Of a stretch of 64,000 nucleotides of DNA, positions 1-64,000 are shown one piece after another. A program made the position numbers and the translations under genes. The notes under the pieces are model-generated. The model was given only the letters and a program-made list of their open reading frames with translations, was not told where the DNA came from and searched no databases. This DNA comes from Aestuariivirga sp. (GTDB lineage: Bacteria; Pseudomonadota; Alphaproteobacteria; Rhizobiales; Aestuariivirgaceae): positions 1-64,000 of the forward strand of contig JAUXUN010000074.1 of NCBI GenBank assembly GCA_030680855.1, in the 5' to 3' direction. Position 1 is the first letter of the stretch. Every line of letters starts with the position of its first letter.

Positions 1-1289
1 GTGATGCCCTGTTTTTCGGACCTGATGGCGCGGCGGTGTGCGATCCGTTTCCAGGCTTCTGGATATTTAGTCTTGATCGCGGCGCGCATGGATTCATCGG
101 CAAGCGCCACGCCTTCCTCGATGTTGGACATGAAATAGGGCGTACCGGTCGCGGGGATGATGTCGCATTGCAAGGCCAAGCCGGAGGCGAGTTTCATCCT
201 GCTGTTCTTCCTCACCGGGGAGTGGACCCATTCGTCAAGGTGGATGAGATGGCCGGGGTTGAGGCCGATACCGAAAAACGGATCGCCGAGGCGGCTCATC
301 ACGGCTTCATAGAGTGTGCCGCCTTCAACTCCGATGCCAACGGTTTCGTACCAGGCTGCGGCGGCGGCGAAATAGGGGGCCACGAGCTTGTCCACATAAT
401 CGCGGATATTGGAGGGCAGTTCGTTTGCCTCAGCCACCATGAAGCCGGCGCGGCAGTTCAGGGCGCCCAGGAGGCCTACGCCGATGACAATTGGATCGCC
501 ACGCTCGATCACCCGCATTGAAGGGCTTGGCAGGCCATATTTGGCGCGCGGGCCGGAGCTCATATTGACGTGGACCGATTGCGGGAAGCCATCGAAAGCC
601 ATGTTGCGGCAGGCGTCATACTCGCTCATTCCCGGCTTTGCGCCGAGAATCATGCGGCGGACGGCATTGGAGGTGAGGGTTGCGGCATATTCAAAGCGGG
701 CGAGTTGCTCGATCTCATTGGTCACTCGCAGGCCATCGGTGGGGTGCATGAAGAGCAGGGCGGCATTGGTGACAGTGCCGAAGGCTTTCAACGTTTCGAC
801 GAGGTAATGCGGTGTTTCGAACCAGTGGGGATCGAAGACGCCGTCCTCGGTTTCAAAACCTTTCCATCCGGCAAGGCCAATGCGCATATCTTTTTTCACG
901 CCGGCTTCGCGCAAGATGCCGGCCAGGTCGCGATACTTGTCGCGGGGCTGGCCCATGAGGCTCAGGGGTTGCCACAGCACGCGCTCAAAGCTGCCGTTGG
1001 CAATTCCGGCATAGGGAAAGCCCTCGTTGCCGGCGAGGAGGGTTGGGATGCGGCCCGGTACGATGATGCAGATGGCTTCCTCAAAGCGCGGATCATGGCC
1101 CGTGACCCAGGAGATGTTCGCCACATGCTCGCGGTCGCCATAGATGACCAAGGCATCGAGGCCGTGGGCAACCATCCGAGCAAGAAGTTGCTTGTGGCGC
1201 ACGGCATAGATGTCACGGCCCAGTTCCGGCTCGGTGGTGGGGCTGCCAAAATCCGGCAGGTCAAGGGATGTGAGCTGGGCTTGGTGCAT
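1..1289 (-). CDS. M24 (creatinase/aminopeptidase P-like) family protein, C-terminus cut by window edge
   Basis: At least 429 residues are read without a stop and the frame runs off the window, so the C-terminus is missing. The start ATG at 1287-1289 has GGAG about 7 nt upstream. The N-terminal part has the creatinase N-domain pattern (DALVIYGDREHVANISWVTG), followed by a pita-bread-like region. The usual M24 metal ligands appear lost. Where active peptidases have D-x-G...D the text reads GVGLLGALNCRAG, and the usual C-terminal Glu position reads LQCDIIPA, while a His remains in NPGHLIHLDEW. Creatinase also lacks bound metal, so a C-N hydrolase of the creatinase type is a reasonable guess. Its neighbour on the same strand is the urea transporter, and creatinase releases urea from creatine. 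The substrate is not shown by the sequence. Confidence 0.75.
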   Translation of the reverse strand, partial: MHQAQLTSLDLPDFGSPTTEPELGRDIYAVRHKQLLARMVAHGLDALVIYGDREHVANISWVTGHDPRFEEAICIIVPGRIPTLLAGNEGFPYAGIANGSFERVLWQPLSLMGQPRDKYRDLAGILREAGVKKDMRIGLAGWKGFETEDGVFDPHWFETPHYLVETLKAFGTVTNAALLFMHPTDGLRVTNEIEQLARFEYAATLTSNAVRRMILGAKPGMSEYDACRNMAFDGFPQSVHVNMSSGPRAKYGLPSPSMRVIERGDPIVIGVGLLGALNCRAGFMVAEANELPSNIRDYVDKLVAPYFAAAAAWYETVGIGVEGGTLYEAVMSRLGDPFFGIGLNPGHLIHLDEWVHSPVRKNSRMKLASGLALQCDIIPATGTPYFMSNIEEGVALADESMRAAIKTKYPEAWKRIAHRRAIRSEKQGI

Positions 1290-1348
1290 GGGAAACTCCG
1301 TTCAGGCCCGGAGCCTAGCCCATAGCCGCGCGGCTTTCCCGCGGAAAA

Positions 1349-2044
1349 TCAAACCGTCAGGTGTTTGCGCACATCGACCCGGTCGAGGTCGGAGGCTTCT
1401 CCCTGGTGAACGATTTCGCCACGGTCCATGATGAAAACCCGGTCGGCGAGTTCCCGGCAAAAATCGAGATATTGCTCGACCAGCAAAATGGTGATCCCGG
1501 CGCTGTCGCGCAGGTAACGGATGGCGCGGCCGATATCTTTGATGATCGAGGGCTGGATGCCCTCGGTCGGCTCATCAAGCACCAGCAGTTTCGGCCTTGT
1601 GACCAAAGCCCTGCCGATGGCGAGTTGCTGCTGCTGGCCGCCGGAAAGGTCGCCGCCGCGCCGGTGCAGCATGTCCTTCAGCACCGGGAAAAGATCAAAT
1701 ACATGGTCCGGAATATAGCAGTCCTTGCGCTTGATCGGCGCGAAGCCGGTTTCAAGATTTTCGCGCACGGTGAGCAGGGGAAATATCTCGCGCCCCTGTG
1801 GCACATAGGCAACACCGGCGCGGGAACGCTCGTAGGCGGCGCTTCTGCCGAACGCAGCTCCTTCAAAGGTGATCTTGCCGGATGAGAGGGGCTGGTGGCC
1901 GACGATGGCGCGCATCAGGCTGGTCTTGCCGACGCCATTGCGGCCCAGCACACAGGTGATCCTGGATTTCTCAACCTGAACATTGACGCTGCGTAGCGCC
2001 TGCGCCGCGCCATAATGCAAACTTGCGTTCTCGACGTTCAGCAT
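1349..2044 (-). CDS. urtE: Urea ABC transporter ATP-binding protein UrtE
   Basis: Cytoplasmic ATPase of the high-affinity urea importer, LivF-like in the branched-chain amino acid (HAAT) class. The 231 residues are the normal length. Walker A GRNGVGKT is at about 34-41, the signature LSGGQQQQ at about 133, and Walker B LLVLDEP at about 153, followed by TEGIQPS, a wording typical of UrtE. It is the last gene of the minus-strand order urtA-B-C-D-E and lies 2 bp after urtD, so it should be made from the same transcript. UrtE is expected to pair with UrtD under the UrtB/UrtC permeases. Family identity rests on the complete five-gene context as much as on the protein itself. Confidence 0.95.
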   Translation of the reverse strand: MLNVENASLHYGAAQALRSVNVQVEKSRITCVLGRNGVGKTSLMRAIVGHQPLSSGKITFEGAAFGRSAAYERSRAGVAYVPQGREIFPLLTVRENLETGFAPIKRKDCYIPDHVFDLFPVLKDMLHRRGGDLSGGQQQQLAIGRALVTRPKLLVLDEPTEGIQPSIIKDIGRAIRYLRDSAGITILLVEQYLDFCRELADRVFIMDRGEIVHQGEASDLDRVDVRKHLTV

Positions 2045-2046
2045 TT

Positions 2047-2808
2047 CTATCGTCCCAGGTAAACTTCGATGACGCGGGGGTCGGCGCTGACATGCTCAAG
2101 GGGGCCTTCGGCCAGAACCGAGCCCTCGTGCAGGCAGGTGACCTTCACGCCGAGCTCGCGGACAAAATGCATGTCATGCTCAACCACGATGACGGAGTGG
2201 TCTTCGGCGATATGTTTCAGGAGCCGGGCAGTTTCCTCGGTTTCGGCATCGGTCATGCCGGCCACCGGTTCGTCGACCAGAAGAAGTTTTGGATCCTGGG
2301 CCAGCAACATGCCGATTTCGAGCCATTGCTTCTGGCCATGGGAAAGGTTGGCGGCAAGGGCGCTGCGCTTTCCGGCAAGCCGCACGGTCTCCAGAATGCG
2401 GGTGATCTCTTTGGTTTCCTCGGTCGAGGAGCGGTGAAACAGGGAGGCGAAGGCGCTGCGCTTACCCTTCATGGCAAGCAGGATGTTGTCTTCCACCGTA
2501 TGGCTTTCAAACACCGTCGGCTTTTGAAACTTGCGGCCGATGCCGAGGGTGGCGATATCAGCCTCGTCATGGGTGCTGAGATCAACCCGGCCATGATCGA
2601 AAAACACCTCGCCCTCGTCGGCCCTGGTCTTTCCGGTGATGATGTCCATCATGGTGGTCTTGCCAGCGCCATTGGGCCCGATGATCGCGCGCATTTCGCC
2701 CACATCCAGCGTCAGAGACAGGTTGTTGATGGCGCGGAAGCCGTCAAACGATACCGAAACCCCGTCGAGATAGAGCAGGGTGGAGGCTATCGTGGTGGGC
2801 AGATTCAT
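2047..2808 (-). CDS. urtD: Urea ABC transporter ATP-binding protein UrtD
   Basis: LivG-like ATPase of the urea importer, 253 residues from the chosen start. Walker A GPNGAGKT is at about 44-51, the signature LSHGQKQWLEIG at about 155, and Walker B KLLLVDEPVAGM at about 174. The reading frame stays open 24 codons further upstream to 2880. The ATG at 2806-2808 was chosen because it makes an ATGA overlap with the urtC stop and because the longer N-terminus lies inside urtC. The overlap implies translational coupling to urtC. UrtD and UrtE together power urea import. Confidence 0.94.
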   Translation of the reverse strand: MNLPTTIASTLLYLDGVSVSFDGFRAINNLSLTLDVGEMRAIIGPNGAGKTTMMDIITGKTRADEGEVFFDHGRVDLSTHDEADIATLGIGRKFQKPTVFESHTVEDNILLAMKGKRSAFASLFHRSSTEETKEITRILETVRLAGKRSALAANLSHGQKQWLEIGMLLAQDPKLLLVDEPVAGMTDAETEETARLLKHIAEDHSVIVVEHDMHFVRELGVKVTCLHEGSVLAEGPLEHVSADPRVIEVYLGR

Positions 2809-3947
2809 GTCTGCGCCTCCGCCGGTTGCGATATTTCGGCGGGAGGCTTGGCGCGCCACCTGGTCTTGAACGAAGCCCACACGCCCACAACACCCTTAGG
2901 CATGAAGAGAGTGACAAAGACAAAGAGGCCGCCCAGGGCAAAAAGCCAAAACTCCGGCAGAACTCCGGTGAACCAGCTTTTCCCGGCATTCACCAGCAGT
3001 GCGCCAATGACCGGTCCGACAATTGTTCCGCGCCCGCCCACGGCGGTCCAGATCACCACTTCGATGGAATTTCCGGGTTCAAATTCGCCGGGGTTGATGA
3101 TGCCGACCTGCGGCACGTAGAGCGCGCCTGCAACGCCCGCCATCACGGCGGAAACGGTGAAAGCCACGAGCTTAATGGATTCCGGTCGGTAGCCGAGAAA
3201 ACGCAGGCGGCTTTCGGAGTCGCGCACGCCGATCATCAGCTTTCCGTATTTTGAATTGACCAGGGCAGAAGTGACCAGAATGCCGAGGCAAAGCGCTACG
3301 GCGCTCGCCGCAAAAAGCGCCATGCGAGTTTCAGGCGCCTGCACGTTGAATCCCAGAATGTCCTTGAAATCGGTGAGGCCGTTGTTGCCGCCGAAACCCA
3401 TGTTGTTGCGGAAAAAGGCCAGCATCAGCGCATAGGTCATGGCTTGCGTGATGATTGACAGATAGACGCCGGTTACGCGTGAGCGAAAAGCAAACCAGCC
3501 GAAGACAAAGGCCAGCAGTCCCGGAACCAGCATCACCATCAGCATGGCGAAGGCGAAACTGTCAAAGCCGTACCAGAACCAGGGCAATTCCTTCCAGTTC
3601 AGGAACACCATAAAGTCAGGCAGCTCCGCGTTGCCATAACTGCCGCGCGAGCCGATCTGGCGCATGAGGTACATGCCCATGGCATAGCCGCCGAGCGCAA
3701 AGAAGGCGCCGTGGCCGAGCGAAAGAATGCCGCAGTAACCCCAGACCAAGTCGAGTGACAGTGCGAGCAGGGCATAGGTGAGATATTTTCCCAGCAGCGC
3801 CACCATGAAGGTCGGCACATGAAAGAAACTCGTTGGCGGCATCAGCAGATGCAGCATGGGAACGAGCAGCGCCAGCAGCAAAAGCAGCACGATCAGAATG
3901 GTAATGCGCCTGTCGAAGCCGCCCATAAAAAAGCGCGTAAGAATCAT
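2805..3947 (-). CDS. urtC: Urea ABC transporter permease UrtC
   Basis: Integral membrane permease of the LivM type, 380 residues with about ten hydrophobic segments, the first at about residues 14-34. The inner-membrane signature for contact with the ATPase is visible around GIRDSESRLRFLGYRPE. The stretch WTAVGGRGTIVGPVIGALLV is typical of UrtC. An ATGA overlap joins it to urtB upstream and another to urtD downstream. With UrtB it forms the transmembrane channel for urea. No defect is seen. Confidence 0.95.
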   Translation of the reverse strand: MILTRFFMGGFDRRITILIVLLLLLALLVPMLHLLMPPTSFFHVPTFMVALLGKYLTYALLALSLDLVWGYCGILSLGHGAFFALGGYAMGMYLMRQIGSRGSYGNAELPDFMVFLNWKELPWFWYGFDSFAFAMLMVMLVPGLLAFVFGWFAFRSRVTGVYLSIITQAMTYALMLAFFRNNMGFGGNNGLTDFKDILGFNVQAPETRMALFAASAVALCLGILVTSALVNSKYGKLMIGVRDSESRLRFLGYRPESIKLVAFTVSAVMAGVAGALYVPQVGIINPGEFEPGNSIEVVIWTAVGGRGTIVGPVIGALLVNAGKSWFTGVLPEFWLFALGGLFVFVTLFMPKGVVGVWASFKTRWRAKPPAEISQPAEAQT

Positions 3948-5560
3948 GCTTCCACCGCCCGGCCCTTGAGAGCGAAGAGGCCGCGGGGTCGCTTCTGGAT
4001 GAAGAGAATGATCAGGATGAGGACCAGGATTTTGCCCAGCACGGCCCCGGCGAAGGGTTCAAGGAACTTGTTCAGAATGCCCAGCGACAAGGCACCCACC
4101 AGTGTGCCCCAGAGATTTCCCACGCCGCCAAACACCACGACCATGAAACTGTCGATGATGTAGCTTTGGCCCAGGTTGGGCGAGACATTGTCGATCTGCG
4201 AGAGTGCAACGCCGGCGATGCCGGCAATGCCCGAACCCAAAGCGAAAGTCATGGAATCCACAAATGGTGTGCGGATGCCCATGGCGGAGGCCATGCGGCG
4301 GTTCTGGGTGACGGCGCGCATCTGCAAGCCAAGCGGGGTCCTGTTGAGAGCAACCAGCAGGACAAAAAACACGATCAGGGAGAAAACAATAATCCACAGG
4401 CGGTTCCAGGTTATGTCCAGTTCACCGATCTGGAAAGAACCGGACATCCATGAGGGATTGCCTACTTCCTGGTTGGTGGGGCCGAAAATCGAGCGCACAC
4501 CCTGCTGCAGGATGAGCGACACACCCCAGGTTGCGAGCAATGTTTCCAGCGGGCGGCCATAGAGATGGCGGATGATGCCACGCTCGATGATGACGCCAAC
4601 AATGGCGGCCACAAGAAAGGCCAGCGGCAGGGCAATGAGCAGGGACCAGTCGAAGAGCCCTGGAAAACTGTCGCGGATGATGTCCTGCGTGACAAAGGTC
4701 GTGTAGGCGCCGAGCATCACCATTTCGCCGTGCGCCATGTTGATGACACCCATTACGCCGAAGGTGATGGCGAGGCCGATAGCCGCAAGCAACAGGACGG
4801 AGCCCAGCGACAGCCCGTACCAGACATTCTGGCCGGTTGCCCAGAAGGCCAGAGAGCGCTCAATGCTGGCAACCGCTGCCCCGGCCTGATCCTTCACAAG
4901 GCCATTTGTCTTGGCTTCGGTTGCGGTGAGCAGGGAAAGCGCATCCCTTCCACCGCGCTCCTTGATGAGTGTGATGGCCGCAATTTTTTCGTCATCGCCT
5001 CGGTCAGAGTTGAGAATGGCCGAGGCGCGGGCCAGTTCCATCTGGGTCTTGACCGCGCTGATTTTCTCGCTGGAAATGGCCGCATCGAGGGCAACAAGCT
5101 GTGAGGCGTCGGAATTCCTGAAAATCGTTTGCGCGGCCTGGAGGCGGGTCGCAGTGTCAGGCGATTGCAGGGTCAAATTACCCAGGGAATCGCGGATAAT
5201 CCGGCGCAGGCCGTTGTTGACCTTTATTTTCACCACATCGGCTTTCGCCGCTTCACCAGCATCCTCGCCAGTGACCGGGTCAATCAGCGCGACGCCAGCA
5301 CCGCCATCCCTGGTGATGAATATGGCATTGTCAGATTTCCGGACCTGGAGGTTTCCATCGGCCAGCGCGGTCAACGCCGGATTGACAAGGGGATCACCGA
5401 GGGCCGCCAGATCCTTTACGATTTTTTCAATTTCCGGAAAACCCTTGGCGGTTGCCAGTTGGGCGATAGAGGCCCGGATTTCCGCTTCGCCCGACCACGC
5501 AAGCGATACAGAAGCGAAACAGGAGAGCAGCACAAATACGATGATCTTCAGTGCGCGCAT
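3944..5560 (-). CDS. urtB: Urea ABC transporter permease UrtB with N-terminal periplasmic domain
   Basis: LivH-type permease, 538 residues. The first 20-25 residues form a signal peptide (MRALKIIVFVLLSCFASVSL). About 220 residues of soluble, helical, Ala-rich sequence follow, then about eight membrane segments with INMAHGEMVMLGAYTTF, the classical LivH/UrtB motif. The long N-terminal domain is normal for UrtB. An ATG ten codons upstream (5588-5590) also fits the frame, but it abuts a GC-rich hairpin and would add polar residues before the signal peptide. The ATG at 5558-5560 has GGGAG close upstream and is preferred. The gene overlaps urtC by 4 nt. Confidence 0.93.
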   Translation of the reverse strand: MRALKIIVFVLLSCFASVSLAWSGEAEIRASIAQLATAKGFPEIEKIVKDLAALGDPLVNPALTALADGNLQVRKSDNAIFITRDGGAGVALIDPVTGEDAGEAAKADVVKIKVNNGLRRIIRDSLGNLTLQSPDTATRLQAAQTIFRNSDASQLVALDAAISSEKISAVKTQMELARASAILNSDRGDDEKIAAITLIKERGGRDALSLLTATEAKTNGLVKDQAGAAVASIERSLAFWATGQNVWYGLSLGSVLLLAAIGLAITFGVMGVINMAHGEMVMLGAYTTFVTQDIIRDSFPGLFDWSLLIALPLAFLVAAIVGVIIERGIIRHLYGRPLETLLATWGVSLILQQGVRSIFGPTNQEVGNPSWMSGSFQIGELDITWNRLWIIVFSLIVFFVLLVALNRTPLGLQMRAVTQNRRMASAMGIRTPFVDSMTFALGSGIAGIAGVALSQIDNVSPNLGQSYIIDSFMVVVFGGVGNLWGTLVGALSLGILNKFLEPFAGAVLGKILVLILIILFIQKRPRGLFALKGRAVEA

Positions 5561-5591
5561 GGCTCCCGCAATCTTGACTTGAAAACACATT

Positions 5592-5621
5592 CATCCGGAC
5601 GGGAAAAACCCCGCCCGGATG
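5592..5621 (-). terminator. GC-rich hairpin between urtA and urtB (attenuator candidate)
   Basis: Two 12-nt arms (5592-5603 and 5610-5621) pair with a single G-U wobble around a 6-nt loop. The hairpin lies between the urtA stop and the urtB start. No long U tract follows on the minus strand, so it is more likely an mRNA-stabilising or partial-termination element. Such an element would let the binding protein be made in excess over the permeases, as is common after binding-protein genes. Confidence 0.55.
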
Positions 5622-5639
5622 AAACGCCGAGTTGAGTTG

Positions 5640-6935
5640 TCAGCCTTTGCCGCCGCATTTGCCGGTGGCGGTGTTGAAGTTGCCGCAGGACATGGGTTTG
5701 CGCCAATCGGAGATGAGGTCCTTTGAATCCGGCAGGAAGTCAGACCATTCATCGCCGGCCACGAGGCCCGGTGTTTGCCAGACGGTTTCAAACTGGCCAT
5801 CGGCCTGGATTTCGCCAATGAGGACCGGTTTGGTGATGTGGTGGTTCGGCAGCATGGCGGAATAGCCGCCAGTCAGGTTTGGAACCGAAACGCCGACGAT
5901 GGAGTCGATCACGGCATCTGCATCTGTGGTGCCTGCCGCCTCAACCGCCTTGATCCACATGTTGAAGCCGATATAGGTCGCTTCCATCGGGTCGTTGGTC
6001 ACGCGCTTTTCATTCTTGATGAAGGCTTTCCAGGTCTTGATGAAGGATTCGTTGACCGGATTGTCCATGGACTGGAAGTAGTTCCAGGCGGCGAGATGGC
6101 CAACCAGGGGCGCCGTATCGAGGCCGGCCAATTCTTCCTCGCCAACCGAGAAGGCAACGACGGGAATGTCCTCGGCCTTGATGCCCTGGTTGCCGAGCTC
6201 CTTGTAGAACGGCACGTTGGCATCACCGTTGATGGTCGAGACAACGGCGGTCTTTTTGCCAGCCGAGCCGAATTTCTTGATGTCGGAGACAATCGTCTGC
6301 CAGTCGGAGTGGCCGAACGGCGTATAATTGATCATGATGTCTTCTGCCTTGACGCCCTTGGCGAGCAGATAGGCTTCGAGAATCTTGTTGGTGGTGCGCG
6401 GATAAACGTAATCGGTGCCGGCGAGGACCCAGCGCTCGACCTTGTCGTTGGCCAACAGGTAGTCAACGGCAGGGATGGCCTGCTGGTTGGGCGCGGCACC
6501 GGTGTAGAAAATATTGCGCTGGCTTTCCTCGCCCTCATACTGAACGGGATAGAACAGCAGGCTGTTCAGCTCTTCGAAGACCGGAAGAACCGATTTGCGC
6601 GACACGGAAGTCCAGCAGCCGAATACGGCTGAGACCTTGTCCTTTTCAATCAGTTCGCGGGCCTTTTCAGCAAACAGGGGCCAATCGGAAGCGGGGTCCA
6701 CCACAACGGCCTCAAGCTTCTTGCCCAGCACGCCGCCCTTCTTGTTCTGCTCATCGATGAGCATCAATACGGCATCCTTCAGCGTGGTTTCCGAAATCGC
6801 CATGGTGCCCGAAAGCGAATGCAATACGCCGACCTTGATGGTGTCGTCGGCGGCCATTGCCGGCGAAGCCCAGAGCATTGCTGTCCCCAGGGCAGCGGTC
6901 GCCACCTTATTCAGTAATTTGTCCTTGATTCTCAT
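5640..6935 (-). CDS. urtA: Urea ABC transporter substrate-binding protein UrtA
   Basis: Periplasmic urea-binding protein, 431 residues, normal UrtA length. A Sec signal peptide ends near SPAMAADD (about residue 29). The mature start DDTIKVGVLHSLSGTMAISE is characteristic of UrtA and the related amide-binding FmdD/AmiC group. The ending CGNFNTATGKCGGKG carries two Cys. AGGAGGG sits 8 nt upstream of the ATG. It is the first gene of urtABCDE and is preceded by a sigma-54-type promoter at 6987-7002, which fits nitrogen control. Urea is the expected ligand; short amides are the main alternative. Confidence 0.95.
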   Translation of the reverse strand: MRIKDKLLNKVATAALGTAMLWASPAMAADDTIKVGVLHSLSGTMAISETTLKDAVLMLIDEQNKKGGVLGKKLEAVVVDPASDWPLFAEKARELIEKDKVSAVFGCWTSVSRKSVLPVFEELNSLLFYPVQYEGEESQRNIFYTGAAPNQQAIPAVDYLLANDKVERWVLAGTDYVYPRTTNKILEAYLLAKGVKAEDIMINYTPFGHSDWQTIVSDIKKFGSAGKKTAVVSTINGDANVPFYKELGNQGIKAEDIPVVAFSVGEEELAGLDTAPLVGHLAAWNYFQSMDNPVNESFIKTWKAFIKNEKRVTNDPMEATYIGFNMWIKAVEAAGTTDADAVIDSIVGVSVPNLTGGYSAMLPNHHITKPVLIGEIQADGQFETVWQTPGLVAGDEWSDFLPDSKDLISDWRKPMSCGNFNTATGKCGGKG

Positions 6936-6986
6936 TGTCCAATCCCTCCTGCATTTATTTTTGCTTGATGCAACGGGAGGGAGCTT

Positions 6987-7002
6987 TGCAAAGCCTATGC
7001 CA
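6987..7002 (-). promoter_or_regulatory. Sigma-54 (RpoN) promoter for urtABCDE
   Basis: Read on the minus strand this is TGGCATAGGCTTTGCA. It matches the RpoN consensus TGGCAYRNNNNTTGCW at every fixed position, with the GG and GC elements at the correct spacing. The GC element lies about 53 nt upstream of the urtA ATG, which leaves room for a short leader with the AGGAGGG ribosome site. RpoN control of urea uptake through NtrC is established in many bacteria. An NtrC site was not clearly found. Not tested experimentally. Confidence 0.75.
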
Positions 7003-7327
7003 GTTCGTTAACGATGATTTAAGTCGGGCAATAACTCAGCTTTATCAGATGATTGTGACGGTATTGGTGAGTCTGGTAGCAACTGCGCAGCCAGCGCTGC
7101 AGCGTCGGATATGATTATAATTTAGTCGGAAATCAAATAGTGCATAAATTTTAGTCGGTTGGCCCCGACGTAAATTCCAACGGCTTGAAAGTTGTGCAGC
7201 ATTTTGCGCTGCCCTGTATCCCGCCTTGCCAACGCAGTTCCAATGGCCGTATTCTCCGCCGCAAGGGGCTAGCCAACTGGTGGATGCGGTACATCTCTCA
7301 GGGCGGGGAAATTGGGGATGGTGCGCC
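7003..7327. other. Intergenic region with TTTAGTCGG direct repeats
   Basis: About 325 bp without a gene, between the urtA promoter and the Cys-rich gene. Two exact copies of TTTAGTCGG start at 7121 and 7150, 29 bp apart, and a variant (TTTAAGTCGG) starts at 7018. The spacing is close to three helical turns, so a regulator could bind one DNA face. Nothing else recognisable was seen. Confidence 0.35.
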
Positions 7328-8785
7328 ATGACACATGCGAAGCTCTGTTTGCAATCCGCAGTCTATCGTTCTTTTCTGATAGCCTGTTTTGCCATTCTCA
7401 TGAGCGTCCTGCAGCCCTCGGCAGCGCAAGCCCAGCAATCATTGGTGCCGCAAACCTGTGAAGTGCAGACCAAATCCTGCTGCAACACCTGTGGCAACTG
7501 CGATTCAGGGCCGAGCTGCCCGGCGGGCTACACGATTTATGATGATTACTGCCTACCCGAATGCCCCACTGGCTATTTGCGTTATCCCGGCTATCCGGGC
7601 CTGTGCCTGCCGCCCTGTGATCATGGCTGCCCCGAAGGCTATGACCATGTACCACTACCGAATTGTCCGGAAGGTTATCACCGCAACCTCAGCAATCCGG
7701 ACGAGTGCCTGCCTGACAGAAGAATCCAAATTCCCGACAATTGCCCGGAAGGCCTTAGCTATTCTGAGGAAACCGGGCGGTGCTCGCCGGATTGTCCGGA
7801 CGGAACCTATCTGGCCGAGAACGGCCTGTGCCGCAGCTATTATGACAGGGCATGCCCGGATGGTTACCAGCGAAATGCGCGGACTGGCGCCTGCATACCC
7901 GGCGGCGATTGGCCGGATGACTACAGGTGGATCTGCCTGCCTTCGTGCCCGCAAGGCTTTACGCGTGACATCTATCACCCCACGCGCTGCCTGCCGCCGC
8001 CCGAAACCTGCCCCTTCGGGTTTGAGAATTTCCGCCAGCAATGCGTGCCGGTCTGCGAGCAGGGCACAACGCGCAACTCTTACGGCTATTGCCTGCCGCC
8101 GCGTTGCGAGGACGGCAGCTATCCGAACCTGCGCGGGGTTTGCAGCCCGCCATCATGCCCGGAAGGCTATGAGACGATCCGCGGAAAATGCCACACACCT
8201 TGCCCGCGGGGCCTGGTCCGCAACCCCAACAATCCCGAGCAGTGCGAGCGCATTCCGGAAGAGGAACCGGAGTGCCCGGACGGCACAAGGTTAAGCACGC
8301 AGACCAATGAGTGTGAGCGCGTTCCGCCGCCACCACCTCCGACGGTCGAGTGCAAGCGGGGCCTTGAGTACAATCCGAAGACCAAGCAGTGCGAGCCGCC
8401 GCCAAAGGTGGAGACCACATGCCCCAAGGGCTTCACCAAGCTGAAATCCGGCAAATGCCAGCGCATCGTGGAGGAAACCCCGCAGCCTCAGGGTTGCCCG
8501 CGGAACTTCGCCCTCAACCGCAACACCGGCGAGTGCGAACCGATTCGCTTGAACGTTCCGAAGCCCTGTCCGGAAGGAACTCAATTTGATCGCAAGCGCC
8601 AGCGCTGTGTCCGGGTGGTGATTGAAAGGGAGCCGGAATTTGAGCCGCAGGACGATGGCCAGCCAACTCTCCGGCTGCCGAAAATCGATCTCAACAACAA
8701 CCTGTTGAATCAGCAGAATCAGCAGAAGCGCTGCCCGAAGGGGATGGCGCCTGACAAAAATGGCCGGTGTGTGCCGCTGCAGTGA
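7328..8785 (+). CDS. Secreted Cys-rich CPxGY repeat protein
   Basis: About 485 residues. A long signal peptide (hydrophobic YRSFLIACFAILMSVL, then PSAAQAQQ) is followed by an almost continuous series of roughly fifteen units of the form C-P-x-G-(Y/T/F/L)-x(9-16)-C. These are first separated by short linkers and later by Pro/Glu-rich linkers with PPPPPPTVEC. The C-terminal part is rich in Asn/Gln (NNNLLNQQNQQK). The even spread of Cys suggests many small disulfide-bonded modules outside the cytoplasm, superficially like EGF or variant surface protein repeats. The ATG at 7328 was chosen over an in-frame start at 7226 because it begins directly before the signal peptide. No enzymatic motif was found and the function is unknown. 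The stop overlaps the next start. Confidence 0.75.
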   Translation: MTHAKLCLQSAVYRSFLIACFAILMSVLQPSAAQAQQSLVPQTCEVQTKSCCNTCGNCDSGPSCPAGYTIYDDYCLPECPTGYLRYPGYPGLCLPPCDHGCPEGYDHVPLPNCPEGYHRNLSNPDECLPDRRIQIPDNCPEGLSYSEETGRCSPDCPDGTYLAENGLCRSYYDRACPDGYQRNARTGACIPGGDWPDDYRWICLPSCPQGFTRDIYHPTRCLPPPETCPFGFENFRQQCVPVCEQGTTRNSYGYCLPPRCEDGSYPNLRGVCSPPSCPEGYETIRGKCHTPCPRGLVRNPNNPEQCERIPEEEPECPDGTRLSTQTNECERVPPPPPPTVECKRGLEYNPKTKQCEPPPKVETTCPKGFTKLKSGKCQRIVEETPQPQGCPRNFALNRNTGECEPIRLNVPKPCPEGTQFDRKRQRCVRVVIEREPEFEPQDDGQPTLRLPKIDLNNNLLNQQNQQKRCPKGMAPDKNGRCVPLQ

Positions 8786-9612
8786 CAACGCCGTGCATTA
8801 TTACGGTTGCCATAACCGGTTCGGTGCCGCGCAAGGAGCATAACCCGGCGGTGCCGATCACCATCAGCGAGCAGGTGGACTCCACCCGCGCCGCCTTTGA
8901 AGCGGGCGCCAGCATCGCCCATGTCCATGTGCGCAAAGATGACCAAACGCCGACATCTGATCCGGAACGCTTCGCAGCATTACTTGCGGGGCTTCGGAAA
9001 ACCTGCCCGGGCTTGATAGTTCAGTTTTCCACCGGCGGGCGCTCGGGCAAGGGCTCCGAGCGGGGCGGCATGCTGCATCTCGGCTGTGACATGGCCTCGC
9101 TGGCCACGGGCTCATGCAATTTTCCGACGATCATCTACGAAAATTCTCCGGAGCTTATCGGCGAACTGGCCGCGAAAATGCTGGCGCACAAGGTAAAGCC
9201 GGAGATCGAGGTGTTCGATCTTTCCATGCTTTACCAAGCGCTGCGCCTGGCGGATGAAGGTCTGCTGCAAAAGCCGCTGCATGTGCAGTTCGTCTTTGGA
9301 GTGAAGAATGCCATGCCCGCCATCCGCCCCGCCTTTGATTTCATGGTGGACGAGATCATACGGCTGGCGCCGGAAGCCACCTGGACGGCGGCAGGAATCG
9401 GCAGGCACCAGCTTGAGGTCAACCACTGGTGCCTTGAGCGCGGCGGCCATTGCCGTACGGGTCTCGAAGACAATATCAGGTGGAACGGAACAGAACTTGC
9501 GCCCTCAAACGCGGCGCTGGTCGGGCGCGTGGCCGAACTTTGCCGCACTTACGGCCGTCACCCCGCCAGCGTTGCGGAAGCGCGCAAGCTGCTGTCGCTA
9601 CCGGCCGCTTGA
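8782..9612 (+). CDS. Beta-keto acid cleavage enzyme family protein (BKACE, DUF849)
   Basis: TIM-barrel enzyme of the Kce/BKACE family, which condenses a beta-keto acid with acetyl-CoA and cleaves it to acetoacetate plus an acyl-CoA; the acid differs between members. The 276 residues are the usual length. The N-terminus TTPCIITVAITGSVPRKEHN and the metal-binding HVHVR are typical of the family. The GTG at 8782 overlaps the preceding stop (GTGA) and starts exactly at the conserved N-terminus. An in-frame GTG at 8767 is the alternative. A TRAP transporter follows and may supply the substrate, but which keto acid is used cannot be read from the sequence. Confidence 0.85.
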   Translation: MTTPCIITVAITGSVPRKEHNPAVPITISEQVDSTRAAFEAGASIAHVHVRKDDQTPTSDPERFAALLAGLRKTCPGLIVQFSTGGRSGKGSERGGMLHLGCDMASLATGSCNFPTIIYENSPELIGELAAKMLAHKVKPEIEVFDLSMLYQALRLADEGLLQKPLHVQFVFGVKNAMPAIRPAFDFMVDEIIRLAPEATWTAAGIGRHQLEVNHWCLERGGHCRTGLEDNIRWNGTELAPSNAALVGRVAELCRTYGRHPASVAEARKLLSLPAA

Positions 9613-9695
9613 CCAATTGCCGTGACTTGTAAACTCATCTAGGGTTCCCGACAAAACCATCCCGGCTAACGGGAGGCTTGTGGAGGGGAGGAATT

Positions 9696-10208
9696 GTGAA
9701 AGGACTTTTACGGGTCAGCGGCGGTATTGACCGCCTGACAGTATTCATTGGCAGGCAGGTACGCTGGCTCATCCTGGCGGCAGTTCTGGTCAGTGCGACC
9801 AACGCCATCGTCCGCAAGACTTTCGACACCAGCTCCAATGCCTGGCTGGAATTGCAGGGTGCCCTTTTTGGCGCCGTGTTCATGTTTGCAGCCGCATATG
9901 TCCTGCAGAAAAACGGGCATGTGCGTATTGACGCCCTTTCCAGCCATCTTTCCAAACGCACCCGAGACTGGATAGACTTGTTTGGCCATGTGGTTTTTCT
10001 CCTGCCATTTTGCCTTCTCATGGTCTGGCTTGGCGTTCCCTATTTCTGGGAATCGCTGAGTGAGGGGGAGAACTCAAGCAACGCGGGCGGCCTGGTGGTC
10101 TGGCCGGTCAAGTTCTTCATCCTTGGCGGCTTCGCCCTGCTATTGGCGCAAGCGATTTCTGAGATCATCAAGCGCTGGGCGGTGATCAAGGGCCTCCATG
10201 ATGATTGA
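9696..10208 (+). CDS. TRAP transporter small permease (DctQ type)
   Basis: Small membrane subunit of a tripartite ATP-independent periplasmic transporter, 170 residues with four hydrophobic segments (first about LVSATNAIV preceded by RWLILAAV). The GTG at 9696 has a very strong GGAGGGGAGG just upstream. A TTG at 9678 lies inside that ribosome site and was rejected. The stop overlaps the start of the large permease by about 10 nt. The length and LGVPYFWESLSEGENSSNAGGL resemble the small subunits of alpha-keto acid/TakQ-type systems. Confidence 0.85.
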   Translation: MKGLLRVSGGIDRLTVFIGRQVRWLILAAVLVSATNAIVRKTFDTSSNAWLELQGALFGAVFMFAAAYVLQKNGHVRIDALSSHLSKRTRDWIDLFGHVVFLLPFCLLMVWLGVPYFWESLSEGENSSNAGGLVVWPVKFFILGGFALLLAQAISEIIKRWAVIKGLHDD

Positions 10209-11811
10209 GCTTATCGCCCACAATCTCGCGCCGATCATGTTTGCGTCGCTGGTGTTGTTCCTGCTGCTGGGTTACCCGGTGGCCTTTTCGCTGGCGGCAA
10301 ACGGCCTGATATTCTTTGTCGTGGGGGTTGAACTTGCGCCATACTCGCAATCGATCACGCTGGACTGGCCGCTTCTCGGACTCACCATCGGGCGCATTCT
10401 TGACGTCATGCGCAACGATACGCTGCTGGCCATTCCGTTTTTTACGCTGATGGGCATCGTGCTGGAAAAATCCGGCATGGCGGAGGACCTGCTGGACACG
10501 GCCGGCCAGCTTTTCGGACCGATTCGTGGCGGACTCGCCTATGCCGTCATTCTGGTCGGGGCGCTGCTGGCGGCGACAACCGGCGTGGTGGCTGCTTCGG
10601 TCATTGCAATGGGACTTATCTCCATGCCGATCATGTTGCGCTATGGCTATGAGCGTTCACTGGCTTCAGGCGTCATTACGGCATCGGGCACGCTGGCGCA
10701 GATTATTCCGCCGTCCCTAGTGCTGATCGTGCTTGCCGATCAACTGGGCGTATCGGTCGGCCCCATGTATGCCGGCGCCATGCTGCCGGGCCTTTTGATA
10801 GTGGGGCTTTTCTGCCTCTATATTTTTGGCGTAACAATCGTGCGTCCTTCATATGCACCAGCGCTTCCCATTGAGGCCCGCACCCTAGGCAGCGGTTTCG
10901 CCTCGCTTTTTGCCGTGCTTCTGGTGAGCGTGGCTGCAGGTGTTCTCGGCTGGTGGCTGCTTCAGGGCCAGGTTGCGAGGGGTGCCGGCATATGGGGTGC
11001 GGCCATTGCAGCAACGATTGCTTACGGGATGGCATTGATCGACAAGCACTTGAAATCTGAATATCTCTCACACCTGGCCCAGCAAGTGATTATCGTTCTC
11101 ATTCCGCCGCTGGCGCTGATCTTCCTGGTTCTGGGGACAATCTTTTTGGGCATTGCGACGGCCACCGAGGGCGGTGCCATGGGAGCCACGGGCGCACTGC
11201 TGATGGCCTGGTTCAAGGGCCGCTTGCCCTACAGGATACTGAGCGATGCGCTTGACGGCGCAACGCGGCTCGCCTGTTTCGTCATGTTCATCCTCATCGG
11301 GTCGCGGGTTTTTTCCCTCACCTTCTACGGCGTCAACGGCCATATCTGGGTTGAGGAACTGATGACGGGCATTCCCGGCGGGGTTTGGGGATTTCTTATT
11401 GCCGTTAACGCGCTGGTGTTCGTGCTCGGCTGTTTCATCGATTTCTTTGAGATTGCCTTCATTGTCATTCCGCTGCTGGCGCCCGTTGCACAAAAATTGG
11501 GCATCGATCTGGTGTGGTTCGGCATCATCATTGGCATGAACATGCAAACCAGCTTCCTAACGCCACCCTTTGGCTTTGCGCTGTTCTACATGCGCTCCGT
11601 GGCGCCCAATGGCCCGTGGGTTGACAAGCCCACCGGCCGGACGATTGCCGGCGTCACGACAGCGCAAATCTATCGCGGCGGCATAGCCTTCATCATCCTG
11701 CAAGTCATCATGATAGCCATTGTAGTCGCCTTCCCCTGGCTCTCGATTGGCGAGGGCGAGATAAAGGTGGATACGGACAAGATCGAGATTACCCTGCCGT
11801 CACTGGACTGA
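10198..11811 (+). CDS. TRAP transporter large permease (DctM type)
   Basis: Large membrane subunit of the same TRAP transporter, 537 residues with about 13-15 hydrophobic segments. The N-terminal part carries AIPFFTLMGIVLEKSGMAED and the C-terminal half GMNMQTSFLTPPFGFALFY, both family hallmarks. It is longer than typical DctM (about 430 residues) because of an extra hydrophobic insert in the middle, as in the TakM/mannitol-type large subunits. Two ATG codons in tandem (10198, 10201) could start it. The periplasmic binding protein gene is not downstream on this strand; it lies convergent at 11866-12963. Confidence 0.88.
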   Translation: MMIELIAHNLAPIMFASLVLFLLLGYPVAFSLAANGLIFFVVGVELAPYSQSITLDWPLLGLTIGRILDVMRNDTLLAIPFFTLMGIVLEKSGMAEDLLDTAGQLFGPIRGGLAYAVILVGALLAATTGVVAASVIAMGLISMPIMLRYGYERSLASGVITASGTLAQIIPPSLVLIVLADQLGVSVGPMYAGAMLPGLLIVGLFCLYIFGVTIVRPSYAPALPIEARTLGSGFASLFAVLLVSVAAGVLGWWLLQGQVARGAGIWGAAIAATIAYGMALIDKHLKSEYLSHLAQQVIIVLIPPLALIFLVLGTIFLGIATATEGGAMGATGALLMAWFKGRLPYRILSDALDGATRLACFVMFILIGSRVFSLTFYGVNGHIWVEELMTGIPGGVWGFLIAVNALVFVLGCFIDFFEIAFIVIPLLAPVAQKLGIDLVWFGIIIGMNMQTSFLTPPFGFALFYMRSVAPNGPWVDKPTGRTIAGVTTAQIYRGGIAFIILQVIMIAIVVAFPWLSIGEGEIKVDTDKIEITLPSLD

Positions 11812-11822
11812 TACCAATGGAA

Positions 11823-11843
11823 AGGGGGCCGAAACGGCCCCCT
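11823..11843. terminator. Perfect 9-bp hairpin between convergent TRAP genes
   Basis: The arms 11823-11831 and 11835-11843 are exact reverse complements around a 3-nt loop, and G+C-rich. The element lies between two convergent stops 54 bp apart, as expected for a bidirectional terminator. There is no good T run on either side, so intrinsic termination may be weak. Confidence 0.6.
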
Positions 11844-11865
11844 CACGGCTCGATGGACGGACAGA

Positions 11866-12987
<1,122 letters not shown>

Positions 12988-13097
12988 TTATCGATTTGCA
13001 GTTCGAAGAAGCCTAACCGAAGATTTCCGCGAGAGCAAATGCTGGGAATCGCCCGACCGGAAAGGCCGGAATTCAGCGCCTTCCCCCCATCCGGAAG

Positions 13098-13119
13098 ATT
13101 AATACGTGTACGGATTAAT
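13098..13119. promoter_or_regulatory. 22-bp interrupted palindrome, operator candidate
   Basis: The sequence has the form ATTAAT-N-CGT-NN-ACG-N-ATTAAT with 18 of 22 bases symmetric. It lies in the 262-bp divergent gap between the TRAP receptor gene and the SUMF1-domain gene, 135 bp from the first start and 107 bp from the second. The symmetry suggests a dimeric regulator. No regulator gene is adjacent, and the rest of the gap shows nothing clear. Confidence 0.45.
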
Positions 13120-13225
13120 TTTTATTTTGAAAAATGGTTAATGACAACTGAGGCGGCCGGGTCACAATTACGCCGCATTGAAGCCCAATATTTTTCCACG
13201 GGACGAGCGACAGAAATAGCTGGGG

Positions 13226-14770
13226 GTGGCACCTCGGTTCAACATTGCGGTTGATGATTTGTCTGCTCCACAAACGGATATACCTTTGCCTTTTGCGCCG
13301 CGTGCGCAGCGGATAAGGAATGCGCAGGCCACACGTGCCGAGCGTTTACGGCGGCGGAAATTCCGGCGCAATCTCTTCACATTCATCGTTTCCCAGCTGG
13401 TGATTGCCGGCGTGGCCTTTGTCGGCGTGCGTGATTACATGTCGGACGGCTATCTCAAGCACGCGGTTGCGGATATCTGGAAACAGGTTGCAAATGCGGT
13501 TCCGGAAAGCAAGGCTGAGCCGGGCGTCACCATCGCGGTTCAGCCTCCGCCTGTGCTTGATGCGGCGGCCAGTGAAGAAACCGCGGCGGTCCAGCAATCC
13601 TCCCCTGAAACTGAAACGGCGCTTGCGTCCGCACTGCTTGAACCTGAGGAGCAACCGGATGAGCAAATCACATCTGCCGCTGAACCTCAGTCTGAACTTC
13701 AGCGGGAGGTGCAGGCCGCGCCCGCCGATGTTGAACCAGAATCCGCGCCCCAGGCAGAAGTGGCGGCAGCTGCTGAACCAGAGCCAGAGCCAGAACCACA
13801 GCCTCAGCCCACCGTGCCAGTTGCAGCTCCCGAGCCCGCGCCAGTGGCACAACAAGTGGCAGTGGCGGCCGTGCCCGTTCCCGATCTCACAACGCTGAAA
13901 AATGCCCCCTCGGTGATCGAACAGCCGGGCTTTGCTAATTCGCAGCAGAAGGAAGGGATGATTTTCCGGGACTGCGATGTGTGCCCCGAGCTTGTCTCGA
14001 TTGCGCCGGGAGAGTTCATGGTTGGCCCGGAAGGCCGCGGCACGGCGCAGCAGGCGATTACAGCCGTTGACGCAAAGAAGGTGGTTGTCGACAAGCCCTT
14101 CGCCATCGGGCGTTATGAAATCACCTTTGATGACTGGCAGCATTGTGTTGAGGGGGGTGGCTGCAAGGTTTCGCCAGCCGATGATGGCTGGGGACGCGGG
14201 CGCCATCCGGTGATCCATGTGTCCTACAATGACATCAGTCAGCAATACCTGCCGTGGCTGTCGAAAGTTACAGGCTTCACTTACCGGCTGCCGACCGAAG
14301 CGGAATGGGAACTGGCCTCGCAGGGCGGCAACAAGTCGAGCCGCGGCGGAATCACCGAGGTTGGCAGCAATGTGCAGCTTGCCTGTTCCTACGGAAACTC
14401 CTCCGACGTGGCGGGCAAAATGCGGGAGACCATCTGGGCCGGCGCTGCCTGCAATGACGGTTTTCTCTATACCGCGCCGGCAGGTTCGCTGAGCCCTAAC
14501 TCACTTGGCATTTACGACATGCACGGCAATGTCTGGGAATGGGTGTCCGATTGCTGGCGCGCCACCTATGACACCGAGGAAACGGCCAATACTGAAACCT
14601 GCAAGTACCATGTCTTGCGGGGCGGTTCCTGGGCCAGCGAATTCCGCTTCCTGCCGGATGGCGTATGGATTGGCGATGCGGTTGCCTACCGCGCAGCCGT
14701 GCGGGGCTGGGAAACATCGGTCAAGGCCCGCAATTCCATCGGGTTCCGCGTAGCCAGGTCGCAGCCGTGA
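13226..14770 (+). CDS. Membrane-anchored SUMF1/FGE-sulfatase-domain protein
   Basis: 514 residues in three parts. A basic cytoplasmic N-terminus (RAERLRRRKFRRN) leads into one membrane segment at about 50-68. A Pro/Glu/Ala-rich spacer spans about 95-225 and includes a PEPEPEPQPQP run. A C-terminal formylglycine-generating-enzyme-like domain covers about 255-512, with IGRYEITFDDW, YRLPTEAEWELA, YDMHGNVWEWVSDCW and HVLRGGSWASE. The Cys pair of active FGE is not seen after RGGSW, so this is probably a binding or structural version of the fold. The orientation places the domain in the periplasm, held away by the spacer. The start is GTG. It probably shares a transcript with the peptidoglycan-binding/PotD-like gene 38 bp downstream. 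Confidence 0.8.
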   Translation: MAPRFNIAVDDLSAPQTDIPLPFAPRAQRIRNAQATRAERLRRRKFRRNLFTFIVSQLVIAGVAFVGVRDYMSDGYLKHAVADIWKQVANAVPESKAEPGVTIAVQPPPVLDAAASEETAAVQQSSPETETALASALLEPEEQPDEQITSAAEPQSELQREVQAAPADVEPESAPQAEVAAAAEPEPEPEPQPQPTVPVAAPEPAPVAQQVAVAAVPVPDLTTLKNAPSVIEQPGFANSQQKEGMIFRDCDVCPELVSIAPGEFMVGPEGRGTAQQAITAVDAKKVVVDKPFAIGRYEITFDDWQHCVEGGGCKVSPADDGWGRGRHPVIHVSYNDISQQYLPWLSKVTGFTYRLPTEAEWELASQGGNKSSRGGITEVGSNVQLACSYGNSSDVAGKMRETIWAGAACNDGFLYTAPAGSLSPNSLGIYDMHGNVWEWVSDCWRATYDTEETANTETCKYHVLRGGSWASEFRFLPDGVWIGDAVAYRAAVRGWETSVKARNSIGFRVARSQP

Positions 14771-14808
14771 ACTAAAATAATCCGACATAAAAAGGGGAGT
14801 CCGTCACC

Positions 14809-16425
14809 GTGAAGAAACGCTTTGCCATATCTCTATCACTAGCCTGCGCTGTTGCCCTGTCTGTTGCAGGCGCAGTACCGCTCTACGCACAGGGCATGAT
14901 TTCCGCCCCGTCGACGGAAACCGACCTGGCGGATGCGGGCCTAGACGGCCTTGCAAATCTCGGCGCCCAGGAAGTATCCACCATCCAGCGCCTTTTGCGG
15001 CGGCTGGGCCATCTTAAGCCGGAAAACCTGACCCGCCAGATGGATGCCGCCACGACAACGGCCCTTGTCACCCATCTTCAGGCGACGAACACCCCGGCCG
15101 ATGGCATGACATCTGAAAAAATCATGCGTTCGCTGTTTACCGCTGCCTGGATCAAGGAAGGCTGGGCCACGGGAAGTGCCGATGGCCAAAGCCTCGTGGT
15201 GGAGCCCGCCGAAGTGCGCCAGGCCCAGGATGCGCTGAAGAAGCTCAACTATGCGCCGGGGCCATCGGACGGCGTGTTCGGGCCCGCCACGCTTTCGGCA
15301 ATCGAAGTTTTCCAGGAAGACAACGGAATGAACGTTACGGGCCTGCTCACCCGCAACACTTTTCAAAACGTCATCCGGGCCCTGAACTTTGTCGACAAGA
15401 AGCCGCTGAGCACAGTGCACATGTTTAACTGGGCCGACTATATCAACCCGGCGTCGCTGGATAATTTCGAGAAGGAAACCAATATCCGGATCGTGCATGA
15501 AGTGTTCACCAACTCGACGGAAACCAAAGACCTCCTGCATCAGGGCTCAGACAGATATGATGTGATGATCCAGGCCGGGGCGCAGATGCGCCAGGTGCTG
15601 GAAGAGCAGAGTGCGGTCGAAACGCTTGACCGGGCGAAAATTCCCAACGCGGAATTTCTAGACCCGGCAGCCCTCGCCTATACGGATATTCTTGATCCCA
15701 ACAATTCCCATTCGGTGCCTTACATGTGGGGCACGGTCGGGCTTGGCGTGAACAAGGAAAAGGTGCGGGCAATCCGGCCCGATGCACCGCTCAACAGCCT
15801 GAGCCTCATTCTCGACCCGGCGATTGCCGCCGATGTCTCGAAATGCGGTATTGCGATGGTCGATGAACCGATTGACGTCATCCCGGCCTTCGTTGCCTAT
15901 CTGGGCGGCGACATGAAGAACATCGGCATCACCGACCTGGAAGCAGTTGAAGTCGCTCTTGCTCGGGTTTCCGATTACATCAAGGTTGTTTCGGTCGACA
16001 GCTACATCAACAGCCTGTCCGAGGGGAAATATTGCGTGGTCTGGGGTTATTCGGGCGCCATATTTTATGCGCGCGACCTGGCCAAGGCGAATGGCAAGGG
16101 GACAATTGTGTACAATGTTCCCAAGGAAGGCAGCCAGCTCTGGTTTGATCTGTTCATCATCCCCAACAATTCGCAGAATAAGGACGGGGCCTATCAGCTG
16201 CTCAATTACATGCTTAAGCCCGAAGTGGCCGCAGCCAACACCAATTTTCTGCAATATGCCAATCCGATCCTGACCTCGGCCCCCTACATCGAGCCGAAGC
16301 TGCTGAGCGATCCGGGGCTTTATCCGCCGAAAAGCGTGTTGAAGCGGCTTGCGGTGCAGCCGCCCATGGCTGCGAATGTTGAAGCCGAGCTCAAGCGGAT
16401 CTGGTCCAAGCTGAGCAAGGAATAG
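14809..16425 (+). CDS. Peptidoglycan-binding domain fused to PotD/PotF-like solute-binding protein
   Basis: 538 residues. A Sec signal peptide ends near PLYAQG. Two peptidoglycan-binding type 1 repeats follow, about 50-110 and 135-190 (for example PSDGVFGPATLSAIEVFQED). From about residue 200 on the protein is a polyamine-type extracellular binding protein: MFNWADYINPASLDNFEKET matches the start of mature PotF/PotD, and YMWGTVGLGVNKEKV is typical of the group. No polyamine permease or ATPase gene lies near. This suggests a wall-tethered receptor that senses or buffers a cationic amine rather than importing it. It sits directly before tdm, so a methylated amine or polyamine ligand is an inference worth testing. 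Confidence 0.82.
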   Translation: MKKRFAISLSLACAVALSVAGAVPLYAQGMISAPSTETDLADAGLDGLANLGAQEVSTIQRLLRRLGHLKPENLTRQMDAATTTALVTHLQATNTPADGMTSEKIMRSLFTAAWIKEGWATGSADGQSLVVEPAEVRQAQDALKKLNYAPGPSDGVFGPATLSAIEVFQEDNGMNVTGLLTRNTFQNVIRALNFVDKKPLSTVHMFNWADYINPASLDNFEKETNIRIVHEVFTNSTETKDLLHQGSDRYDVMIQAGAQMRQVLEEQSAVETLDRAKIPNAEFLDPAALAYTDILDPNNSHSVPYMWGTVGLGVNKEKVRAIRPDAPLNSLSLILDPAIAADVSKCGIAMVDEPIDVIPAFVAYLGGDMKNIGITDLEAVEVALARVSDYIKVVSVDSYINSLSEGKYCVVWGYSGAIFYARDLAKANGKGTIVYNVPKEGSQLWFDLFIIPNNSQNKDGAYQLLNYMLKPEVAAANTNFLQYANPILTSAPYIEPKLLSDPGLYPPKSVLKRLAVQPPMAANVEAELKRIWSKLSKE

Positions 16426-16462
16426 CTATTCCGGTGCTTTGAGCCTGCGTGGCGGTATATCG

Positions 16463-16513
16463 ACCATCCGGAGGAACTGTGCGATATTGACAGTTCAATT
16501 CCCTCCGGATGGT
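16463..16513 (+). promoter_or_regulatory. Nested inverted repeat over the tdm translation start
   Basis: Perfect 12-bp outer arms (16463-16474 and 16502-16513) enclose perfect 6-bp inner arms (16475-16480 and 16490-16495). The right outer arm contains the ATG at 16509-16511. In RNA this would put the first possible start codon in a stem; in DNA it is a good operator for a dimeric protein. It could also help end the transcript of the preceding gene, but no T run follows. Confidence 0.55.
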
Positions 16514-18872
16514 GACTTATTATCCCATGCTTTCAACTGCGCCGCAGCCCAGCCTTATCTATCGCCCCGGTATCAGGACGTTGGCTCCCGGGGTTGAGCG
16601 TTACTGTGTGCGGGGCGCAGGCTCGACAGTTGTTGTGGTCAAGGCGGGCGATGTTGTCGTTTTGACCGACATTGAGGGCGGGCAAGCCTGCGAAATGGCT
16701 TTTTGCGATGATGCGGGGCGATTTGATGCGTCGGCAATCGGCGCGCGCGCCACCAGCCATGGCGAAGGGTTGAAAGCTCTGCTTGCAGAAGACTCTGAAA
16801 ACACGCGGCGCACGAAATCAGCGCTGCAGCGCCGCAACGTTGACCTGGGCAAGGCTGAGACTGTGCGCATCTTTGGGGAAGGCTCGCGGCCCGGCGCCAG
16901 CGCCGAATTCAAAGTCGCGCGCGATGGGGTTCTTATCGTTGCCGCACCTGGGGCTGCCATGGCGCCGGAAAACCAGGATACGGCCACGGATATCGAGTTA
17001 CGCATTACCCGCAGCGGCGGAGCCGCCGGGCGCGACAGTGTTCTGCCGGAGCCACTCGCCGATCCCTTGCAGGATTTCCGCATCAAGGCCGCGACCGCTT
17101 CGGCCTATGTGGTGAAGGCTGGTGAATACATCCAGGTGATCGATGTCTCCGGCCGTCAGTGTACGGATTTTCAGTCCCTGTCGGCGCGCAAGGTTGACAA
17201 GGGGCTTGACCTGGCGCTTGACGCTACTGTGACGCGCACGCTGCTCGGCCGCAGCTATCCTGCCCCCGGCCTTCCGTCCAAATCCTTTGACCTGGAATTC
17301 GAGCCGCTGGTGGAAATCGTGCAGGATACGGTGGGCCGCCATGATGCCTTCGCACTGGCTTGCACCTCACGCCACTACGATGACATGGGCTATCCCGGCC
17401 ATGTGAACTGCACCGAGAATTTCAATCACGCGCTGGCTCCATATGGCGTGCGCCCACGCAAAGGCTGGGAAGCACTGAATTATTTCTACAACACCAATAT
17501 CGACCACCAGAACCAGCTTTATCTCGACGAGCCATGGTCGCGGCCCGGCGACTATGTCCTGATGCGGGCGCTGACCGACCTGGTGTGTGTTTCGTCATCC
17601 TGCCCTGATGACATCGATGCCGCCAATGGCTGGGATCCCACCGATATTCACATCCGTACTTATGCCGCCAAACAGAAATTCTCAAGAGCAGTGGTAACCC
17701 GCATGACTCCCGACGCAGACGCCCAACTCACCAAGGAAACCGCGTTCCATCCGCGCTTCTCGGCCCTGACCCGCAACACCACGGAATACCGGGGCTACTG
17801 GCTGCCGCAGCGCTTCAACAATGAGGGGTCGGTTGAGGAGTATTGGGCCTGCCGCGAGCATGTAACCGTTACGGACCTGTCGCCGCTGCGCAAGTTTGAA
17901 GTGACGGGCCCCGATGCGGAAGCGCTGTTGCAGTATTGCGTTACGCGCGACATCCGCAAGCTGTCGGTGGGGCAGGTGGTTTATACGGCCATGTGTTACG
18001 AAAATGGCGGCATGATCGATGACGGCACGGTGTTCCGCCTGGGCCAGAACAATTTCCGCTGGATTGGCGGTGATGAATTCAGCGGCCAGTGGCTGCGGCA
18101 ACAGGCGGAGAAGATGGGATACAAGGCCTGGGTGCGCTCGTCGACGGACCAACTTCACAACATTGCGGTGCAGGGGCCGAAAAGCCGCGACCTGCTCAAG
18201 GAAATCATCTGGACCTCGCCGGCCCAGCCGGCAATCGGCGAACTGGAGTGGTTTCGCTTTGCCGTGGCGCGCATCGGCCATTTTGAGGGGCCACCCATTG
18301 TTGTGTCGCGTACGGGCTATACGGGTGAATTGGGGTATGAGATTTTCTGCCATCCCAAGGATGCGCTGGCGGTTTTTGATGCGGTGTGGGAAGCGGGCCA
18401 AAAATATGGCCTGAAGCCCATGGGGCTTGAAGCGCTGGATATGGTGCGCATCGAGGCGGGGCTGATCTTCGCCAATTATGAGTTCACGTCGGAGACTGAT
18501 CCTTTTGAAGCGGGCATTGGCTTTACGGTGCCGCTCAAATCCAAGACCGATGATTTCATCGGCAAGCAGGCGCTCATCCAGCGCAAGGAGCATCCGCGCC
18601 ATCGACTTGTTGGCCTTGAAATTGATTCAAATGAGGCCGTGGGCCATGGCGACAGCGTTTATATGGGCCGCGCCAAAATCGGCGTGGTCACCAGTTCAAC
18701 GCGCTCGCCTGTTCTCAGCAAGAATATCTCGCTGGCGCGCGTTGATGCGTTGCACAGCGAGATTGGAACCCTAATCGAGATCGGGAAACTTGACGGCATG
18801 CAGAAGCGCCTTCCCGGGCATATCGTGAAGTTTGCCCATTACGATCCGGAAAAGCTGCGGCCGCGTAGTTAG
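16509..18872 (+). CDS. tdm: Trimethylamine N-oxide demethylase Tdm (DUF1989 + GcvT)
   Basis: 787 residues with the domain order of known TMAO demethylases, which convert TMAO to dimethylamine and formaldehyde and can hand the carbon to tetrahydrofolate. A DUF1989 zinc domain covers about 195-395 with SGRQCTDFQSL, PGHVNCTENFNHAL and LVCVSSSCPDD as candidate Cys ligands. A GcvT aminomethyltransferase region covers about 410-780 with TGYTGELGYEIF and GLEALDMVRIEAG. Residues 40-70 look like a weaker copy of the DUF1989 start. The first ATG lies inside a hairpin and lacks a ribosome site. The ATG at 16527 is an alternative start. It is convergent, with a 4-nt overlap, to the dmm-tmm operon, which makes the substrate and consumes the product. 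Confidence 0.9.
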   Translation: MVTYYPMLSTAPQPSLIYRPGIRTLAPGVERYCVRGAGSTVVVVKAGDVVVLTDIEGGQACEMAFCDDAGRFDASAIGARATSHGEGLKALLAEDSENTRRTKSALQRRNVDLGKAETVRIFGEGSRPGASAEFKVARDGVLIVAAPGAAMAPENQDTATDIELRITRSGGAAGRDSVLPEPLADPLQDFRIKAATASAYVVKAGEYIQVIDVSGRQCTDFQSLSARKVDKGLDLALDATVTRTLLGRSYPAPGLPSKSFDLEFEPLVEIVQDTVGRHDAFALACTSRHYDDMGYPGHVNCTENFNHALAPYGVRPRKGWEALNYFYNTNIDHQNQLYLDEPWSRPGDYVLMRALTDLVCVSSSCPDDIDAANGWDPTDIHIRTYAAKQKFSRAVVTRMTPDADAQLTKETAFHPRFSALTRNTTEYRGYWLPQRFNNEGSVEEYWACREHVTVTDLSPLRKFEVTGPDAEALLQYCVTRDIRKLSVGQVVYTAMCYENGGMIDDGTVFRLGQNNFRWIGGDEFSGQWLRQQAEKMGYKAWVRSSTDQLHNIAVQGPKSRDLLKEIIWTSPAQPAIGELEWFRFAVARIGHFEGPPIVVSRTGYTGELGYEIFCHPKDALAVFDAVWEAGQKYGLKPMGLEALDMVRIEAGLIFANYEFTSETDPFEAGIGFTVPLKSKTDDFIGKQALIQRKEHPRHRLVGLEIDSNEAVGHGDSVYMGRAKIGVVTSSTRSPVLSKNISLARVDALHSEIGTLIEIGKLDGMQKRLPGHIVKFAHYDPEKLRPRS

Positions 18873-19720
18873 GCCTGGAATATTTCCTCGAGCTTGCGTT
18901 TCATGACCGTGGGATCCACGTCAACACCGGTCCAGTATTTGACGCCGATGACGCCCTGGTTCACCAGCATGCCGAGACCATCGAGCGTCCTGCAGCCGCG
19001 CGCTTCGGCATCCCTGATCAGGTTAGTGCGGGGCGGATTGGGAATGACATCGGCCACCACCAAACCTTTGCGCAGGCCATCAAGGGCAATATCAAGGCGC
19101 GCATTTACATCGGGGTAGAGGCCAATGGATGTTGCATTGATCACGACATCAGCATTCGCCGGGATTGCATAAGTGCCATTCCATACGGCGAGTTCGGCTT
19201 TCACCTTTGTCTTGCCATTGAGGAGATCAACCAATGTCTGTCCGCGTTTGGGATCACGGTTCACAATGGTGATGTGCTTGGCGCCGGCGAGCGCCAGTTC
19301 CACGCCGATGGCGCGGGCGGCCCCTCCGGCGCCAAACATCACGATGGTTTTTCCGGCGGGATCGATGAGTTCGCGGAGCGACTGGAGGAAGCCCTTGCCG
19401 TCGGTGTTTTCACCGATCAGTTTGCCATCGTGTGCCACGGCGCAGTTCACGGCGCCCATGACCGCTGCCGATTCGCCCAGCCCGTCGAGATGGGGAATGA
19501 CCGTCACCTTGTGGGGAATGGACAGGTTGAACCCGGCCCAGCCCATGGCGCGGGCGCCTTTCACGGCGTCGGCAAGCTTTTCCGGCGGCACCTCGCAGTT
19601 GATGTAGCGGAAATCGAGATCGTGATGCCGATAGGCCGCCTCGACCATGGCGACGGTTGGATTCTCCGCCGCACCTTCCGAGAAGGAACCGGTAAGCCTG
19701 CTGACAAAACTGCGGGCCAT
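18869..19720 (-). CDS. Shikimate dehydrogenase-family protein (AroE/YdiB-like) in the methylamine operon
   Basis: 283 residues, normal AroE length. The substrate-side motif NLSIPHKV with its catalytic Lys, GENTDGKGF, the NADP-binding VMFGAGGAARAIG and NRDPKRG, and LVNQG near the end are all present, so it is probably an active dehydrogenase. It is the last gene of the minus-strand run dmmD-A-B-C-tmm, 5 bp after tmm, and its 3' end overlaps tdm. Housekeeping aroE would not be expected here. A quinate/shikimate-like dehydrogenase with another substrate is possible. Function within amine catabolism is unknown. Confidence 0.8.
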   Translation of the reverse strand: MARSFVSRLTGSFSEGAAENPTVAMVEAAYRHHDLDFRYINCEVPPEKLADAVKGARAMGWAGFNLSIPHKVTVIPHLDGLGESAAVMGAVNCAVAHDGKLIGENTDGKGFLQSLRELIDPAGKTIVMFGAGGAARAIGVELALAGAKHITIVNRDPKRGQTLVDLLNGKTKVKAELAVWNGTYAIPANADVVINATSIGLYPDVNARLDIALDGLRKGLVVADVIPNPPRTNLIRDAEARGCRTLDGLGMLVNQGVIGVKYWTGVDVDPTVMKRKLEEIFQA

Positions 19721-19725
19721 GGTAT

Positions 19726-21066
19726 TTACCTGCCCTTCAAATAGGCTTCCATGGAATCATCGAGTTCGTCCTTCCACGGCGTGTGGTGGGTGGGCGACAT
19801 GGTGCCGGTCATCAGCGAGCGGTAGGACTTGTTGCGATAGGCCATGATGTCATGCATTTTGTCGTGCTCCCATTCGAGGAAGGTCTTGTTCACGCTTTCC
19901 ACATCAAAGCTTGGATAGTCGGTGGCGTCGATCAGCTCCTGCACGTAGTCGCCCTGGAACCAGATCATCTGCTCGGCGTTCTCGAGCTTCTCCTCGCGCT
20001 TGCGCCAGGCCTTGGAATTTTTCTTCATGGCGTCAAGCTTCGGCAGCTTGATGCGGCCGAGGATCACATCGCGGGCGTACCAGGCTTGCGCATCGAACAT
20101 GTTGAAAGTGTAGAACTGATCCTGCATGCCGATGTAGTGAAGCCTCGGGTTTTCCTCCCAGACCACACCCTTGTAGAGGCCGAGCGGCCACAGGCGGTTT
20201 ACCGTCTTGAGGCGCAGGTCTTCCGCCATGAAGGGGAAGTGGTGCTGGTAGCCGGTGCAGAGGATAATGGCATCAACCTCTTTCGTTGAACCGTCCTTGA
20301 AATGGGCGGTCTTGTTCACAAGCTTTTGCAGCAGCGGGCGCTCCTCGAAGTTCGCGGGCCATTTGAAGCCCATGGGCTTGGTGCGATAGGTGGCGGTCAC
20401 GGAGCGTGCGCCGTATTTCCAGCATTGCGAGCCGATGTCCTCGGCGGAATAGCTGCGGCCGACAATCAAAATATCCTTCCCCTTGAATTCCAGGGCATCC
20501 CTGAAATCATGGGCATGCATGACGCGGCCATTGAAGGTGCCAATGCCCTCAAAGAAGGGCACCTGCGGGGTGGAGAAGTGGCCGGAGGAGCAGACCACAT
20601 GATCGAAGTCCTCGGTGTACATCTTGTCCTTCACCCGGTCATGGACGGTGACGCGGAATTTCTTGTTCTTCTTGTTCCATTCAACCATGCGCACCGGCGA
20701 ATTGAAACGCAGCCATTTCCGCACCTTGGCCTTTTCGACGCGGCCCTTGATGTAATCCCAGAGCACGGCGCGCGGCGGATAGGAGGCGATGGGCTTGCCG
20801 AAATGCTCCTCAAACGTATAATCGGCGAATTCCAGGCATTCCTTCGGGCCGTTGGACCAGAGGTAACGGTACATGGAGCCGTGCACGGGTTCGCCGTGTT
20901 CATCCAGGCCGGTGCGCCAAGTGTAATTCCAAAGCCCGCCCCAATCATCCTGCTTTTCGAAGCAGACGATTTCCGGAATTTTCGCCTTCTTCTTGGCCGC
21001 CGACTGGAAGGCGCGGAGCACTGCAAGTCCCGAGGGGCCGGCGCCAATAACTGCAACACGTGTCAT
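19726..21066 (-). CDS. tmm: Trimethylamine monooxygenase Tmm (flavin-containing monooxygenase)
   Basis: Bacterial FMO that oxidises trimethylamine to TMAO with FAD, NADPH and O2. 446 residues from the chosen start. It has the FAD motif GAGPSG at about 9-14, the FMO signature in [13 protein letters not shown], the NADPH motif [14 protein letters not shown], and [12 protein letters not shown]. The frame is open to 21087, but the ATG at 21064-21066 has AGAGGA upstream and begins exactly at the conserved [10 protein letters not shown]. Long identical-style stretches ([15 protein letters not shown]) match characterised Tmm closely. It follows dmmC by 17 bp and precedes the aroE-like gene. TMAO produced here would feed Tdm. 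Confidence 0.93.
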
Positions 21067-21083
21067 GAAGTTTCCTCTTGTTA

Positions 21084-22124
21084 TCAATCGGGGAAAATGC
21101 CGGGGCTGGTGGGGGCTCCGTCATCGAATTTTGAAAGCCAGTCAATGGTGGTCTGACGGTAACGGGTGAGGCCCTTGTAATCGACAAGTTCCGGCGGCAG
21201 CGAGCGCAGCACGCGGGGCAGGCGGCGCACCCATTTCGGCACGGTCGCCAATTCCTCCATCTTGATGAGGTAGCAGCGGATGACAAAGAGAATGGCGTTG
21301 GAGCGCGGCAGGCGCCACAGGCTTTGCAGCTCGCAGCGCAGGTGAACCTTGTTGCCGACATTTTCCGGCGTCACGGTGGTGCGGTCCGGGCCCCATTTCG
21401 GGTAGTTTTCCGGGCTGGTGTCGAGACGCGGGTTGATCGTCATGGTCCAGTTCAGGCGCCGCACAGGCTTGCCCTGCTGCAGGTTGAGCAGGAATTTGAG
21501 GGCACGCTCGAACACGCCGATCTGATGGGCCAGCGGCACGGGCCCGTGCCATTCCATGAAATTCATGCCGATGTCGAAATCCAATGACCAGTCGGCTTGG
21601 GTCGTGGCAATGCCGGCATCCATCCACAGGTTATTGTCTCGCTGATCGACGATGCAGAAATCGCCTTGCGCCTGGCGGGTGATATATTCCATGGGCTCAT
21701 AGGGAAGGGTCGAGACGTCACCGAAGACAAATTTCTGGTCAATGCCCAGGGGCTTGTTGATCCAGTGCCAATTGTCGCCGTTTTTTGTCAGCGAGAAGTG
21801 TTCGGGATAGCCTGCCGCCTGCTGCTCCATCAAAAGTTCCAGCGTATCCCATTGCGCTGTCATCATGTGGGGGAGCGCCTGGCAGCGAAGCGGGTCTTCC
21901 TTCAAAACCTTTGCACGGTCGTTCATCTCGGAGATGTAGTGCTCATCCACATCAATGAGGTTTTCGAAGGCCGTGCCCGGAGCCCCCTTCACATGGGGCT
22001 CCATGTTCACAGAGTACATGTAGCTGTCCTCATGGAAAGGGAAAGGGAAGCGCCGGATTGCCGCGGGGCTGTTCCTGAAGGTGAAGTCGTCGCGGAAAGT
22101 TTCCTGTCTGAATTCGATGTTCAT
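21084..22124 (-). CDS. dmmC: Dimethylamine monooxygenase haem subunit (heme-dependent oxidative N-demethylase alpha, DUF3445)
   Basis: 346 residues of the DUF3445 (HODM alpha) family, the haem-binding catalytic subunit that demethylates secondary amines such as dimethylamine to methylamine plus formaldehyde. Recognisable stretches are [29 protein letters not shown] and [24 protein letters not shown] lies 7 nt before the ATG. Gene order dmmD-A-B-C matches the described dmmDABC cluster of marine alphaproteobacteria, and the letter C is assigned from that order. It depends on the neighbouring reductase for electrons. Confidence 0.9.
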
Positions 22125-22133
22125 GGCGTTCTC

Positions 22134-23099
22134 CTAGAGATCCAGCACAATTTCCTGGCCTTTCAGCCGTGACACGCAAATCATGATCTTGCGTCCCGAG
22201 GCCTTGTCTTCGGGCTCGAGGAAGTGGTCGTTATGTTCCAGCGCGCCATCGCAGGAGATGACATTGGTTTCGCACTGTCCGCAAGCGCCCCCCCGGCAGA
22301 GGAATGGCGCGTCAATACCTGCCGCTTCCACCGCTTCCAGAATGCTTTGGTGGGAATGCACCTCGATGATTTTTTTAGATTTTTTCAGCACGGCGCGGAA
22401 GGGTTTGCCGGGCGGCGGCGCCAGGAAACGCTCGGAATGAAGGTTCTGTTCGGGCCAGCCCAACTGCCGCGCCTTGGTCAAAACGCCATTGATCATGCCT
22501 TCAGGGCCGCAGACGTAGAGATGGGTGCCAAGGGCCTGAGCGTTCAGGATGTTGTCAACAGGAATGAAAAGCTTCTCCTCGTCGCAATAGATTTTCACCC
22601 GGTGGGTGCCGTAGCGTTCCGACAGTTCCTTCCAATAGGCCCCATGTTTCCTGTTGCGTACCGCATAGTGCAGCTCAAAGGCGCGGTCCTCACGGGTCAT
22701 CTGGTCCATCATGGCCATGAAGGGGGTAATGCCGATGCCGCCCGCCATGAACAGGTGCTTGCGGCCGCGCACATCGAAGGGAAAGAGATTAAGGGGCTGC
22801 GAGATCACCAGCGTATCGCCCACCTTCAGTTTCTCATGCAGGAAAGCGGAGCCGCCGCGCGAGTTTTCCACGCGCAGGATCGAGAGTTCATAGGCGCTGG
22901 TATCCCTGGGCGATGACATCAGCGAATAGGTGTTGCGCCTCAAAATGTCGCCGTCGCGCATGGCCACTACAACGTGGGAGCCACCGGAAAAGATCGGCAT
23001 CGCCTCGCCGTCGATCCGTTCAAGACGGAAACGCTTCACCGTCTCGGCCACTTGCGTGATGGCCGCTACCCGCACCGTCATGTCCGTATTGATGCTCAT
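22134..23099 (-). CDS. dmmB: Dimethylamine monooxygenase reductase subunit (PDR/VanB-type, 2Fe-2S)
   Basis: 321 residues of the phthalate dioxygenase reductase family. The order is an FMN/flavin domain (RRNTYSLMSSP), an NAD(P)H domain (LFMAGGIGITPFMAMMD and YVCGPEGMI) and a C-terminal plant-type ferredoxin with CRGGACGQC and a fourth Cys in ICVSR. It passes electrons from NAD(P)H to the haem subunit of dimethylamine monooxygenase. The start overlaps the dmmA stop (ATGA) and dmmC follows 9 bp later, so coupling is strong. Confidence 0.9.
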   Translation of the reverse strand: MSINTDMTVRVAAITQVAETVKRFRLERIDGEAMPIFSGGSHVVVAMRDGDILRRNTYSLMSSPRDTSAYELSILRVENSRGGSAFLHEKLKVGDTLVISQPLNLFPFDVRGRKHLFMAGGIGITPFMAMMDQMTREDRAFELHYAVRNRKHGAYWKELSERYGTHRVKIYCDEEKLFIPVDNILNAQALGTHLYVCGPEGMINGVLTKARQLGWPEQNLHSERFLAPPPGKPFRAVLKKSKKIIEVHSHQSILEAVEAAGIDAPFLCRGGACGQCETNVISCDGALEHNDHFLEPEDKASGRKIMICVSRLKGQEIVLDL

Positions 23100-23689
23100 G
23101 GGAACAGCACTTCCGGATTGGGGGCTGAGCCCGGGTCTTCCGCGTCAATGTTCACGCCCTGGAAGGCGCCGAGCCGGCGGGAATAATGATCGCGCACCAG
23201 CAATGGAAGCCCGCAATGCGAACAGGTGAACGGGGAGGTCGTGACGTTGTCGGTAATGCCCTTGCAATGGACGCACTGCACGCGCCGTGCGGTGGAGCCC
23301 CGGTGCTCGGTGCGGATGGAATTGAAATCAATGCCGAGGTCGAGGGCTACCTGCATGGCCTGGCCGATAAAGCCCTCGGTGCCAGAGAGATAGAGCCGCG
23401 TTCCCATCCGCGCAGCTTGCAATGAGGCTTTCAGGCGATTGAGCAGAACCGGGATGGTGGGTGCGGTCCAGAAGTCGAAGGATTTCAGGTCACGCAGCTT
23501 GCCCGCCTGGTTTTCGGGGCCAACGTAGAGAATTTCCGCCTTTTCCAGAAAGCCGCTGCCCACCGACTTGATCTGGTCAAGCAGTGCTTCGGCCCCTTCA
23601 CCTTCAAGGGCAAAGAGATGGCGCGCACTGTGAATATCAATCACCAGACCCTTGTAAACCGGGCGACTCTTAATTCCGACAACAAGCAT
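23096..23689 (-). CDS. dmmA: Dimethylamine monooxygenase subunit DmmA family protein
   Basis: 197 residues. The N-terminal part has a Rossmann-like alternation including YLSGTEGFIGQAMQVAL, reminiscent of NAD-binding reductase domains. The C-terminal part has a zinc ribbon, CVHCKGITDNVT...CSHCG at about 139-160. This arrangement is that of the small DmmA-family subunit found with the haem and ferredoxin subunits. It overlaps dmmD upstream (TGATG) and dmmB downstream (ATGA). Its exact role in the complex is not settled. Confidence 0.87.
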   Translation of the reverse strand: MLVVGIKSRPVYKGLVIDIHSARHLFALEGEGAEALLDQIKSVGSGFLEKAEILYVGPENQAGKLRDLKSFDFWTAPTIPVLLNRLKASLQAARMGTRLYLSGTEGFIGQAMQVALDLGIDFNSIRTEHRGSTARRVQCVHCKGITDNVTTSPFTCSHCGLPLLVRDHYSRRLGAFQGVNIDAEDPGSAPNPEVLFP

Positions 23690-24822
23690 CAGCCAACCGC
23701 ATTCCGCTTCTTCTTTTCCGGGTCATCGAAGCTGATGGTGTGGGCGATGGCCTTGGCTTTCAGGTTCTTGCCGCGCACTTCCAGCTTGGTGCCCTGTTTA
23801 GCACAGGCCAGGTCAACGCGCATGATCGCCATGGATTTCTTGGTGAGCTTGGAATAGCAGGGGCAGGTGATGACGCCCACCTTCTTGCCATCGGCAAAAA
23901 CCTCATCACCCAGGTCCGCCGGGCCATCGGCCTCAATCAGCAGGCCGAATATCTTGAAGCGCTCCTTGCCTTTCAGCCGCGCGTGTTCCTCAGCCCCGCG
24001 GAAGCCGGTCTTGCCGGGGCTCACGGTGAAATCGAGGCCCAATTCCCACAGGGAATCGCCGGGCTGTTCGTTGGCGAATGGATACATCTGCGAATTGTCG
24101 TAGGGATAGAACAGCAGGTAACTTTCCACCCGCAGCATGTCGAGCACGCTGAAGCACACGGGGATGATGCCCATGGACTTGCCTTCCGCCAGGATCGTAT
24201 CCCAGATTTTCGGAGCATCTTGGCCACGCACGAAAAGCTCATAGCCGCGCTCGCCTGTGTATCCGGTGCGCGAGATCATGGCGGGTGCGCCAAACAGCGT
24301 GGTCTGCATGTGGTGGAAATATTTCAGGTCGCGAATGCCGGGCACATGTTTGGCGAGGAAATCAACGGCCAGCGGCCCCTGCAGCGAAAGGTCATGCAGG
24401 TCATCGTCAAACAGCACGGCCACGTTGCGGCCCAGCGATTGCTTTACTACTTCTTCATGACCCGAACCCGAACCATGCACCAGCATCCAGGAATTAGGCC
24501 CGGTGCGATAGACAATGCAGTCATCGGTGAAATGCCCGCGGTCATTCAGCATGCAGGCATAGACCGAGCGGCCGGGATAGATCTTCGTCATGTCGCGGGT
24601 GGTGATGTATTCCAGCACGTTGATGGCGTGCGGCCCTACCAGGTGCACCTTCTTGAGGCCGGAGACATCCATGAGGCCCGCCTTGGTGCGCACCGCGATG
24701 TGCTCGGCGTAAATGTCCTTGTCATAGGTCCAGGCGGTGCCCATGCCGGACCAGTCTTCAAGCTTTGAACCCAAAGCGCGGTGGCGGTCCCCCAGAACCG
24801 AAAATCTCCAACTCAAAGCCAT
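23689..24822 (-). CDS. dmmD: Tetrahydrofolate-dependent aminomethyltransferase DmmD (GcvT family)
   Basis: 377 residues. GcvT fold with TRDMTKIYPGRSVYACMLND, TGYTGERGYELF and FSVLDMLRVES. In dmmDABC clusters this protein is thought to move the methyl-derived carbon from demethylation onto tetrahydrofolate, avoiding free formaldehyde. It is first in the operon, so the promoter should lie in 24823-24928. The ATG at 24820-24822 has GGGAG about 8 nt upstream; an upstream in-frame start at 24846 lacks one. It shares the GcvT fold with the C-terminal half of tdm. Confidence 0.88.
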   Translation of the reverse strand: MALSWRFSVLGDRHRALGSKLEDWSGMGTAWTYDKDIYAEHIAVRTKAGLMDVSGLKKVHLVGPHAINVLEYITTRDMTKIYPGRSVYACMLNDRGHFTDDCIVYRTGPNSWMLVHGSGSGHEEVVKQSLGRNVAVLFDDDLHDLSLQGPLAVDFLAKHVPGIRDLKYFHHMQTTLFGAPAMISRTGYTGERGYELFVRGQDAPKIWDTILAEGKSMGIIPVCFSVLDMLRVESYLLFYPYDNSQMYPFANEQPGDSLWELGLDFTVSPGKTGFRGAEEHARLKGKERFKIFGLLIEADGPADLGDEVFADGKKVGVITCPCYSKLTKKSMAIMRVDLACAKQGTKLEVRGKNLKAKAIAHTISFDDPEKKKRNAVG

Positions 24823-24928
24823 CTGCCCACTCCCGGAATTATTCACGAACGGAAACTATTGTTCCTCACTGTAACGGTAAATCCGGGCGTTGCAAGATGG
24901 GAGGGGGAGAATTTAACAGGGTGATTGC

Positions 24929-24960
24929 AGGCGGGGCCGGAGACTGCTCCGGCTCCGCCT
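24929..24960 (-). terminator. Strong hairpin after the lectin-like gene
   Basis: The 14-nt arms 24929-24942 and 24947-24960 pair with one wobble around a 4-nt loop. It starts 7 nt after the stop of the minus-strand gene at 24968, the position of a transcription terminator. It would also separate that gene from the dmmDABC-tmm promoter region. There is no clear U tract. Confidence 0.65.
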
Positions 24961-24967
24961 GAATCAA

Positions 24968-25624
24968 TCAATTCGCAGCGAAACAATAGAAAAGGCCGTT
25001 GCCGCCTGTGCCCTTGAGGGCATCCTGGCTGCAGCCGCCGCGCGAGGCATGGGAGGTATTCCATGACTTGGCGGGGCCCGAGTCATCCAGACCCATGCGG
25101 TCGTGATGGCCTACCATCACGGCGCCTTCGGTCCCGCCCAGGGTCCAATTGCCACAGGTGCGGTCCTCGCCAGCGGCGAAGGCTGTGCCATCCGCCTGCG
25201 TTCCAGTCAAAATGTCATGCATGTTGGGGGTGTCGCCGCGGCCGTTCACCACTTCGCCCTTTTCAGTAAGGGCGGTGGCTTTGGTGAGATTGTTGGCGCC
25301 ATGAAGTTCCGCCACGTCCTTGGCAATCACCTCGCCCTTGGCATTGGCCCAGGGGCCGGCACCAATGCGGTCCCTGGCGTTCACCGCGCCATCGCCTTGC
25401 GTCGAAAGATAGGCGCGCCAGGTTTGCCCGGTTGACCCCGCAACTTCGGCCAAGGTCTGGCAGTGCTTGTCGGCACCCTCGATGCCGCCCAAATCAGCGC
25501 CCTTGCCAGAGCCCGCGCTGGTGACGAAGAATCCCATTTTTGTATCTTGGGCGAAGGCTGAAGGTGGCGTCGAAAGGGTGAGTGCCACGGGCACGACCAG
25601 GGTCAGGATATTTAATTTCCGCAT
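24968..25624 (-). CDS. Exported lectin-like (endostatin/DUF1554-like fold) protein
   Basis: 218 residues with a Sec signal peptide ending near PPSAFAQD. The mature part reads KMGFFVTSAGSGKGADLGG and EGADKHCQTLAEVAG, then TWRAYLST. This is the pattern of small exported lectin-like domains related to collagen endostatin/DUF1554. Four Cys are placed for two disulfides. The ATG at 25622-25624 has AAAGGAG upstream; a longer frame to 25684 has no ribosome site. It is divergent from the cytochrome pair. Ligand unknown. Confidence 0.7.
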   Translation of the reverse strand: MRKLNILTLVVPVALTLSTPPSAFAQDTKMGFFVTSAGSGKGADLGGIEGADKHCQTLAEVAGSTGQTWRAYLSTQGDGAVNARDRIGAGPWANAKGEVIAKDVAELHGANNLTKATALTEKGEVVNGRGDTPNMHDILTGTQADGTAFAAGEDRTCGNWTLGGTEGAVMVGHHDRMGLDDSGPAKSWNTSHASRGGCSQDALKGTGGNGLFYCFAAN

Positions 25625-25761
25625 GTTTTTCTCCTTTGGTTTTCCGCCTTGGGAAAACCTAAAGGGAGAGCCGGGGCGGTACAATTCAACTTTAATTGAC
25701 TTCCGCGCATGGAACCTTCTGGTCCTGAGAAATTCCGCGGGATGTGCGGGCAGGGCCCTGA

Positions 25762-25775
25762 TTGACCGAGATCAA
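25762..25775 (+). promoter_or_regulatory. FNR/FixK-type box upstream of the cytochrome pair
   Basis: TTGACCGAGATCAA fits the rhizobial FixK/FNR consensus TTGAY-N4-RTCAA exactly. Its centre is about 55 bp before the first cytochrome ATG, which leaves room for a class II promoter (centre near -41) and a short leader. This predicts induction at low oxygen. The divergent lectin-like gene starts 138 bp away on the other side and may or may not respond. Confidence 0.7.
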
Positions 25776-25823
25776 CGACAGACCAGTGGGTTCTTGCGAT
25801 CCTGCAAGCAAATGGAGTGAATC

Positions 25824-26255
25824 ATGATGCGGAAGCTGTCTTTGGCGGGAAGTGTCGGCTTGCTGATTTTGGTTGGCGGGACCGTGGTGCAGGCAAATTC
25901 CCAGACCCCAATTCCGGCCGACCCTGGACGGGGGGACTTCATGAATTACTGCGCCGCCTGCCATGGGGTGGGGGGCAAGGGCGATGGCACCGTTGCCGAG
26001 TTCCTCACAATCAGCGCCGCAGACCTCACCCAGATGGCTTTGAGGAATGGCGGGATATTCCCGCGCCAGCGCGCCATCGAGGTGATTGATGGCCGCGCCC
26101 AGGTGAGCGTTCATGGCGAACGGGACATGCCGGTGTGGGGCGACTGGTTCAAGTTCGAGGCAGATTCGGACGGCGCAGGAACGAAAACCGAAAAAGTCGT
26201 GCGCGAACGGATTACTGCGCTTGTGGATTACCTCGAAAGCATCCAGCAACATTGA
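25824..26255 (+). CDS. Exported c-type cytochrome, monohaem
   Basis: 143 residues. A hydrophobic signal (LAGSVGLLILVGGTVVQA) is followed by one haem site, YCAACHGVGGKGDG, at about 42-55, and MPVWGDWFKF with a candidate axial Met at about 108. Length and layout are those of a small periplasmic electron carrier of the cytochrome c6/cbb3-accessory type. It sits behind an FNR/FixK box, so microaerobic use is likely. The gene 11 bp downstream is a paralogue with the same layout, indicating tandem duplication. Two ATG codons in tandem (25824, 25827) could start it. Confidence 0.85.
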   Translation: MMRKLSLAGSVGLLILVGGTVVQANSQTPIPADPGRGDFMNYCAACHGVGGKGDGTVAEFLTISAADLTQMALRNGGIFPRQRAIEVIDGRAQVSVHGERDMPVWGDWFKFEADSDGAGTKTEKVVRERITALVDYLESIQQH

Positions 26256-26266
26256 CAGGCAGGTTC

Positions 26267-26719
26267 ATGACGCATTGGCGGCCTATCTGGTCTTTCCTTG
26301 GCGCTCCTGCGCTGGCAGTTGTCCTGTTGGGTGTCCTGCCTTCGCAGAGCTTTAGCCAGGATGAGAGCGCTGGCGGCGCTGGTACTGGCGAACACGACTT
26401 CCGGCTCTATTGTTCAAACTGCCATGGCGAGGGCGGGCGGGGAGATGGCCCGAAAACTTTTGGCCTGAGCGAACCCGCCCCCGATCTCACTGGACTTTCC
26501 CTGCGCAATGGTGGGGTGTTTCCCCGGGAGAGATTGCAGGCGGTCATCGACGGGCGCGAGACTTTGAAGAACCACGGGGACCGCGAAATGCCGGTGTGGG
26601 GCCTGTGGTTCAAGATGGAAGCGGAAGAAGACTTGGGCGGCGCCGAAGGCGACGAGGGCACGGTGCAGCGCCGCATCACCGCCCTGATTGATTTTCTTGA
26701 GACACTGCAAAGCCCCTAG
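26267..26719 (+). CDS. Exported c-type cytochrome, monohaem (paralogue)
   Basis: 150 residues. A signal peptide (ALAVVLLGVLPSQSFSQ) is followed by one haem site, YCSNCHGEGGRGDG, and MPVWGLWFKMEAEED with a candidate axial Met. The C-terminal RRITALIDFLETLQ corresponds to RERITALVDYLESIQ of the upstream cytochrome, so the two are duplicates. The ATG at 26267 has AGGCAGG upstream; the open frame before it overlaps the first cytochrome and is not used. Its stop overlaps, on the opposite strand, the stop of a small membrane protein. Confidence 0.85.
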   Translation: MTHWRPIWSFLGAPALAVVLLGVLPSQSFSQDESAGGAGTGEHDFRLYCSNCHGEGGRGDGPKTFGLSEPAPDLTGLSLRNGGVFPRERLQAVIDGRETLKNHGDREMPVWGLWFKMEAEEDLGGAEGDEGTVQRRITALIDFLETLQSP

Positions 26720-26850
26720 ATAAGCCCGTTAAACCGCAGCACCAGATAAATCGCCAGCCCCATTACAACGAGTTTCAGGGCGAGATAAGCCAGCCAGTGT
26801 CTGGGAAAAGGGAGATCATCGTGCCAGGATTTTTTTGGCGGCGGGGTCAT
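26716..26850 (-). CDS. Small single-span membrane protein (44 residues)
   Basis: An ATG at 26848-26850 opens 44 codons ending in TAG. A polar, Pro-rich N-terminus with MTPPPKKSWHDDLPFPRHW is followed by one membrane segment, AYLALKLVVMGLAIYLVL. The polar/hydrophobic split, inside-positive end and clean stop argue that it is real. The convergent 3-base overlap with the cytochrome stop shows compact packing. The ribosome site is weak. It may assist the neighbouring cytochromes or be unrelated; function unknown. Confidence 0.5.
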   Translation of the reverse strand: MTPPPKKSWHDDLPFPRHWLAYLALKLVVMGLAIYLVLRFNGLI

Positions 26851-26899
26851 GGGGGCAAGTTTGCTGAAAGCGTATTTAAGAGTCAATGAAGATGGTTCC

Positions 26900-28570
26900 T
26901 CAGACGTCTAGCAAGTAATCCTTTTTCGCCGATTCCGGGCTCACGAGCCCGGCCTTTACATCGGCCTCGACCAGCGCCCTTGTCCGCAATTTGGGGTCGC
27001 CGAAGCCGCCGCCGCCGGGGAGTTCGACGACGAGGCTGTCGCCGGTCGGGATAACATGGATGCCCTTGTCGGGGATTGCATTGCCGCTCCCGAGGCGCGC
27101 CACGCCTTTCACGCCGGAGCCTCCACCATCTCTTCCCTTCGCCGGGTTTTTGATGCGATCGAAAGTTGCGGCGGAAATTGTGAAGGGAGCTTTTTCGCGG
27201 TTGGCGATTTCGATGGTTTGCGAGAGCCCGCCGCGCCATTCGCCGGCTCCGGCGCTGTCCATCAGATATTCCTTGCGCTTGAAATACAGCGGGCACTGGT
27301 TTTCGGTGACTTCGATGGGGATAGCGCCGATGCCTGAGGGGAAGGCGGTGGTGGCCAGGCCATCCTTGCCGGGCCTGCCGCCGATGCCGCCGAGCGCGAT
27401 GCTGATCACGCCAAACTCTTTTGCTTTTGCCGTTTCATGGGCGGGCACGCGGCCATGGGCGCTGTTCAATCCGAGGATCCAGATGGAGCCGGCGCTTTCG
27501 GCCTGCACCTTTCCGGGCAAGGCTTGCGCGAGGCAACCGAACACGGCGTCGGCCAGCATTTGGCCAATGACATGGCGCGCCGTGACGGGCGAGGGCCTGA
27601 TGGGATCAACGCAGGTGCCCGGCTCTGTCACGAGATCGAAACACGAGAGCGAGCCGATGTTGTTGGGCACATGGGGTGCGATCACCGCCTTGAGGCCGAA
27701 GACGGAATAGGCATGGGTATAGGTGCGGGGTGAATTGATGCCGAAAATGGATGCGGCTGAGGAGCCGGTGAAATCAATGGTTATCTTGCCATTCTTGATC
27801 GTGAGTTTCGACTTGATGATGATCGGCCCCTCATAGCCATCAAGCGGCATTTCGTAAGACCATTTGCCTTCGGGCGTGGCCTTGATGGCTTCGCGCGCGC
27901 CTTTTTCCGAGGTGGTGAGAATGTGTTTGGCGAGCGGCTCCAGGCTGGTGAGCTTGAACTCTGTCATCATCTCTATAAGCCGGCGTGCACCCGTGTCATT
28001 GGCGCTTACCAGTGAGAGAAGGTCGCCGCGCACTTCCACGGGATTGCGCGAATTTGCAAGAATGACTGAAAGCAATTCCTCGTTGATCTTGCCCTCTTTC
28101 CGCATTTTCAGATGGGGAATGAGGGTGCCTTCCTCGTAGGAGGAATTGGCCTTGGCCGACATGCCGACACCGCCCACGTCAATCACGTGGCAGGTCGAGG
28201 CGAAAAAAGCCACCAGCTTCCTGCCGAGGAACACCGGAGTCATCATCACGTAGTCAAAGAGATGACCGGTGCCGAGCCACGGATCGTTGGTCACATAGAC
28301 ATCGCCGGGCTTCATGGTGGATTGCGGGTAGTGCTTGAAGAAATGGCCCACGGCGGTGGCCATGGTGTTCACGTGGCCAGGAGTTCCGGTCATGGCCTGG
28401 GCGATCATGTGGCCATCGGCGTTATAGACGCCGGCGGAAAGGTCGCCCGCCTCGCGGGTTATGGTGCCGAAAGCGGTGCGCAGCAGCGATTGGGCCTGTT
28501 CTTCGACAACGGCGATCAGGCGGTTCCACATGACCTGGGTGCGGATGGCATCGAGTGCGGATTTGCTCAT
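26900..28570 (-). CDS. hyuB: Hydantoinase B/oxoprolinase family protein (HyuB)
   Basis: 556 residues, normal for the B subunit of ATP-dependent N-methylhydantoinase/acetophenone carboxylase-type enzymes. GDVYVTNDPWLGTGHLFDYV and DSAGAGEWRGGLSQTIEI are family signatures, and GGGGFGDP lies near the end. It works in the cytoplasm with HyuA, which lies upstream on the same strand after a palindromic repeat. In an island for purine, urea and methylamine use, the hydantoin-type substrate could be N-methylhydantoin from creatinine, but oxoprolinase activity is equally possible from sequence. Confidence 0.87.
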   Translation of the reverse strand: MSKSALDAIRTQVMWNRLIAVVEEQAQSLLRTAFGTITREAGDLSAGVYNADGHMIAQAMTGTPGHVNTMATAVGHFFKHYPQSTMKPGDVYVTNDPWLGTGHLFDYVMMTPVFLGRKLVAFFASTCHVIDVGGVGMSAKANSSYEEGTLIPHLKMRKEGKINEELLSVILANSRNPVEVRGDLLSLVSANDTGARRLIEMMTEFKLTSLEPLAKHILTTSEKGAREAIKATPEGKWSYEMPLDGYEGPIIIKSKLTIKNGKITIDFTGSSAASIFGINSPRTYTHAYSVFGLKAVIAPHVPNNIGSLSCFDLVTEPGTCVDPIRPSPVTARHVIGQMLADAVFGCLAQALPGKVQAESAGSIWILGLNSAHGRVPAHETAKAKEFGVISIALGGIGGRPGKDGLATTAFPSGIGAIPIEVTENQCPLYFKRKEYLMDSAGAGEWRGGLSQTIEIANREKAPFTISAATFDRIKNPAKGRDGGGSGVKGVARLGSGNAIPDKGIHVIPTGDSLVVELPGGGGFGDPKLRTRALVEADVKAGLVSPESAKKDYLLDV

Positions 28571-28580
28571 GCGTGTACTC

Positions 28581-28697
28581 CCCTCACCCTGAGGTGTCCG
28601 GCGCAGCCGGACCTCGAAGGGTTCTTACCGATTGAATTTGTGGCCGATGCTTCGAGGCTCGCACCGCATTCGCGGGGCTCGCACCTCAGCATGAGGG
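28581..28697. repeat. Palindromic intergenic repeat between hyuA and hyuB
   Basis: About 117 bp with outer 16-nt arms 28581-28596 and 28682-28697 (two mismatches) and inner complementary segments built on CTTCGAGG/CCTCGAAG. This layout is that of REP-like elements scattered in Hyphomicrobiales genomes. It fills almost the whole gap between the hyuA stop and the hyuB start and would form a large hairpin in the transcript. Confidence 0.75.
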
Positions 28698-28712
28698 TTA
28701 TTGGGATGGCGA

Positions 28713-30791
28713 TCATTTCAGGTTCTCCAGAATGATGTAGCCCAGGCTGTTGATCTTCGCTCTAAAATTGGCCCCGACAATCGTCGAGGTTTCATCCTCG
28801 GCAATGATTGCGGGGCCTTTGAAAGTTGCGCCGGGCTTCATGTCGAAGCGCCAATAGACGGGCACCATGACTTGCTTTCCGAGCGCGGGATCGTAGATCA
28901 GCCGCTTGCTTCTTGGCTTCGGCGTGGATTTGGCGGAGGTTTTTGCGGCCCGTTTTGGTTTCTTGGCAATCGATGAAACGGTGACCGACCAGGTGATGGC
29001 TTCCGCTTCCTGATTGGGAATGCGAAGCCCGTAAACCTGTTCATACTGGGCTTCGAATGCGGCCTTGAGTTTCTTGCCGTTGGCATCGGTCAGTGTCTTG
29101 ACGGGAACCGTCACGCGGATCTCATGGCCCTGGCCGACATAGCGGCAATCGGCGATGACCTGCACCGTTGCTTTGGTTTTGCCGAGGGCGGGTTCCACCA
29201 CGGCGCGGGCATCAGCCGTCATGTGTTGCAGAAGGGCGTTCACGGTTTTTGCATTGAAGGCATCAAGCGAGACAGCAGCACTGCGTGTCACTTCATAGGC
29301 GATGGGGGCGCGGAGGAAACCGATTGCCGAGCCAACGCCCGCACCCATGGGCACGATGATGGTTTTCACGCCGACCTTTTCGGCAAGCCGGCAGGCATGG
29401 AGCGGAGCGCCGCCGCCAAAGGCAATCATGGTGCAGGCGGCGATGTCGCGGCCGCGCTCAATGGCGTGGACGCGCGCCGCATTGGCCATGTTTTCCTCGA
29501 CGATTTCAGTGACGCCTGCCGCCGGCCAGAAATCCTTGAGGCCCAGCGGATTGCCGATGGCTTTCTGCAATGCCGCCTTGGCGCTTGCTTCATTAAGCTT
29601 GATCTTGCCGCCGGCGAAATAGGCGGGATCGATTTTGCCCAATGCCAGATTGGCATCGGTGACGGCGGGTTCGGTGCCGCCGCGGCCATAGCACACGGGG
29701 CCGGGGGTGGAGCCGGCGCTGTCCGGCCCCACGGTGATGCGGTTCAATTTGTCGACGCGCGCAATGGAGCCGCCGCCGGCGCCGATTTCCACCATTTCGA
29801 TAACGGGGATTCGAACCGGGATTCCGGAGCCCTTCATGTCGCGATAAGCTCTGGCGATTTCAAATTTGCGGGCGCGCTCGGGCTCGCCGTTGGTGAGCAG
29901 GCAAATCTTGGCTGTGGTGCCGCCCATGTCGAAGGAGACGACGTCTGGCAGGGTGCATTCAGCAGCAATTTCCGAGGCGAGGATGGCGCCGCCCGCCGGG
30001 CCTGATTCAACCAGGCGAATGGGAAAGCGTGCGGCTGTTTCTAGCGTCGTGAGGCCACCGCCGGACATCATCAGGAACAGCGGGCAATCCATTTTCATGC
30101 CGCGCAACTGGTCGCGCAGGCGGTGCAGGTAACCCGCCATCAGCGGGCGCACATAGGCGTTGGCGACGACCGTTGAGAAGCGCTCGAATTCACGGATTTC
30201 CGGGGCCACTTCGCTGGAAATGCAAATGGTCACATCCTTGGGCAAGGCGGCGGACAGGATTTCGCGCACCCGGCGCTCATGGCCATCGTGAGCATAGGCA
30301 TGGAGGAAACCGATGGCCACGGCCTTCACATTTTCTTCGCGCAATTGTTGCGCCAGGTTTTGCAAGGCGGATTCATCAAGTGGCAGCAGGACATCGCCAT
30401 CGGCGGACAGGCGTTCCTCTATCGTGAAGCGTAAAGTTCTCGGCACCAGCGGCACGGAGCGGTCGATCATCAGGTCATAGTGATCGAAGCGTTTTTCATA
30501 GCCCTGTTCGAGAATATCGCGGAAGCCCTTGGTGGTGATGAAGGCAGTCCTGGCACCCTTTCGCTCGATCAGGGCATTGGTGGCAAGTGTCGTGCCGTGA
30601 ATGAACACGCCGATGTCGACGGGCTTTATCCCGGACTGTTCCAGGACAAGGCCGATGCCTTCGATGACGCCCAGTTCCGGCGCTTGCGTAGTGGTCAGAA
30701 CCTTGCCGCTCCAGCGCCTGGCTCCGGCTTCAAGGACAATGTCGGTGAAGGTGCCACCGATATCGGCGGCGAGTTTGATGGATTTGTTCAT
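28713..30791 (-). CDS. hyuA: Hydantoinase/oxoprolinase family protein, ATP-binding subunit (HyuA)
   Basis: 692 residues. An actin-like ATPase fold is shown by ADIGGTFTDIVLE at about 8-20 and VVSFDMGGTTAKICLL at about 290. HGTTLATNALIERKG and GPDSAGSTPGPVCYGRGG are typical of HyuA/oxoprolinase A. It phosphorylates or activates the lactam so the ring can be opened together with HyuB. An in-frame ATG at 30842 would add 17 residues; the start at 30791 fits the family N-terminus. A LysR gene is divergent 84 bp away and is the likely regulator. Confidence 0.88.
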   Translation of the reverse strand: MNKSIKLAADIGGTFTDIVLEAGARRWSGKVLTTTQAPELGVIEGIGLVLEQSGIKPVDIGVFIHGTTLATNALIERKGARTAFITTKGFRDILEQGYEKRFDHYDLMIDRSVPLVPRTLRFTIEERLSADGDVLLPLDESALQNLAQQLREENVKAVAIGFLHAYAHDGHERRVREILSAALPKDVTICISSEVAPEIREFERFSTVVANAYVRPLMAGYLHRLRDQLRGMKMDCPLFLMMSGGGLTTLETAARFPIRLVESGPAGGAILASEIAAECTLPDVVSFDMGGTTAKICLLTNGEPERARKFEIARAYRDMKGSGIPVRIPVIEMVEIGAGGGSIARVDKLNRITVGPDSAGSTPGPVCYGRGGTEPAVTDANLALGKIDPAYFAGGKIKLNEASAKAALQKAIGNPLGLKDFWPAAGVTEIVEENMANAARVHAIERGRDIAACTMIAFGGGAPLHACRLAEKVGVKTIIVPMGAGVGSAIGFLRAPIAYEVTRSAAVSLDAFNAKTVNALLQHMTADARAVVEPALGKTKATVQVIADCRYVGQGHEIRVTVPVKTLTDANGKKLKAAFEAQYEQVYGLRIPNQEAEAITWSVTVSSIAKKPKRAAKTSAKSTPKPRSKRLIYDPALGKQVMVPVYWRFDMKPGATFKGPAIIAEDETSTIVGANFRAKINSLGYIILENLK

Positions 30792-30875
30792 GGCCGAGAT
30801 ACCTACTATTGCGCTGAGGTAAATCCTAGGGGCTTCGGACATGGCTGGGTTGACAGGGCAAGAACAGAGGCCGCA

Positions 30876-31814
30876 ATGTTCCCTGCTGTGCTTTTATCGG
30901 ATTCACATCTTGCCACGGGCTACCGTCACTTTGTCGCGGTGGCGACGCTTGGTTCGGTGCGGGCCGCATCGCGCCATCTCAATGTGGCGGCGTCCGCCAT
31001 CAGCCGGCAAATCGGGTTGCTTGAGGCGCAATTGGGAATAGCCCTGTTTGAGCGTCATACGCGCAGCCTCGCCCTGACGGAGGCGGGGGTTGAGCTGCTG
31101 CGGGGCCTGCAGGCGGCGAACCAGACCCATGAAGGCACGATTGATTTGCTGGCCCGTTTGAAGGGCATCACGCGCGGGCGGGTCAACATCGCGGTGGTTG
31201 AGAGCCTTTCGATCACCTTTCTGCCGGATTTGCTGATCGCCTTCTCGCGGAAATTTCCCGGGGTGCAGGCGGCCGTTACGGTTGCCGGCTCCGACACGGT
31301 GATGGAACTGGTGCGCGAGCGCGAAGCCGATGTGGGGCTGGCCTTCAATCCATCGGCGCTTGACGGTTTGACCGTCGAGTTCGAGCGCGTCATTGCCTTG
31401 GGAGCCACCATGGCGCGGTCCCATCCCCTCGCCAAGTCAAAGTCGCTCACTCTGGCTCAATGCCTGGAATACCCGGTCGCCTGGCCGGCGCGCGAACTCA
31501 GCATCCGCCTCATCCTGGACCGGGCCCTGGGGGCGCGAACGATGCGGCAGGACCGCCTGTTTGAATGCAATTCCTTGCGGGTGATGGCGGCCCTGGCGCG
31601 GGATGGCGGGTGCATCGCCTTTCAAACACTCTTTGGCATTGAACGGGACGTTGCCGAAAAGACCCTTGTTTTCATTCCCCTTTCTGACCGCACGCTGCCG
31701 CCCAGCCGGGTCACCCTTGTGCATCGCCCGGGCCTTGACCGGAAAACCGCGGCGGGGGCATTTCTTGAACTGGCGAAACAGCGGCTTCCACGGATTTTTG
31801 ATGTGCGAAAATAA
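30876..31814 (+). CDS. LysR-family transcriptional regulator, divergent from hyuAB
   Basis: 312 residues. A winged helix-turn-helix lies at about 20-75 (GSVRAASRHLNVAASAISRQ, then LEAQLGIALFERH), with a substrate-binding domain behind it. AGAGG precedes the ATG. The frame is open far upstream but that part is antisense to hyuA. LysR proteins usually control the divergent operon, so hyuAB is the first candidate target; the purine operon begins 105 bp downstream on the same strand. The inducer is unknown. Confidence 0.86.
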   Translation: MFPAVLLSDSHLATGYRHFVAVATLGSVRAASRHLNVAASAISRQIGLLEAQLGIALFERHTRSLALTEAGVELLRGLQAANQTHEGTIDLLARLKGITRGRVNIAVVESLSITFLPDLLIAFSRKFPGVQAAVTVAGSDTVMELVREREADVGLAFNPSALDGLTVEFERVIALGATMARSHPLAKSKSLTLAQCLEYPVAWPARELSIRLILDRALGARTMRQDRLFECNSLRVMAALARDGGCIAFQTLFGIERDVAEKTLVFIPLSDRTLPPSRVTLVHRPGLDRKTAAGAFLELAKQRLPRIFDVRK

Positions 31815-31919
31815 AGAACATTCATGTGCTTTTTTTATTCTTTTTAGAACAAGTCGAATCTGTTAAAAATTTTAAATCCGCCACAAAGAGCGGCTTTTAA
31901 TGAGTTTTCGGGGAAATGC

Positions 31920-32270
31920 ATGGGCCGTCTTACGACGCACGTACTAGACACGAGTTCAGGCAAGCCTGCCGCCGGGCTGAAGATCGAATTGTGGTCGCTT
32001 GCCGCAACGCCTGAACTTATCAAGACGGCCAGCACCAACCGGGATGGCCGGGTTGAGGGCGCAATTCTCGAAGGTGATGATTTCAAGACCGGCACCTATG
32101 AACTCAGGTTTTATGCGGGCGCCTATCTCCGGGCGCGTGGCGTGAAGCTCGACGAGCCCGCTTTCCTTGATGTGATACCCATTTGTTTCGGCATTGCCGA
32201 CGTGAACCAGCACTATCACGTGCCCTTGCTGCTCTCGCCCTATGGCTATTCAACCTACAGGGGAAGTTAG
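31920..32270 (+). CDS. uraH: 5-hydroxyisourate hydrolase (transthyretin-like)
   Basis: 116 residues. It hydrolyses 5-hydroxyisourate, the product of urate oxidation, to OHCU. The N-terminus [19 protein letters not shown] has the conserved His of the active site, [19 protein letters not shown] holds the second His, and YRGS is the diagnostic C-terminal tetrapeptide. It opens the purine operon; the 105-bp gap before it is A+T-rich and should hold the promoter. xdhA starts 2 bp after its stop. No signal peptide, so cytoplasmic. Confidence 0.96.
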
Positions 32271-32272
32271 GC

Positions 32273-33742
32273 ATGGCGCGCCAGACAATCCGCTTCTTGC
32301 GCCGGGGACAGGTGGTGGAACTCTCCTCCATTCCGCCCACGCGCACGCTGCTGGATTATCTCCGCCTTGAGGAAAAATCCAAAGGCACCAAAGAAGGCTG
32401 CAACGAAGGCGACTGCGGCGCCTGCACCGTGGCGCTGGGTTCGCTTGATGAGGGCCGGGTGGTTTACGAACCAGTCAATGCTTGCATTCTCCTGCTGGGC
32501 CAGATTGACGGCAAGGAACTGATCACTATCGACGATCTTGCCGTCGATGGAAAACTGCATCCCGTGCAGAAGGCCTTTGTGGACAATCACGCCTCGCAAT
32601 GCGGCTTCTGTACGCCGGGTTTCGTGATGTCGCTGTTCACGCTTTATCACGCGGGCAAGAAGCCGACACGGCAGGAGATCGTTGACCACATCGCGGGCAA
32701 TCTTTGCCGTTGCACGGGCTACCGGCCGATTGTCGATGCGGCGGTGAAATCCTGCACGGGCAAGCCCGCCGATGCCTGGGTGGCAGCGGCCAAGGCAACC
32801 GCAAATCAATTGGCAGCGCTTGATGACGCTGCAGATGTTTTTATGGGCGATACCAGTACTTTCTTTGCAGCACCTTACCATGAGGAGGCACTCACCAGGC
32901 TTTATGCAGAACATCCCGATGCCACGATTGTTGCGGGTGCCACGGACGTGGGGCTGTGGGTCACCAAGCAGCTTCGAAACCTGCCGAAAATTATCCATAT
33001 CGGCCGGACCAAGGGGCTTTACAAAATCACCGACGAAGGCACGCATATTTCCATTGGCGCATCGGCGACCTATTCGAGCGCTGAATCGTTTCTCGCCTCG
33101 ATTGATCCCGATGTCGGCGAAGTGATCCGCCGGATCGGGGCCAAGCAGGTGCGCGCCTTGGGCACGGTTGGTGGCAATATCGCCAATGGCTCGCCCATCG
33201 GCGACAGCCCGCCGATGCTGATCGCCCTGGGAGCAACGCTTCATCTCCGCCATGGCGGGAATGTGCGGCACATGCCGCTGGAAGATTTTTTTATTGCCTA
33301 TGGCAAGCAGGACCGCGCCGCCGGCGAACTGGTCTGGCGCGTCGATGTTCCCAAGCTCAAGGCCAATGAGGTGTTTCGCGCCTTCAAGCTGACCAAGCGC
33401 TTTGATCAGGATATTTCGGCGGTGGTGGGCGCTTTCAAGTTCACGCTTGATGGCCGCGCGATCCTATCGGCCCGTATTGCATTTGGCGGCATGGCGGCAA
33501 CGCCGAAGCGGGCGCTGAAAACCGAAGCAGCGCTGCGTGGCGTTTCGCTGGATGCACCTCAGACGTGGGAGGGGGCGATCTTGCCGATGGCTGAAGATTA
33601 TCAGCCCATCGATGACATGCGGGCTTCGGCGGAATACCGGCTGGATGCGGCCCAGGCCCTGCTTCGCAAAGCGCTGATGGAAGTCGCTTCGGGACATTCT
33701 CGGGCAACGCGCGTTACCGGGCTTCGCGGGGAGGCTGCCTGA
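32273..33742 (+). CDS. xdhA: Xanthine dehydrogenase small subunit XdhA (2Fe-2S, FAD)
   Basis: 489 residues. The N-terminal [2Fe-2S] cluster ligands are C43, C48 and C51 in CNEGDCGACTVALG. The second cluster is in QCGFCTPGFVMS and CRCTGYRPI. The FAD domain from about 190 has ATIVAGATDVGLWVTK and GTVGGNIANGSPIGD. It accepts electrons from the Mo centre in XdhB and reduces NAD+. The ATG at 32273 was chosen because it lies 2 bp after uraH and starts at the family N-terminus; a longer frame overlaps uraH. Confidence 0.96.
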   Translation: MARQTIRFLRRGQVVELSSIPPTRTLLDYLRLEEKSKGTKEGCNEGDCGACTVALGSLDEGRVVYEPVNACILLLGQIDGKELITIDDLAVDGKLHPVQKAFVDNHASQCGFCTPGFVMSLFTLYHAGKKPTRQEIVDHIAGNLCRCTGYRPIVDAAVKSCTGKPADAWVAAAKATANQLAALDDAADVFMGDTSTFFAAPYHEEALTRLYAEHPDATIVAGATDVGLWVTKQLRNLPKIIHIGRTKGLYKITDEGTHISIGASATYSSAESFLASIDPDVGEVIRRIGAKQVRALGTVGGNIANGSPIGDSPPMLIALGATLHLRHGGNVRHMPLEDFFIAYGKQDRAAGELVWRVDVPKLKANEVFRAFKLTKRFDQDISAVVGAFKFTLDGRAILSARIAFGGMAATPKRALKTEAALRGVSLDAPQTWEGAILPMAEDYQPIDDMRASAEYRLDAAQALLRKALMEVASGHSRATRVTGLRGEAA

Positions 33743-33743
33743 G

Positions 33744-36056
33744 ATGAATGTGCGGGCGCGTATCCTTGAAACGGAAACGGTGGGTTTGGCACTTGCCCAT
33801 GACAGCGCCGCGCTGCATGTTCAGGGCACGGCTGTCTATATTGATGACATGCGCGAACCCGAGGGCACACTGCATGTGGAACCGGGCTATGCGCCAGACG
33901 ATGCGCGCGGGAAAATTACCAGCATCAATCTTGATGCAGTCCGCGCCTGTCCCGGCGTTGTCGCGTTGCTGGCGGCGAAGGATATTCCCGGCGTCAATGA
34001 TTGCAGCCCGGCGCTTGGCGATGATCCCATCTTTGCCGAGGGCGTGATTGAATTTCATGGCCAGGTGATTTTTGCCGTTGTTGCAGAAACGCGGGAAATT
34101 GCGCGGTGTGCGGCGCGGCTGGCGAAGATCGAGGTGGCTCCGATGCCGCCGGCGGTGACGGTGGAAGACGCGCTGGCCATGGGCACCACGGATGTGGTGC
34201 CGGAATATGCCTTCACTCATGGGGACGTAAAAAAAGCGCTCAAGGCAGCGCCCCATGTGATTTCGGAAAGCTTCCATGTGGGCGGGCAGGAGCATTTCTA
34301 TATCGAAGGGCAGGTGGCTTTGGCCATGCCGGAGGAAAAAGGCGGCATGACTGTCTATTCCTCCACCCAGCATCCCACCGAAGTGCAGCACTGCATCGCC
34401 AAGATGCTCAAGGTTCCCGACGCCATGGTGACATGCGAATGCCGGCGCATGGGCGGGGCCTTTGGCGGCAAGGAAAGCCAGGCGGCGCAGTGGGCGGCTT
34501 TGGCAGCGCTGGCGGCTCATGTGACGGGGCGTCCGGCCAAATGCCGGCTGGACCGCGACCAGGACATGATCATGACGGGCAAGCGCCATGACCTGCGCAT
34601 TGATTACAAGATCGGCTATGACGATACGGCGCGCCTCACCGCCGTTGATGTGGATTTTCTGGCGCGTTGCGGTTACTCCGCTGATCTCAGTCAGAGCGTG
34701 TGTGACCGCACCATGTTCCATGCGGACAATGCCTATTTCTATCCGGCCTATCACATCAAGTCGCGGCGGCTTCGCACCAATACGGTTTCCAATACGGCAT
34801 TCCGCGGCTTTGGCGGGCCACAAGGCATGATGTTTGCCGAGCGGGTGATGGATGCGATTGCCATTGAAACGGGGCTTGATCCGCTCGATGTGCGCAAACG
34901 CAATCTCTATGGGCGCGGGCGCGATGTGACGCCCTACCGGCAGAAGGTTGAAGACAACATCGCTCTTGAGATTATCGAGGCGCTGGAAAAATCCAGCAGT
35001 TACCGGGCGCGGCGGAAGAAGATTGCGAGTTTTAACAAGCAGAACCCAGTTCTGAAAAAAGGCATTGCCCTTACGCCGGTCAAGTTCGGGATTTCGTTCA
35101 CGCTCACCCATCTCAATCAGGCAGGCGCCCTTGTCCATGTCTATACGGATGGTTCGGTGCATCTCAATCATGGCGGCACGGAAATGGGGCAGGGGCTCTA
35201 TATCAAGATCGCACAGGTCGTGGCGGAAGTGTTCGGCATTTCGGCGGAGCGGGTGCGCATTACGGCGACGACTACCGGCAAGGTTCCCAATACGTCGCCC
35301 ACGGCGGCCTCATCGGGCGCGGACCTCAACGGCATGGCGGCAAAGACCGCGGCTTCGGCCATCAAAGCCCGCATGATTGATTTTGCGGCGAAGGAATGGA
35401 AAGTTGCCAAGTCGCGCATCAAATTTGAGAAGGGCCAGGTACTGATCGGCAACCAGCGCATTTCCTTCGGCGAACTGGCCAAGAAAGTTCAAGGCGGGCG
35501 GGTGTCGCTATCGTCCACGGGCTTCTACTCCACGCCGAAGATTACCTGGGACCGGCCCAATGGGCGCGGCAATCCGTTTTTCTATTTCGCCTATGGTGCA
35601 TCCTGCTCGGAAGTCACCATCGATACGATGACCGGGGAAATGCGGGTAGACCGGGTTGATATTCTTCATGATGTCGGGCGCTCTCTCAATCCGGCGATTG
35701 ACATGGGGCAGATTGAAGGGGGCTTCGTTCAGGGCATGGGCTGGCTCACAACCGAGGAACTGGTGTTTGACGACAAGGGGCGGCTTCGCACCCATGCGCC
35801 CTCCACTTACAAAATCCCTTGTGCCTCGGATGTGCCGGCGGATTTCCGGGTGAAGCTTTATGAAAGCGGCGGCAACCCCGCGGATTCAATTTACCGTTCC
35901 AAGGCGGTGGGCGAGCCGCCGCTGATGTTGCCGATTTCCGTGTGGTGCGCCATTGCCGATGCGGTTGGCAGCCTGAAGCCTGGGGTCATTCCAAAACTTG
36001 CCGCGCCGGCCACGCCGGAAGCCATTTTGCGGGCGGTGAAGGGGATGCAGGCATGA
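33744..36056 (+). CDS. xdhB: Xanthine dehydrogenase molybdopterin-binding subunit XdhB
   Basis: 770 residues. It oxidises hypoxanthine and xanthine to urate at a molybdenum cofactor. GGAFGGKESQAAQWA, NTAFRGFGGPQGM and HGGTEMGQGLYIKIAQ are Mo-cofactor motifs. The late Glu of the active site is expected in KAVGEPPLMLPISVW (about residue 725). The start is 1 bp after the xdhA stop and the end overlaps xdhC (ATGA). A long open frame on the opposite strand (33714-35171) is its shadow. Confidence 0.96.
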   Translation: MNVRARILETETVGLALAHDSAALHVQGTAVYIDDMREPEGTLHVEPGYAPDDARGKITSINLDAVRACPGVVALLAAKDIPGVNDCSPALGDDPIFAEGVIEFHGQVIFAVVAETREIARCAARLAKIEVAPMPPAVTVEDALAMGTTDVVPEYAFTHGDVKKALKAAPHVISESFHVGGQEHFYIEGQVALAMPEEKGGMTVYSSTQHPTEVQHCIAKMLKVPDAMVTCECRRMGGAFGGKESQAAQWAALAALAAHVTGRPAKCRLDRDQDMIMTGKRHDLRIDYKIGYDDTARLTAVDVDFLARCGYSADLSQSVCDRTMFHADNAYFYPAYHIKSRRLRTNTVSNTAFRGFGGPQGMMFAERVMDAIAIETGLDPLDVRKRNLYGRGRDVTPYRQKVEDNIALEIIEALEKSSSYRARRKKIASFNKQNPVLKKGIALTPVKFGISFTLTHLNQAGALVHVYTDGSVHLNHGGTEMGQGLYIKIAQVVAEVFGISAERVRITATTTGKVPNTSPTAASSGADLNGMAAKTAASAIKARMIDFAAKEWKVAKSRIKFEKGQVLIGNQRISFGELAKKVQGGRVSLSSTGFYSTPKITWDRPNGRGNPFFYFAYGASCSEVTIDTMTGEMRVDRVDILHDVGRSLNPAIDMGQIEGGFVQGMGWLTTEELVFDDKGRLRTHAPSTYKIPCASDVPADFRVKLYESGGNPADSIYRSKAVGEPPLMLPISVWCAIADAVGSLKPGVIPKLAAPATPEAILRAVKGMQA

Positions 36057-36988
36057 AGGTCTGGGCCCATATCGCCAAAGCACTGGAAGCGCATGGCACC
36101 TGCGCCATGATTTCGGTTGTGAAGGTTGAGGGGTCCACGCCCCGGGAAGCGGGTGCGCGCATTGTTGTTTCGCCACTGGGATTTCACGGGACGATTGGTG
36201 GCGGCACATTGGAATGGCAGGCGATTGCCAAGGCGCAAGCCATGCTCGGCAAGCCGGCGCAGCACAAGTTGAGCGTTCATTCGCTTGGTCCTGACTTGGG
36301 CCAATGCTGCGGCGGGCGGGTGGAACTGGTGACCGAAGTTTTTGCGCGCAATGATTTGGCAGCAGCAAGGGATTTCGCGGCGCGCGAAGAGAGTGGCGTG
36401 TTTGCGGTAACGGGACGGATTCTTGCGCCTGATTTCAGCGAGCAGTTTGGCGACAGCAACCGCAAGCTCTATCTCTTCGGGGCGGGGCATGTCGGGCGGG
36501 CTCTTATCCTCGCTCTTGCACCAATGCCGTTTGATGTGATCTGGATTGATCCTCGCGAGGGGGCGTTTCCTGCGGCTGTGCCTTCCAATGTGGTGACCAT
36601 CCAAAGTGAAAACCCTGCTGCGGAGATTGCTGATGCACTCGCCGGCAGTTTTGCGCTGGTGATGACCCATAGCCATGGCCTCGACCTTGAAATCATTGAT
36701 GCGGTTCTGCGAAGCCCAAGGTTTGCCTATGCGGGCCTGATTGGCAGCGCCACCAAGCGGGCGCGGTTCAGCAAGCGGCTGCGGGAGGCGGGCGTTGCGG
36801 AACGCCGGATCGAAGAACTGGTTTGCCCGATTGGCATTCCCAGCATAAAATCCAAGCACCCTGCCGCGATTGCGGCAGCAACGGCGGTGCAGCTTCTGGA
36901 ATGCGATGAACTGTTGAGAAGTGCGGCGGACCCACTCGCCGCCACGCCGGATTCGGCTATGGTTGGCCGGGGAAGGCGGGCGTCATGA
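36053..36988 (+). CDS. xdhC: Xanthine dehydrogenase accessory protein XdhC
   Basis: 311 residues. It binds molybdenum cofactor and assists its sulfuration and insertion into XdhB. The N-terminal XdhC/CoxI domain has VEGSTPREAGARIVV and GTIGGGTLEWQA, with LGPDLGQCCGGRVEL after it. The C-terminal Rossmann part has LYLFGAGHVGRALI and GLIGSATKRARF. The ATGA overlaps at both ends show tight coupling with xdhB and the ABC ATPase gene. Confidence 0.95.
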   Translation: MKVWAHIAKALEAHGTCAMISVVKVEGSTPREAGARIVVSPLGFHGTIGGGTLEWQAIAKAQAMLGKPAQHKLSVHSLGPDLGQCCGGRVELVTEVFARNDLAAARDFAAREESGVFAVTGRILAPDFSEQFGDSNRKLYLFGAGHVGRALILALAPMPFDVIWIDPREGAFPAAVPSNVVTIQSENPAAEIADALAGSFALVMTHSHGLDLEIIDAVLRSPRFAYAGLIGSATKRARFSKRLREAGVAERRIEELVCPIGIPSIKSKHPAAIAAATAVQLLECDELLRSAADPLAATPDSAMVGRGRRAS

Positions 36989-38526
36989 CGGCACCGGACT
37001 ATCTGCTTGAGGCCATCGACATCGTCAAGGTGTTCGGCACATTGCGGGCCAATGACGGGGTCACACTGCAGGTGGCGCCCGGCCAGATCCACGCGCTTCT
37101 GGGGGAAAACGGGGCCGGCAAATCCACCCTTGTCAAAATGCTTTACGGCTCGCTGCAACCCACCTCCGGAACAATCAAGTGGATGGGCCAGGAAGTTGTC
37201 ATTCCCAATCCCAATGCGGCGCGCAAGCTTGGCATCGGCATGGTGTTCCAGCACTTCTCACTGTTTGAATCCCTGACCGTCGTCGAGAACATTTCCCTGG
37301 CCATGCCCGGAAAATTCGATCTCGATGCGCTTTCCAAGAAGGTGGAGTTCTATTCCGGGGAATATGGCCTGCCGCTGAACCCGAAAGCCACGGTGGCGGA
37401 CCTGTCGGTGGGCGAACGCCAGCGCATTGAAATCCTGCGCTGCCTGATGCAGGAACCCAAGCTGCTGATCCTTGACGAGCCGACGGCTGTTTTAACGCCG
37501 CAGGAAGCGGACCTGCTCTTTCTCACGTTGAGACTACTGGCAAGCGAGGGCTGTTCGGTGCTTTACATCTCGCACCGGCTGGAAGAGGTGAAGCGCCTCT
37601 GCCACTGGGCCACGATCCTGCGCCACGGCAAGGTTGTTGCCTCCTGCGATCCGCGCGAGGAGACGGCGGCCAGCCTCGCCAGGCTCATGGTGGGCGGCGA
37701 TATCCACACGGTGCGCGCAGCCAAGGCGCCGAGGGATGGCGCGGTGCGTTTCTCACTGAAGAATGCCAGTCTCGAGGCTGACGGGCCCTTCGCGGTTGAA
37801 CTGAAAAATATCAATCTTGAGGTGCGTGGCGGCGAAGTCATTGCCATTGCCGGGGTTGCGGGCAATGGCCAATCAGAACTCTTTGATGCGATTTCCGGGG
37901 AACGGCCCCTATCCAATGGCAGTGCAGTTTCAATCGATGGCGCCTCGTGTGGCGCCATTGGGGTGACCGCACGCCGCAGGATGGGGGCCGCTTTTGTGCC
38001 CGAGGAGCGTCTTGGCCATGGCGCGGTTCCGGTCTTTCCATTGTCCGAAAATGTTGTACTGACGCGGCATTCGGATGACGCGTCACTGGCGGAAAACGGA
38101 CTTCTGAATCGCGGCAAGGCCAATTCCATCGCGGACCGGGTGATCAAAACCTATGATGTGCGCATGGGAAAGCCCGATCCTGAAGCCCGTTCGCTGTCGG
38201 GCGGAAACCTGCAAAAATTTGTGGTGGGGCGCGAACTGGACCGCCAGCCGAAGGTGCTGGTTGTCAATCAGCCGACCTGGGGCGTTGACGCAGGTGCTGC
38301 GGCAACGATCCGCCAGGCGCTGATCGATCTTGCGCGCTCGGGCTCGGCGGTTGTGGTGATCAGCCAGGACCTGGACGAAATTTTCGAACTGGCGGACCGC
38401 ATTGCGGTGATTTCCCGCGGGCAGCTTTCCGAAGCGCATCCCGCGCATGAAATGACGGCGGAAAAAATCGGCCTGATGATGGCCGGTTCGCACGAGAAGG
38501 AGTCGCCCCATGCGGCTCATTCTTGA
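36985..38526 (+). CDS. Nucleoside/purine ABC transporter ATPase (two ABC domains, BMP type)
   Basis: 513 residues with two ATP-binding halves. The first has GENGAGKSTLVKM at about 38 and LSVGERQRIEILRCL with LLILDEPTAVLTP. The second has degenerate Walker A (GVAGNGQSELFDAI) and LSGGNLQKFVVGREL, as in NupA/YufO-type transporters. Known relatives import nucleosides; the place between xdhC and puuD suggests a purine nucleoside or base. It overlaps xdhC by 4 nt and the next permease by 17 nt. Confidence 0.9.
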   Translation: MTAPDYLLEAIDIVKVFGTLRANDGVTLQVAPGQIHALLGENGAGKSTLVKMLYGSLQPTSGTIKWMGQEVVIPNPNAARKLGIGMVFQHFSLFESLTVVENISLAMPGKFDLDALSKKVEFYSGEYGLPLNPKATVADLSVGERQRIEILRCLMQEPKLLILDEPTAVLTPQEADLLFLTLRLLASEGCSVLYISHRLEEVKRLCHWATILRHGKVVASCDPREETAASLARLMVGGDIHTVRAAKAPRDGAVRFSLKNASLEADGPFAVELKNINLEVRGGEVIAIAGVAGNGQSELFDAISGERPLSNGSAVSIDGASCGAIGVTARRRMGAAFVPEERLGHGAVPVFPLSENVVLTRHSDDASLAENGLLNRGKANSIADRVIKTYDVRMGKPDPEARSLSGGNLQKFVVGRELDRQPKVLVVNQPTWGVDAGAAATIRQALIDLARSGSAVVVISQDLDEIFELADRIAVISRGQLSEAHPAHEMTAEKIGLMMAGSHEKESPHAAHS

Positions 38527-39592
38527 GAAGCGGGCCGACCGCTCACCATTCTTTGCCATTGCCTCGCCGTTTCTGGCGCTTCTGCTGACGCTGATTGCGG
38601 GCGGGCTGATCTTCGCCTTGCGCGGGATCAATCCGCTGGAAGGGCTTTACGTCTATTTCATCGAACCCCTCACGCAGCTCTGGTCGGTCGAACAGCTTAT
38701 CGTCAAGGCCGCGCCGCTGGTCCTCATCGGCGTCGGGCTTGCGGTTTGCTACATGGCCAATGTCTGGAACATCGGGGCCGAGGGGCAACTGACCATGGGC
38801 GCCGTTTGCGGCAGCATTGCGCCAGTGATGTTTCCTGAATGGCAGGACCCGTCGGTCCTTGTTGTCATGCTCATCATGGGAATGATCGGCGGCGCACTTT
38901 ACGGGGCCATTCCGGGCCTGCTGAAAACGCGCTTCAACGCCAATGAAATCCTGACTTCCCTCATGCTGGTTTATGTGGCCGCACTGTTTCTTGACTGGCT
39001 GGTGCGGGGGCCGTGGCGCGATCCCCAAGGATATAATTTTCCGGTCACAAAAACTTTCGCGGGCTGGCAGCTGCTTCCGACCTTTGGCGGCACCATCCAT
39101 CTCGGCGCACTGTTCGCACTGCTTGCCTGCGCCGCCCTGGCCTTTGTGATGGGAAAGACGCTCATCGGGTTTGAGATCAAGGTCACGGGCAACGCGCCGC
39201 GCGCCGGGCGCTTTGCCGGCTTTTCACGGAACCGGATGGTGATGCTCTGTTTCCTGCTTTCCGGAGGGCTCGCGGGCCTTGCGGGCATTTGCGAAGTCGC
39301 CAGCGTTGTCGGCAAGTTGCAGCCGCAGATATCTCCCGGCTATGGTTTTGCGGCGATCATCGTGGCTTTCCTTGGCCGCCTCAATCCGCTCGGCGTGCTG
39401 TTTGCTGGGTTGCTGCTGGCGCTGAGCTACATCGGCGGCGAGGCGGCTCAGGTGACGCTGGGGATTTCCGACAAGATCGCCAAGGTGTTCCAGGGCATCC
39501 TGCTGTTCTTCATCCTGTCCTGCGACACGCTTATTCTCTACCGGATCAAATTTGAGATGGGCCGCGTGGGCGCGCTCAAGGCGGCGGAGTAG
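38510..39592 (+). CDS. Nucleoside ABC transporter permease 1 (YufP/NupB-like)
   Basis: 360 residues with about ten membrane segments, first near FLALLLTLIAGGLIFALRG. ANVWNIGAEGQLTMGAVCGS and TRFNANEILTSLMLVYVA are typical of the BMP-linked permeases (BPD_transp_2 family). With the next gene it forms the transmembrane pore for the importer powered by the preceding ATPase. The start overlaps the ATPase gene end by 17 nt and has AAGGAG upstream. Confidence 0.9.
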   Translation: MRLILEKRADRSPFFAIASPFLALLLTLIAGGLIFALRGINPLEGLYVYFIEPLTQLWSVEQLIVKAAPLVLIGVGLAVCYMANVWNIGAEGQLTMGAVCGSIAPVMFPEWQDPSVLVVMLIMGMIGGALYGAIPGLLKTRFNANEILTSLMLVYVAALFLDWLVRGPWRDPQGYNFPVTKTFAGWQLLPTFGGTIHLGALFALLACAALAFVMGKTLIGFEIKVTGNAPRAGRFAGFSRNRMVMLCFLLSGGLAGLAGICEVASVVGKLQPQISPGYGFAAIIVAFLGRLNPLGVLFAGLLLALSYIGGEAAQVTLGISDKIAKVFQGILLFFILSCDTLILYRIKFEMGRVGALKAAE

Positions 39593-39593
39593 G

Positions 39594-40472
39594 ATGGTGG
39601 ACCAAAGCCTTGCAGTCATGCTGACCATCATCACCGCCGCGACGCCGCTGCTGATTGCCGCCATGGGCGAACTGGTTGTCGAGCGTTCGGGTGTTCTCAA
39701 TCTGGGTGTTGAAGGCATGATGGTCATGGGAGCCGTGGCGGGGTTCGCGGTGGCATTCCTCACGGGATCAACCCTGCTGGGGGTGGGGGCCGCAATCTTC
39801 GCTGGGGTTGCGATGTCGGCGCTGTTTGGATTTCTCACGCTGACCCTGGTGGCCAACCAGGTGGCGGCCGGGCTTGCCCTCACCCTTCTGGGGCTTGGCC
39901 TTTCCGGCCTGATCGGCGAGGCTTTTGTCGGCCAGCCCGGCGTCAAGATGCCGACGCTTTTCGGCATTGACGCGCTTGTGCCGTTTTCCTTCATTCTCAC
40001 GGCGGGGGTGGCTTATGCGCTGTTCAAAACCAAGATCGGGCTTGTCATCCGCGCGGTCGGCAACAGCCATAATTCGGCGCATGCCCTGGGTTACCGGGTC
40101 ATCGCGCTGCGCTATCTCAGCGTGATGTTTGGCGGGGCCTGCGCGGGCCTTGCCGGGGGCTACCTGTCGCTTGCCTATACGCCGCAATGGATCGAGAACA
40201 TGACGGCGGGTCGCGGCTGGATTGCGCTTGCACTGGTGGTCTTTGCGTCCTGGCGGCCCCTGCGCGCGCTGATTGGCGCCTATCTTTTTGGCGCAGTGTC
40301 GATTATGGGCTTTGTTGTCCAGTCCATGGGGCTTGGCATCCCCCCGCAATTCCTTTCGGCGCTGCCTTATATCGTGACGATCATCGCGCTGGTGATCATT
40401 TCCGGAAACAAGCGGCTGACGCAGGCCAATACACCGGCTTGCCTTGCCCAATCTTTTGTGCCTGATAGATAA
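39594..40472 (+). CDS. Nucleoside ABC transporter permease 2 (YufQ/NupC-like)
   Basis: 292 residues with about eight membrane segments. GVLNLGVEGMMVMGAVAGF and GNSHNSAHALGYRV are family motifs. The ATG at 39594 lies 1 bp after the previous stop; a longer frame from 39552 is antifamily in sequence and overlaps the first permease. A gap of 83 bp then leads to the binding protein. Confidence 0.9.
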   Translation: MVDQSLAVMLTIITAATPLLIAAMGELVVERSGVLNLGVEGMMVMGAVAGFAVAFLTGSTLLGVGAAIFAGVAMSALFGFLTLTLVANQVAAGLALTLLGLGLSGLIGEAFVGQPGVKMPTLFGIDALVPFSFILTAGVAYALFKTKIGLVIRAVGNSHNSAHALGYRVIALRYLSVMFGGACAGLAGGYLSLAYTPQWIENMTAGRGWIALALVVFASWRPLRALIGAYLFGAVSIMGFVVQSMGLGIPPQFLSALPYIVTIIALVIISGNKRLTQANTPACLAQSFVPDR

Positions 40473-40555
40473 TCAGCAACCGGCCCTGCCAGCGCGGCGG
40501 ACGGGGTCCCATCTGACAAAGCCGCAGACTGAACAGAATAACAGGGAGACAGAAC

Positions 40556-41623
40556 ATGAAGAAATTATTGATGACAGCCGCGGTGGCGGCGATTGCGCTG
40601 GGGCTGGGATCGACAGCCTCGCTGGCTGAGGCTTACAAGGCCTGCTGGATCTATGTGGGCCCGGTGGGCGATGGCGGCTGGTCGTTCCAGCACGACGAGG
40701 GCCGCAAGGCCGTTGTTGCCGAACTGGGCGACAAGGTGGAAACCGTATTCGTTGAAAACGTTCCCGAACCCGATTCCGACCGCACCATCGAGCGGCTGGC
40801 GCGGGATGGCTGCAAGATGATTTTCACCACCTCATTCGGCTTCATGGAGCCCACCCTGAAGGTGGCGGCGAAATTTCCGGATGTGAAGTTTGAGCATGCG
40901 ACGGGCTACAAGACCGCGCCCAACGTCACAACCTATAACTCCAAGTTCCACGAGGGCCGCTACGTGATCGGCCAGATCGCCGCCAAGATGTCAAAGACCG
41001 GAACGGCGGGCTATATCGTGTCCTTCCCGATTCCTGAAGTTGTAGCCGGCATCAATGCCTTCATGCTGGGGGCGCAGACCGTCAATCCTGATTTCAAGGT
41101 GAAAATTGTCTGGGCCAACACCTGGTTTGACCCGGGCAAAGAAGCCGATGCCGCCAAGGTTCTGTTGAGCCAGGGTGCGGATATCCTCGTCCAGCACACG
41201 GACTCCACCGCGCCGCTGCAGATCGCCCAGGAGCAGGGCAAGCTCGGCTTTGGCCAGGCTTCGGACATGATGGCCTTTGCACCCAAGGCGCAGCTCACGG
41301 CAATTGTCGATAGCTGGGGCCCCTATTACATCAGGCGCGTCAAGGCCGGCATGGATGGGACATGGGCTTCTCAGCAATCCTGGGACGGCATGGCCGAAGG
41401 CAATGTGACGATGGCGCCTTATGCCAACATGCCCGATGACGTGGCCAAGATGGCCACCGAGACCCAGGCCGCGATTACGGCCGGCACGCTTCACCCGTTC
41501 ACTGGGCCTATCACCAAGCAGGATGGCACGGTTGCCGGCGAAGCCGGCAAGCCGCTTCCCGATGGTGATATTCTGGGAATGAATTGGTACGTGAAGGGCG
41601 TTGACGATAAGTTGCCGCAATAA
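40556..41623 (+). CDS. BMP-family substrate-binding protein of the nucleoside importer
   Basis: 355 residues. A Sec signal peptide ends near STASLAEAYK. The mature protein has WIYVGPVGDGGWSFQHDEG, then TTSFGFMEPTLKVAAKFP and FHEGRYVIGQIAAKMSKT, all typical of the BMP (PnrA/Med-like) family that binds nucleosides or, in some members, purine bases. GGGAG lies 8 nt before the ATG. Unlike lipoprotein members it has no lipobox Cys, as expected for a Gram-negative periplasmic protein. In this operon a purine or urate-type ligand is plausible. Confidence 0.9.
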   Translation: MKKLLMTAAVAAIALGLGSTASLAEAYKACWIYVGPVGDGGWSFQHDEGRKAVVAELGDKVETVFVENVPEPDSDRTIERLARDGCKMIFTTSFGFMEPTLKVAAKFPDVKFEHATGYKTAPNVTTYNSKFHEGRYVIGQIAAKMSKTGTAGYIVSFPIPEVVAGINAFMLGAQTVNPDFKVKIVWANTWFDPGKEADAAKVLLSQGADILVQHTDSTAPLQIAQEQGKLGFGQASDMMAFAPKAQLTAIVDSWGPYYIRRVKAGMDGTWASQQSWDGMAEGNVTMAPYANMPDDVAKMATETQAAITAGTLHPFTGPITKQDGTVAGEAGKPLPDGDILGMNWYVKGVDDKLPQ

Positions 41624-41634
41624 ATGATGTCAGG

Positions 41635-41662
41635 TGCCGGGTGTCCGTAATGGATCCCGGCA
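41635..41662 (+). terminator. Hairpin with T-rich tail after the binding-protein gene
   Basis: The 7-bp arms 41635-41641 and 41656-41662 are followed by TTTTC. Position 12 nt after the stop suggests partial termination that lets the binding protein exceed the downstream enzymes. An alternative longer pairing (41631-41640 with 41682-41691, one wobble) would exclude this hairpin and reach the edge of the puuD ribosome site. Confidence 0.5.
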
Positions 41663-41699
41663 TTTTCATGACATTTGATATCCGGCGCCTGGAGCCATA

Positions 41700-43778
41700 A
41701 TGGATCCGTTTGTAATCGAATGGCTGAATCTGCTCGCCCGCTGGGGGCACATGATTGCCGGCATCGCCTGGATTGGCACGTCGTTTTATTTCGTGGCGCT
41801 GGATTTTTCCCTGAAGAAACCGCCAGGCCTGCCGGAAGGCGTTTCGGGAGAGGCGTGGGAAGTTCATGGCGGCGGCTTTTATAACGTCCGCAAATATCTG
41901 AGCGCGCCCGCCAAGCTTCCCGAAGACCTGATCTGGTTCAAGTGGGAAGCCTATCTCACCTGGGTTACAGGCTTTCTGCTTCTCTGCTTGCAGTATTACG
42001 TTAACGCCGGGTCCTATCTTGTTGATCCGGCTGTGCTATCACTTTTGCCGTGGCAGGCGATTGTCATCTCGCTGGGCAGCCTTGCGGTGGGCTGGATCTT
42101 CTATGATTTTCTGTGCCGCCGATTTGCGGTGTCTCAACCCCAACTCTTGGCTGGCTTGGTTTTCGTGCTGATCATGGCGGCCTCCTATGGCTACACCCAG
42201 GTCTATTCCGGGCGCGGGGCCTTCATTCACATCGGCATATTCATCGGCACCTTGATGGCGGCCAATGTATTCGCGGTCATCATTCCCAACCAGCGGAAGA
42301 TTACCGCGGCGCTGATCAGGGGCGAAACGCCTGATCCCGCCTTTGGCGCAACCGGCAAGCAGCGCTCATTGCATAACACTTACCTGACTTTGCCGGTGCT
42401 GGTGATGATGGTTTCAAACCATTACGCGATGCTCATCGATCATCCGCAGGCGTGGCTTCTTGCAGGCCTCATCATTGTAGGTGGCGTGGCGCTGCGGCAC
42501 TTCCTGGTGCGCCATGAAGTGGGCGATCCGCTGAACAAGATCGCCTGGACCCTGCCGGTCATTTTTCTGGCGCTGGGCCTTGCCTTCTGGCTGACGGGCG
42601 CCGGCCCGCTTGATGAAGACTGGTGGAACCTGCTGTTGCGTTGGGGACATATGATTGCCGGCATCGCCTGGATCGGTACGAGCTTCTACTTTGTGGCGCT
42701 CGATTTTTCCCTGCGCAAGCGCGAGGGCCTGCCTGAGGGCGTTTCTGGTGAAGCCTGGGAAGTTCATGGCGGCGGCTTTTACAATGTGCAGAAGTACCTG
42801 GTTGCTCCCACCAAGTTGCCCGGCGATCTCATCTGGTTCAAATGGGAAGCCTATCTCACCTGGGTCACGGGTTTTCTCCTGCTCATCGTGCAGTACTATC
42901 TCAATGCGAGCACCTATCTGATCTCGCAGGACGTGCTGGTGCTCGCGCCGTGGCAGGCCATCGGCATATCCGTTGCAACTCTCATCGCGGGCTGGATCAT
43001 TTACGATCTTCTGTGCCGCTCACCCCTTGTGCGGAGGCCGGAACTTCTCGCCCTCTGCGTGGCCTTGCTCATTCTCGTTGCAGCCTATGGTTTTACCCAG
43101 GTGTTTTCCGGCCGTGGGGCGCTGATCCATGTCGGTTCTTTCATTGGCACGATCATGGCGGCCAATGTTTTCATGGTGATCATTCCAAACCAAAAAAAAA
43201 CCACGCAAGCGCTGCTTCGCGGCGAAACCCCTGATCCGAGCTTTGGTGTTACCGGCAAACAGCGTTCGCTGCACAATACCTATCTGACACTGCCGGTTCT
43301 CCTGATGATGATCAGCAATCATTATCCGATGATAACCGAGCATATGCATGCCTGGATCCTCGTTGGCCTGATTGTTGTGGGCGGTGCGGCACTGCGCCAC
43401 TTTCTTGTTCGCATTGAAGTGGGGGATCCGGTAGCGCAAATCGCCTGGACAATTCCCGTCATCAGCGGCGCGCTGGCTGCGGCCCTGTGGTTCACGGAGC
43501 CGGAGGCAACTCCAGCTTATTCCGGTACCGTTACGGATGATGAGGCGCTGACAATTGTCAAGACGCGCTGCAGTTCCTGCCATGCGCAAACGCCAAGCGA
43601 TGCCACGACCAAGACGGCACCCAAGGGAATTGCGCTGGAAACACTGGACGAGTTGAAGCGCTATGCGCAGCAGATTGAAACGCAGGCGGTGAAAAACAAG
43701 GCCATGCCGCTGGGCAACAAGACGGGCATGGTGGCGGAAGAACGGGCAAAACTGGGGGCATGGATAAATACGCAATGA
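41700..43778 (+). CDS. puuD: Membrane urate hydroxylase PuuD with internally duplicated membrane domain and one cytochrome c domain
   Basis: 692 residues, against about 400 for ordinary PuuD, the cytochrome-linked membrane enzyme that turns urate into 5-hydroxyisourate. Residues 1-300 and 301-600 are two copies of the eight-helix urate-oxidase membrane domain. RWGHMIAGIAWIGTSFYF occurs at about 14 and about 314, and WEVHGGGFYNV, LIWFKWEAYLTWVTGF, TGKQRSLHNTYLTLPVL are in both. The offset is exactly 900 bp throughout with no net indel. Only the second copy is followed by a haem domain, TRCSSCHAQTPSD, haem Cys 624 and 627, His 628. In one sampled 60-base stretch (41821 on versus 42721 on) 49 of 60 bases agree. 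GGAG lies 5 nt before the ATG. It follows the nucleoside importer and couples to uraD by ATGA. Confidence 0.93.
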   Translation: MDPFVIEWLNLLARWGHMIAGIAWIGTSFYFVALDFSLKKPPGLPEGVSGEAWEVHGGGFYNVRKYLSAPAKLPEDLIWFKWEAYLTWVTGFLLLCLQYYVNAGSYLVDPAVLSLLPWQAIVISLGSLAVGWIFYDFLCRRFAVSQPQLLAGLVFVLIMAASYGYTQVYSGRGAFIHIGIFIGTLMAANVFAVIIPNQRKITAALIRGETPDPAFGATGKQRSLHNTYLTLPVLVMMVSNHYAMLIDHPQAWLLAGLIIVGGVALRHFLVRHEVGDPLNKIAWTLPVIFLALGLAFWLTGAGPLDEDWWNLLLRWGHMIAGIAWIGTSFYFVALDFSLRKREGLPEGVSGEAWEVHGGGFYNVQKYLVAPTKLPGDLIWFKWEAYLTWVTGFLLLIVQYYLNASTYLISQDVLVLAPWQAIGISVATLIAGWIIYDLLCRSPLVRRPELLALCVALLILVAAYGFTQVFSGRGALIHVGSFIGTIMAANVFMVIIPNQKKTTQALLRGETPDPSFGVTGKQRSLHNTYLTLPVLLMMISNHYPMITEHMHAWILVGLIVVGGAALRHFLVRIEVGDPVAQIAWTIPVISGALAAALWFTEPEATPAYSGTVTDDEALTIVKTRCSSCHAQTPSDATTKTAPKGIALETLDELKRYAQQIETQAVKNKAMPLGNKTGMVAEERAKLGAWINTQ

Positions 43779-44272
43779 AAACGATTGAGCAGGTTAATGA
43801 CTTAAGTTCAGCGGAATTCGAGAAAGCTTTTGGCGATGTGGCCGAGCATACGCCCTGGGTGGCGCGCAATGCGGCGGGCGAAAGGCCCTTCGTCTCGCGG
43901 GAATCCATGATCAGGGCTTTTCATGAGGCGGTTCATTCCGCATCGGAAACGGCGCAACTGGCCTTGATCCGGGCGCATCCGGACCTGGCGAGCAAGGCAA
44001 GGCTCACAGGTGACTCAGCCCATGAGCAGGCGCAGGCGGGGCTGGGCGCGTTGACCGCCGAGGAGTTTGCGCGCTTCACCCATCTCAACGAATTCTATAA
44101 ATCCAAGTTTGATTTTCCCTTCATCTTCGCAGTAAAGGGGGCCACGAAACAGCAAATCCTGGCGAGCTTTGCCGAACGGGTGAATCACTCCAAGGACGAA
44201 GAGTTCGCCATGGCGCTGGGCCAGGTGTGCCGCATCTTCCGTTTCCGCATTGAGGACCGTGTTGCGCCATGA
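43775..44272 (+). CDS. uraD: OHCU decarboxylase
   Basis: 165 residues. It decarboxylates 2-oxo-4-hydroxy-4-carboxy-5-ureidoimidazoline to S-allantoin, completing the conversion begun by PuuD and UraH. LIRAHPDLASKA contains the catalytic His (about residue 70), and FKSKFDFPFI-like text appears as EFYKSKFDFPFIFAVKG. The ATG at 43775 gives an ATGA overlap with puuD; an in-frame ATG at 43760 is a less likely start. The gene couples to guaD by another ATGA. Confidence 0.95.
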   Translation: MKTIEQVNDLSSAEFEKAFGDVAEHTPWVARNAAGERPFVSRESMIRAFHEAVHSASETAQLALIRAHPDLASKARLTGDSAHEQAQAGLGALTAEEFARFTHLNEFYKSKFDFPFIFAVKGATKQQILASFAERVNHSKDEEFAMALGQVCRIFRFRIEDRVAP

Positions 44273-45561
44273 CGAAACTTATCCGCGGGCAAACCCTGAG
44301 TTTCGGCAAGACGCATCATGAGGTCACCCATGAAAGCAAGGGCGGGGTGGTCATTGGCGATGACGGAACGATTTTGTGGAGCGGGCCTCTCACGCTGTTG
44401 CCGCGGAATTTTCAGGGCCTTGCAACGGATGACTTTGGCGGCAATATTGTCATGGCCGGTTTCATTGATGCCCATATTCATTTTCCACAGCTTCGCATGC
44501 TCGCCGCACCGGGAAAGGATTTACTGGACTGGCTGACCCGCTTCACCTTTCCTGAGGAGGCGCGCTATTCCGACTCCGACTATGCCAAGGCAAACGCCAA
44601 GACTTTTCTGCAGAACCTGTTTGTAAATGGCACGACGGCGGCCATGGCCTTCTGCTCGGTGCACAAGACCTGTGCTGATGCGCTGTTCGGCGAAGCGCAG
44701 TCGCGCGGGATGGCGCTGGTGACCGGCAAAACGATGATGGACCGCAATGCGTTGCCTGCAGTGCATGATGACGCCACAACGGGCGGAAAGGACTCTGAAT
44801 CGCTTTATCAGACGTGGCATGGCAAGGGCCGTCTGCGCTATGCCATTTCGCCGCGCTTTGCGATTACCTCGACGGAGGCGCAATTGAAGGTTTCGGGTGA
44901 GTTGCTAAAATCCTATCCGGATGCGCTGATGCAGACTCATCTTTCAGAAAGCCCGGGTGAGATTGCCTGGATCAAGTCGTTGTTTCCCAATGACCGCGAT
45001 TATACGGCGGTTTATGAGCGTTTCGGATTAGTGAATGACCACGGCGTATTTGCCCATGGGGTTCATTTGTCGGAGAGCGAATGCCAGCGGTTGCATGAGG
45101 CGGGCGCAACCATCGCCCATTGTCCCACGTCAAATAATTTTTTGGGTTCCGGATTGATGTCAATGAAGCATCTGGGAAAGAAGGAACGGCCCATTCCCGT
45201 TGCGCTGGCGACCGATGTGGGCGGGGGCACGACTTATTCCATGCTGGCAACACTCGGCGAGGCCTACAAAGTGCAGATGCTCACGGGCTACAAGCCAACG
45301 GCGCTGGAACTCTTTTGGATGGCCACGCGTGGCAATGCGGAGCGCCTGCGGCTTGATCATGAAATCGGGGCGCTTGAGACGGGGAAGTTCGCGGATATCG
45401 TGGTGCTTGACCCGCGGGCAACGCCGGTTCTGGCGGCGCGGCAGGACCTGTCGCAATCGCTGGAAGACATGCTGTTCGCCCTGATGATATTGGGCGATGA
45501 CCGGGCCATTCGTGCTACCTATGTGGCGGGAGAAAAAGTTCATGACCGGCTATCCGCGTGA
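44269..45561 (+). CDS. guaD: Guanine deaminase
   Basis: 430 residues of the zinc amidohydrolase fold. It deaminates guanine to xanthine, the XDH substrate. AGFIDAHIHFPQLRML carries the HxH metal ligands at about 68-70. MQTHLSESPGEIAWIKSLFP holds the next His. HGVHLSESECQRL, AHCPTSNNFLGSG and VALATDVGGGTTYSML with the late Asp complete the site. It ends the operon that begins at uraH. The next gene, 92 bp on, is a regulator. Confidence 0.95.
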   Translation: MTKLIRGQTLSFGKTHHEVTHESKGGVVIGDDGTILWSGPLTLLPRNFQGLATDDFGGNIVMAGFIDAHIHFPQLRMLAAPGKDLLDWLTRFTFPEEARYSDSDYAKANAKTFLQNLFVNGTTAAMAFCSVHKTCADALFGEAQSRGMALVTGKTMMDRNALPAVHDDATTGGKDSESLYQTWHGKGRLRYAISPRFAITSTEAQLKVSGELLKSYPDALMQTHLSESPGEIAWIKSLFPNDRDYTAVYERFGLVNDHGVFAHGVHLSESECQRLHEAGATIAHCPTSNNFLGSGLMSMKHLGKKERPIPVALATDVGGGTTYSMLATLGEAYKVQMLTGYKPTALELFWMATRGNAERLRLDHEIGALETGKFADIVVLDPRATPVLAARQDLSQSLEDMLFALMILGDDRAIRATYVAGEKVHDRLSA

Positions 45562-45653
45562 CATGAGGGCCAGGCCAGCGCCATTTGATTGCATTGGACG
45601 GGCTTCAAGGTAATCTGCTTAGATACCGGGATATCCATTTCCAGGGTCAAAAT

Positions 45654-46391
45654 ATGCGCAAAGCAACGAAGCTAAAGCCTTCAAAAATTGGCGTGAAAAC
45701 AAATCCCCGCGGTAAACGTCCCGGCCTGCGTGATAAATCAATTCATCTCGAATTATCCAGGGCCATAGTTGATCATCGCATTCCACCGGGAACTGCCCTT
45801 CAGGAAGATGCGCTATCGACTGCATTTGGAGTGAGCCGCACTGTCATTCGCAAAGTTCTGCAAAAACTATCCCATGAAAGACTGGTTGACCTTGCTCCCA
45901 ACAAGGGAGCTACGGTGGCACGGCCATCGGCCGAAGAAGCAAAGGAGGTTTTTGATGCGCGGCGGCTCATTGAGAAAATTCTTGTCGAGCGCGTTGTGGC
46001 CACGGCTGATGACGGGAGCATTGACGAGCTGGGAAAGCTGGTCGCCGCTGAAAAATCTGCTTTTGATACCGGCGACAAGACATTAAGACTCAATCTGTCG
46101 GGCAACTTTCATCGGCAACTTGCCAGGCTGGCTGGCAATAGCGTATTGGATGACTTTCTCAATGAACTTATATCGAGGACGTCTCTCATCATCGCCCTAT
46201 ACGAGTCTCCTGGTGCGGTTCCTTGTTCACACAGTGAACACATGGAAATTGTCGGTGCCCTGAAACGCAGGGATGCAAAGAAAGCGGCTCAATTCATGGA
46301 CCATCATCTTCAACATATCGAGGCCCAGATTGAGCTTTCAGAAGACTACGCCCGCGTTGACTTCAAAAACATGTTCAGCAAGTCTGGTTAG
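45654..46391 (+). CDS. GntR-family regulator (FadR/FCD subfamily)
   Basis: 245 residues. A winged helix is at about 30-90 (IPPGTALQEDALSTAFGVS, then KLSHERLVDLAPNKGATV). A helical FCD ligand domain follows with NFHRQLARLAGN and HMEIVGALKRRD, whose His and Asp residues usually bind a metal and a carboxylate ligand. The ATG at 45654 has AGGG upstream; the open frame starts further up at 45585. It stands 4 nt convergent to the racemase gene. A 12-bp palindrome, ATTGTATACAAT, upstream of the next transporter is a typical operator for this subfamily, so that operon is the likely target, with allantoin or a ureide as inducer. Confidence 0.88.
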   Translation: MRKATKLKPSKIGVKTNPRGKRPGLRDKSIHLELSRAIVDHRIPPGTALQEDALSTAFGVSRTVIRKVLQKLSHERLVDLAPNKGATVARPSAEEAKEVFDARRLIEKILVERVVATADDGSIDELGKLVAAEKSAFDTGDKTLRLNLSGNFHRQLARLAGNSVLDDFLNELISRTSLIIALYESPGAVPCSHSEHMEIVGALKRRDAKKAAQFMDHHLQHIEAQIELSEDYARVDFKNMFSKSG

Positions 46392-47161
46392 CGCGATATC
46401 GACTTGCCATTTGTCATCGCCGGTCTCGAGGGTGGAGCGTAGCTTTCAAGCTTCCCCTTGTAGGATTTATGAAGCGGATAGGCGAGGTCGCCGTGCTTGC
46501 TTGTCTTAAGGCCTATTCCGACGAGCGCCTCGGCAAACTTCACGGCTGCTGCCACACCATCGATCACCGGTACGCCAAGTTTTCCTTCGAGGTAGCGTGC
46601 AAGGTCCGCCATGCCGGCACACCCGAGCACTATGGCACCAGATTTATCTTCCATGATTGCCTTTTTGCACTCCGCGAGAATGAGCGCACGGGCATTGGAC
46701 TTTGGATTTTCAAGCTCCAGAACCGGCAGTTCGGTGGCACGCACGCCGCGACAATGATGTTCCATGCCATAGTTCCGCACGAGATGTTCGGCAATGATCC
46801 GTGTACGATCCAGAGTCGTGACAATTGAAAAGCCCGTGGCAATGAAGCTCGCCGCATGCATGGCCGCCTCGGCAATGCCCAGCACGGGGCCGGTTGCAAC
46901 CTCGCGCGCGGCAAGGAGGCCTGGATCACCGAAGCAGGCGATGATGTAGGCATCTGTTTCCTCTGCTTCACCTTCGCGAATCTCGTCGACAAGACCAACG
47001 ATGCTTAGTGCTTCATCATAGTGGCTCTCGATTGAAACGGCCCCGGACAGGGACGTTACCGCCACGATTTCAGTACCTTGCGCGGCAACCGCCCGTGCTG
47101 CAGCGGCAATTGTTTCTGTCATCGAGACCGTCGTGTTCGGATTGATGATCCTGATGCGCAT
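46388..47161 (-). CDS. Hydantoin/allantoin racemase (Asp/Glu racemase superfamily)
   Basis: 257 residues. The N-terminus RIRIINPNTTVSMTETI is the signature of the HyuE/HpxA group. The two catalytic Cys are in IIACFGDPGL (about 75) and VLGCAGMADL (about 180). In a purine-degrading context it should interconvert S- and R-allantoin, whereas hydantoin racemase would fit the hyuAB genes. Its last 4 nt overlap the GntR gene, and its 5' side shares a 222-bp gap, with the palindrome, with the ABC transporter. Regulation by that GntR protein is therefore likely. Confidence 0.88.
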   Translation of the reverse strand: MRIRIINPNTTVSMTETIAAAARAVAAQGTEIVAVTSLSGAVSIESHYDEALSIVGLVDEIREGEAEETDAYIIACFGDPGLLAAREVATGPVLGIAEAAMHAASFIATGFSIVTTLDRTRIIAEHLVRNYGMEHHCRGVRATELPVLELENPKSNARALILAECKKAIMEDKSGAIVLGCAGMADLARYLEGKLGVPVIDGVAAAVKFAEALVGIGLKTSKHGDLAYPLHKSYKGKLESYAPPSRPAMTNGKSISR

Positions 47162-47232
47162 GGCAACCCCTTCTGGTCAAATGTTCAGCAAATCCGTGCC
47201 CTAAATTCAGGCCTTAGCTCAATTCCAGTGCA

Positions 47233-47244
47233 ATTGTATACAAT
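47233..47244. promoter_or_regulatory. ATTGTATACAAT operator of GntR/FadR type
   Basis: Perfect 12-bp palindrome in the divergent gap between the racemase and the binding-protein gene. It is followed at once by the A+T-rich ACTGTATTTTTTTA, a likely promoter part. The core TTGTATACAA is the kind of site bound by FCD-type GntR repressors, and one such gene lies within 1 kb. No second copy was noticed elsewhere in the window. Confidence 0.65.
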
Positions 47245-47383
47245 ACTGTATTTTTTTATTGCATTCAAATCGAAATTGAGCAAGATTAAATTTAGAGTGG
47301 CGAAGAAGAACAAGCTTGCAGATCAAACAAGCAATCCCGCTCATGAATTCACTTGGGAAAAACGTTCAAAGAGGAGACCGAAT

Positions 47384-48583
47384 ATGAAAACCATTTCAAA
47401 CATGTCACGCCGGGTAATGCTCGGTGTTATGGGCGCTGCGATGCTCGCGGCCATGCCGGCCGCGGGGTTTGCGGAGAATGCAAAACTCAAGATCGGGTTT
47501 GTCGGGGTGACAAGCGGCCCGGCCGCCGCCTGGGGCACATCAAATGTGCGCTCCATGGAGACCCTTGCTGCCTGGTACAATGAATTGGGCGGCGTCAAGA
47601 TCGGCGAGGTCACCTATGACCTCGATATTGTTACCTTTGACGACCAGAAGGACCCCAAGCGCGCAATCGCCGGCATGGAAAAGATGGCTCAGGAAGGCAT
47701 CCATTACGTCGTTGGGCCAAACGTCGATGATGGTGCTGCTGCTGTCCGTCCGGTCGCAGAAGCCAATGGCATCATTTACTTCCCCTATGCCTTCCCGAAG
47801 TCACTTTATGAGAAACCTGCTTCCAACGCCGTGCTCGGCATGATCGCCAACTATCAATCGGGCCCGGCAATTTACAAGTATCTCATGGAAAACAAGGGCG
47901 TGAAGAAGGTAGCTTTCGTGGCTGCCAACGAGTCCGATCCATTGAGCCAACGGGACGGAGGCGTTGCTGCTGCAAAGGCGCTTGGACTTGAAGTTGTCGC
48001 GCAAAACGACACCTATCAGAATGATACGCGCGATTTTTCGCCGGTTCTCACACCAATCGTGGCACTCAAGCCTGACTTGCTCGTGCTTTCTGGCGTTGCA
48101 CCGGCAAATGCTCCGTTGCTCATCCGTGCTGCTCGCGAACTTGGCTATGAAGGCCTGATCTCGACCGAAACAGCCCAGGACGCCAAAGTGCTTGAAGAGG
48201 GTGCCGGTGAACTTGCGAACGGCTTCATCTCGGTTGGTGGCGCTTCGACGCCGGAAATCGCGTCTGACCGGATGAAGGAATTCGTTGAACGCTATACGAA
48301 AATGTTTGGCGAATATAACGACGAGTCGAATACAAAGGTCTATGCCCTCGACTACATTCTTGAAACGCTGAAGGCCAGTCCTGCCGCACTCGACAATGTC
48401 GAGGAGTTCAAGAAGGCCATGGACACCTTCTCTGCCCCAAATCCCTATCTTAAAGGCGATGCAAAGCTGACCTATGTGGGCAGCACTTCCTTCGGCCAGA
48501 AGCGCCAGGTGGCGGTTCCAATGGTTGTGAACGAATACAAGGATGGCGCTTTCGAGACCCTGTTTGTTGGAACTGTTGACTAG
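47384..48583 (+). CDS. ABC transporter substrate-binding protein (LivJ/UrtA-like), probable ureide binder
   Basis: 399 residues. The N-terminus has MSRRVMLGVMGAAML, a twin-Arg-like signal ending near AAGFAENAK. The mature protein, KIGFVGVTSGPAAAWGTSN, belongs to the type 1 periplasmic fold used for amino acids, urea and amides. AGAGGAG lies 8 nt before the ATG; the longer open frame from 47078 is antisense to the racemase. The four genes after the hairpin form its permeases and ATPases, and the operon ends with allantoinase. Substrate allantoin or a related hydantoin is inferred, not shown. Confidence 0.85.
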   Translation: MKTISNMSRRVMLGVMGAAMLAAMPAAGFAENAKLKIGFVGVTSGPAAAWGTSNVRSMETLAAWYNELGGVKIGEVTYDLDIVTFDDQKDPKRAIAGMEKMAQEGIHYVVGPNVDDGAAAVRPVAEANGIIYFPYAFPKSLYEKPASNAVLGMIANYQSGPAIYKYLMENKGVKKVAFVAANESDPLSQRDGGVAAAKALGLEVVAQNDTYQNDTRDFSPVLTPIVALKPDLLVLSGVAPANAPLLIRAARELGYEGLISTETAQDAKVLEEGAGELANGFISVGGASTPEIASDRMKEFVERYTKMFGEYNDESNTKVYALDYILETLKASPAALDNVEEFKKAMDTFSAPNPYLKGDAKLTYVGSTSFGQKRQVAVPMVVNEYKDGAFETLFVGTVD

Positions 48584-48605
48584 ACCGTAGATGCTCCCAA
48601 ACTCA

Positions 48606-48633
48606 TGAGGGCTTGGTATAATCCAAGCCCTCA
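48606..48633 (+). terminator. Perfect 11-bp hairpin after the binding-protein gene
   Basis: The arms 48606-48616 and 48623-48633 are exact complements around a 6-nt loop, followed by CTTTCTG. It begins 22 nt after the stop. It likely works as an attenuator, so the binding protein is made in excess over the membrane parts. Confidence 0.7.
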
Positions 48634-48654
48634 CTTTCTGTGACGTGAGGCTGC

Positions 48655-49521
48655 ATGGAACAGGTCATTGCCAACGGACTCTACCTCGGTGCCCAGTATG
48701 CGCTGATTGCGCTGGGGCTTACCCTCATATTCGCCCTGATGAACGTGTTGAATTTTGCCCACGGCCAAATGTATGTGCTGGGCGGGTTCATTACTTACAC
48801 CGTGTATGGCCAGCTCGGCCTTCCCTTTGTTGTGGCTTTGCTCGCATCCGGGATGACGCTGGCTGTCATCGGCGCCCTCATGGAGAAGTATCTATTCAGG
48901 ACCGTGATCAAGCGAAGCCATCGCGAGGAAAGCACGATGCTGCTTGCTGCGGCGACGGCTTTTTTCTTTGATGCGGTGATTCTTCTGATCTTTGGCGAGA
49001 AGCAGCGCGGTGTTCCCAAGATCGTCAAGGGCGTCTTCAATACCGATGGCCTGATCATGCCCTATGACAGAATTGCCGTGGGCGCTTTGGCCATCGTCTT
49101 CATCGCAGCATTCATTCTCTATATGCAATACAGCAGGCCCGGCCGCGCCATGCGGGCCCTGGCCCAGGACCGTGTCGCGGCCCAGCTCATGGGTGTTGCG
49201 GTCGAACGTTATTCCATGATCGGTTTTGCCATGGGTGCGATGCTGGCAGGAATTGTCGGCGGGCTGCTGGTCACCATTACGGGTGTCAATTCCGGTATCG
49301 GCGGCCCCATCTCGATCAAGGCCTTTATGATGGTGATGATCGGTGGTGCCGGTGTTGTCGGTGGGGCCATTGCCGGTGGCTTCATCCTTGGCATGATGGA
49401 ATCGGTCGGCCTTACGGTATTGCGTGAGTATGGCGATGTCACCTATCTGGTCATTTTTGCCGCGCTCATGGTGTTTCTCAGCATCAGGCCCAATGGCCTG
49501 ATGGGCAAGCCGTGGGGTTAA
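48655..49521 (+). CDS. ABC transporter permease (LivH type)
   Basis: 288 residues with about eight membrane segments. MNVLNFAHGQMYVLGGF is the classical LivH motif and SIKAFMMVMIGGAGVVGGAI a family segment. ATG has GTGAGG upstream. It begins after the attenuator-like hairpin and is followed 7 bp later by the LivM-type gene. Forms the pore of the presumed ureide importer. Confidence 0.9.
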   Translation: MEQVIANGLYLGAQYALIALGLTLIFALMNVLNFAHGQMYVLGGFITYTVYGQLGLPFVVALLASGMTLAVIGALMEKYLFRTVIKRSHREESTMLLAAATAFFFDAVILLIFGEKQRGVPKIVKGVFNTDGLIMPYDRIAVGALAIVFIAAFILYMQYSRPGRAMRALAQDRVAAQLMGVAVERYSMIGFAMGAMLAGIVGGLLVTITGVNSGIGGPISIKAFMMVMIGGAGVVGGAIAGGFILGMMESVGLTVLREYGDVTYLVIFAALMVFLSIRPNGLMGKPWG

Positions 49522-49528
49522 TGGAACA

Positions 49529-50515
49529 ATGACACGCGTTGCCAAAGCTGCCTCAATTTCCGCGTTCCTGGCGGTCGTCTTCATCCTCGTGCCCGTACTT
49601 ATCATAGCAACAGGACGGACGGATCTCTACTACACGCTCACTTCTGTAGCACTTCTCAGTATTGCAAGTGCCGGTGTGTGGCTTACATTTTTTATTGGGC
49701 GCATCAATATCGGGCAGGGCGCCTACGCACTCATGGGCGGCTATGTGTCGGCCATTCTGGTTGTGAATTATGGTGTGTCCTTCTGGCTCACACTTCCGCT
49801 TGCAGGCCTTTTCTGCGCTGCGGCGAGCATCTTGATTGGGTACCCAATCCTGCGCCTGCGTGGAGTGTATTTTGCCATGGTGACACTGGTGCTTACCGAG
49901 GTCGCGCGATTGCTGGCCCTCGCACTGCCGATCACCAATGGCGCCAAGGGCATGGTCAGCATTCCGCTTCCGGGTGCGCTATCAATTTTCGGAGTTACAA
50001 TCATTCCGAATTTCGCAGGGATGCAGAGCCCCCGACTTGCCTTCTACTTGCTGGCTGTTACAATGATGGTGCTCTGCTTTGCCGCAATGTACCGCCTGGT
50101 CAATTCCCGTATCGGCAAGCTCTGCCAGTCGCTGCAGCAGAATGAGGAGCTCGCTTCGTCAATCGGCGTCAACATCGCCTACCTGCGGGTGATCGCCTAT
50201 GCAATTTCGTCTTTCTTCGGCGGCGTGGCGGGGGCTATTTTTGCCGCGATCTCGCAATCCATTTACCCCTCAAGCTTCACGGTGACTGACTCGATCAATT
50301 TCATGCTGAATTGCTTCTTCGGTGGCCTCGGCTATGTTTTCGGGCCGATGCTCGGGACCCTTGTTCTCTATTTTGGCTGGGACCTGCTTTTCCAGACCGG
50401 AAAATTCCAACTGCTCATCTATTCAACTTTGATGATTGTCCTGATGCTTTTCCTGCCGAACGGCCTGCTAAGTCTTGGTGATCTGCTGCGCAAGCGGGGG
50501 TCGAATAATGGTTGA
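49529..50515 (+). CDS. ABC transporter permease (LivM type)
   Basis: 328 residues with about ten membrane segments. GRINIGQGAYALMGGYVSA, ILRLRGVYFAMVTLVLTE and the late loop NEELASSIGVNIAYLRV are LivM features. Overlaps the next ATPase gene by 8 nt. Works as partner of the LivH-type subunit. Confidence 0.9.
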   Translation: MTRVAKAASISAFLAVVFILVPVLIIATGRTDLYYTLTSVALLSIASAGVWLTFFIGRINIGQGAYALMGGYVSAILVVNYGVSFWLTLPLAGLFCAAASILIGYPILRLRGVYFAMVTLVLTEVARLLALALPITNGAKGMVSIPLPGALSIFGVTIIPNFAGMQSPRLAFYLLAVTMMVLCFAAMYRLVNSRIGKLCQSLQQNEELASSIGVNIAYLRVIAYAISSFFGGVAGAIFAAISQSIYPSSFTVTDSINFMLNCFFGGLGYVFGPMLGTLVLYFGWDLLFQTGKFQLLIYSTLMIVLMLFLPNGLLSLGDLLRKRGSNNG

Positions 50516-51287
50516 TCTTCTCCAGGTTTCGGGCCTCACCAAGCGCTTCGGCGGTCTCGTCGCTGTAAACAATGTGTCTTTCACCGTGCGCGAGAAAGAG
50601 ATACTCGCGGTCATTGGTCCAAATGGCGCTGGCAAGTCAACACTTTTCAAACTTATCGCATCCTTTCTCCGTCCAACGTCCGGTGAAGTGCTGTTCAAGG
50701 GTGAGCGCATATCCGATCTTGCTCCCCATATCGCGGCCCGGAAAGGCATTGTCCGCACCTTTCAGGAGACGACTATTTTCAAAAACATGAGCGTTCGCGA
50801 GAACGTGATCATCGCGCATCACCTCAGGTCAAAGGCCAACCTTCTTGGGTTCTTTCTCGGAACTAAACTGGCGAAAGCAGACGAGCAGGCATTCGGTACC
50901 TCGGCAGACGAGATACTTGAGTTTCTTGGTCTTTCCGCGATTTCATCGGAAATTGCCAAGAATCTCCCCCATGGCCACCTGCGCGCCCTTGGCATCGCCA
51001 TAGGTCTTGCCACCAATCCTACGATTCTGCTGCTCGACGAGCCCTTCGCCGGGATGAACCACGACGAAACCATGAAGGCAGTGGCAATGGTACGACGTCT
51101 CCGCGAGCGCGGCCTGACCGTTCTGCTTGTCGAGCACGACATGCCTGCCGTCATGAAAATCTCAGACCGCATTGTCGTGATCAACTTTGGCGAGAAAATA
51201 GCCGAGGGCACACCTGCGGAAATACAAAGCAATGCAAAAGTCATCGAGGCTTACCTGGGTAGCGAAGACGAGGCGATTGGGCTTTAG
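50508..51287 (+). CDS. ABC transporter ATP-binding protein (LivG type)
   Basis: 259 residues. Walker A GPNGAGKS at about 38-45, Walker B TILLLDEPFAGM, and VLLVEHDMPAVM. The signature region reads LPHGHLRALGIA, a slightly degenerate form of the usual LS-GQ text. The ATG at 50508 starts at the family N-terminus MVDLLQVSGLTKRFGG; an in-frame ATG at 50475 lies inside livM. Confidence 0.9.
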   Translation: MVDLLQVSGLTKRFGGLVAVNNVSFTVREKEILAVIGPNGAGKSTLFKLIASFLRPTSGEVLFKGERISDLAPHIAARKGIVRTFQETTIFKNMSVRENVIIAHHLRSKANLLGFFLGTKLAKADEQAFGTSADEILEFLGLSAISSEIAKNLPHGHLRALGIAIGLATNPTILLLDEPFAGMNHDETMKAVAMVRRLRERGLTVLLVEHDMPAVMKISDRIVVINFGEKIAEGTPAEIQSNAKVIEAYLGSEDEAIGL

Positions 51288-51290
51288 ATC

Positions 51291-52013
51291 ATGAACCAGA
51301 TCCTCAAATTCTCTGGTGTCGAACTTTATTATGACCATGTCTATGCGCTGAAAGGCGTATCGATTGAGGTGAACGAGGGCGAGACCGTGGCCCTCATTGG
51401 CGCCAATGGCGCGGGCAAATCATCGATCCTGCGCGCCATCACCGGCCTGCGAAAAATCAGGACCGGAGAAATCCACTACAGCGGAAAACGTATTGATGGC
51501 GTGAGCCCCGATGCGATCGTCAAGATGGGAATTGCCATGGTGCCTGAGGGGCGCCGCGTATTTCCCTATATGTCCGTCAAGGACAATCTGCTGATGGGGG
51601 CTTTCACCCGCTCCGACAAAGCGGAGATTGCAAGGTCCCTGGAGATGGTGCTCGGCCGCTTTCCGCGCCTCAAGGAACGCTATTCGCAGGCAGCGGGAAC
51701 CATGAGCGGCGGCGAACAGCAAATGCTGGTGATTGGCAGGGCCCTGATGTCCAAGCCACGGCTTCTTCTTCTGGACGAACCCTCTCTTGGCGTCGCTCCT
51801 AAATTGGTTCAGGATATAGCCCGATCGATTGTTGCCATAAACCGCGATGAAAAAGTGAGCGTGTTGCTCGTCGAACAGAATTCACGTATGGCACTTCGGA
51901 TTTCGCAGCGCGCCTATGCCTTGACGACGGGTGCCGTCGCGCTTTCCGGAGTATCCTCTGAGTTGTTGAATGATGAACGGGTGAAGAAATTGTATCTGGG
52001 TGGGGAACTGTGA
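51291..52013 (+). CDS. ABC transporter ATP-binding protein (LivF type)
   Basis: 240 residues. Walker A GANGAGKSSIL at about 36, VPEGRRVFPYMSVKDNL, signature MSGGEQQMLVIGRALM, Walker B LLLLDEPSLGVAP. The stop overlaps the GTG start of puuE, so importer and allantoinase are translated together. This is the best evidence that the transporter serves allantoin or a related ureide. Confidence 0.9.
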   Translation: MNQILKFSGVELYYDHVYALKGVSIEVNEGETVALIGANGAGKSSILRAITGLRKIRTGEIHYSGKRIDGVSPDAIVKMGIAMVPEGRRVFPYMSVKDNLLMGAFTRSDKAEIARSLEMVLGRFPRLKERYSQAAGTMSGGEQQMLVIGRALMSKPRLLLLDEPSLGVAPKLVQDIARSIVAINRDEKVSVLLVEQNSRMALRISQRAYALTTGAVALSGVSSELLNDERVKKLYLGGEL

Positions 52014-52915
52014 GCGAAAAGAAGCCCGATTATCCGCGTGATCTCAAGGGTTATGACCGCGCCATTCCCGATCCGAAATGGCCGGATGGGGCGCATGTTG
52101 CCGTGCAGTTCGTGCTGAACTATGAGGAGGGTGGCGAGAACAACATCCTGCATGGCGACGCAGCGTCAGAGGCGTTCCTGTCTGAAATTGTGGGCGCAAG
52201 CGCCTGGCCAGGCCAGCGCCACTGGAATATGGAATCGATTTATGAATATGGGGCGCGCGCCGGTTTCTGGCGGCTATGGCGGATGTTCACTGGCCGCAAA
52301 ATTCCCCTGACGATTTATGGAGTGGCGACGGCCCTCGAACGTTCACCGGAGCAGACGCGCGCCATGATCGAGGCTGGATGGGAGATTGCCAGCCATGGAC
52401 TGAAATGGATTGAATACAAGGATATGCCGGAAGATGAAGAATGGCGGCACATCCAGGATGCGATCCGCATTCATACGGAGGCCGTTGGTTCGCGTCCGCT
52501 GGGTTGGTATACGGGGCGCTGCTCGATGAACACCCAGCGCCTTATCAGGCAAGAGGGCGGATTTCTCTATTCCTCAGATTCCTATGCGGATGATCTGCCC
52601 TATTGGGTCGAGAAACATCTGGTCATTCCCTACACGCTCGACGCCAATGACATGCGCTTTGCCACGCCGCAGGGCTTCAATACGGGCGAGCATTTTTACC
52701 AGTATCTGAAGGATTCGTTCGACTGGCTGTATGATGAGGGAAAACGCGGCTCGCCCAAGATGATGTCGGTTGGACTTCATTGCCGTCTCGCAGGCCGTCC
52801 CGGCCGCGCCCTGGGGCTGGCAAAATTCCTGGACTATGTTCAATCTCATGACAAAGTCTGGATTGCGAAGCGAATTGACATCGCCAGGCACTGGCACGCA
52901 AATTTTCCGGTTTAA
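52010..52915 (+). CDS. puuE: Allantoinase PuuE (polysaccharide deacetylase-like)
   Basis: 301 residues. It hydrolyses allantoin to allantoate. Unlike the metal amidohydrolase AllB it has the NodB/deacetylase fold without needing a metal. YPRDLKGYDRAIPDPKWP, QFVLNYEEGGENNILHGD and WYTGRCSMNTQRLI are PuuE hallmarks, and the length is typical. The start is GTG in a GTGA overlap with the livF-type gene. An adjacent racemase can supply whichever allantoin enantiomer it needs. The next enzyme, for allantoate, is absent from the window. Confidence 0.94.
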   Translation: MSEKKPDYPRDLKGYDRAIPDPKWPDGAHVAVQFVLNYEEGGENNILHGDAASEAFLSEIVGASAWPGQRHWNMESIYEYGARAGFWRLWRMFTGRKIPLTIYGVATALERSPEQTRAMIEAGWEIASHGLKWIEYKDMPEDEEWRHIQDAIRIHTEAVGSRPLGWYTGRCSMNTQRLIRQEGGFLYSSDSYADDLPYWVEKHLVIPYTLDANDMRFATPQGFNTGEHFYQYLKDSFDWLYDEGKRGSPKMMSVGLHCRLAGRPGRALGLAKFLDYVQSHDKVWIAKRIDIARHWHANFPV

Positions 52916-52951
52916 GGCGCTTTATTTTTTAATTGGAGCTCTTGGTCAAGA

Positions 52952-53029
52952 GGCCCTCATCCGCCCTGTCGGGCACCTCCCATTCGCTTCGCTCATGGGA
53001 GAAGGTGCCCGACAGGGCGGATGAGGGCC
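52952..53029. repeat. 27-bp perfect inverted repeat element
   Basis: The arms 52952-52978 and 53003-53029 are exact reverse complements around a 24-nt loop that itself holds short complementary pieces. It lies in the convergent gap between puuE and a LysR gene. The sequence looks like a REP element present in many copies in Hyphomicrobiales and is different from the ones at 28.6 and 60.1 kb. It could also terminate both transcripts. Confidence 0.8.
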
Positions 53030-53064
53030 CTTCGGTGCGTGATTCAATACGTGACGATCATGCT

Positions 53065-53931
53065 CTAACGCGTGGTGAAAGCCACGAAGCGGCGGGCGAG
53101 GGCGGTTGCGTCATGGCGCATGAGGGAATGCACGTCCGCGGTGGGGCTTGCGCCGATGATGTCGAGGTATTTGACCTTGGCAGCGCTGTTTCGCCCTACT
53201 GTTTCGGGCACGAAGCCGATGCCGAGACCGGCGGAGACGAGACTCACGACTGAAAAGGATTCCACAACCTGCTGAATGATGCGCGGGGCAAAGCCCTCCT
53301 GAACACAAAGGGATTGAAGATGCGTTGCGAAGGCTGATTCCGGTAGGCGGTAGAAAACAAAGTCATCGTCCCTAAGCGAGGCGATGCGCACGGATTTGCG
53401 GCTTGCGAGCCGGTGCCTCAGCGGCACGATCAGCCCCACTTTTTCACGCCATGCCCTGGTCACGAGGAAGTTTTTCTCTTCCGGTGCAAACCTGAGGAAG
53501 CAGGCGTCAACCCGGTGCAGTCCAAGGTGTTCTATCTGTTCTTTCGGCGACAATTCGTGAATGATAACCTCGACGTTCTGGTTTTCCGCCTTGAAAGCCG
53601 CGATTGCCGTGGAGAGTCCGGAATATAAAACAGAGCTTGTTGCCGCCACATTTAGAATGCCCGTGGTTCCCCGGTCGATGGCCTTGACCTCGTCTGCGGC
53701 CTGCTGGGCCTGGGCCAGCATGGCTTCGGCGTGGCGTCGGAAAACCTGGCCCGCGGCGGTCAGCGCAACGCTGCGGCTATGTCGGTCAAACAACCTCACG
53801 GAAAGCTCGCGCTCGAGATCGGCAATCTGCTGGCTGAGGGGCGGCTGGGACATGTTCAGGCGTTTTGCCGCCACGGTGAAATTCAGCGTTTCCGCAAGGG
53901 CCAGGAAATATCTGATATGCCTGAGTTCCAT
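53065..53931 (-). CDS. LysR-family regulator, divergent from gcl
   Basis: 288 residues. The N-terminus MELRHIRYFLALAETLNFTV and NMSQPPLSQQIADLERELSV form the winged helix of the BenM/CatM/HcaR type. A periplasmic-binding-like effector domain follows. The ATG at 53929-53931 is the family start; the open frame continues to 54027 into the gcl leader. It is divergent from gcl by 89 bp and probably controls the glyoxylate/ureidoglycolate operon, with glyoxylate or allantoate as possible effector. Confidence 0.88.
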   Translation of the reverse strand: MELRHIRYFLALAETLNFTVAAKRLNMSQPPLSQQIADLERELSVRLFDRHSRSVALTAAGQVFRRHAEAMLAQAQQAADEVKAIDRGTTGILNVAATSSVLYSGLSTAIAAFKAENQNVEVIIHELSPKEQIEHLGLHRVDACFLRFAPEEKNFLVTRAWREKVGLIVPLRHRLASRKSVRIASLRDDDFVFYRLPESAFATHLQSLCVQEGFAPRIIQQVVESFSVVSLVSAGLGIGFVPETVGRNSAAKVKYLDIIGASPTADVHSLMRHDATALARRFVAFTTR

Positions 53932-53957
53932 ATGAAAAACCTCTAGATCAAGCTTAA

Positions 53958-53967
53958 CAATATATTG
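53958..53967. promoter_or_regulatory. CAATATATTG palindrome in the LysR-gcl gap
   Basis: Perfect 10-bp palindrome. A related site, CAAATATTG, starts at 53988, about 30 bp away. Both fit a LysR dimer pair of binding sites between the divergent starts. Short A+T-rich palindromes are not rare, so this is tentative. Confidence 0.35.
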
Positions 53968-54020
53968 GACCTTTTGATTATTTGGCGCAAATATTGTTTG
54001 AAACCTGAAGGAGGCAAGCC

Positions 54021-55796
54021 ATGCCAAAGATGACTGCTGCCGAGGCCGCCGTTCACATTCTGGAACTGGAGGGCGTGCGTCATGCCTTTGGGGTGCCGGG
54101 TGCCGCCATCAATCCCTTCTATGCGGCGATGCGTCCGCGCAATATAATCGGCCATATGCTGGCGCGCCATGTGGAGGGTGCCTCCCACATGGCCGAGGGC
54201 TATACCCGCGCCAAGGCGGGCAATATTGGTGTTTGTGTTGGTACCTCCGGACCAGCCGGAACCGATATGATTACCGGGCTTTATTCGGCGTCAGCCGATT
54301 CCATTCCGATATTGTGCATTACGGGCCAGGCGCCGCGGGCCAGGCTTTACAAGGAAGATTTCCAGGCCGTCGACATCGAATCCATAGCCAAGCCGGTGTG
54401 CAAGTGGGCGGTTACGGTGCGGGAAGCGGCCCAGGTTCCCGGCACATTCCAGCATGCCTTTCACTTGATGCGTTCGGGAAGGCCGGGGCCGGTGCTGATC
54501 GATCTGCCCTTCGATGTTCAGATGAGCGAAATCGACTTTGATCCTGAAACCTATCAGCCCTTGCCGGTTTACAAGCCTGCTGCATCGTTAGCACAAATTG
54601 AAAAGGCACTTAGCTTACTCGATGCATCCGAGCGCCCGCTTATCGTGGCGGGCGGCGGCATCATCAATGCCAATGCGTCTGATCTTCTGGTGAAGTTCGC
54701 GGAAATTACGGGTGTGCCCGTAGTTCCAACCCTGATGGGCTGGGGCACCATTCCCGATGACCACCCACAAATGGTGGGCATGGCGGGCCTTCAGACCAGC
54801 CACCGCTATGGCAATGCAACGGTGCTCGCTTCCGATCATATTCTCGGCATCGGCAACCGCTGGGCTAACCGGCATACGGGAACCATTGAGGTTTATACCA
54901 AGGGCCGTACCTTCACCCACGTGGATATTGAGCCAACACAAATTGGTCGCGTGTTCAATGCTGACTACAGCATAGCGTCGGATGCAAAACTTGCGCTTGA
55001 ACTTTTCGTGGAGATTGCGGGCGAAATGAAAAAGAAGGGCAAGCTGAAGGATCGCCCGACCTGGCTTGCGGAATGCCGCGAACGCAAGAAAACCATGCTT
55101 CGGCGCACGCATTTTGAAGATGCACCGATCAAGCCGCAGCGGGTTTATGAAGAAATGAACAAGGCCTTTGGCCGGGATACGACCTATGTCAGCACGATCG
55201 GGCTCTCGCAGATTGCTGCGGCGCAGTTCCTGCATGTCTACAAGCCCCGGGGCTGGATCAATTGCGGGCAGGCCGGCCCCCTGGGATGGACAATTCCGGC
55301 AGCAATTGGCGTTCGCGCGGCTGACCCCACTTCGCCCATCGTTGCGATTTCCGGCGACTATGATTTCCAGTTCATGATCGAGGAACTGGCGGTGGGGGCG
55401 CAGTTCAAGGTTCCCTATATCCATGTGCTGGTGAACAACGCCTACCTCGGCCTGATCCGGCAGAGCCAGCGTGGTTTCAACATGGATTATTGCGTGCAAC
55501 TGTCATTTGAAAATATCAATACGCCGGAGCTTGGCAGCTATGGTGTTGACCATGTGAAAGTGATTGAAGGATTGGGCTGCAAGTGCCTCAGGGTTACCAA
55601 ACCAGAGGATATCCTACCGGCATTTGAGAAAGCAAAGAAGCTGATGAAGGAATTCAGCGTTCCCATCGTGGTTGAAATCATTCTTGAACGCGTTACCAAT
55701 GTTGCCATGGGAACCGATATCGACAAGGTCAATGAATTCGAGGATCTTGCACTCAGCGCAAGCGACGCGCCAACTGCCATTGCACTGCTCGACTAG
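54021..55796 (+). CDS. gcl: Glyoxylate carboligase
   Basis: 591 residues, a thiamine diphosphate enzyme joining two glyoxylate molecules to tartronate semialdehyde and CO2. [19 protein letters not shown] and [16 protein letters not shown] are characteristic; the Val in place of the usual catalytic Glu near residue 51 fits the stretch [16 protein letters not shown]. The C-terminal ThDP motif is [15 protein letters not shown]...[16 protein letters not shown] lies 7 nt upstream. First gene of the plus-strand operon and divergent from a LysR gene. Confidence 0.96.
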
Positions 55797-55808
55797 GGAG
55801 ATTTTTTG

Positions 55809-56588
55809 ATGCCAAAATACAGCGCGAATCTGTCCATGCTCTTTGGCGAGCATGATTTTCTGGGGCGTTTTTCTGCCGCGGCCAAGGCGGGGTTTTCCGG
55901 GGTTGAATATGTGGGGCCTTATGCTTTCCCGAAGGAGCAGGTGGCCGAAGCCCTTCACGGGAACAACCTGAAACAGGTGTTGTTCAATCTTCCCGCCGGA
56001 AACTGGGATGGGGGCGAACGCGGGATAGGCTGCCTCCCCGATCGTGTTGGCGAGTTTCAGGATGGCGTGGGCAAGGCCATCGACTATGCCAAGGCTCTGG
56101 ATTGCACAACGATCAACTGCCTTGCCGGCATTCTTCCCAGCGACGTTACGCGGCGAACGGGATACACGACGCTGGTTTCCAATCTCTCCTTTGCGGCAAC
56201 GGCTCTTAAGAAGGAAAACATCCTCCTCATCGTCGAGCCGATCAATTCCTATGATATTCCGGGATTTTTCCTGAACCGTTCGAAAGAGGGCATCGAAGTC
56301 ATCGATGATGTGGGTTCCGATAAACTCAAGCTCCAGTATGACGTTTACCACATGCAGCGCATGGAAGGGGAACTCGCGACAAACCTCACAAGACTCATGC
56401 CGCGTATCGGGCATATCCAGATTGCCGATAATCCGGGGCGCCATGAGCCGGGCACGGGTGAAATCAACTACCCGTTTATCCTCAACCTGATCGATACGCT
56501 GGGTTATGAAGGATGGGTTGGCTGCGAATACAAGCCGAAGGGCGGTACGGTTGATGGTTTGGGCTGGATCAAGGAAATGAGTTCGTGA
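55809..56588 (+). CDS. hyi: Hydroxypyruvate isomerase
   Basis: 259 residues of the xylose isomerase-like TIM barrel. It interconverts tartronate semialdehyde and hydroxypyruvate. SANLSMLFGEHDFLGRF, LFNLPAGNWDGGERGIGC and EPINSYDIPGFFL are Hyi signatures; the second and third hold active-site residues. The ATG at 55809 has AGGGAG upstream; a TTG just before it is not needed. Confidence 0.95.
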   Translation: MPKYSANLSMLFGEHDFLGRFSAAAKAGFSGVEYVGPYAFPKEQVAEALHGNNLKQVLFNLPAGNWDGGERGIGCLPDRVGEFQDGVGKAIDYAKALDCTTINCLAGILPSDVTRRTGYTTLVSNLSFAATALKKENILLIVEPINSYDIPGFFLNRSKEGIEVIDDVGSDKLKLQYDVYHMQRMEGELATNLTRLMPRIGHIQIADNPGRHEPGTGEINYPFILNLIDTLGYEGWVGCEYKPKGGTVDGLGWIKEMSS

Positions 56589-56598
56589 GGGTTTTCAC

Positions 56599-57492
56599 AT
56601 GAATGTTGGATTTATTGGACTTGGCATCATGGGCGCGCCCATGGCGGGGCATCTCATCGCGGCGGGCCACAAGCTTTTTGTCAACACGCGTGGCTCCGTG
56701 CCGAAAGAGATTGCGGACGCAGGCGCCAAGGTCTGCACCACCGGGGCGGCGGTCGCAACGAACTCCGATATCATCATCATCATGGTGCCGGATACGCCGG
56801 ATGTGGAAAAGGTCCTGTTTGGCAAGGATGGTGTGGCCAGTGGACTTGCCAAGGGCAAGATCGTGGTGGACATGAGCTCCATCTCGCCGATCGCCACCAA
56901 GCACTTTGCAGCGCGCGTGAACGTGGCGGGGGCTGAATATCTCGATGCGCCGGTGTCCGGAGGCGAGGTAGGCGCAAAGGCCGCTTCCCTTACGATCATG
57001 GTGGGCGGACCTGAAGCAGCATTCGAGCGGGTGAAGCCGCTGTTTGAGAAGATGGGCAAGAACATCACCCTTGTCGGCGGAAACGGTGATGGCCAGACAA
57101 CCAAGATAGCAAACCAGATTATCGTTGCGCTTACCATTGAAGCCGTCGGGGAAGCATTGCTTTTTGCTTCGAAAGCGGGGGCGGATCCCGCCAAGGTGCG
57201 GCAGGCCCTGATGGGGGGCTTTGCCGCGTCCCGTATTCTTGAAGTTCATGGTGAGCGCATGGTGAAGCGGACTTTCGACCCGGGCTTCCGCATTGAACTG
57301 CACCAGAAAGACCTCAATCTGGCGCTTTCGAGCGGCCGCCAGATGGGGCTGGGGCTTCCAAATACGGCCACGGTGCAGGAACTTTTCAATGCATGTGTCG
57401 CAAATGGACATGGCAAGTTGGATCATTCGGCTTTAGTGAAGGCGCTTGAATTGTTGGCCAATCATGAGATTGGACAAAACCAGAAGAGTTGA
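56599..57492 (+). CDS. glxR: Tartronate semialdehyde reductase
   Basis: 297 residues of the beta-hydroxyacid dehydrogenase family. It reduces tartronate semialdehyde to glycerate with NAD(P)H. GFIGLGIMGAPMAGHLI is the dinucleotide motif, DAPVSGGEVGAKAASL the substrate motif, and GNGDGQTTKIANQIIV carries the catalytic Lys (about 171). 10 bp after hyi with the same orientation. Confidence 0.95.
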   Translation: MNVGFIGLGIMGAPMAGHLIAAGHKLFVNTRGSVPKEIADAGAKVCTTGAAVATNSDIIIIMVPDTPDVEKVLFGKDGVASGLAKGKIVVDMSSISPIATKHFAARVNVAGAEYLDAPVSGGEVGAKAASLTIMVGGPEAAFERVKPLFEKMGKNITLVGGNGDGQTTKIANQIIVALTIEAVGEALLFASKAGADPAKVRQALMGGFAASRILEVHGERMVKRTFDPGFRIELHQKDLNLALSSGRQMGLGLPNTATVQELFNACVANGHGKLDHSALVKALELLANHEIGQNQKS

Positions 57493-57496
57493 TTTC

Positions 57497-58774
57497 ATGC
57501 CGCCCGAGGCCGCGCGTAGATTCCTGCGTTCGATGTTTGATGCTGCAGTGGCGGCGGCAATGCCGGATCAATGCGTGCCGCAGAACCTGCCGGCGAAGCC
57601 GAAGGGCCGGACGATTGTTGTCGGCACCGGCAAGGCTTCGGCTGCCATGGCGCAGGTGCTTGAGAAATCCTGGAATGGCCCGCTCTCCGGCCTGATCGTC
57701 ACGCGTTACGGGCACGCAGTGCCGTGCAAGCAGATTGAAATCATTGAAGCGGCCCATCCGGTTCCCGATGATGCGGGCACCAATGGGGCGCGGCGGATGC
57801 TGGCCATGGCGAAGGGGCTCACCAAGGATGATCTCGTCATTGCGCTGATCTCCGGTGGCGGTTCGGCGCTGCTCAGTCTTCCGGCGGAAGGAATTTCGGT
57901 TGAGGAGAAGCGCGCCGTCAACCGCGCGCTGCTTAAGAGCGGTGCGCCGATTTCGGAAATGAATTGCGTGCGCAAGCATCTCTCGGCCATCAAGGGCGGG
58001 CGGCTTGCGGCCGCGGCGCACCCCGCACGCGTGGTGAGCCTGGTGATTTCCGATGTGCCGGGCGATGATCTCGCCGCCGTTGGTTCCGGTCCCACGGTGG
58101 CTGATCCTACGACCTTTGCGCAGGCCCACGTCATTATTGCAAAATACAAAATCGATGCGCCTCCAGCTGTGATCCGTCATCTTGAGCAGGCGGTTGACGA
58201 AACACCGAAGCCCGGCGATTCGCGGCTTGCGGGCGTTGAAACAAAGCTCATCGCCTCGCCGCAGAAATCGCTTGAAGCGGCGGCGGCCATCGCGCGCAAG
58301 GCGGGCATCACGCCGCTCATTCTGGGCGACTCCATTGAGGGCGAGGCGCGCGAGGTTGGCTTTGTGATGGCGGGCATTGCTTTTCAGGCGCGACGTTTTG
58401 GGCAGCCCTTGCCTGCCCCTTGCGTTCTGATTTCGGGTGGGGAGACAACGGTGACAGTGCGGGGCAATGGCGCAGGTGGGCGCAATGTGGAGTTTCTTCT
58501 GGCGCTGGCGCTGAAGCTTGATGGAGCCGAAAAGGTTACGGCGCTTGCGGCTGATACGGATGGGGTTGATGGCGCGCGTGAGGTGGCGGGGGCGTTTATC
58601 ACGCCAGACACGCTTTCGCGGGCGCGGGCCATGGGGATTGATCCCTGGGCCTCGCTTGCCAATAATGACGGGCATGGGTTCTTTGAAAAGCTGGGTGACC
58701 AGATCATCACCGGGCCGACGCTGACCAACGTCAATGATTTTCGCGCCGTGTACATAGAATTGGACAAGAGATGA
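57497..58774 (+). CDS. ttuD: Glycerate 2-kinase / hydroxypyruvate reductase TtuD-like (MOFRL family)
   Basis: 425 residues from the ATG at 57497, 4 bp after glxR. The N-terminal glycerate kinase domain has VVGTGKASAAMAQVLEKSW and LISGGGSALLSLPAEG. The C-terminal MOFRL domain has LISGGETTVTVRGNGAGG and LAADTDGVDG. The product would be 2-phosphoglycerate, bringing glyoxylate carbon into central metabolism. Earlier in-frame starts (57446, 57464) lie inside glxR. A large antisense open frame (57386-58795) is a shadow. Confidence 0.93.
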   Translation: MPPEAARRFLRSMFDAAVAAAMPDQCVPQNLPAKPKGRTIVVGTGKASAAMAQVLEKSWNGPLSGLIVTRYGHAVPCKQIEIIEAAHPVPDDAGTNGARRMLAMAKGLTKDDLVIALISGGGSALLSLPAEGISVEEKRAVNRALLKSGAPISEMNCVRKHLSAIKGGRLAAAAHPARVVSLVISDVPGDDLAAVGSGPTVADPTTFAQAHVIIAKYKIDAPPAVIRHLEQAVDETPKPGDSRLAGVETKLIASPQKSLEAAAAIARKAGITPLILGDSIEGEAREVGFVMAGIAFQARRFGQPLPAPCVLISGGETTVTVRGNGAGGRNVEFLLALALKLDGAEKVTALAADTDGVDGAREVAGAFITPDTLSRARAMGIDPWASLANNDGHGFFEKLGDQIITGPTLTNVNDFRAVYIELDKR

Positions 58775-59598
58775 CAGACCGCACCTATTATGCACCCCAG
58801 GGCGGATTGCCGCCGCAAACCGCGTTGCTCACGGACCGGGCCGTGTTCACCGAAGCCTATGCGGTGATCCCCAAAGGTGTAATGCGCGATATCACGGTGA
58901 GCCATTTCCCCTTCTGGGAGAAGACGCGGGCCTGGGTGTTGTCGCGGCCGCTGTCGGGATTTGCCGAAACCTTTTCGCAATACATCATGGAGGTGAAGCC
59001 GGAGGGCGGCAGCGACAGGCCGGAGCCTGATCCACACGCGGAATGTGTATTGTTTGTCGTCGAAGGCGAACTGAACCTGACGCTTGCCGGCAAAGCCCAT
59101 GTGATGCAGCCGGGGGGCTATGCCTATGTTCCGCCGCGAGTGAAATGGAGTGTGCGCAACAAGAGCGCAAAGCCGGTGAAGTTCCATTGGATCCGCAAGG
59201 TCTACGACTTTGTGGAAGGGCTCGATGTTCCGGAGGCCTTTGTGGTGAATGAAAAGGATATAGTGCCCCTTCCGATGCCGGACACAAACGGCGTATGGGC
59301 GACGACGCGCTTTGTCAGCCCGGACGACCTGCGCCACGACATGCATGTGACGATCGTGACGTTCCAGCCGGGCGGCGTCATTCCTTTTGCCGAGACCCAT
59401 GTGATGGAACACGGGCTTTACGTTCTGGAGGGCAAGGCGGTTTACCGGCTCAACCAGGATTGGGTGGAGGTGGAGGCGGGCGACTACATGTGGCTGCGCG
59501 CCTTCTGCCCGCAGGCCTGCTATGCGGGCGGGCCGGGGCCGTTCCGCTACCTTCTCTACAAGGATGTGAACCGCCACATGAAGCTTGGCGGCAAATGA
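58771..59598 (+). CDS. allE: (S)-ureidoglycine aminohydrolase
   Basis: 275 residues, a two-cupin Mn enzyme that turns S-ureidoglycine into S-ureidoglycolate and ammonia. Metal-site residues are expected in FAETHVMEHGLYVLEGKAVY in the second cupin. YYAPQGGLPPQTALLTDRAV and DYMWLRAFCPQACYAGGPG are typical of UGHY/YlbA. ATGA overlaps link it to ttuD and allA. Its substrate comes from allantoate amidohydrolase, which is not in the window. Confidence 0.94.
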   Translation: MTDRTYYAPQGGLPPQTALLTDRAVFTEAYAVIPKGVMRDITVSHFPFWEKTRAWVLSRPLSGFAETFSQYIMEVKPEGGSDRPEPDPHAECVLFVVEGELNLTLAGKAHVMQPGGYAYVPPRVKWSVRNKSAKPVKFHWIRKVYDFVEGLDVPEAFVVNEKDIVPLPMPDTNGVWATTRFVSPDDLRHDMHVTIVTFQPGGVIPFAETHVMEHGLYVLEGKAVYRLNQDWVEVEAGDYMWLRAFCPQACYAGGPGPFRYLLYKDVNRHMKLGGK

Positions 59599-60059
59599 AA
59601 ATCGAGGCGCTGACAAAGGCGGCCTTCGCGCCGTTCGGTGAGGTCATTGAAATTGACGGCGCGCAACACTATCCGATCAATCAGGGTTTTGCCGAGCGCT
59701 TCAATGATCTGGCCTCGGTTGATGTTGAGGCGGTCAATATCAGCATCGTTGTTGCCATTCCGCGGCCCAAACCCATTGCGATCATGCTGATGGAACGGCA
59801 CCCGCTGGGCAGCCAGATTTTCTATCCGCTGCAGGATAGGCCTTGGCTGGTTGTGGTGTGCGGGGATCCGAAGGACCGCACAAGCTTCCGTGCTTTTTCG
59901 GCCACGGGGTGGCAGGGCGTCAATTATGCGCGCAACACCTGGCATCATCCGCTTCTGGTGCTTGAGGCGGAAAGCCGCTTTCTGGTTGTGGACCGGAAAG
60001 GTCCGGCCGCCAATCTGGAAGAAGTGTCGATTGGCGAAATTAGGTTGGACCTGCCGTAA
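59595..60059 (+). CDS. allA: Ureidoglycolate lyase
   Basis: 154 residues. It splits S-ureidoglycolate into glyoxylate and urea, giving substrate for gcl in the same operon and for the urea genes. FAPFGEVIEIDG, ISIVVAIPRPKPIAIMLMER, and NYARNTWHHPLLVL with the active-site His are family features. Start in an ATGA overlap with allE; longer frame from 59295 is inside allE. Confidence 0.94.
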   Translation: MKIEALTKAAFAPFGEVIEIDGAQHYPINQGFAERFNDLASVDVEAVNISIVVAIPRPKPIAIMLMERHPLGSQIFYPLQDRPWLVVVCGDPKDRTSFRAFSATGWQGVNYARNTWHHPLLVLEAESRFLVVDRKGPAANLEEVSIGEIRLDLP

Positions 60060-60109
60060 AATTATGGTTCAAATAGCGCGCGTCCGAAAGGACTCGCGCC
60101 AATTCAATA

Positions 60110-60168
60110 TTTTTGAGCATGTCTTTGCCGCCAAACCGCTTCACACTTTGGCGGGACATGCTCAAAAA
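60110..60168. repeat. Palindromic repeat with 14-bp arms before the rbsD-like gene
   Basis: Outer arms 60110-60123 and 60155-60168 are exact complements. Inner arms 60128-60135 and 60147-60154 are also exact, with a 4-nt bulge on the left and an 11-nt loop. It resembles REP elements frequent in Hyphomicrobiales and fills the gap between allA and the next gene. Confidence 0.7.
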
Positions 60169-60186
60169 CAAACATGGGAGAATATC

Positions 60187-60639
60187 TTGCTGAAATCAAT
60201 TGATCCGCTTCTCAATGCCGATGTTCTCTATGCGTTGCGCGCCATGGGGCATGGCGATGAGCTCATCATTTGCGACACGAATTTTCCGGCGGACTCGGTG
60301 GCAAAGGAAACGGTGCTTGGCCAATTGCTGCGCATTGACGCGAGTGCTGCCCGCGTGGCGCGCGCCGTGCTTTCCGTCATGCCGCTTGACAGCTTTGTCG
60401 ACAAACCGGCGGGGCGCATGGAAATGGTCGGCAAGCCCACTGAAATTCCCCCGGTGCAGGCGGAGGTGCAGGCGGAGATCGACAAGGCCGAGGGAAAATC
60501 CTGGCCCATGGGATCGATCGAGCGTTTTGCCTTCTATGGCCTCGCCAGGAAAGCCTATTGCGTGATCCAGACGGGGGAGCGGCGCTTTTACGGCTGCTTC
60601 GTGTTCAAGAAAGGCGTTATCCCTCCGGACGCGCCATGA
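60187..60639 (+). CDS. RbsD/FucU-family sugar mutarotase, TTG start
   Basis: 150 residues. RbsD/FucU proteins interconvert pyranose and furanose forms of ribose or fucose. LKSIDPLLNADVLYALRAMG and HGDELIICDTNFPADSV match FucU closely, with the catalytic His/Asp at about 21-30. The first in-frame ATG (60064) would read through the palindromic repeat and produce foreign sequence. The TTG at 60187 has GGGAG 6-7 nt upstream and starts at the family N-terminus, so it is preferred. Coupled by ATGA to a ribokinase gene, which points to ribose. Confidence 0.87.
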   Translation: MLKSIDPLLNADVLYALRAMGHGDELIICDTNFPADSVAKETVLGQLLRIDASAARVARAVLSVMPLDSFVDKPAGRMEMVGKPTEIPPVQAEVQAEIDKAEGKSWPMGSIERFAFYGLARKAYCVIQTGERRFYGCFVFKKGVIPPDAP

Positions 60640-61565
60640 GCGGCCCACGCATTGCCATTCTCGGAATCTTCGTGGCGGACCTGGCTTTCCGGGCCAAGCG
60701 CCTGCCGCTGATGGGTGAATCCCTGCTGGGCCAGGGCTTTGCCATGGGGCCGGGCGGCAAGGGATCGAACCAATCGGTGGCGGCGGCGCGCGCGGGCGGC
60801 CACGTGAGCTTCATCGCCAAGCTTGGCCGCGACTCGTTCGGCGATATTGCACTGAAAACCTGGGCCGCCGACGGCATCGATACCTCGCAGGTGATGATTT
60901 CGGATTCCGCACCCACGGGGGCCGCCTTCATTTTCGTCTCGAGCGAGACGGGCGACAATGCCATCATCGTGGAAACGGGGGCGGCGGGCACGCTCACCGC
61001 CGATGATGTCACCGCTGCGGAAAAAACGATTTCGGGGGCGAAGGTTTTTGTGACCCAGCTTGAAACGGCGGTGGCCGCCAGCCGGCGCGGGCTGGAACTG
61101 GCGCGCAAACATGGCGTGACCACGATCTTCAATCCGGCGCCCGCGGCAAAAATCGATACGGCCATCTACGGGCTCTGCGATTACGTTACGCCCAATGAAA
61201 CCGAGGCAACGCAGATCACGGGAGTTTCCGTCAACACGGTTGATGAGGCGCGCAAGGCGGGCGACGCGCTATTGAAGCTTGGCGCCAGGAACGCGCTCAT
61301 CACTTTGGGCTCCAATGGCGCGCTGCTGCACAACGCCACGCAATCGGTGCATGTGCCCTCCTACAAGGTGAAGGTGGTTGAAACCACGGGGGCGGGCGAT
61401 GCCTTCAACGGGGCCTTCGCGGTTGCCATCGGCGAGGGCCGCACGGCCGTGGACGCCATGCGCTTTGCCTGCGCCTGTGCCGCGCTCTCGGTGACCAAGG
61501 CCGGCACGGCGCCTTCGATGCCGACGCGCGGCGAGATCGACGCGATGATGGCGAAAGGAAGCTAG
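60636..61565 (+). CDS. rbsK: Ribokinase-family sugar kinase
   Basis: 309 residues of the PfkB fold. MGPGGKGSNQSVAAARAGG is the first signature, and VETTGAGDAFNGAFAVAI near 250 has the catalytic Asp in GAGD. It probably phosphorylates ribose freed from nucleosides. ATGA overlap with the mutarotase gene. No nucleoside hydrolase is in the window, so the ribose source must lie elsewhere or be outside the cell. Confidence 0.9.
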   Translation: MSGPRIAILGIFVADLAFRAKRLPLMGESLLGQGFAMGPGGKGSNQSVAAARAGGHVSFIAKLGRDSFGDIALKTWAADGIDTSQVMISDSAPTGAAFIFVSSETGDNAIIVETGAAGTLTADDVTAAEKTISGAKVFVTQLETAVAASRRGLELARKHGVTTIFNPAPAAKIDTAIYGLCDYVTPNETEATQITGVSVNTVDEARKAGDALLKLGARNALITLGSNGALLHNATQSVHVPSYKVKVVETTGAGDAFNGAFAVAIGEGRTAVDAMRFACACAALSVTKAGTAPSMPTRGEIDAMMAKGS

Positions 61566-62123
61566 ATGGCCAGGATCGTCTATTCCATGATGGTTTCGCT
61601 GGACGGCTACATCGCGGGGCCTAACGGAGACATTGCCCTGCCGGTGCCCGAAGAAGCGCTGCACCGGCATTTTAACGACATGATGGGGCAGACTTCGATG
61701 GAGCTCTGCGGGCGGCGGATGTATGAGGCGATGCGCTTCTGGGACAGCCCGGAGCGGGAGACCAGCGCTTTGGAGGTCGAGCGGGATTTTGCCCGCGCCT
61801 GGCAGAAGACCCCGAAGATCGTGTTTTCGACGACGCTGCGGGAAGTGGGCCCCAATGCCCGGCTGATGAACGGCGATGTTGAGAATGCGGCAAGCGCGCT
61901 CAAGCTGGAAAGGGATGGCTATATCAGCGTGGCCGGCGCCGAACTTGCGGCGCATCTCGCACGGGCAAGTCTCATCGACGAGTACCGGCTCTACGTGCAC
62001 CCGGTCGTGCTGGGCGGCGGCAAGCCATACTTCCAGTCCGGCCTGTCGCTAAGTTTGAAGCCGCTTGGCACGGAAAGCCTTGCGCAGGGCGTGACGCTGC
62101 TGCGGTATGCGCCCGGAGTTTGA
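61566..62123 (+). CDS. Dihydrofolate reductase/RibD C-terminal-like protein
   Basis: 185 residues. RIVYSMMVSLDGYIAGPNGD is typical of the RibD_C/DHFR-like family, and LYVHPVVLGGGKPYFQ is its late motif. Starts immediately after the rbsK stop. Such proteins reduce flavin or folate-like substrates, but this member's role is unknown. Possibly co-transcribed by chance at the operon end. Confidence 0.85.
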   Translation: MARIVYSMMVSLDGYIAGPNGDIALPVPEEALHRHFNDMMGQTSMELCGRRMYEAMRFWDSPERETSALEVERDFARAWQKTPKIVFSTTLREVGPNARLMNGDVENAASALKLERDGYISVAGAELAAHLARASLIDEYRLYVHPVVLGGGKPYFQSGLSLSLKPLGTESLAQGVTLLRYAPGV

Positions 62124-62341
62124 GTGGTGCCGCGAGCACCGGGACTCCAACTTCAATAGGCTTTTAAACCTATTAGGAGCGTGCTACGGCCGGTTTCTGG
62201 CATGGTCCGCGAGGTGGGTAGCCCAGAGGAACAAATTCTTGTCTACGGGTTTCCCAGATGCCATAGGATTAAATTCAACTTTGGGTTTTAGTCTTATTCC
62301 CCTTCGCCATAGTCTGGGTCCCCTAAATTCACAAACTAAGT

Positions 62342-62364
62342 GCAACACCAAGTTAAGGTGTTGC
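62342..62364. repeat. 8-bp inverted repeat before the IS30-type fragment
   Basis: GCAACACC and GGTGTTGC are exact complements around 7 nt and end 1 nt before the transposase ATG. The preceding 62124-62341 has short inverted pieces (62126-62140, 62155-62174) but no gene. It may be the left end of the insertion sequence. Confidence 0.4.
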
Positions 62365-62365
62365 C

Positions 62366-62587
62366 ATGGGAACCCGATATCAACAGTTTAGCCTCGAAGA
62401 CCGCTGTGCGATTGCCCGTTTACACGCTGAAGGGCGATCGCTCCAGCAAATCTCTGCAGCTTTGGATCGCGCGCCATCGACAGCCACTCAGGAGCTAAAG
62501 CGCAACATCACCCGCCAGACCGGTTATCGCCGAGCCTATGTCGAAGAGCGGAGGCAAGCCAGACGCTGGAAAGGGGCGCGCTGGTGA
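62366..62587 (+). pseudogene. IS30-family transposase, N-terminal remnant
   Basis: About 73 residues. The helix-turn-helix FSLEDRCAIARLHAEGRSLQ and APSTATQELKRNITR with GYRRAYVEERRQARRW match the N-terminus of IS30-type transposases. The DDE catalytic core is absent; the frame ends at a stop about 20 bp from the end of the LysR gene. It marks an old insertion followed by deletion. It also marks the downstream end of the allantoin/ribose operon. Confidence 0.78.
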
Positions 62588-62606
62588 GGAATTTCGGGTT
62601 GGTGTT

Positions 62607-63500
62607 TTATCCCATGAGGATGGGGTGGACGAGATCGAGTTTCTCGATAACGAAATCGAAAAAGGTGCTGATCCGCGGCGTATTGCGGAGATCGGGGTGG
62701 GTCAGAAGATACCAGCCGCGGTGCAACTCCTTGACCGGCGGGAGAACCTGGACAAGATCGTCGTGCATGCCGGCAATGGTCGTGGGCAAAGGGGCCACGC
62801 CAACACCGGACTTCACCGCATGCAGGACACCGAGAACGCTGTCATTGCGCGACGCGACTGTGGCATTTGGCGCAATGTTCGCAAACCATTTCGCTGCCCG
62901 ATGGTTTGAGAGCATGCCGTCAAAGCCGACGATGGAGTGATTGCCGATGTCTGCGATATTCTGTGGCCGGCCATGGCGCTGCACATAACTGCAGCTGGCA
63001 TATACCGCCCAGATGGAGTCGCCGATCTTGCGGCCGACAAGGCTTTCGTCATCCGGGTCACCGGACCGCAACGCCACGTCGGCCTCACCCTTGGAGAGAT
63101 CGAGGTAGCGGTCGCTCATGACGAACTCGACGCGTAGGGCCGGGTAGCGCTCATGGAAAATATCCAGCAGGGCCGACTCTGAAATCCGCGAAACCAGGGG
63201 CTCGGGACAGGTCAGCCTGATCACCCCGTGGAGCTCGCTGGTATAGGCCTGCACCTGGCGTTCCACGCCGCGCGCGGCCTTCTCTACATCCTGGATGGCG
63301 GGAAGCAGCGCTTCGCCAAATTCGGTGAGCTTGTAGCCGGATGGATGGCGCCGCACCAGGGCATGGCCGATGCCGCGTTCCAGTTCGAGGATGCGGCGCT
63401 GCACCGTCGACTGGTTCACGCCGAGTTTCTTTGCTGCCGTCAGAGTGCTGCCGAATTCCGCGACTGCCAAAAAGTATCTGAGATCGCTCCAGTCGAACAT
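62607..63500 (-). CDS. LysR-family regulator
   Basis: 297 residues. FDWSDLRYFLAVAEFGSTLT with LGVNQSTVQRRILELERGIG is the DNA-binding domain, in which the helix has QSTVQRRI instead of the usual QSAVSRQI, as in one LysR subgroup. The effector domain has DVALRSGDPDDESLVGRKIG. It is divergent from a cupin gene by 101 bp, and an inverted repeat lies between them. Confidence 0.88.
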   Translation of the reverse strand: MFDWSDLRYFLAVAEFGSTLTAAKKLGVNQSTVQRRILELERGIGHALVRRHPSGYKLTEFGEALLPAIQDVEKAARGVERQVQAYTSELHGVIRLTCPEPLVSRISESALLDIFHERYPALRVEFVMSDRYLDLSKGEADVALRSGDPDDESLVGRKIGDSIWAVYASCSYVQRHGRPQNIADIGNHSIVGFDGMLSNHRAAKWFANIAPNATVASRNDSVLGVLHAVKSGVGVAPLPTTIAGMHDDLVQVLPPVKELHRGWYLLTHPDLRNTPRISTFFDFVIEKLDLVHPILMG

Positions 63501-63516
63501 TTCTCATTATGCATTT

Positions 63517-63534
63517 TTGCGTAAGGTTCCGCAA
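63517..63534. promoter_or_regulatory. TTGCG-N8-CGCAA LysR-type operator candidate
   Basis: Perfect 5-bp arms with an 8-nt spacer in the 101-bp gap between a LysR gene and a divergent cupin gene, 17 bp before the LysR start. It contains the T-N11-A arrangement expected of LysR sites. Confidence 0.45.
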
Positions 63535-63601
63535 TCTTGCTGCTGCCCCCTGGGCTGCCCGGAGTGTACCTGTCGGAACGCACAATCACAGGAGACAGGA
63601 T

Positions 63602-64000
63602 ATGCACAAGACCATGGACGTCAGCAAGGCAATCGAGGGCCTTTCAGTGGGGGTCACAACCTCCGCACAGGCATCGGGTGCGGCGAAGCTCAGGGTGCTG
63701 CACCGGGAAATCGTGACGGCGATGCCAACGGCGGATAACCAGGAAATACGTGTCCTCTTTGCCCGTCTGGAACCAGGCGACCGCACGCCCTACCATTCAC
63801 ACCGCTTTCCTGTCACAGTCTATATGCTTGAAGGCACCTTCACGCTTGAGTTGGATGGCCGCGATGCAGTGACAGTCAAGGCAGGAGAGGTGTTCGTCGA
63901 ACCGTCCCAAGTTCGAATGACGGGCCGCAACCTCGACCCGAAGGTTCCGGCGACCATGGCGCTTTTTTATGTGAGTACACCCGATACGCCCTTTGCCGAT
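63602..64000 (+). CDS. Cupin-domain protein, cut by window edge
   Basis: 133 residues are visible and the frame is open at the edge. A short polar N-terminus is followed by a cupin: EPGDRTPYHSHRFPVTVYML and EGTFTLEL with KAGEVFVEPSQ. The His pair in YHSHRFPVT and the following Glu are typical metal ligands. GGAGACAGG precedes the ATG. Divergent from a LysR gene that probably regulates it. Function unknown. Confidence 0.78.
   Translation, partial: MHKTMDVSKAIEGLSVGVTTSAQASGAAKLRVLHREIVTAMPTADNQEIRVLFARLEPGDRTPYHSHRFPVTVYMLEGTFTLELDGRDAVTVKAGEVFVEPSQVRMTGRNLDPKVPATMALFYVSTPDTPFAD

What the first reader, a model, noticed from the sequence alone, without database searches (positions are those of the whole stretch)
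41700..43778. PuuD with two membrane domains in exact 900-bp register and one cytochrome
Ordinary urate hydroxylase PuuD is about 400 residues: one membrane domain and a C-terminal cytochrome c. Here the whole membrane domain occurs twice (codons 1-300 and 301-600) with an offset of 900 bp at every point compared, and only copy 2 has the haem domain. In a sampled 60-base stretch 49 bases agree, so both copies have diverged while staying open and in register, which suggests selection on both. The protein may be a fused dimer with one electron outlet, or one copy may have become a transport or regulatory domain. I know of no description of such a form.
Basis: partly seen in the sequence, partly recalled or inferred. 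Interest (0 to 1): 0.78.

Follow-up and report, generated by a model that had tools for sequence, protein, structure and literature searches.

The report
Doubled membrane urate oxidase, one cytochrome
A bacterial membrane enzyme that breaks down uric acid has been built twice in a row within one protein while keeping a single electron-carrying haem tail; several related species carry the same double form, so it is real, probably works, and could show whether the ordinary enzyme acts as a pair.

Summary
Confirmed. Window 41700-43778 (+) is one 692-codon gene with two Urate_ox_N (PuuD) membrane domains, ungapped at a 300-codon offset, and one C-terminal CxxCH cytochrome. It is no assembly artefact: 18 of 69 family genomes carry the double form (14 full length, 3 cut by contig ends, 1 frameshifted), including cultured Aestuariivirga litoralis. 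It holds the usual puuD place in a purine operon and is the genome's only PuuD. No double was seen outside the family among 398 phylum, 397 order and 385 class genomes sampled.

Over 15 doubles, both halves keep 60 family-conserved columns in about 99% of cells, and the four invariant histidines in 30 of 30 halves. Both are under purifying selection. A duplication private to the A. litoralis group is rejected; one old duplication fits but is not proved. AlphaFold gives 16 helices, pTM 0.86. Best reading: a fused pseudo-dimer, two competent urate sites, one haem outlet. Searched papers list no such form. New variant of a known enzyme.

The parts
41700..43778 (+). puuD, double-domain form, 692 aa plus stop
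   Evidence: RBS-like GGAG at 41691-41694
41706..42596 (+). copy 1: 8-helix urate oxidase membrane domain (codons 3-299), no cytochrome of its own
   Evidence: one of two PF06181 stretches, helices in the model, conserved columns
42597..42614 (+). six-residue link (codons 300-305), predicted periplasmic, between helix 8 of copy 1 and helix 1 of copy 2
   Evidence: model helix limits; no K/R in the link; one 1-residue deletion near it among the aligned doubles (L007)
42615..43493 (+). copy 2: 8-helix urate oxidase membrane domain (codons 306-598)
   Evidence: PF06181 stretch 307-593
43536..43775 (+). single C-terminal cytochrome c domain (codons 613-692)
   Evidence: C324 C327 H328 M369 columns; Pfam Cytochrome_CBB3 E 1.2e-4, below the gathering score
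43569..43583 (+). CxxCH haem-attachment motif (codons 624-628), only one in the protein
43704..43706 (+). Met669, the family's conserved distal haem ligand
   Evidence: column 369 is M in 98/98 singles and in 14/14 doubles that reach it; role as ligand from PMC4562309
43775..44272 (+). uraD (OHCU decarboxylase); likely start ATG at 43775 in an ATGA overlap with the puuD stop (ORF open from 43760)
   Evidence: TIGR03164 E 2.9e-54; sequence; start is my inference
44269..45561 (+). guanine deaminase, 4-bp overlap with uraD
   Evidence: TIGR02967 over cut-off; coordinates
40556..41623 (+). Bmp-type ABC substrate-binding protein directly upstream
   Evidence: PF02608
36985..40472 (+). ABC importer ATPase and two permeases (36985-38526, 38510-39592, 39552-40472)
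31920..36988 (+). uraH (31920-32270), xdhA (32183-33742), xdhB (33744-36056), xdhC (35942-36988)
   Evidence: PF00576; TIGR02963/02965/02964 over cut-off

Best explanation
The gene encodes a covalently fused pseudo-dimer of the membrane urate oxidase PuuD. SHOWN: two complete membrane domains in one frame, one cytochrome, recurrence of the form across species, and retention of the family's conserved residues in both halves. PREDICTED: eight helices per half, 16 in all. Because eight is an even number, both halves lie the same way up (N-out, C-out), so both conserved faces meet the cytosol and the single cytochrome c is periplasmic. INFERRED: both halves oxidise urate on the cytosolic side; the electrons of both leave through the one cytochrome c, either by direct docking at the interface or by passing from copy 1 through copy 2. 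The likely origin is an in-frame duplication of codons ~1-300 in an ancestor within the Aestuariivirgaceae, perhaps tolerated because ordinary PuuD already works as a dimer. Some relatives now have single genes, possibly by collapse of the repeat.
For: Two ungapped domains. In 15 double-form genomes copy 1 keeps the 60 membrane columns that are >=97% conserved in 98 distinct single-domain PuuDs in 888 of 900 cells, copy 2 in 889 of 900; His17, His56, His225 and His241 are kept in 30 of 30 halves. Mean pN/pS over 78 pairs of 13 genomes: copy 1 0.258, copy 2 0.292, cytochrome 0.352; dN/dS in five close pairs 0.067-0.112 for copy 1, 0.077-0.150 for copy 2. The eight short predicted outer segments have no K/R, in copy 1 and copy 2 alike. 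AF2 of the whole protein: mean pLDDT 87.8, pTM 0.86 over 692 residues; I read so high a pTM as confident relative placement of the halves. Same operon slot (Bmp - puuD - uraD - guaD) as many single genes. Only PuuD in the genome. Tree: four single genes with their own cytochrome lie inside the copy-1 clade (16 of 17 copy-1 rows, 90/85), and four singles of the Taklimakanibacter group lie with the own group's copy 2 (97/77); if those placements hold, each type of half works alone.
Against: I have no activity, stoichiometry or solved structure for any double form. Retained residues show constraint, not catalysis; copy 1 could be held for folding or dimer contacts. It is not known to me that ordinary PuuD is a dimer. 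Coordinates and PAE of the model were not available, so the interface and the site of the cytochrome were not inspected, and copy 1 was modelled from 15 rows only. The nested single genes rest on moderate support, and the AU tests do not reject those singles lying outside (copy 1 rows alone as a clade p 0.319).
Confidence: 0.55

Rival explanations
1. Copy 1 is a structural or electron-relay half: it is needed for assembly, membrane packing or for the dimer interface, but only copy 2, next to the cytochrome, turns over urate.
For: Only copy 2 is followed by the cytochrome. The halves differ consistently in helix 8, the VII-VIII loop and the periplasmic VI-VII loop.
Against: Copy 1 evolves no faster than copy 2 on average and in 4 of 5 close pairs, and it keeps the VHGGGFY and GKQRSLHN motifs that a purely structural half would not obviously need.
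Confidence: 0.25
2. Neutral ratchet: an in-frame duplication fixed by drift in an enzyme that already worked as a homodimer, giving no new function; both sites are active but nothing is gained over two separate chains, and one cytochrome is lost.
For: Singles and doubles coexist in one genus, many in the same operon slot, and they are interleaved on the trees.
Against: The form is kept in 12 of the 13 genomes of one clade, the thirteenth being undetermined, although a direct repeat could collapse. This is weak evidence.
Confidence: 0.12
3. Copy 1 has become a urate transporter or sensor coupled to the enzyme.
For: An 8-helix membrane bundle looks transporter-like; nothing more.
Against: Family-conserved residues are kept in 888 of 900 cells; the operon has its own ABC importer; Doniselli et al. 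2015 (PMC4562309, parts 1-3 of 6 read) argue against transport by this domain.
Confidence: 0.05
4. Assembly or gene-calling artefact (two adjacent or collapsed genes).
For: Several MAG contigs end inside puuD.
Against: One open frame in 14 genomes, among them a 665,913-base contig of the cultured A. litoralis KCTC 52945; the copies are 64-73% identical in 15 genomes, too unlike for an assembler to confuse.
Confidence: 0.01

Closest known systems
PuuD / COG3748 membrane cytochrome c urate oxidase (Doniselli et al. 2015, PMC4562309), Pfam PF06181
   Same: Each half is a full PF06181 domain; same conserved His and motifs; C-terminal CxxCH...M cytochrome; operon with uraH, uraD and xdh.
   Different: Two membrane domains and 692 residues against one domain and about 400 residues; one cytochrome per two domains.
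Single-domain PuuD of the Taklimakanibacter group, including Aestuariivirga sp. YIM B02566 (L118-L120, L021)
   Same: Closest single genes: 79% identical to copy 2 and 72-74% to copy 1 over the membrane domain; same gene order.
   Different: One membrane domain.
Short 4-helix DUF989 proteins (described in PMC4562309)
   Same: Partial match to the same Pfam family by that paper.
   Different: No cytochrome and other gene context by that paper; not studied here beyond weak hits that may be such proteins.

Membership tests
PuuD membrane urate oxidase | 8-helix Urate_ox_N (DUF989, PF06181) domain at the N-terminus | tested here: met
   Two PF06181 stretches; 8 long helices per half in the models
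PuuD membrane urate oxidase | C-terminal cytochrome c with CxxCH and a distal Met | tested here: met
   Motif columns conserved; Pfam cytochrome hit weak, below gathering score
PuuD membrane urate oxidase | Gene neighbourhood with uraH and uraD, and no other urate oxidase | tested here: inconclusive
   uraH, xdhABC, uraD, guaD adjacent, so the neighbourhood part is met; no PF01014 uricase in 8 of 8 double-form genomes searched, but HpxO and HpyO were not searched for
PuuD membrane urate oxidase | One membrane domain, about 400 residues (usual architecture) | tested here: not met
   Two domains, 692 aa. This is what makes it a variant; I count the feature as usual rather than defining
PuuD membrane urate oxidase | N-out/C-out topology with a periplasmic cytochrome | tested here: inconclusive
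   Charge pattern agrees; no experiment
PuuD membrane urate oxidase | Oxidises urate | not testable with these tools
   Needs an assay

The most novel reading that the evidence does not exclude
The working unit of PuuD urate oxidase is a dimer, and this lineage has frozen it in one chain with two active cytosolic urate sites but a single haem outlet, so electrons of copy 1 must cross between protomers. Each half has four invariant His: His56 in the cytosolic I-II loop, His225 near the cytosolic end of helix 6, His17 inside helix 1 and His241 at the outer end of helix 6. These could hold cofactors that wire each site across the membrane to the shared cytochrome.
Probability: 0.3. Interest if true: 0.7.

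Novelty: new variant of a known kind. Interest (0 to 1): 0.52.

Why it matters
The mechanism, cofactor and oligomeric state of PuuD appear to be open (the founding paper reports a genetic, not a purified, system), and no relative has a solved structure by sequence search. A natural two-domain, one-cytochrome form lets one mutate each half separately within one chain, which a homodimer does not allow. It therefore makes two questions directly testable: whether PuuD works as a dimer, and how electrons reach the cytochrome.

Tried and rejected
Assembly artefact: rejected, because the same architecture is in 17 other genomes of the family. A duplication private to a small group: rejected for the A. 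litoralis group (AU p 1.2e-87 against its copies 1 and 2 forming their own clade; 5 genomes, 10 rows). For the window's own group it is only marginally disfavoured (p 0.063; p 0.0455 with four Taklimakanibacter-group singles added), and for G040/L127 it is open (p 0.40). A further test was labelled a 12-genome group but held 20 rows from 10 genomes and left out L109, so I do not lean on it (p 5.7e-59). In one search all doubled rows as one clade was not rejected either (p 0.121). Three of the eight tests started did not finish; two of them were run to the end, and one (copy 2 with the Taklimakanibacter group and L122) was not run again.

Chimeric origin of the nested single genes: 19 copy-discriminating columns were read along them; the patterns are mixed and outgroup singles are mixed too, so no crossover could be placed.

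Fold search of the copy-2 model in the PDB: no Foldseek match with E <= 0.001 (best E 3.5), and VIA-align best Z 7.6 over 57 residues, which is no evidence either way. No coordinate file was found among the session files, so distances between His residues and the docking of the cytochrome could not be measured. The copy-1 half of the double model rests on the 15 double rows only: all 48 single-domain rows, fragments included, aligned to copy 2. The first rpoB tree had 7 wrong-frame rows and was replaced, which holds 50 of the 61 family genomes with an rpoB match; G016 and G008 among the doubles are not in it. The first dN/dS script left out G023 (Ns) and stopped before its close pairs; close pairs were computed. 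Two long open frames outside the family were checked and are single PuuDs with an open stretch upstream: G094 (673 aa) and G491 (555 aa). The match lists are cut at weak matches, and a distant double could have been missed, since their threshold was E 1e-160.

Full report
WHAT IS THERE. Window 41700-43778 (+) is a single 692-codon frame with two ungapped direct repeats offset by exactly 900 bp. Pfam finds two Urate_ox_N (PF06181) stretches. A CxxCH occurs once, at codon 624, followed by Met669. The cytochrome is weak to Pfam (Cytochrome_CBB3 E 1.2e-4, under the gathering score), but its ligand columns are invariant in 98 of 98 single-domain relatives and kept in every double that reaches them (15 of 15 for CxxCH, 14 of 14 for the Met). 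The copies are 72% identical in protein and nearly saturated at synonymous sites (pS 0.675).

SURROUNDINGS. The gene sits in a run of purine genes on one strand: uraH, xdhA, xdhB, xdhC, ABC ATPase, two permeases, Bmp binding protein, puuD, uraD, guanine deaminase. The puuD stop overlaps a uraD start as ATGA at 43775, and uraD and guaD overlap by 4 bp at 44269. It is the only PuuD in the genome, and no PF01014 uricase was found in 8 of 8 double-form genomes searched, own included, while the control rang in 2 of 14 named genomes. HpxO and HpyO were not searched for.

DISTRIBUTION. In the family search 50 of 69 genomes have a PuuD match; in the genus search 34 of 37. The double form is full length in 14 genomes of the genus, own included. 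It is cut by a contig end in G040 (another genus), G009 and G035, and frameshifted in G008, a 66%-complete MAG: 18 of 69 in all. G001, G006 and G024 have fragments that I could not class. Outside the family no double was seen: 186 of 398 phylum genomes have some match, own the only double among the matches listed, with no other listed open frame over 555 aa; 14 of 397 order genomes pass E 1e-160, with 6 doubles, all in this genus; 2 of 385 class genomes pass, own being the only double. A long open frame in G094 and one in G491 were checked and are single. In 12 of 12 double loci whose held DNA spans both sides of an unbroken puuD, Bmp lies upstream and uraD and guaD downstream; four further double loci (L115, L116, L127, L131) show part of this (in L131, the frameshifted one, uraD was not matched). 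Single genes of relatives sit in the same slot, though in several genus singles xdhB and no Bmp was matched upstream.

CONSERVATION. In 98 distinct single PuuDs, 60 membrane-domain columns are at least 97% conserved. Over 15 doubles copy 1 departs in 12 of 900 cells (R172S in 2, V233A in 1, Y242F in 9) and copy 2 in 11 of 900 (F29L in 1, Y242F/V in 10). The four invariant His (17, 56, 225, 241) are kept in 30 of 30 halves. The copies differ consistently elsewhere: the N-terminal end, loop I-II, helix 3, the periplasmic VI-VII loop, the VII-VIII loop and helix 8. Mean pN/pS is 0.258 for copy 1, 0.292 for copy 2 and 0.352 for the cytochrome over 78 pairs (13 of the 14 full-length genomes; G023 was dropped). 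In five close pairs dN/dS is 0.067-0.112, 0.077-0.150 and 0.076-0.172 respectively, copy 1 being lower than copy 2 in four of five. Copy 1 is thus held about as tightly as copy 2 or more so.

HISTORY. In a 73-row tree 16 of 17 copy-1 rows, from the window's group and the A. litoralis group alike, fall together with four genus singles (90/85); 11 of 16 copy-2 rows form their own clade (98/96); four singles of the Taklimakanibacter group join the three copy-2 rows of the window's group (97/77); both copies of G040 (L127) and copy 2 of G002 (L109) are unplaced. Neither all copy 1s nor all copy 2s as one clade is rejected (AU p 0.319 and 0.216). A duplication private to the A. litoralis group is rejected (p 1.2e-87); for the window's group p is 0.063, and for G040 0.40. 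In the rpoB tree (50 of 61 genomes with rpoB) 12 doubles plus the undetermined G001 form one half of the genus (93/87); three doubles of the window's group are in the other half, beside single-domain genomes (99/97); G040 and Taklimakanibacter lie outside the genus. By presence alone, one gain with two losses and three gains cost the same (my count). The gene tree leans to one old duplication with later collapses, without proof.

STRUCTURE AND MECHANISM. The copy-2-plus-cytochrome half is modelled well (pLDDT 88.7, pTM 0.85), with eight long helices and a beta hairpin over the VHGGGFY motif. The whole protein gives pLDDT 87.8 and pTM 0.86 with the same pattern twice and six residues between helix 8 and helix 9; copy 1 was informed by 15 rows only. 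The eight short outer segments predicted have no Lys or Arg, while the two I-II loops have six each and the other inner segments none to three, in agreement with the N-out/C-out topology proposed for PuuD (PMC4562309; parts 1-3 of 6 read). From this I infer two cytosolic urate sites in one chain and one periplasmic haem outlet. The route of electrons from copy 1 is unknown. That PuuD is a dimer is a hypothesis that this gene suggests, not a result. His56 lies in the cytosolic I-II loop and His225 near the cytosolic end of helix 6, His17 inside helix 1 and His241 at the outer end of helix 6; a cofactor at either pair is speculation.

KNOWN OR NEW. No solved relative is found by sequence. The founding PuuD paper has no mention of tandem, duplication, dimer or repeat in its main text (term search). 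Searches of the open-access library for PuuD, its family names and fusion terms list few papers, and no title or abstract start shows such a form (of these only PMC4562309 was read, in part). An Aestuariivirga genome paper (PMC8555084) contains none of urate, purine or PuuD (term search only). Subscription papers are mostly not covered. I file the gene as a new architectural variant of PuuD.

Noticed in passing
window 42423-42425 and 43323-43325 (codons 242 and 542): Tyr242, invariant in 98 of 98 single PuuDs and next to invariant His241, is Phe in 9 of 15 copy 1s and Phe or Val in 10 of 15 copy 2s; the window's own copies keep Tyr. Constraint at this outer-side position seems relaxed in some doubles.
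   Followed up: partly
G000:C2:330-4372 (own genome, outside the window): rpoB of the own genome is matched in two abutting pieces (330-875 and 875-4372), as if frameshifted, plus an N-terminal fragment on contig 14.
   Followed up: no
L138 and L146: PuuD loci titled Immundisolibacterales and Gammaproteobacteria group with Alphaproteobacterial singles and share Bmp-puuD-guaD order, but no UraD was matched at E 1e-8 in the held DNA; a transferred operon is possible.
   Followed up: no
L123-L126, L128-L130, L134, L140, L093, L028, L030, L024: Among 13 loci of single-domain PuuDs of the same genus (some from the same genome), 7 show xdhB and no Bmp upstream, 5 show ABC permease plus Bmp, and 1 starts at a contig end: two operon layouts.
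   Followed up: partly
window 26900-30842 (-) and 46388-47161 (-): Two adjacent hydantoinase/caprolactamase-like subunits (NF050156, NF050157, under cut-off) upstream of the purine genes, and an Asp/Glu/hydantoin racemase (PF01177) downstream.
   Followed up: no
L018 / L041 (G008): The double puuD of this low-coverage MAG is broken into three frames, probably sequencing error.
   Followed up: no
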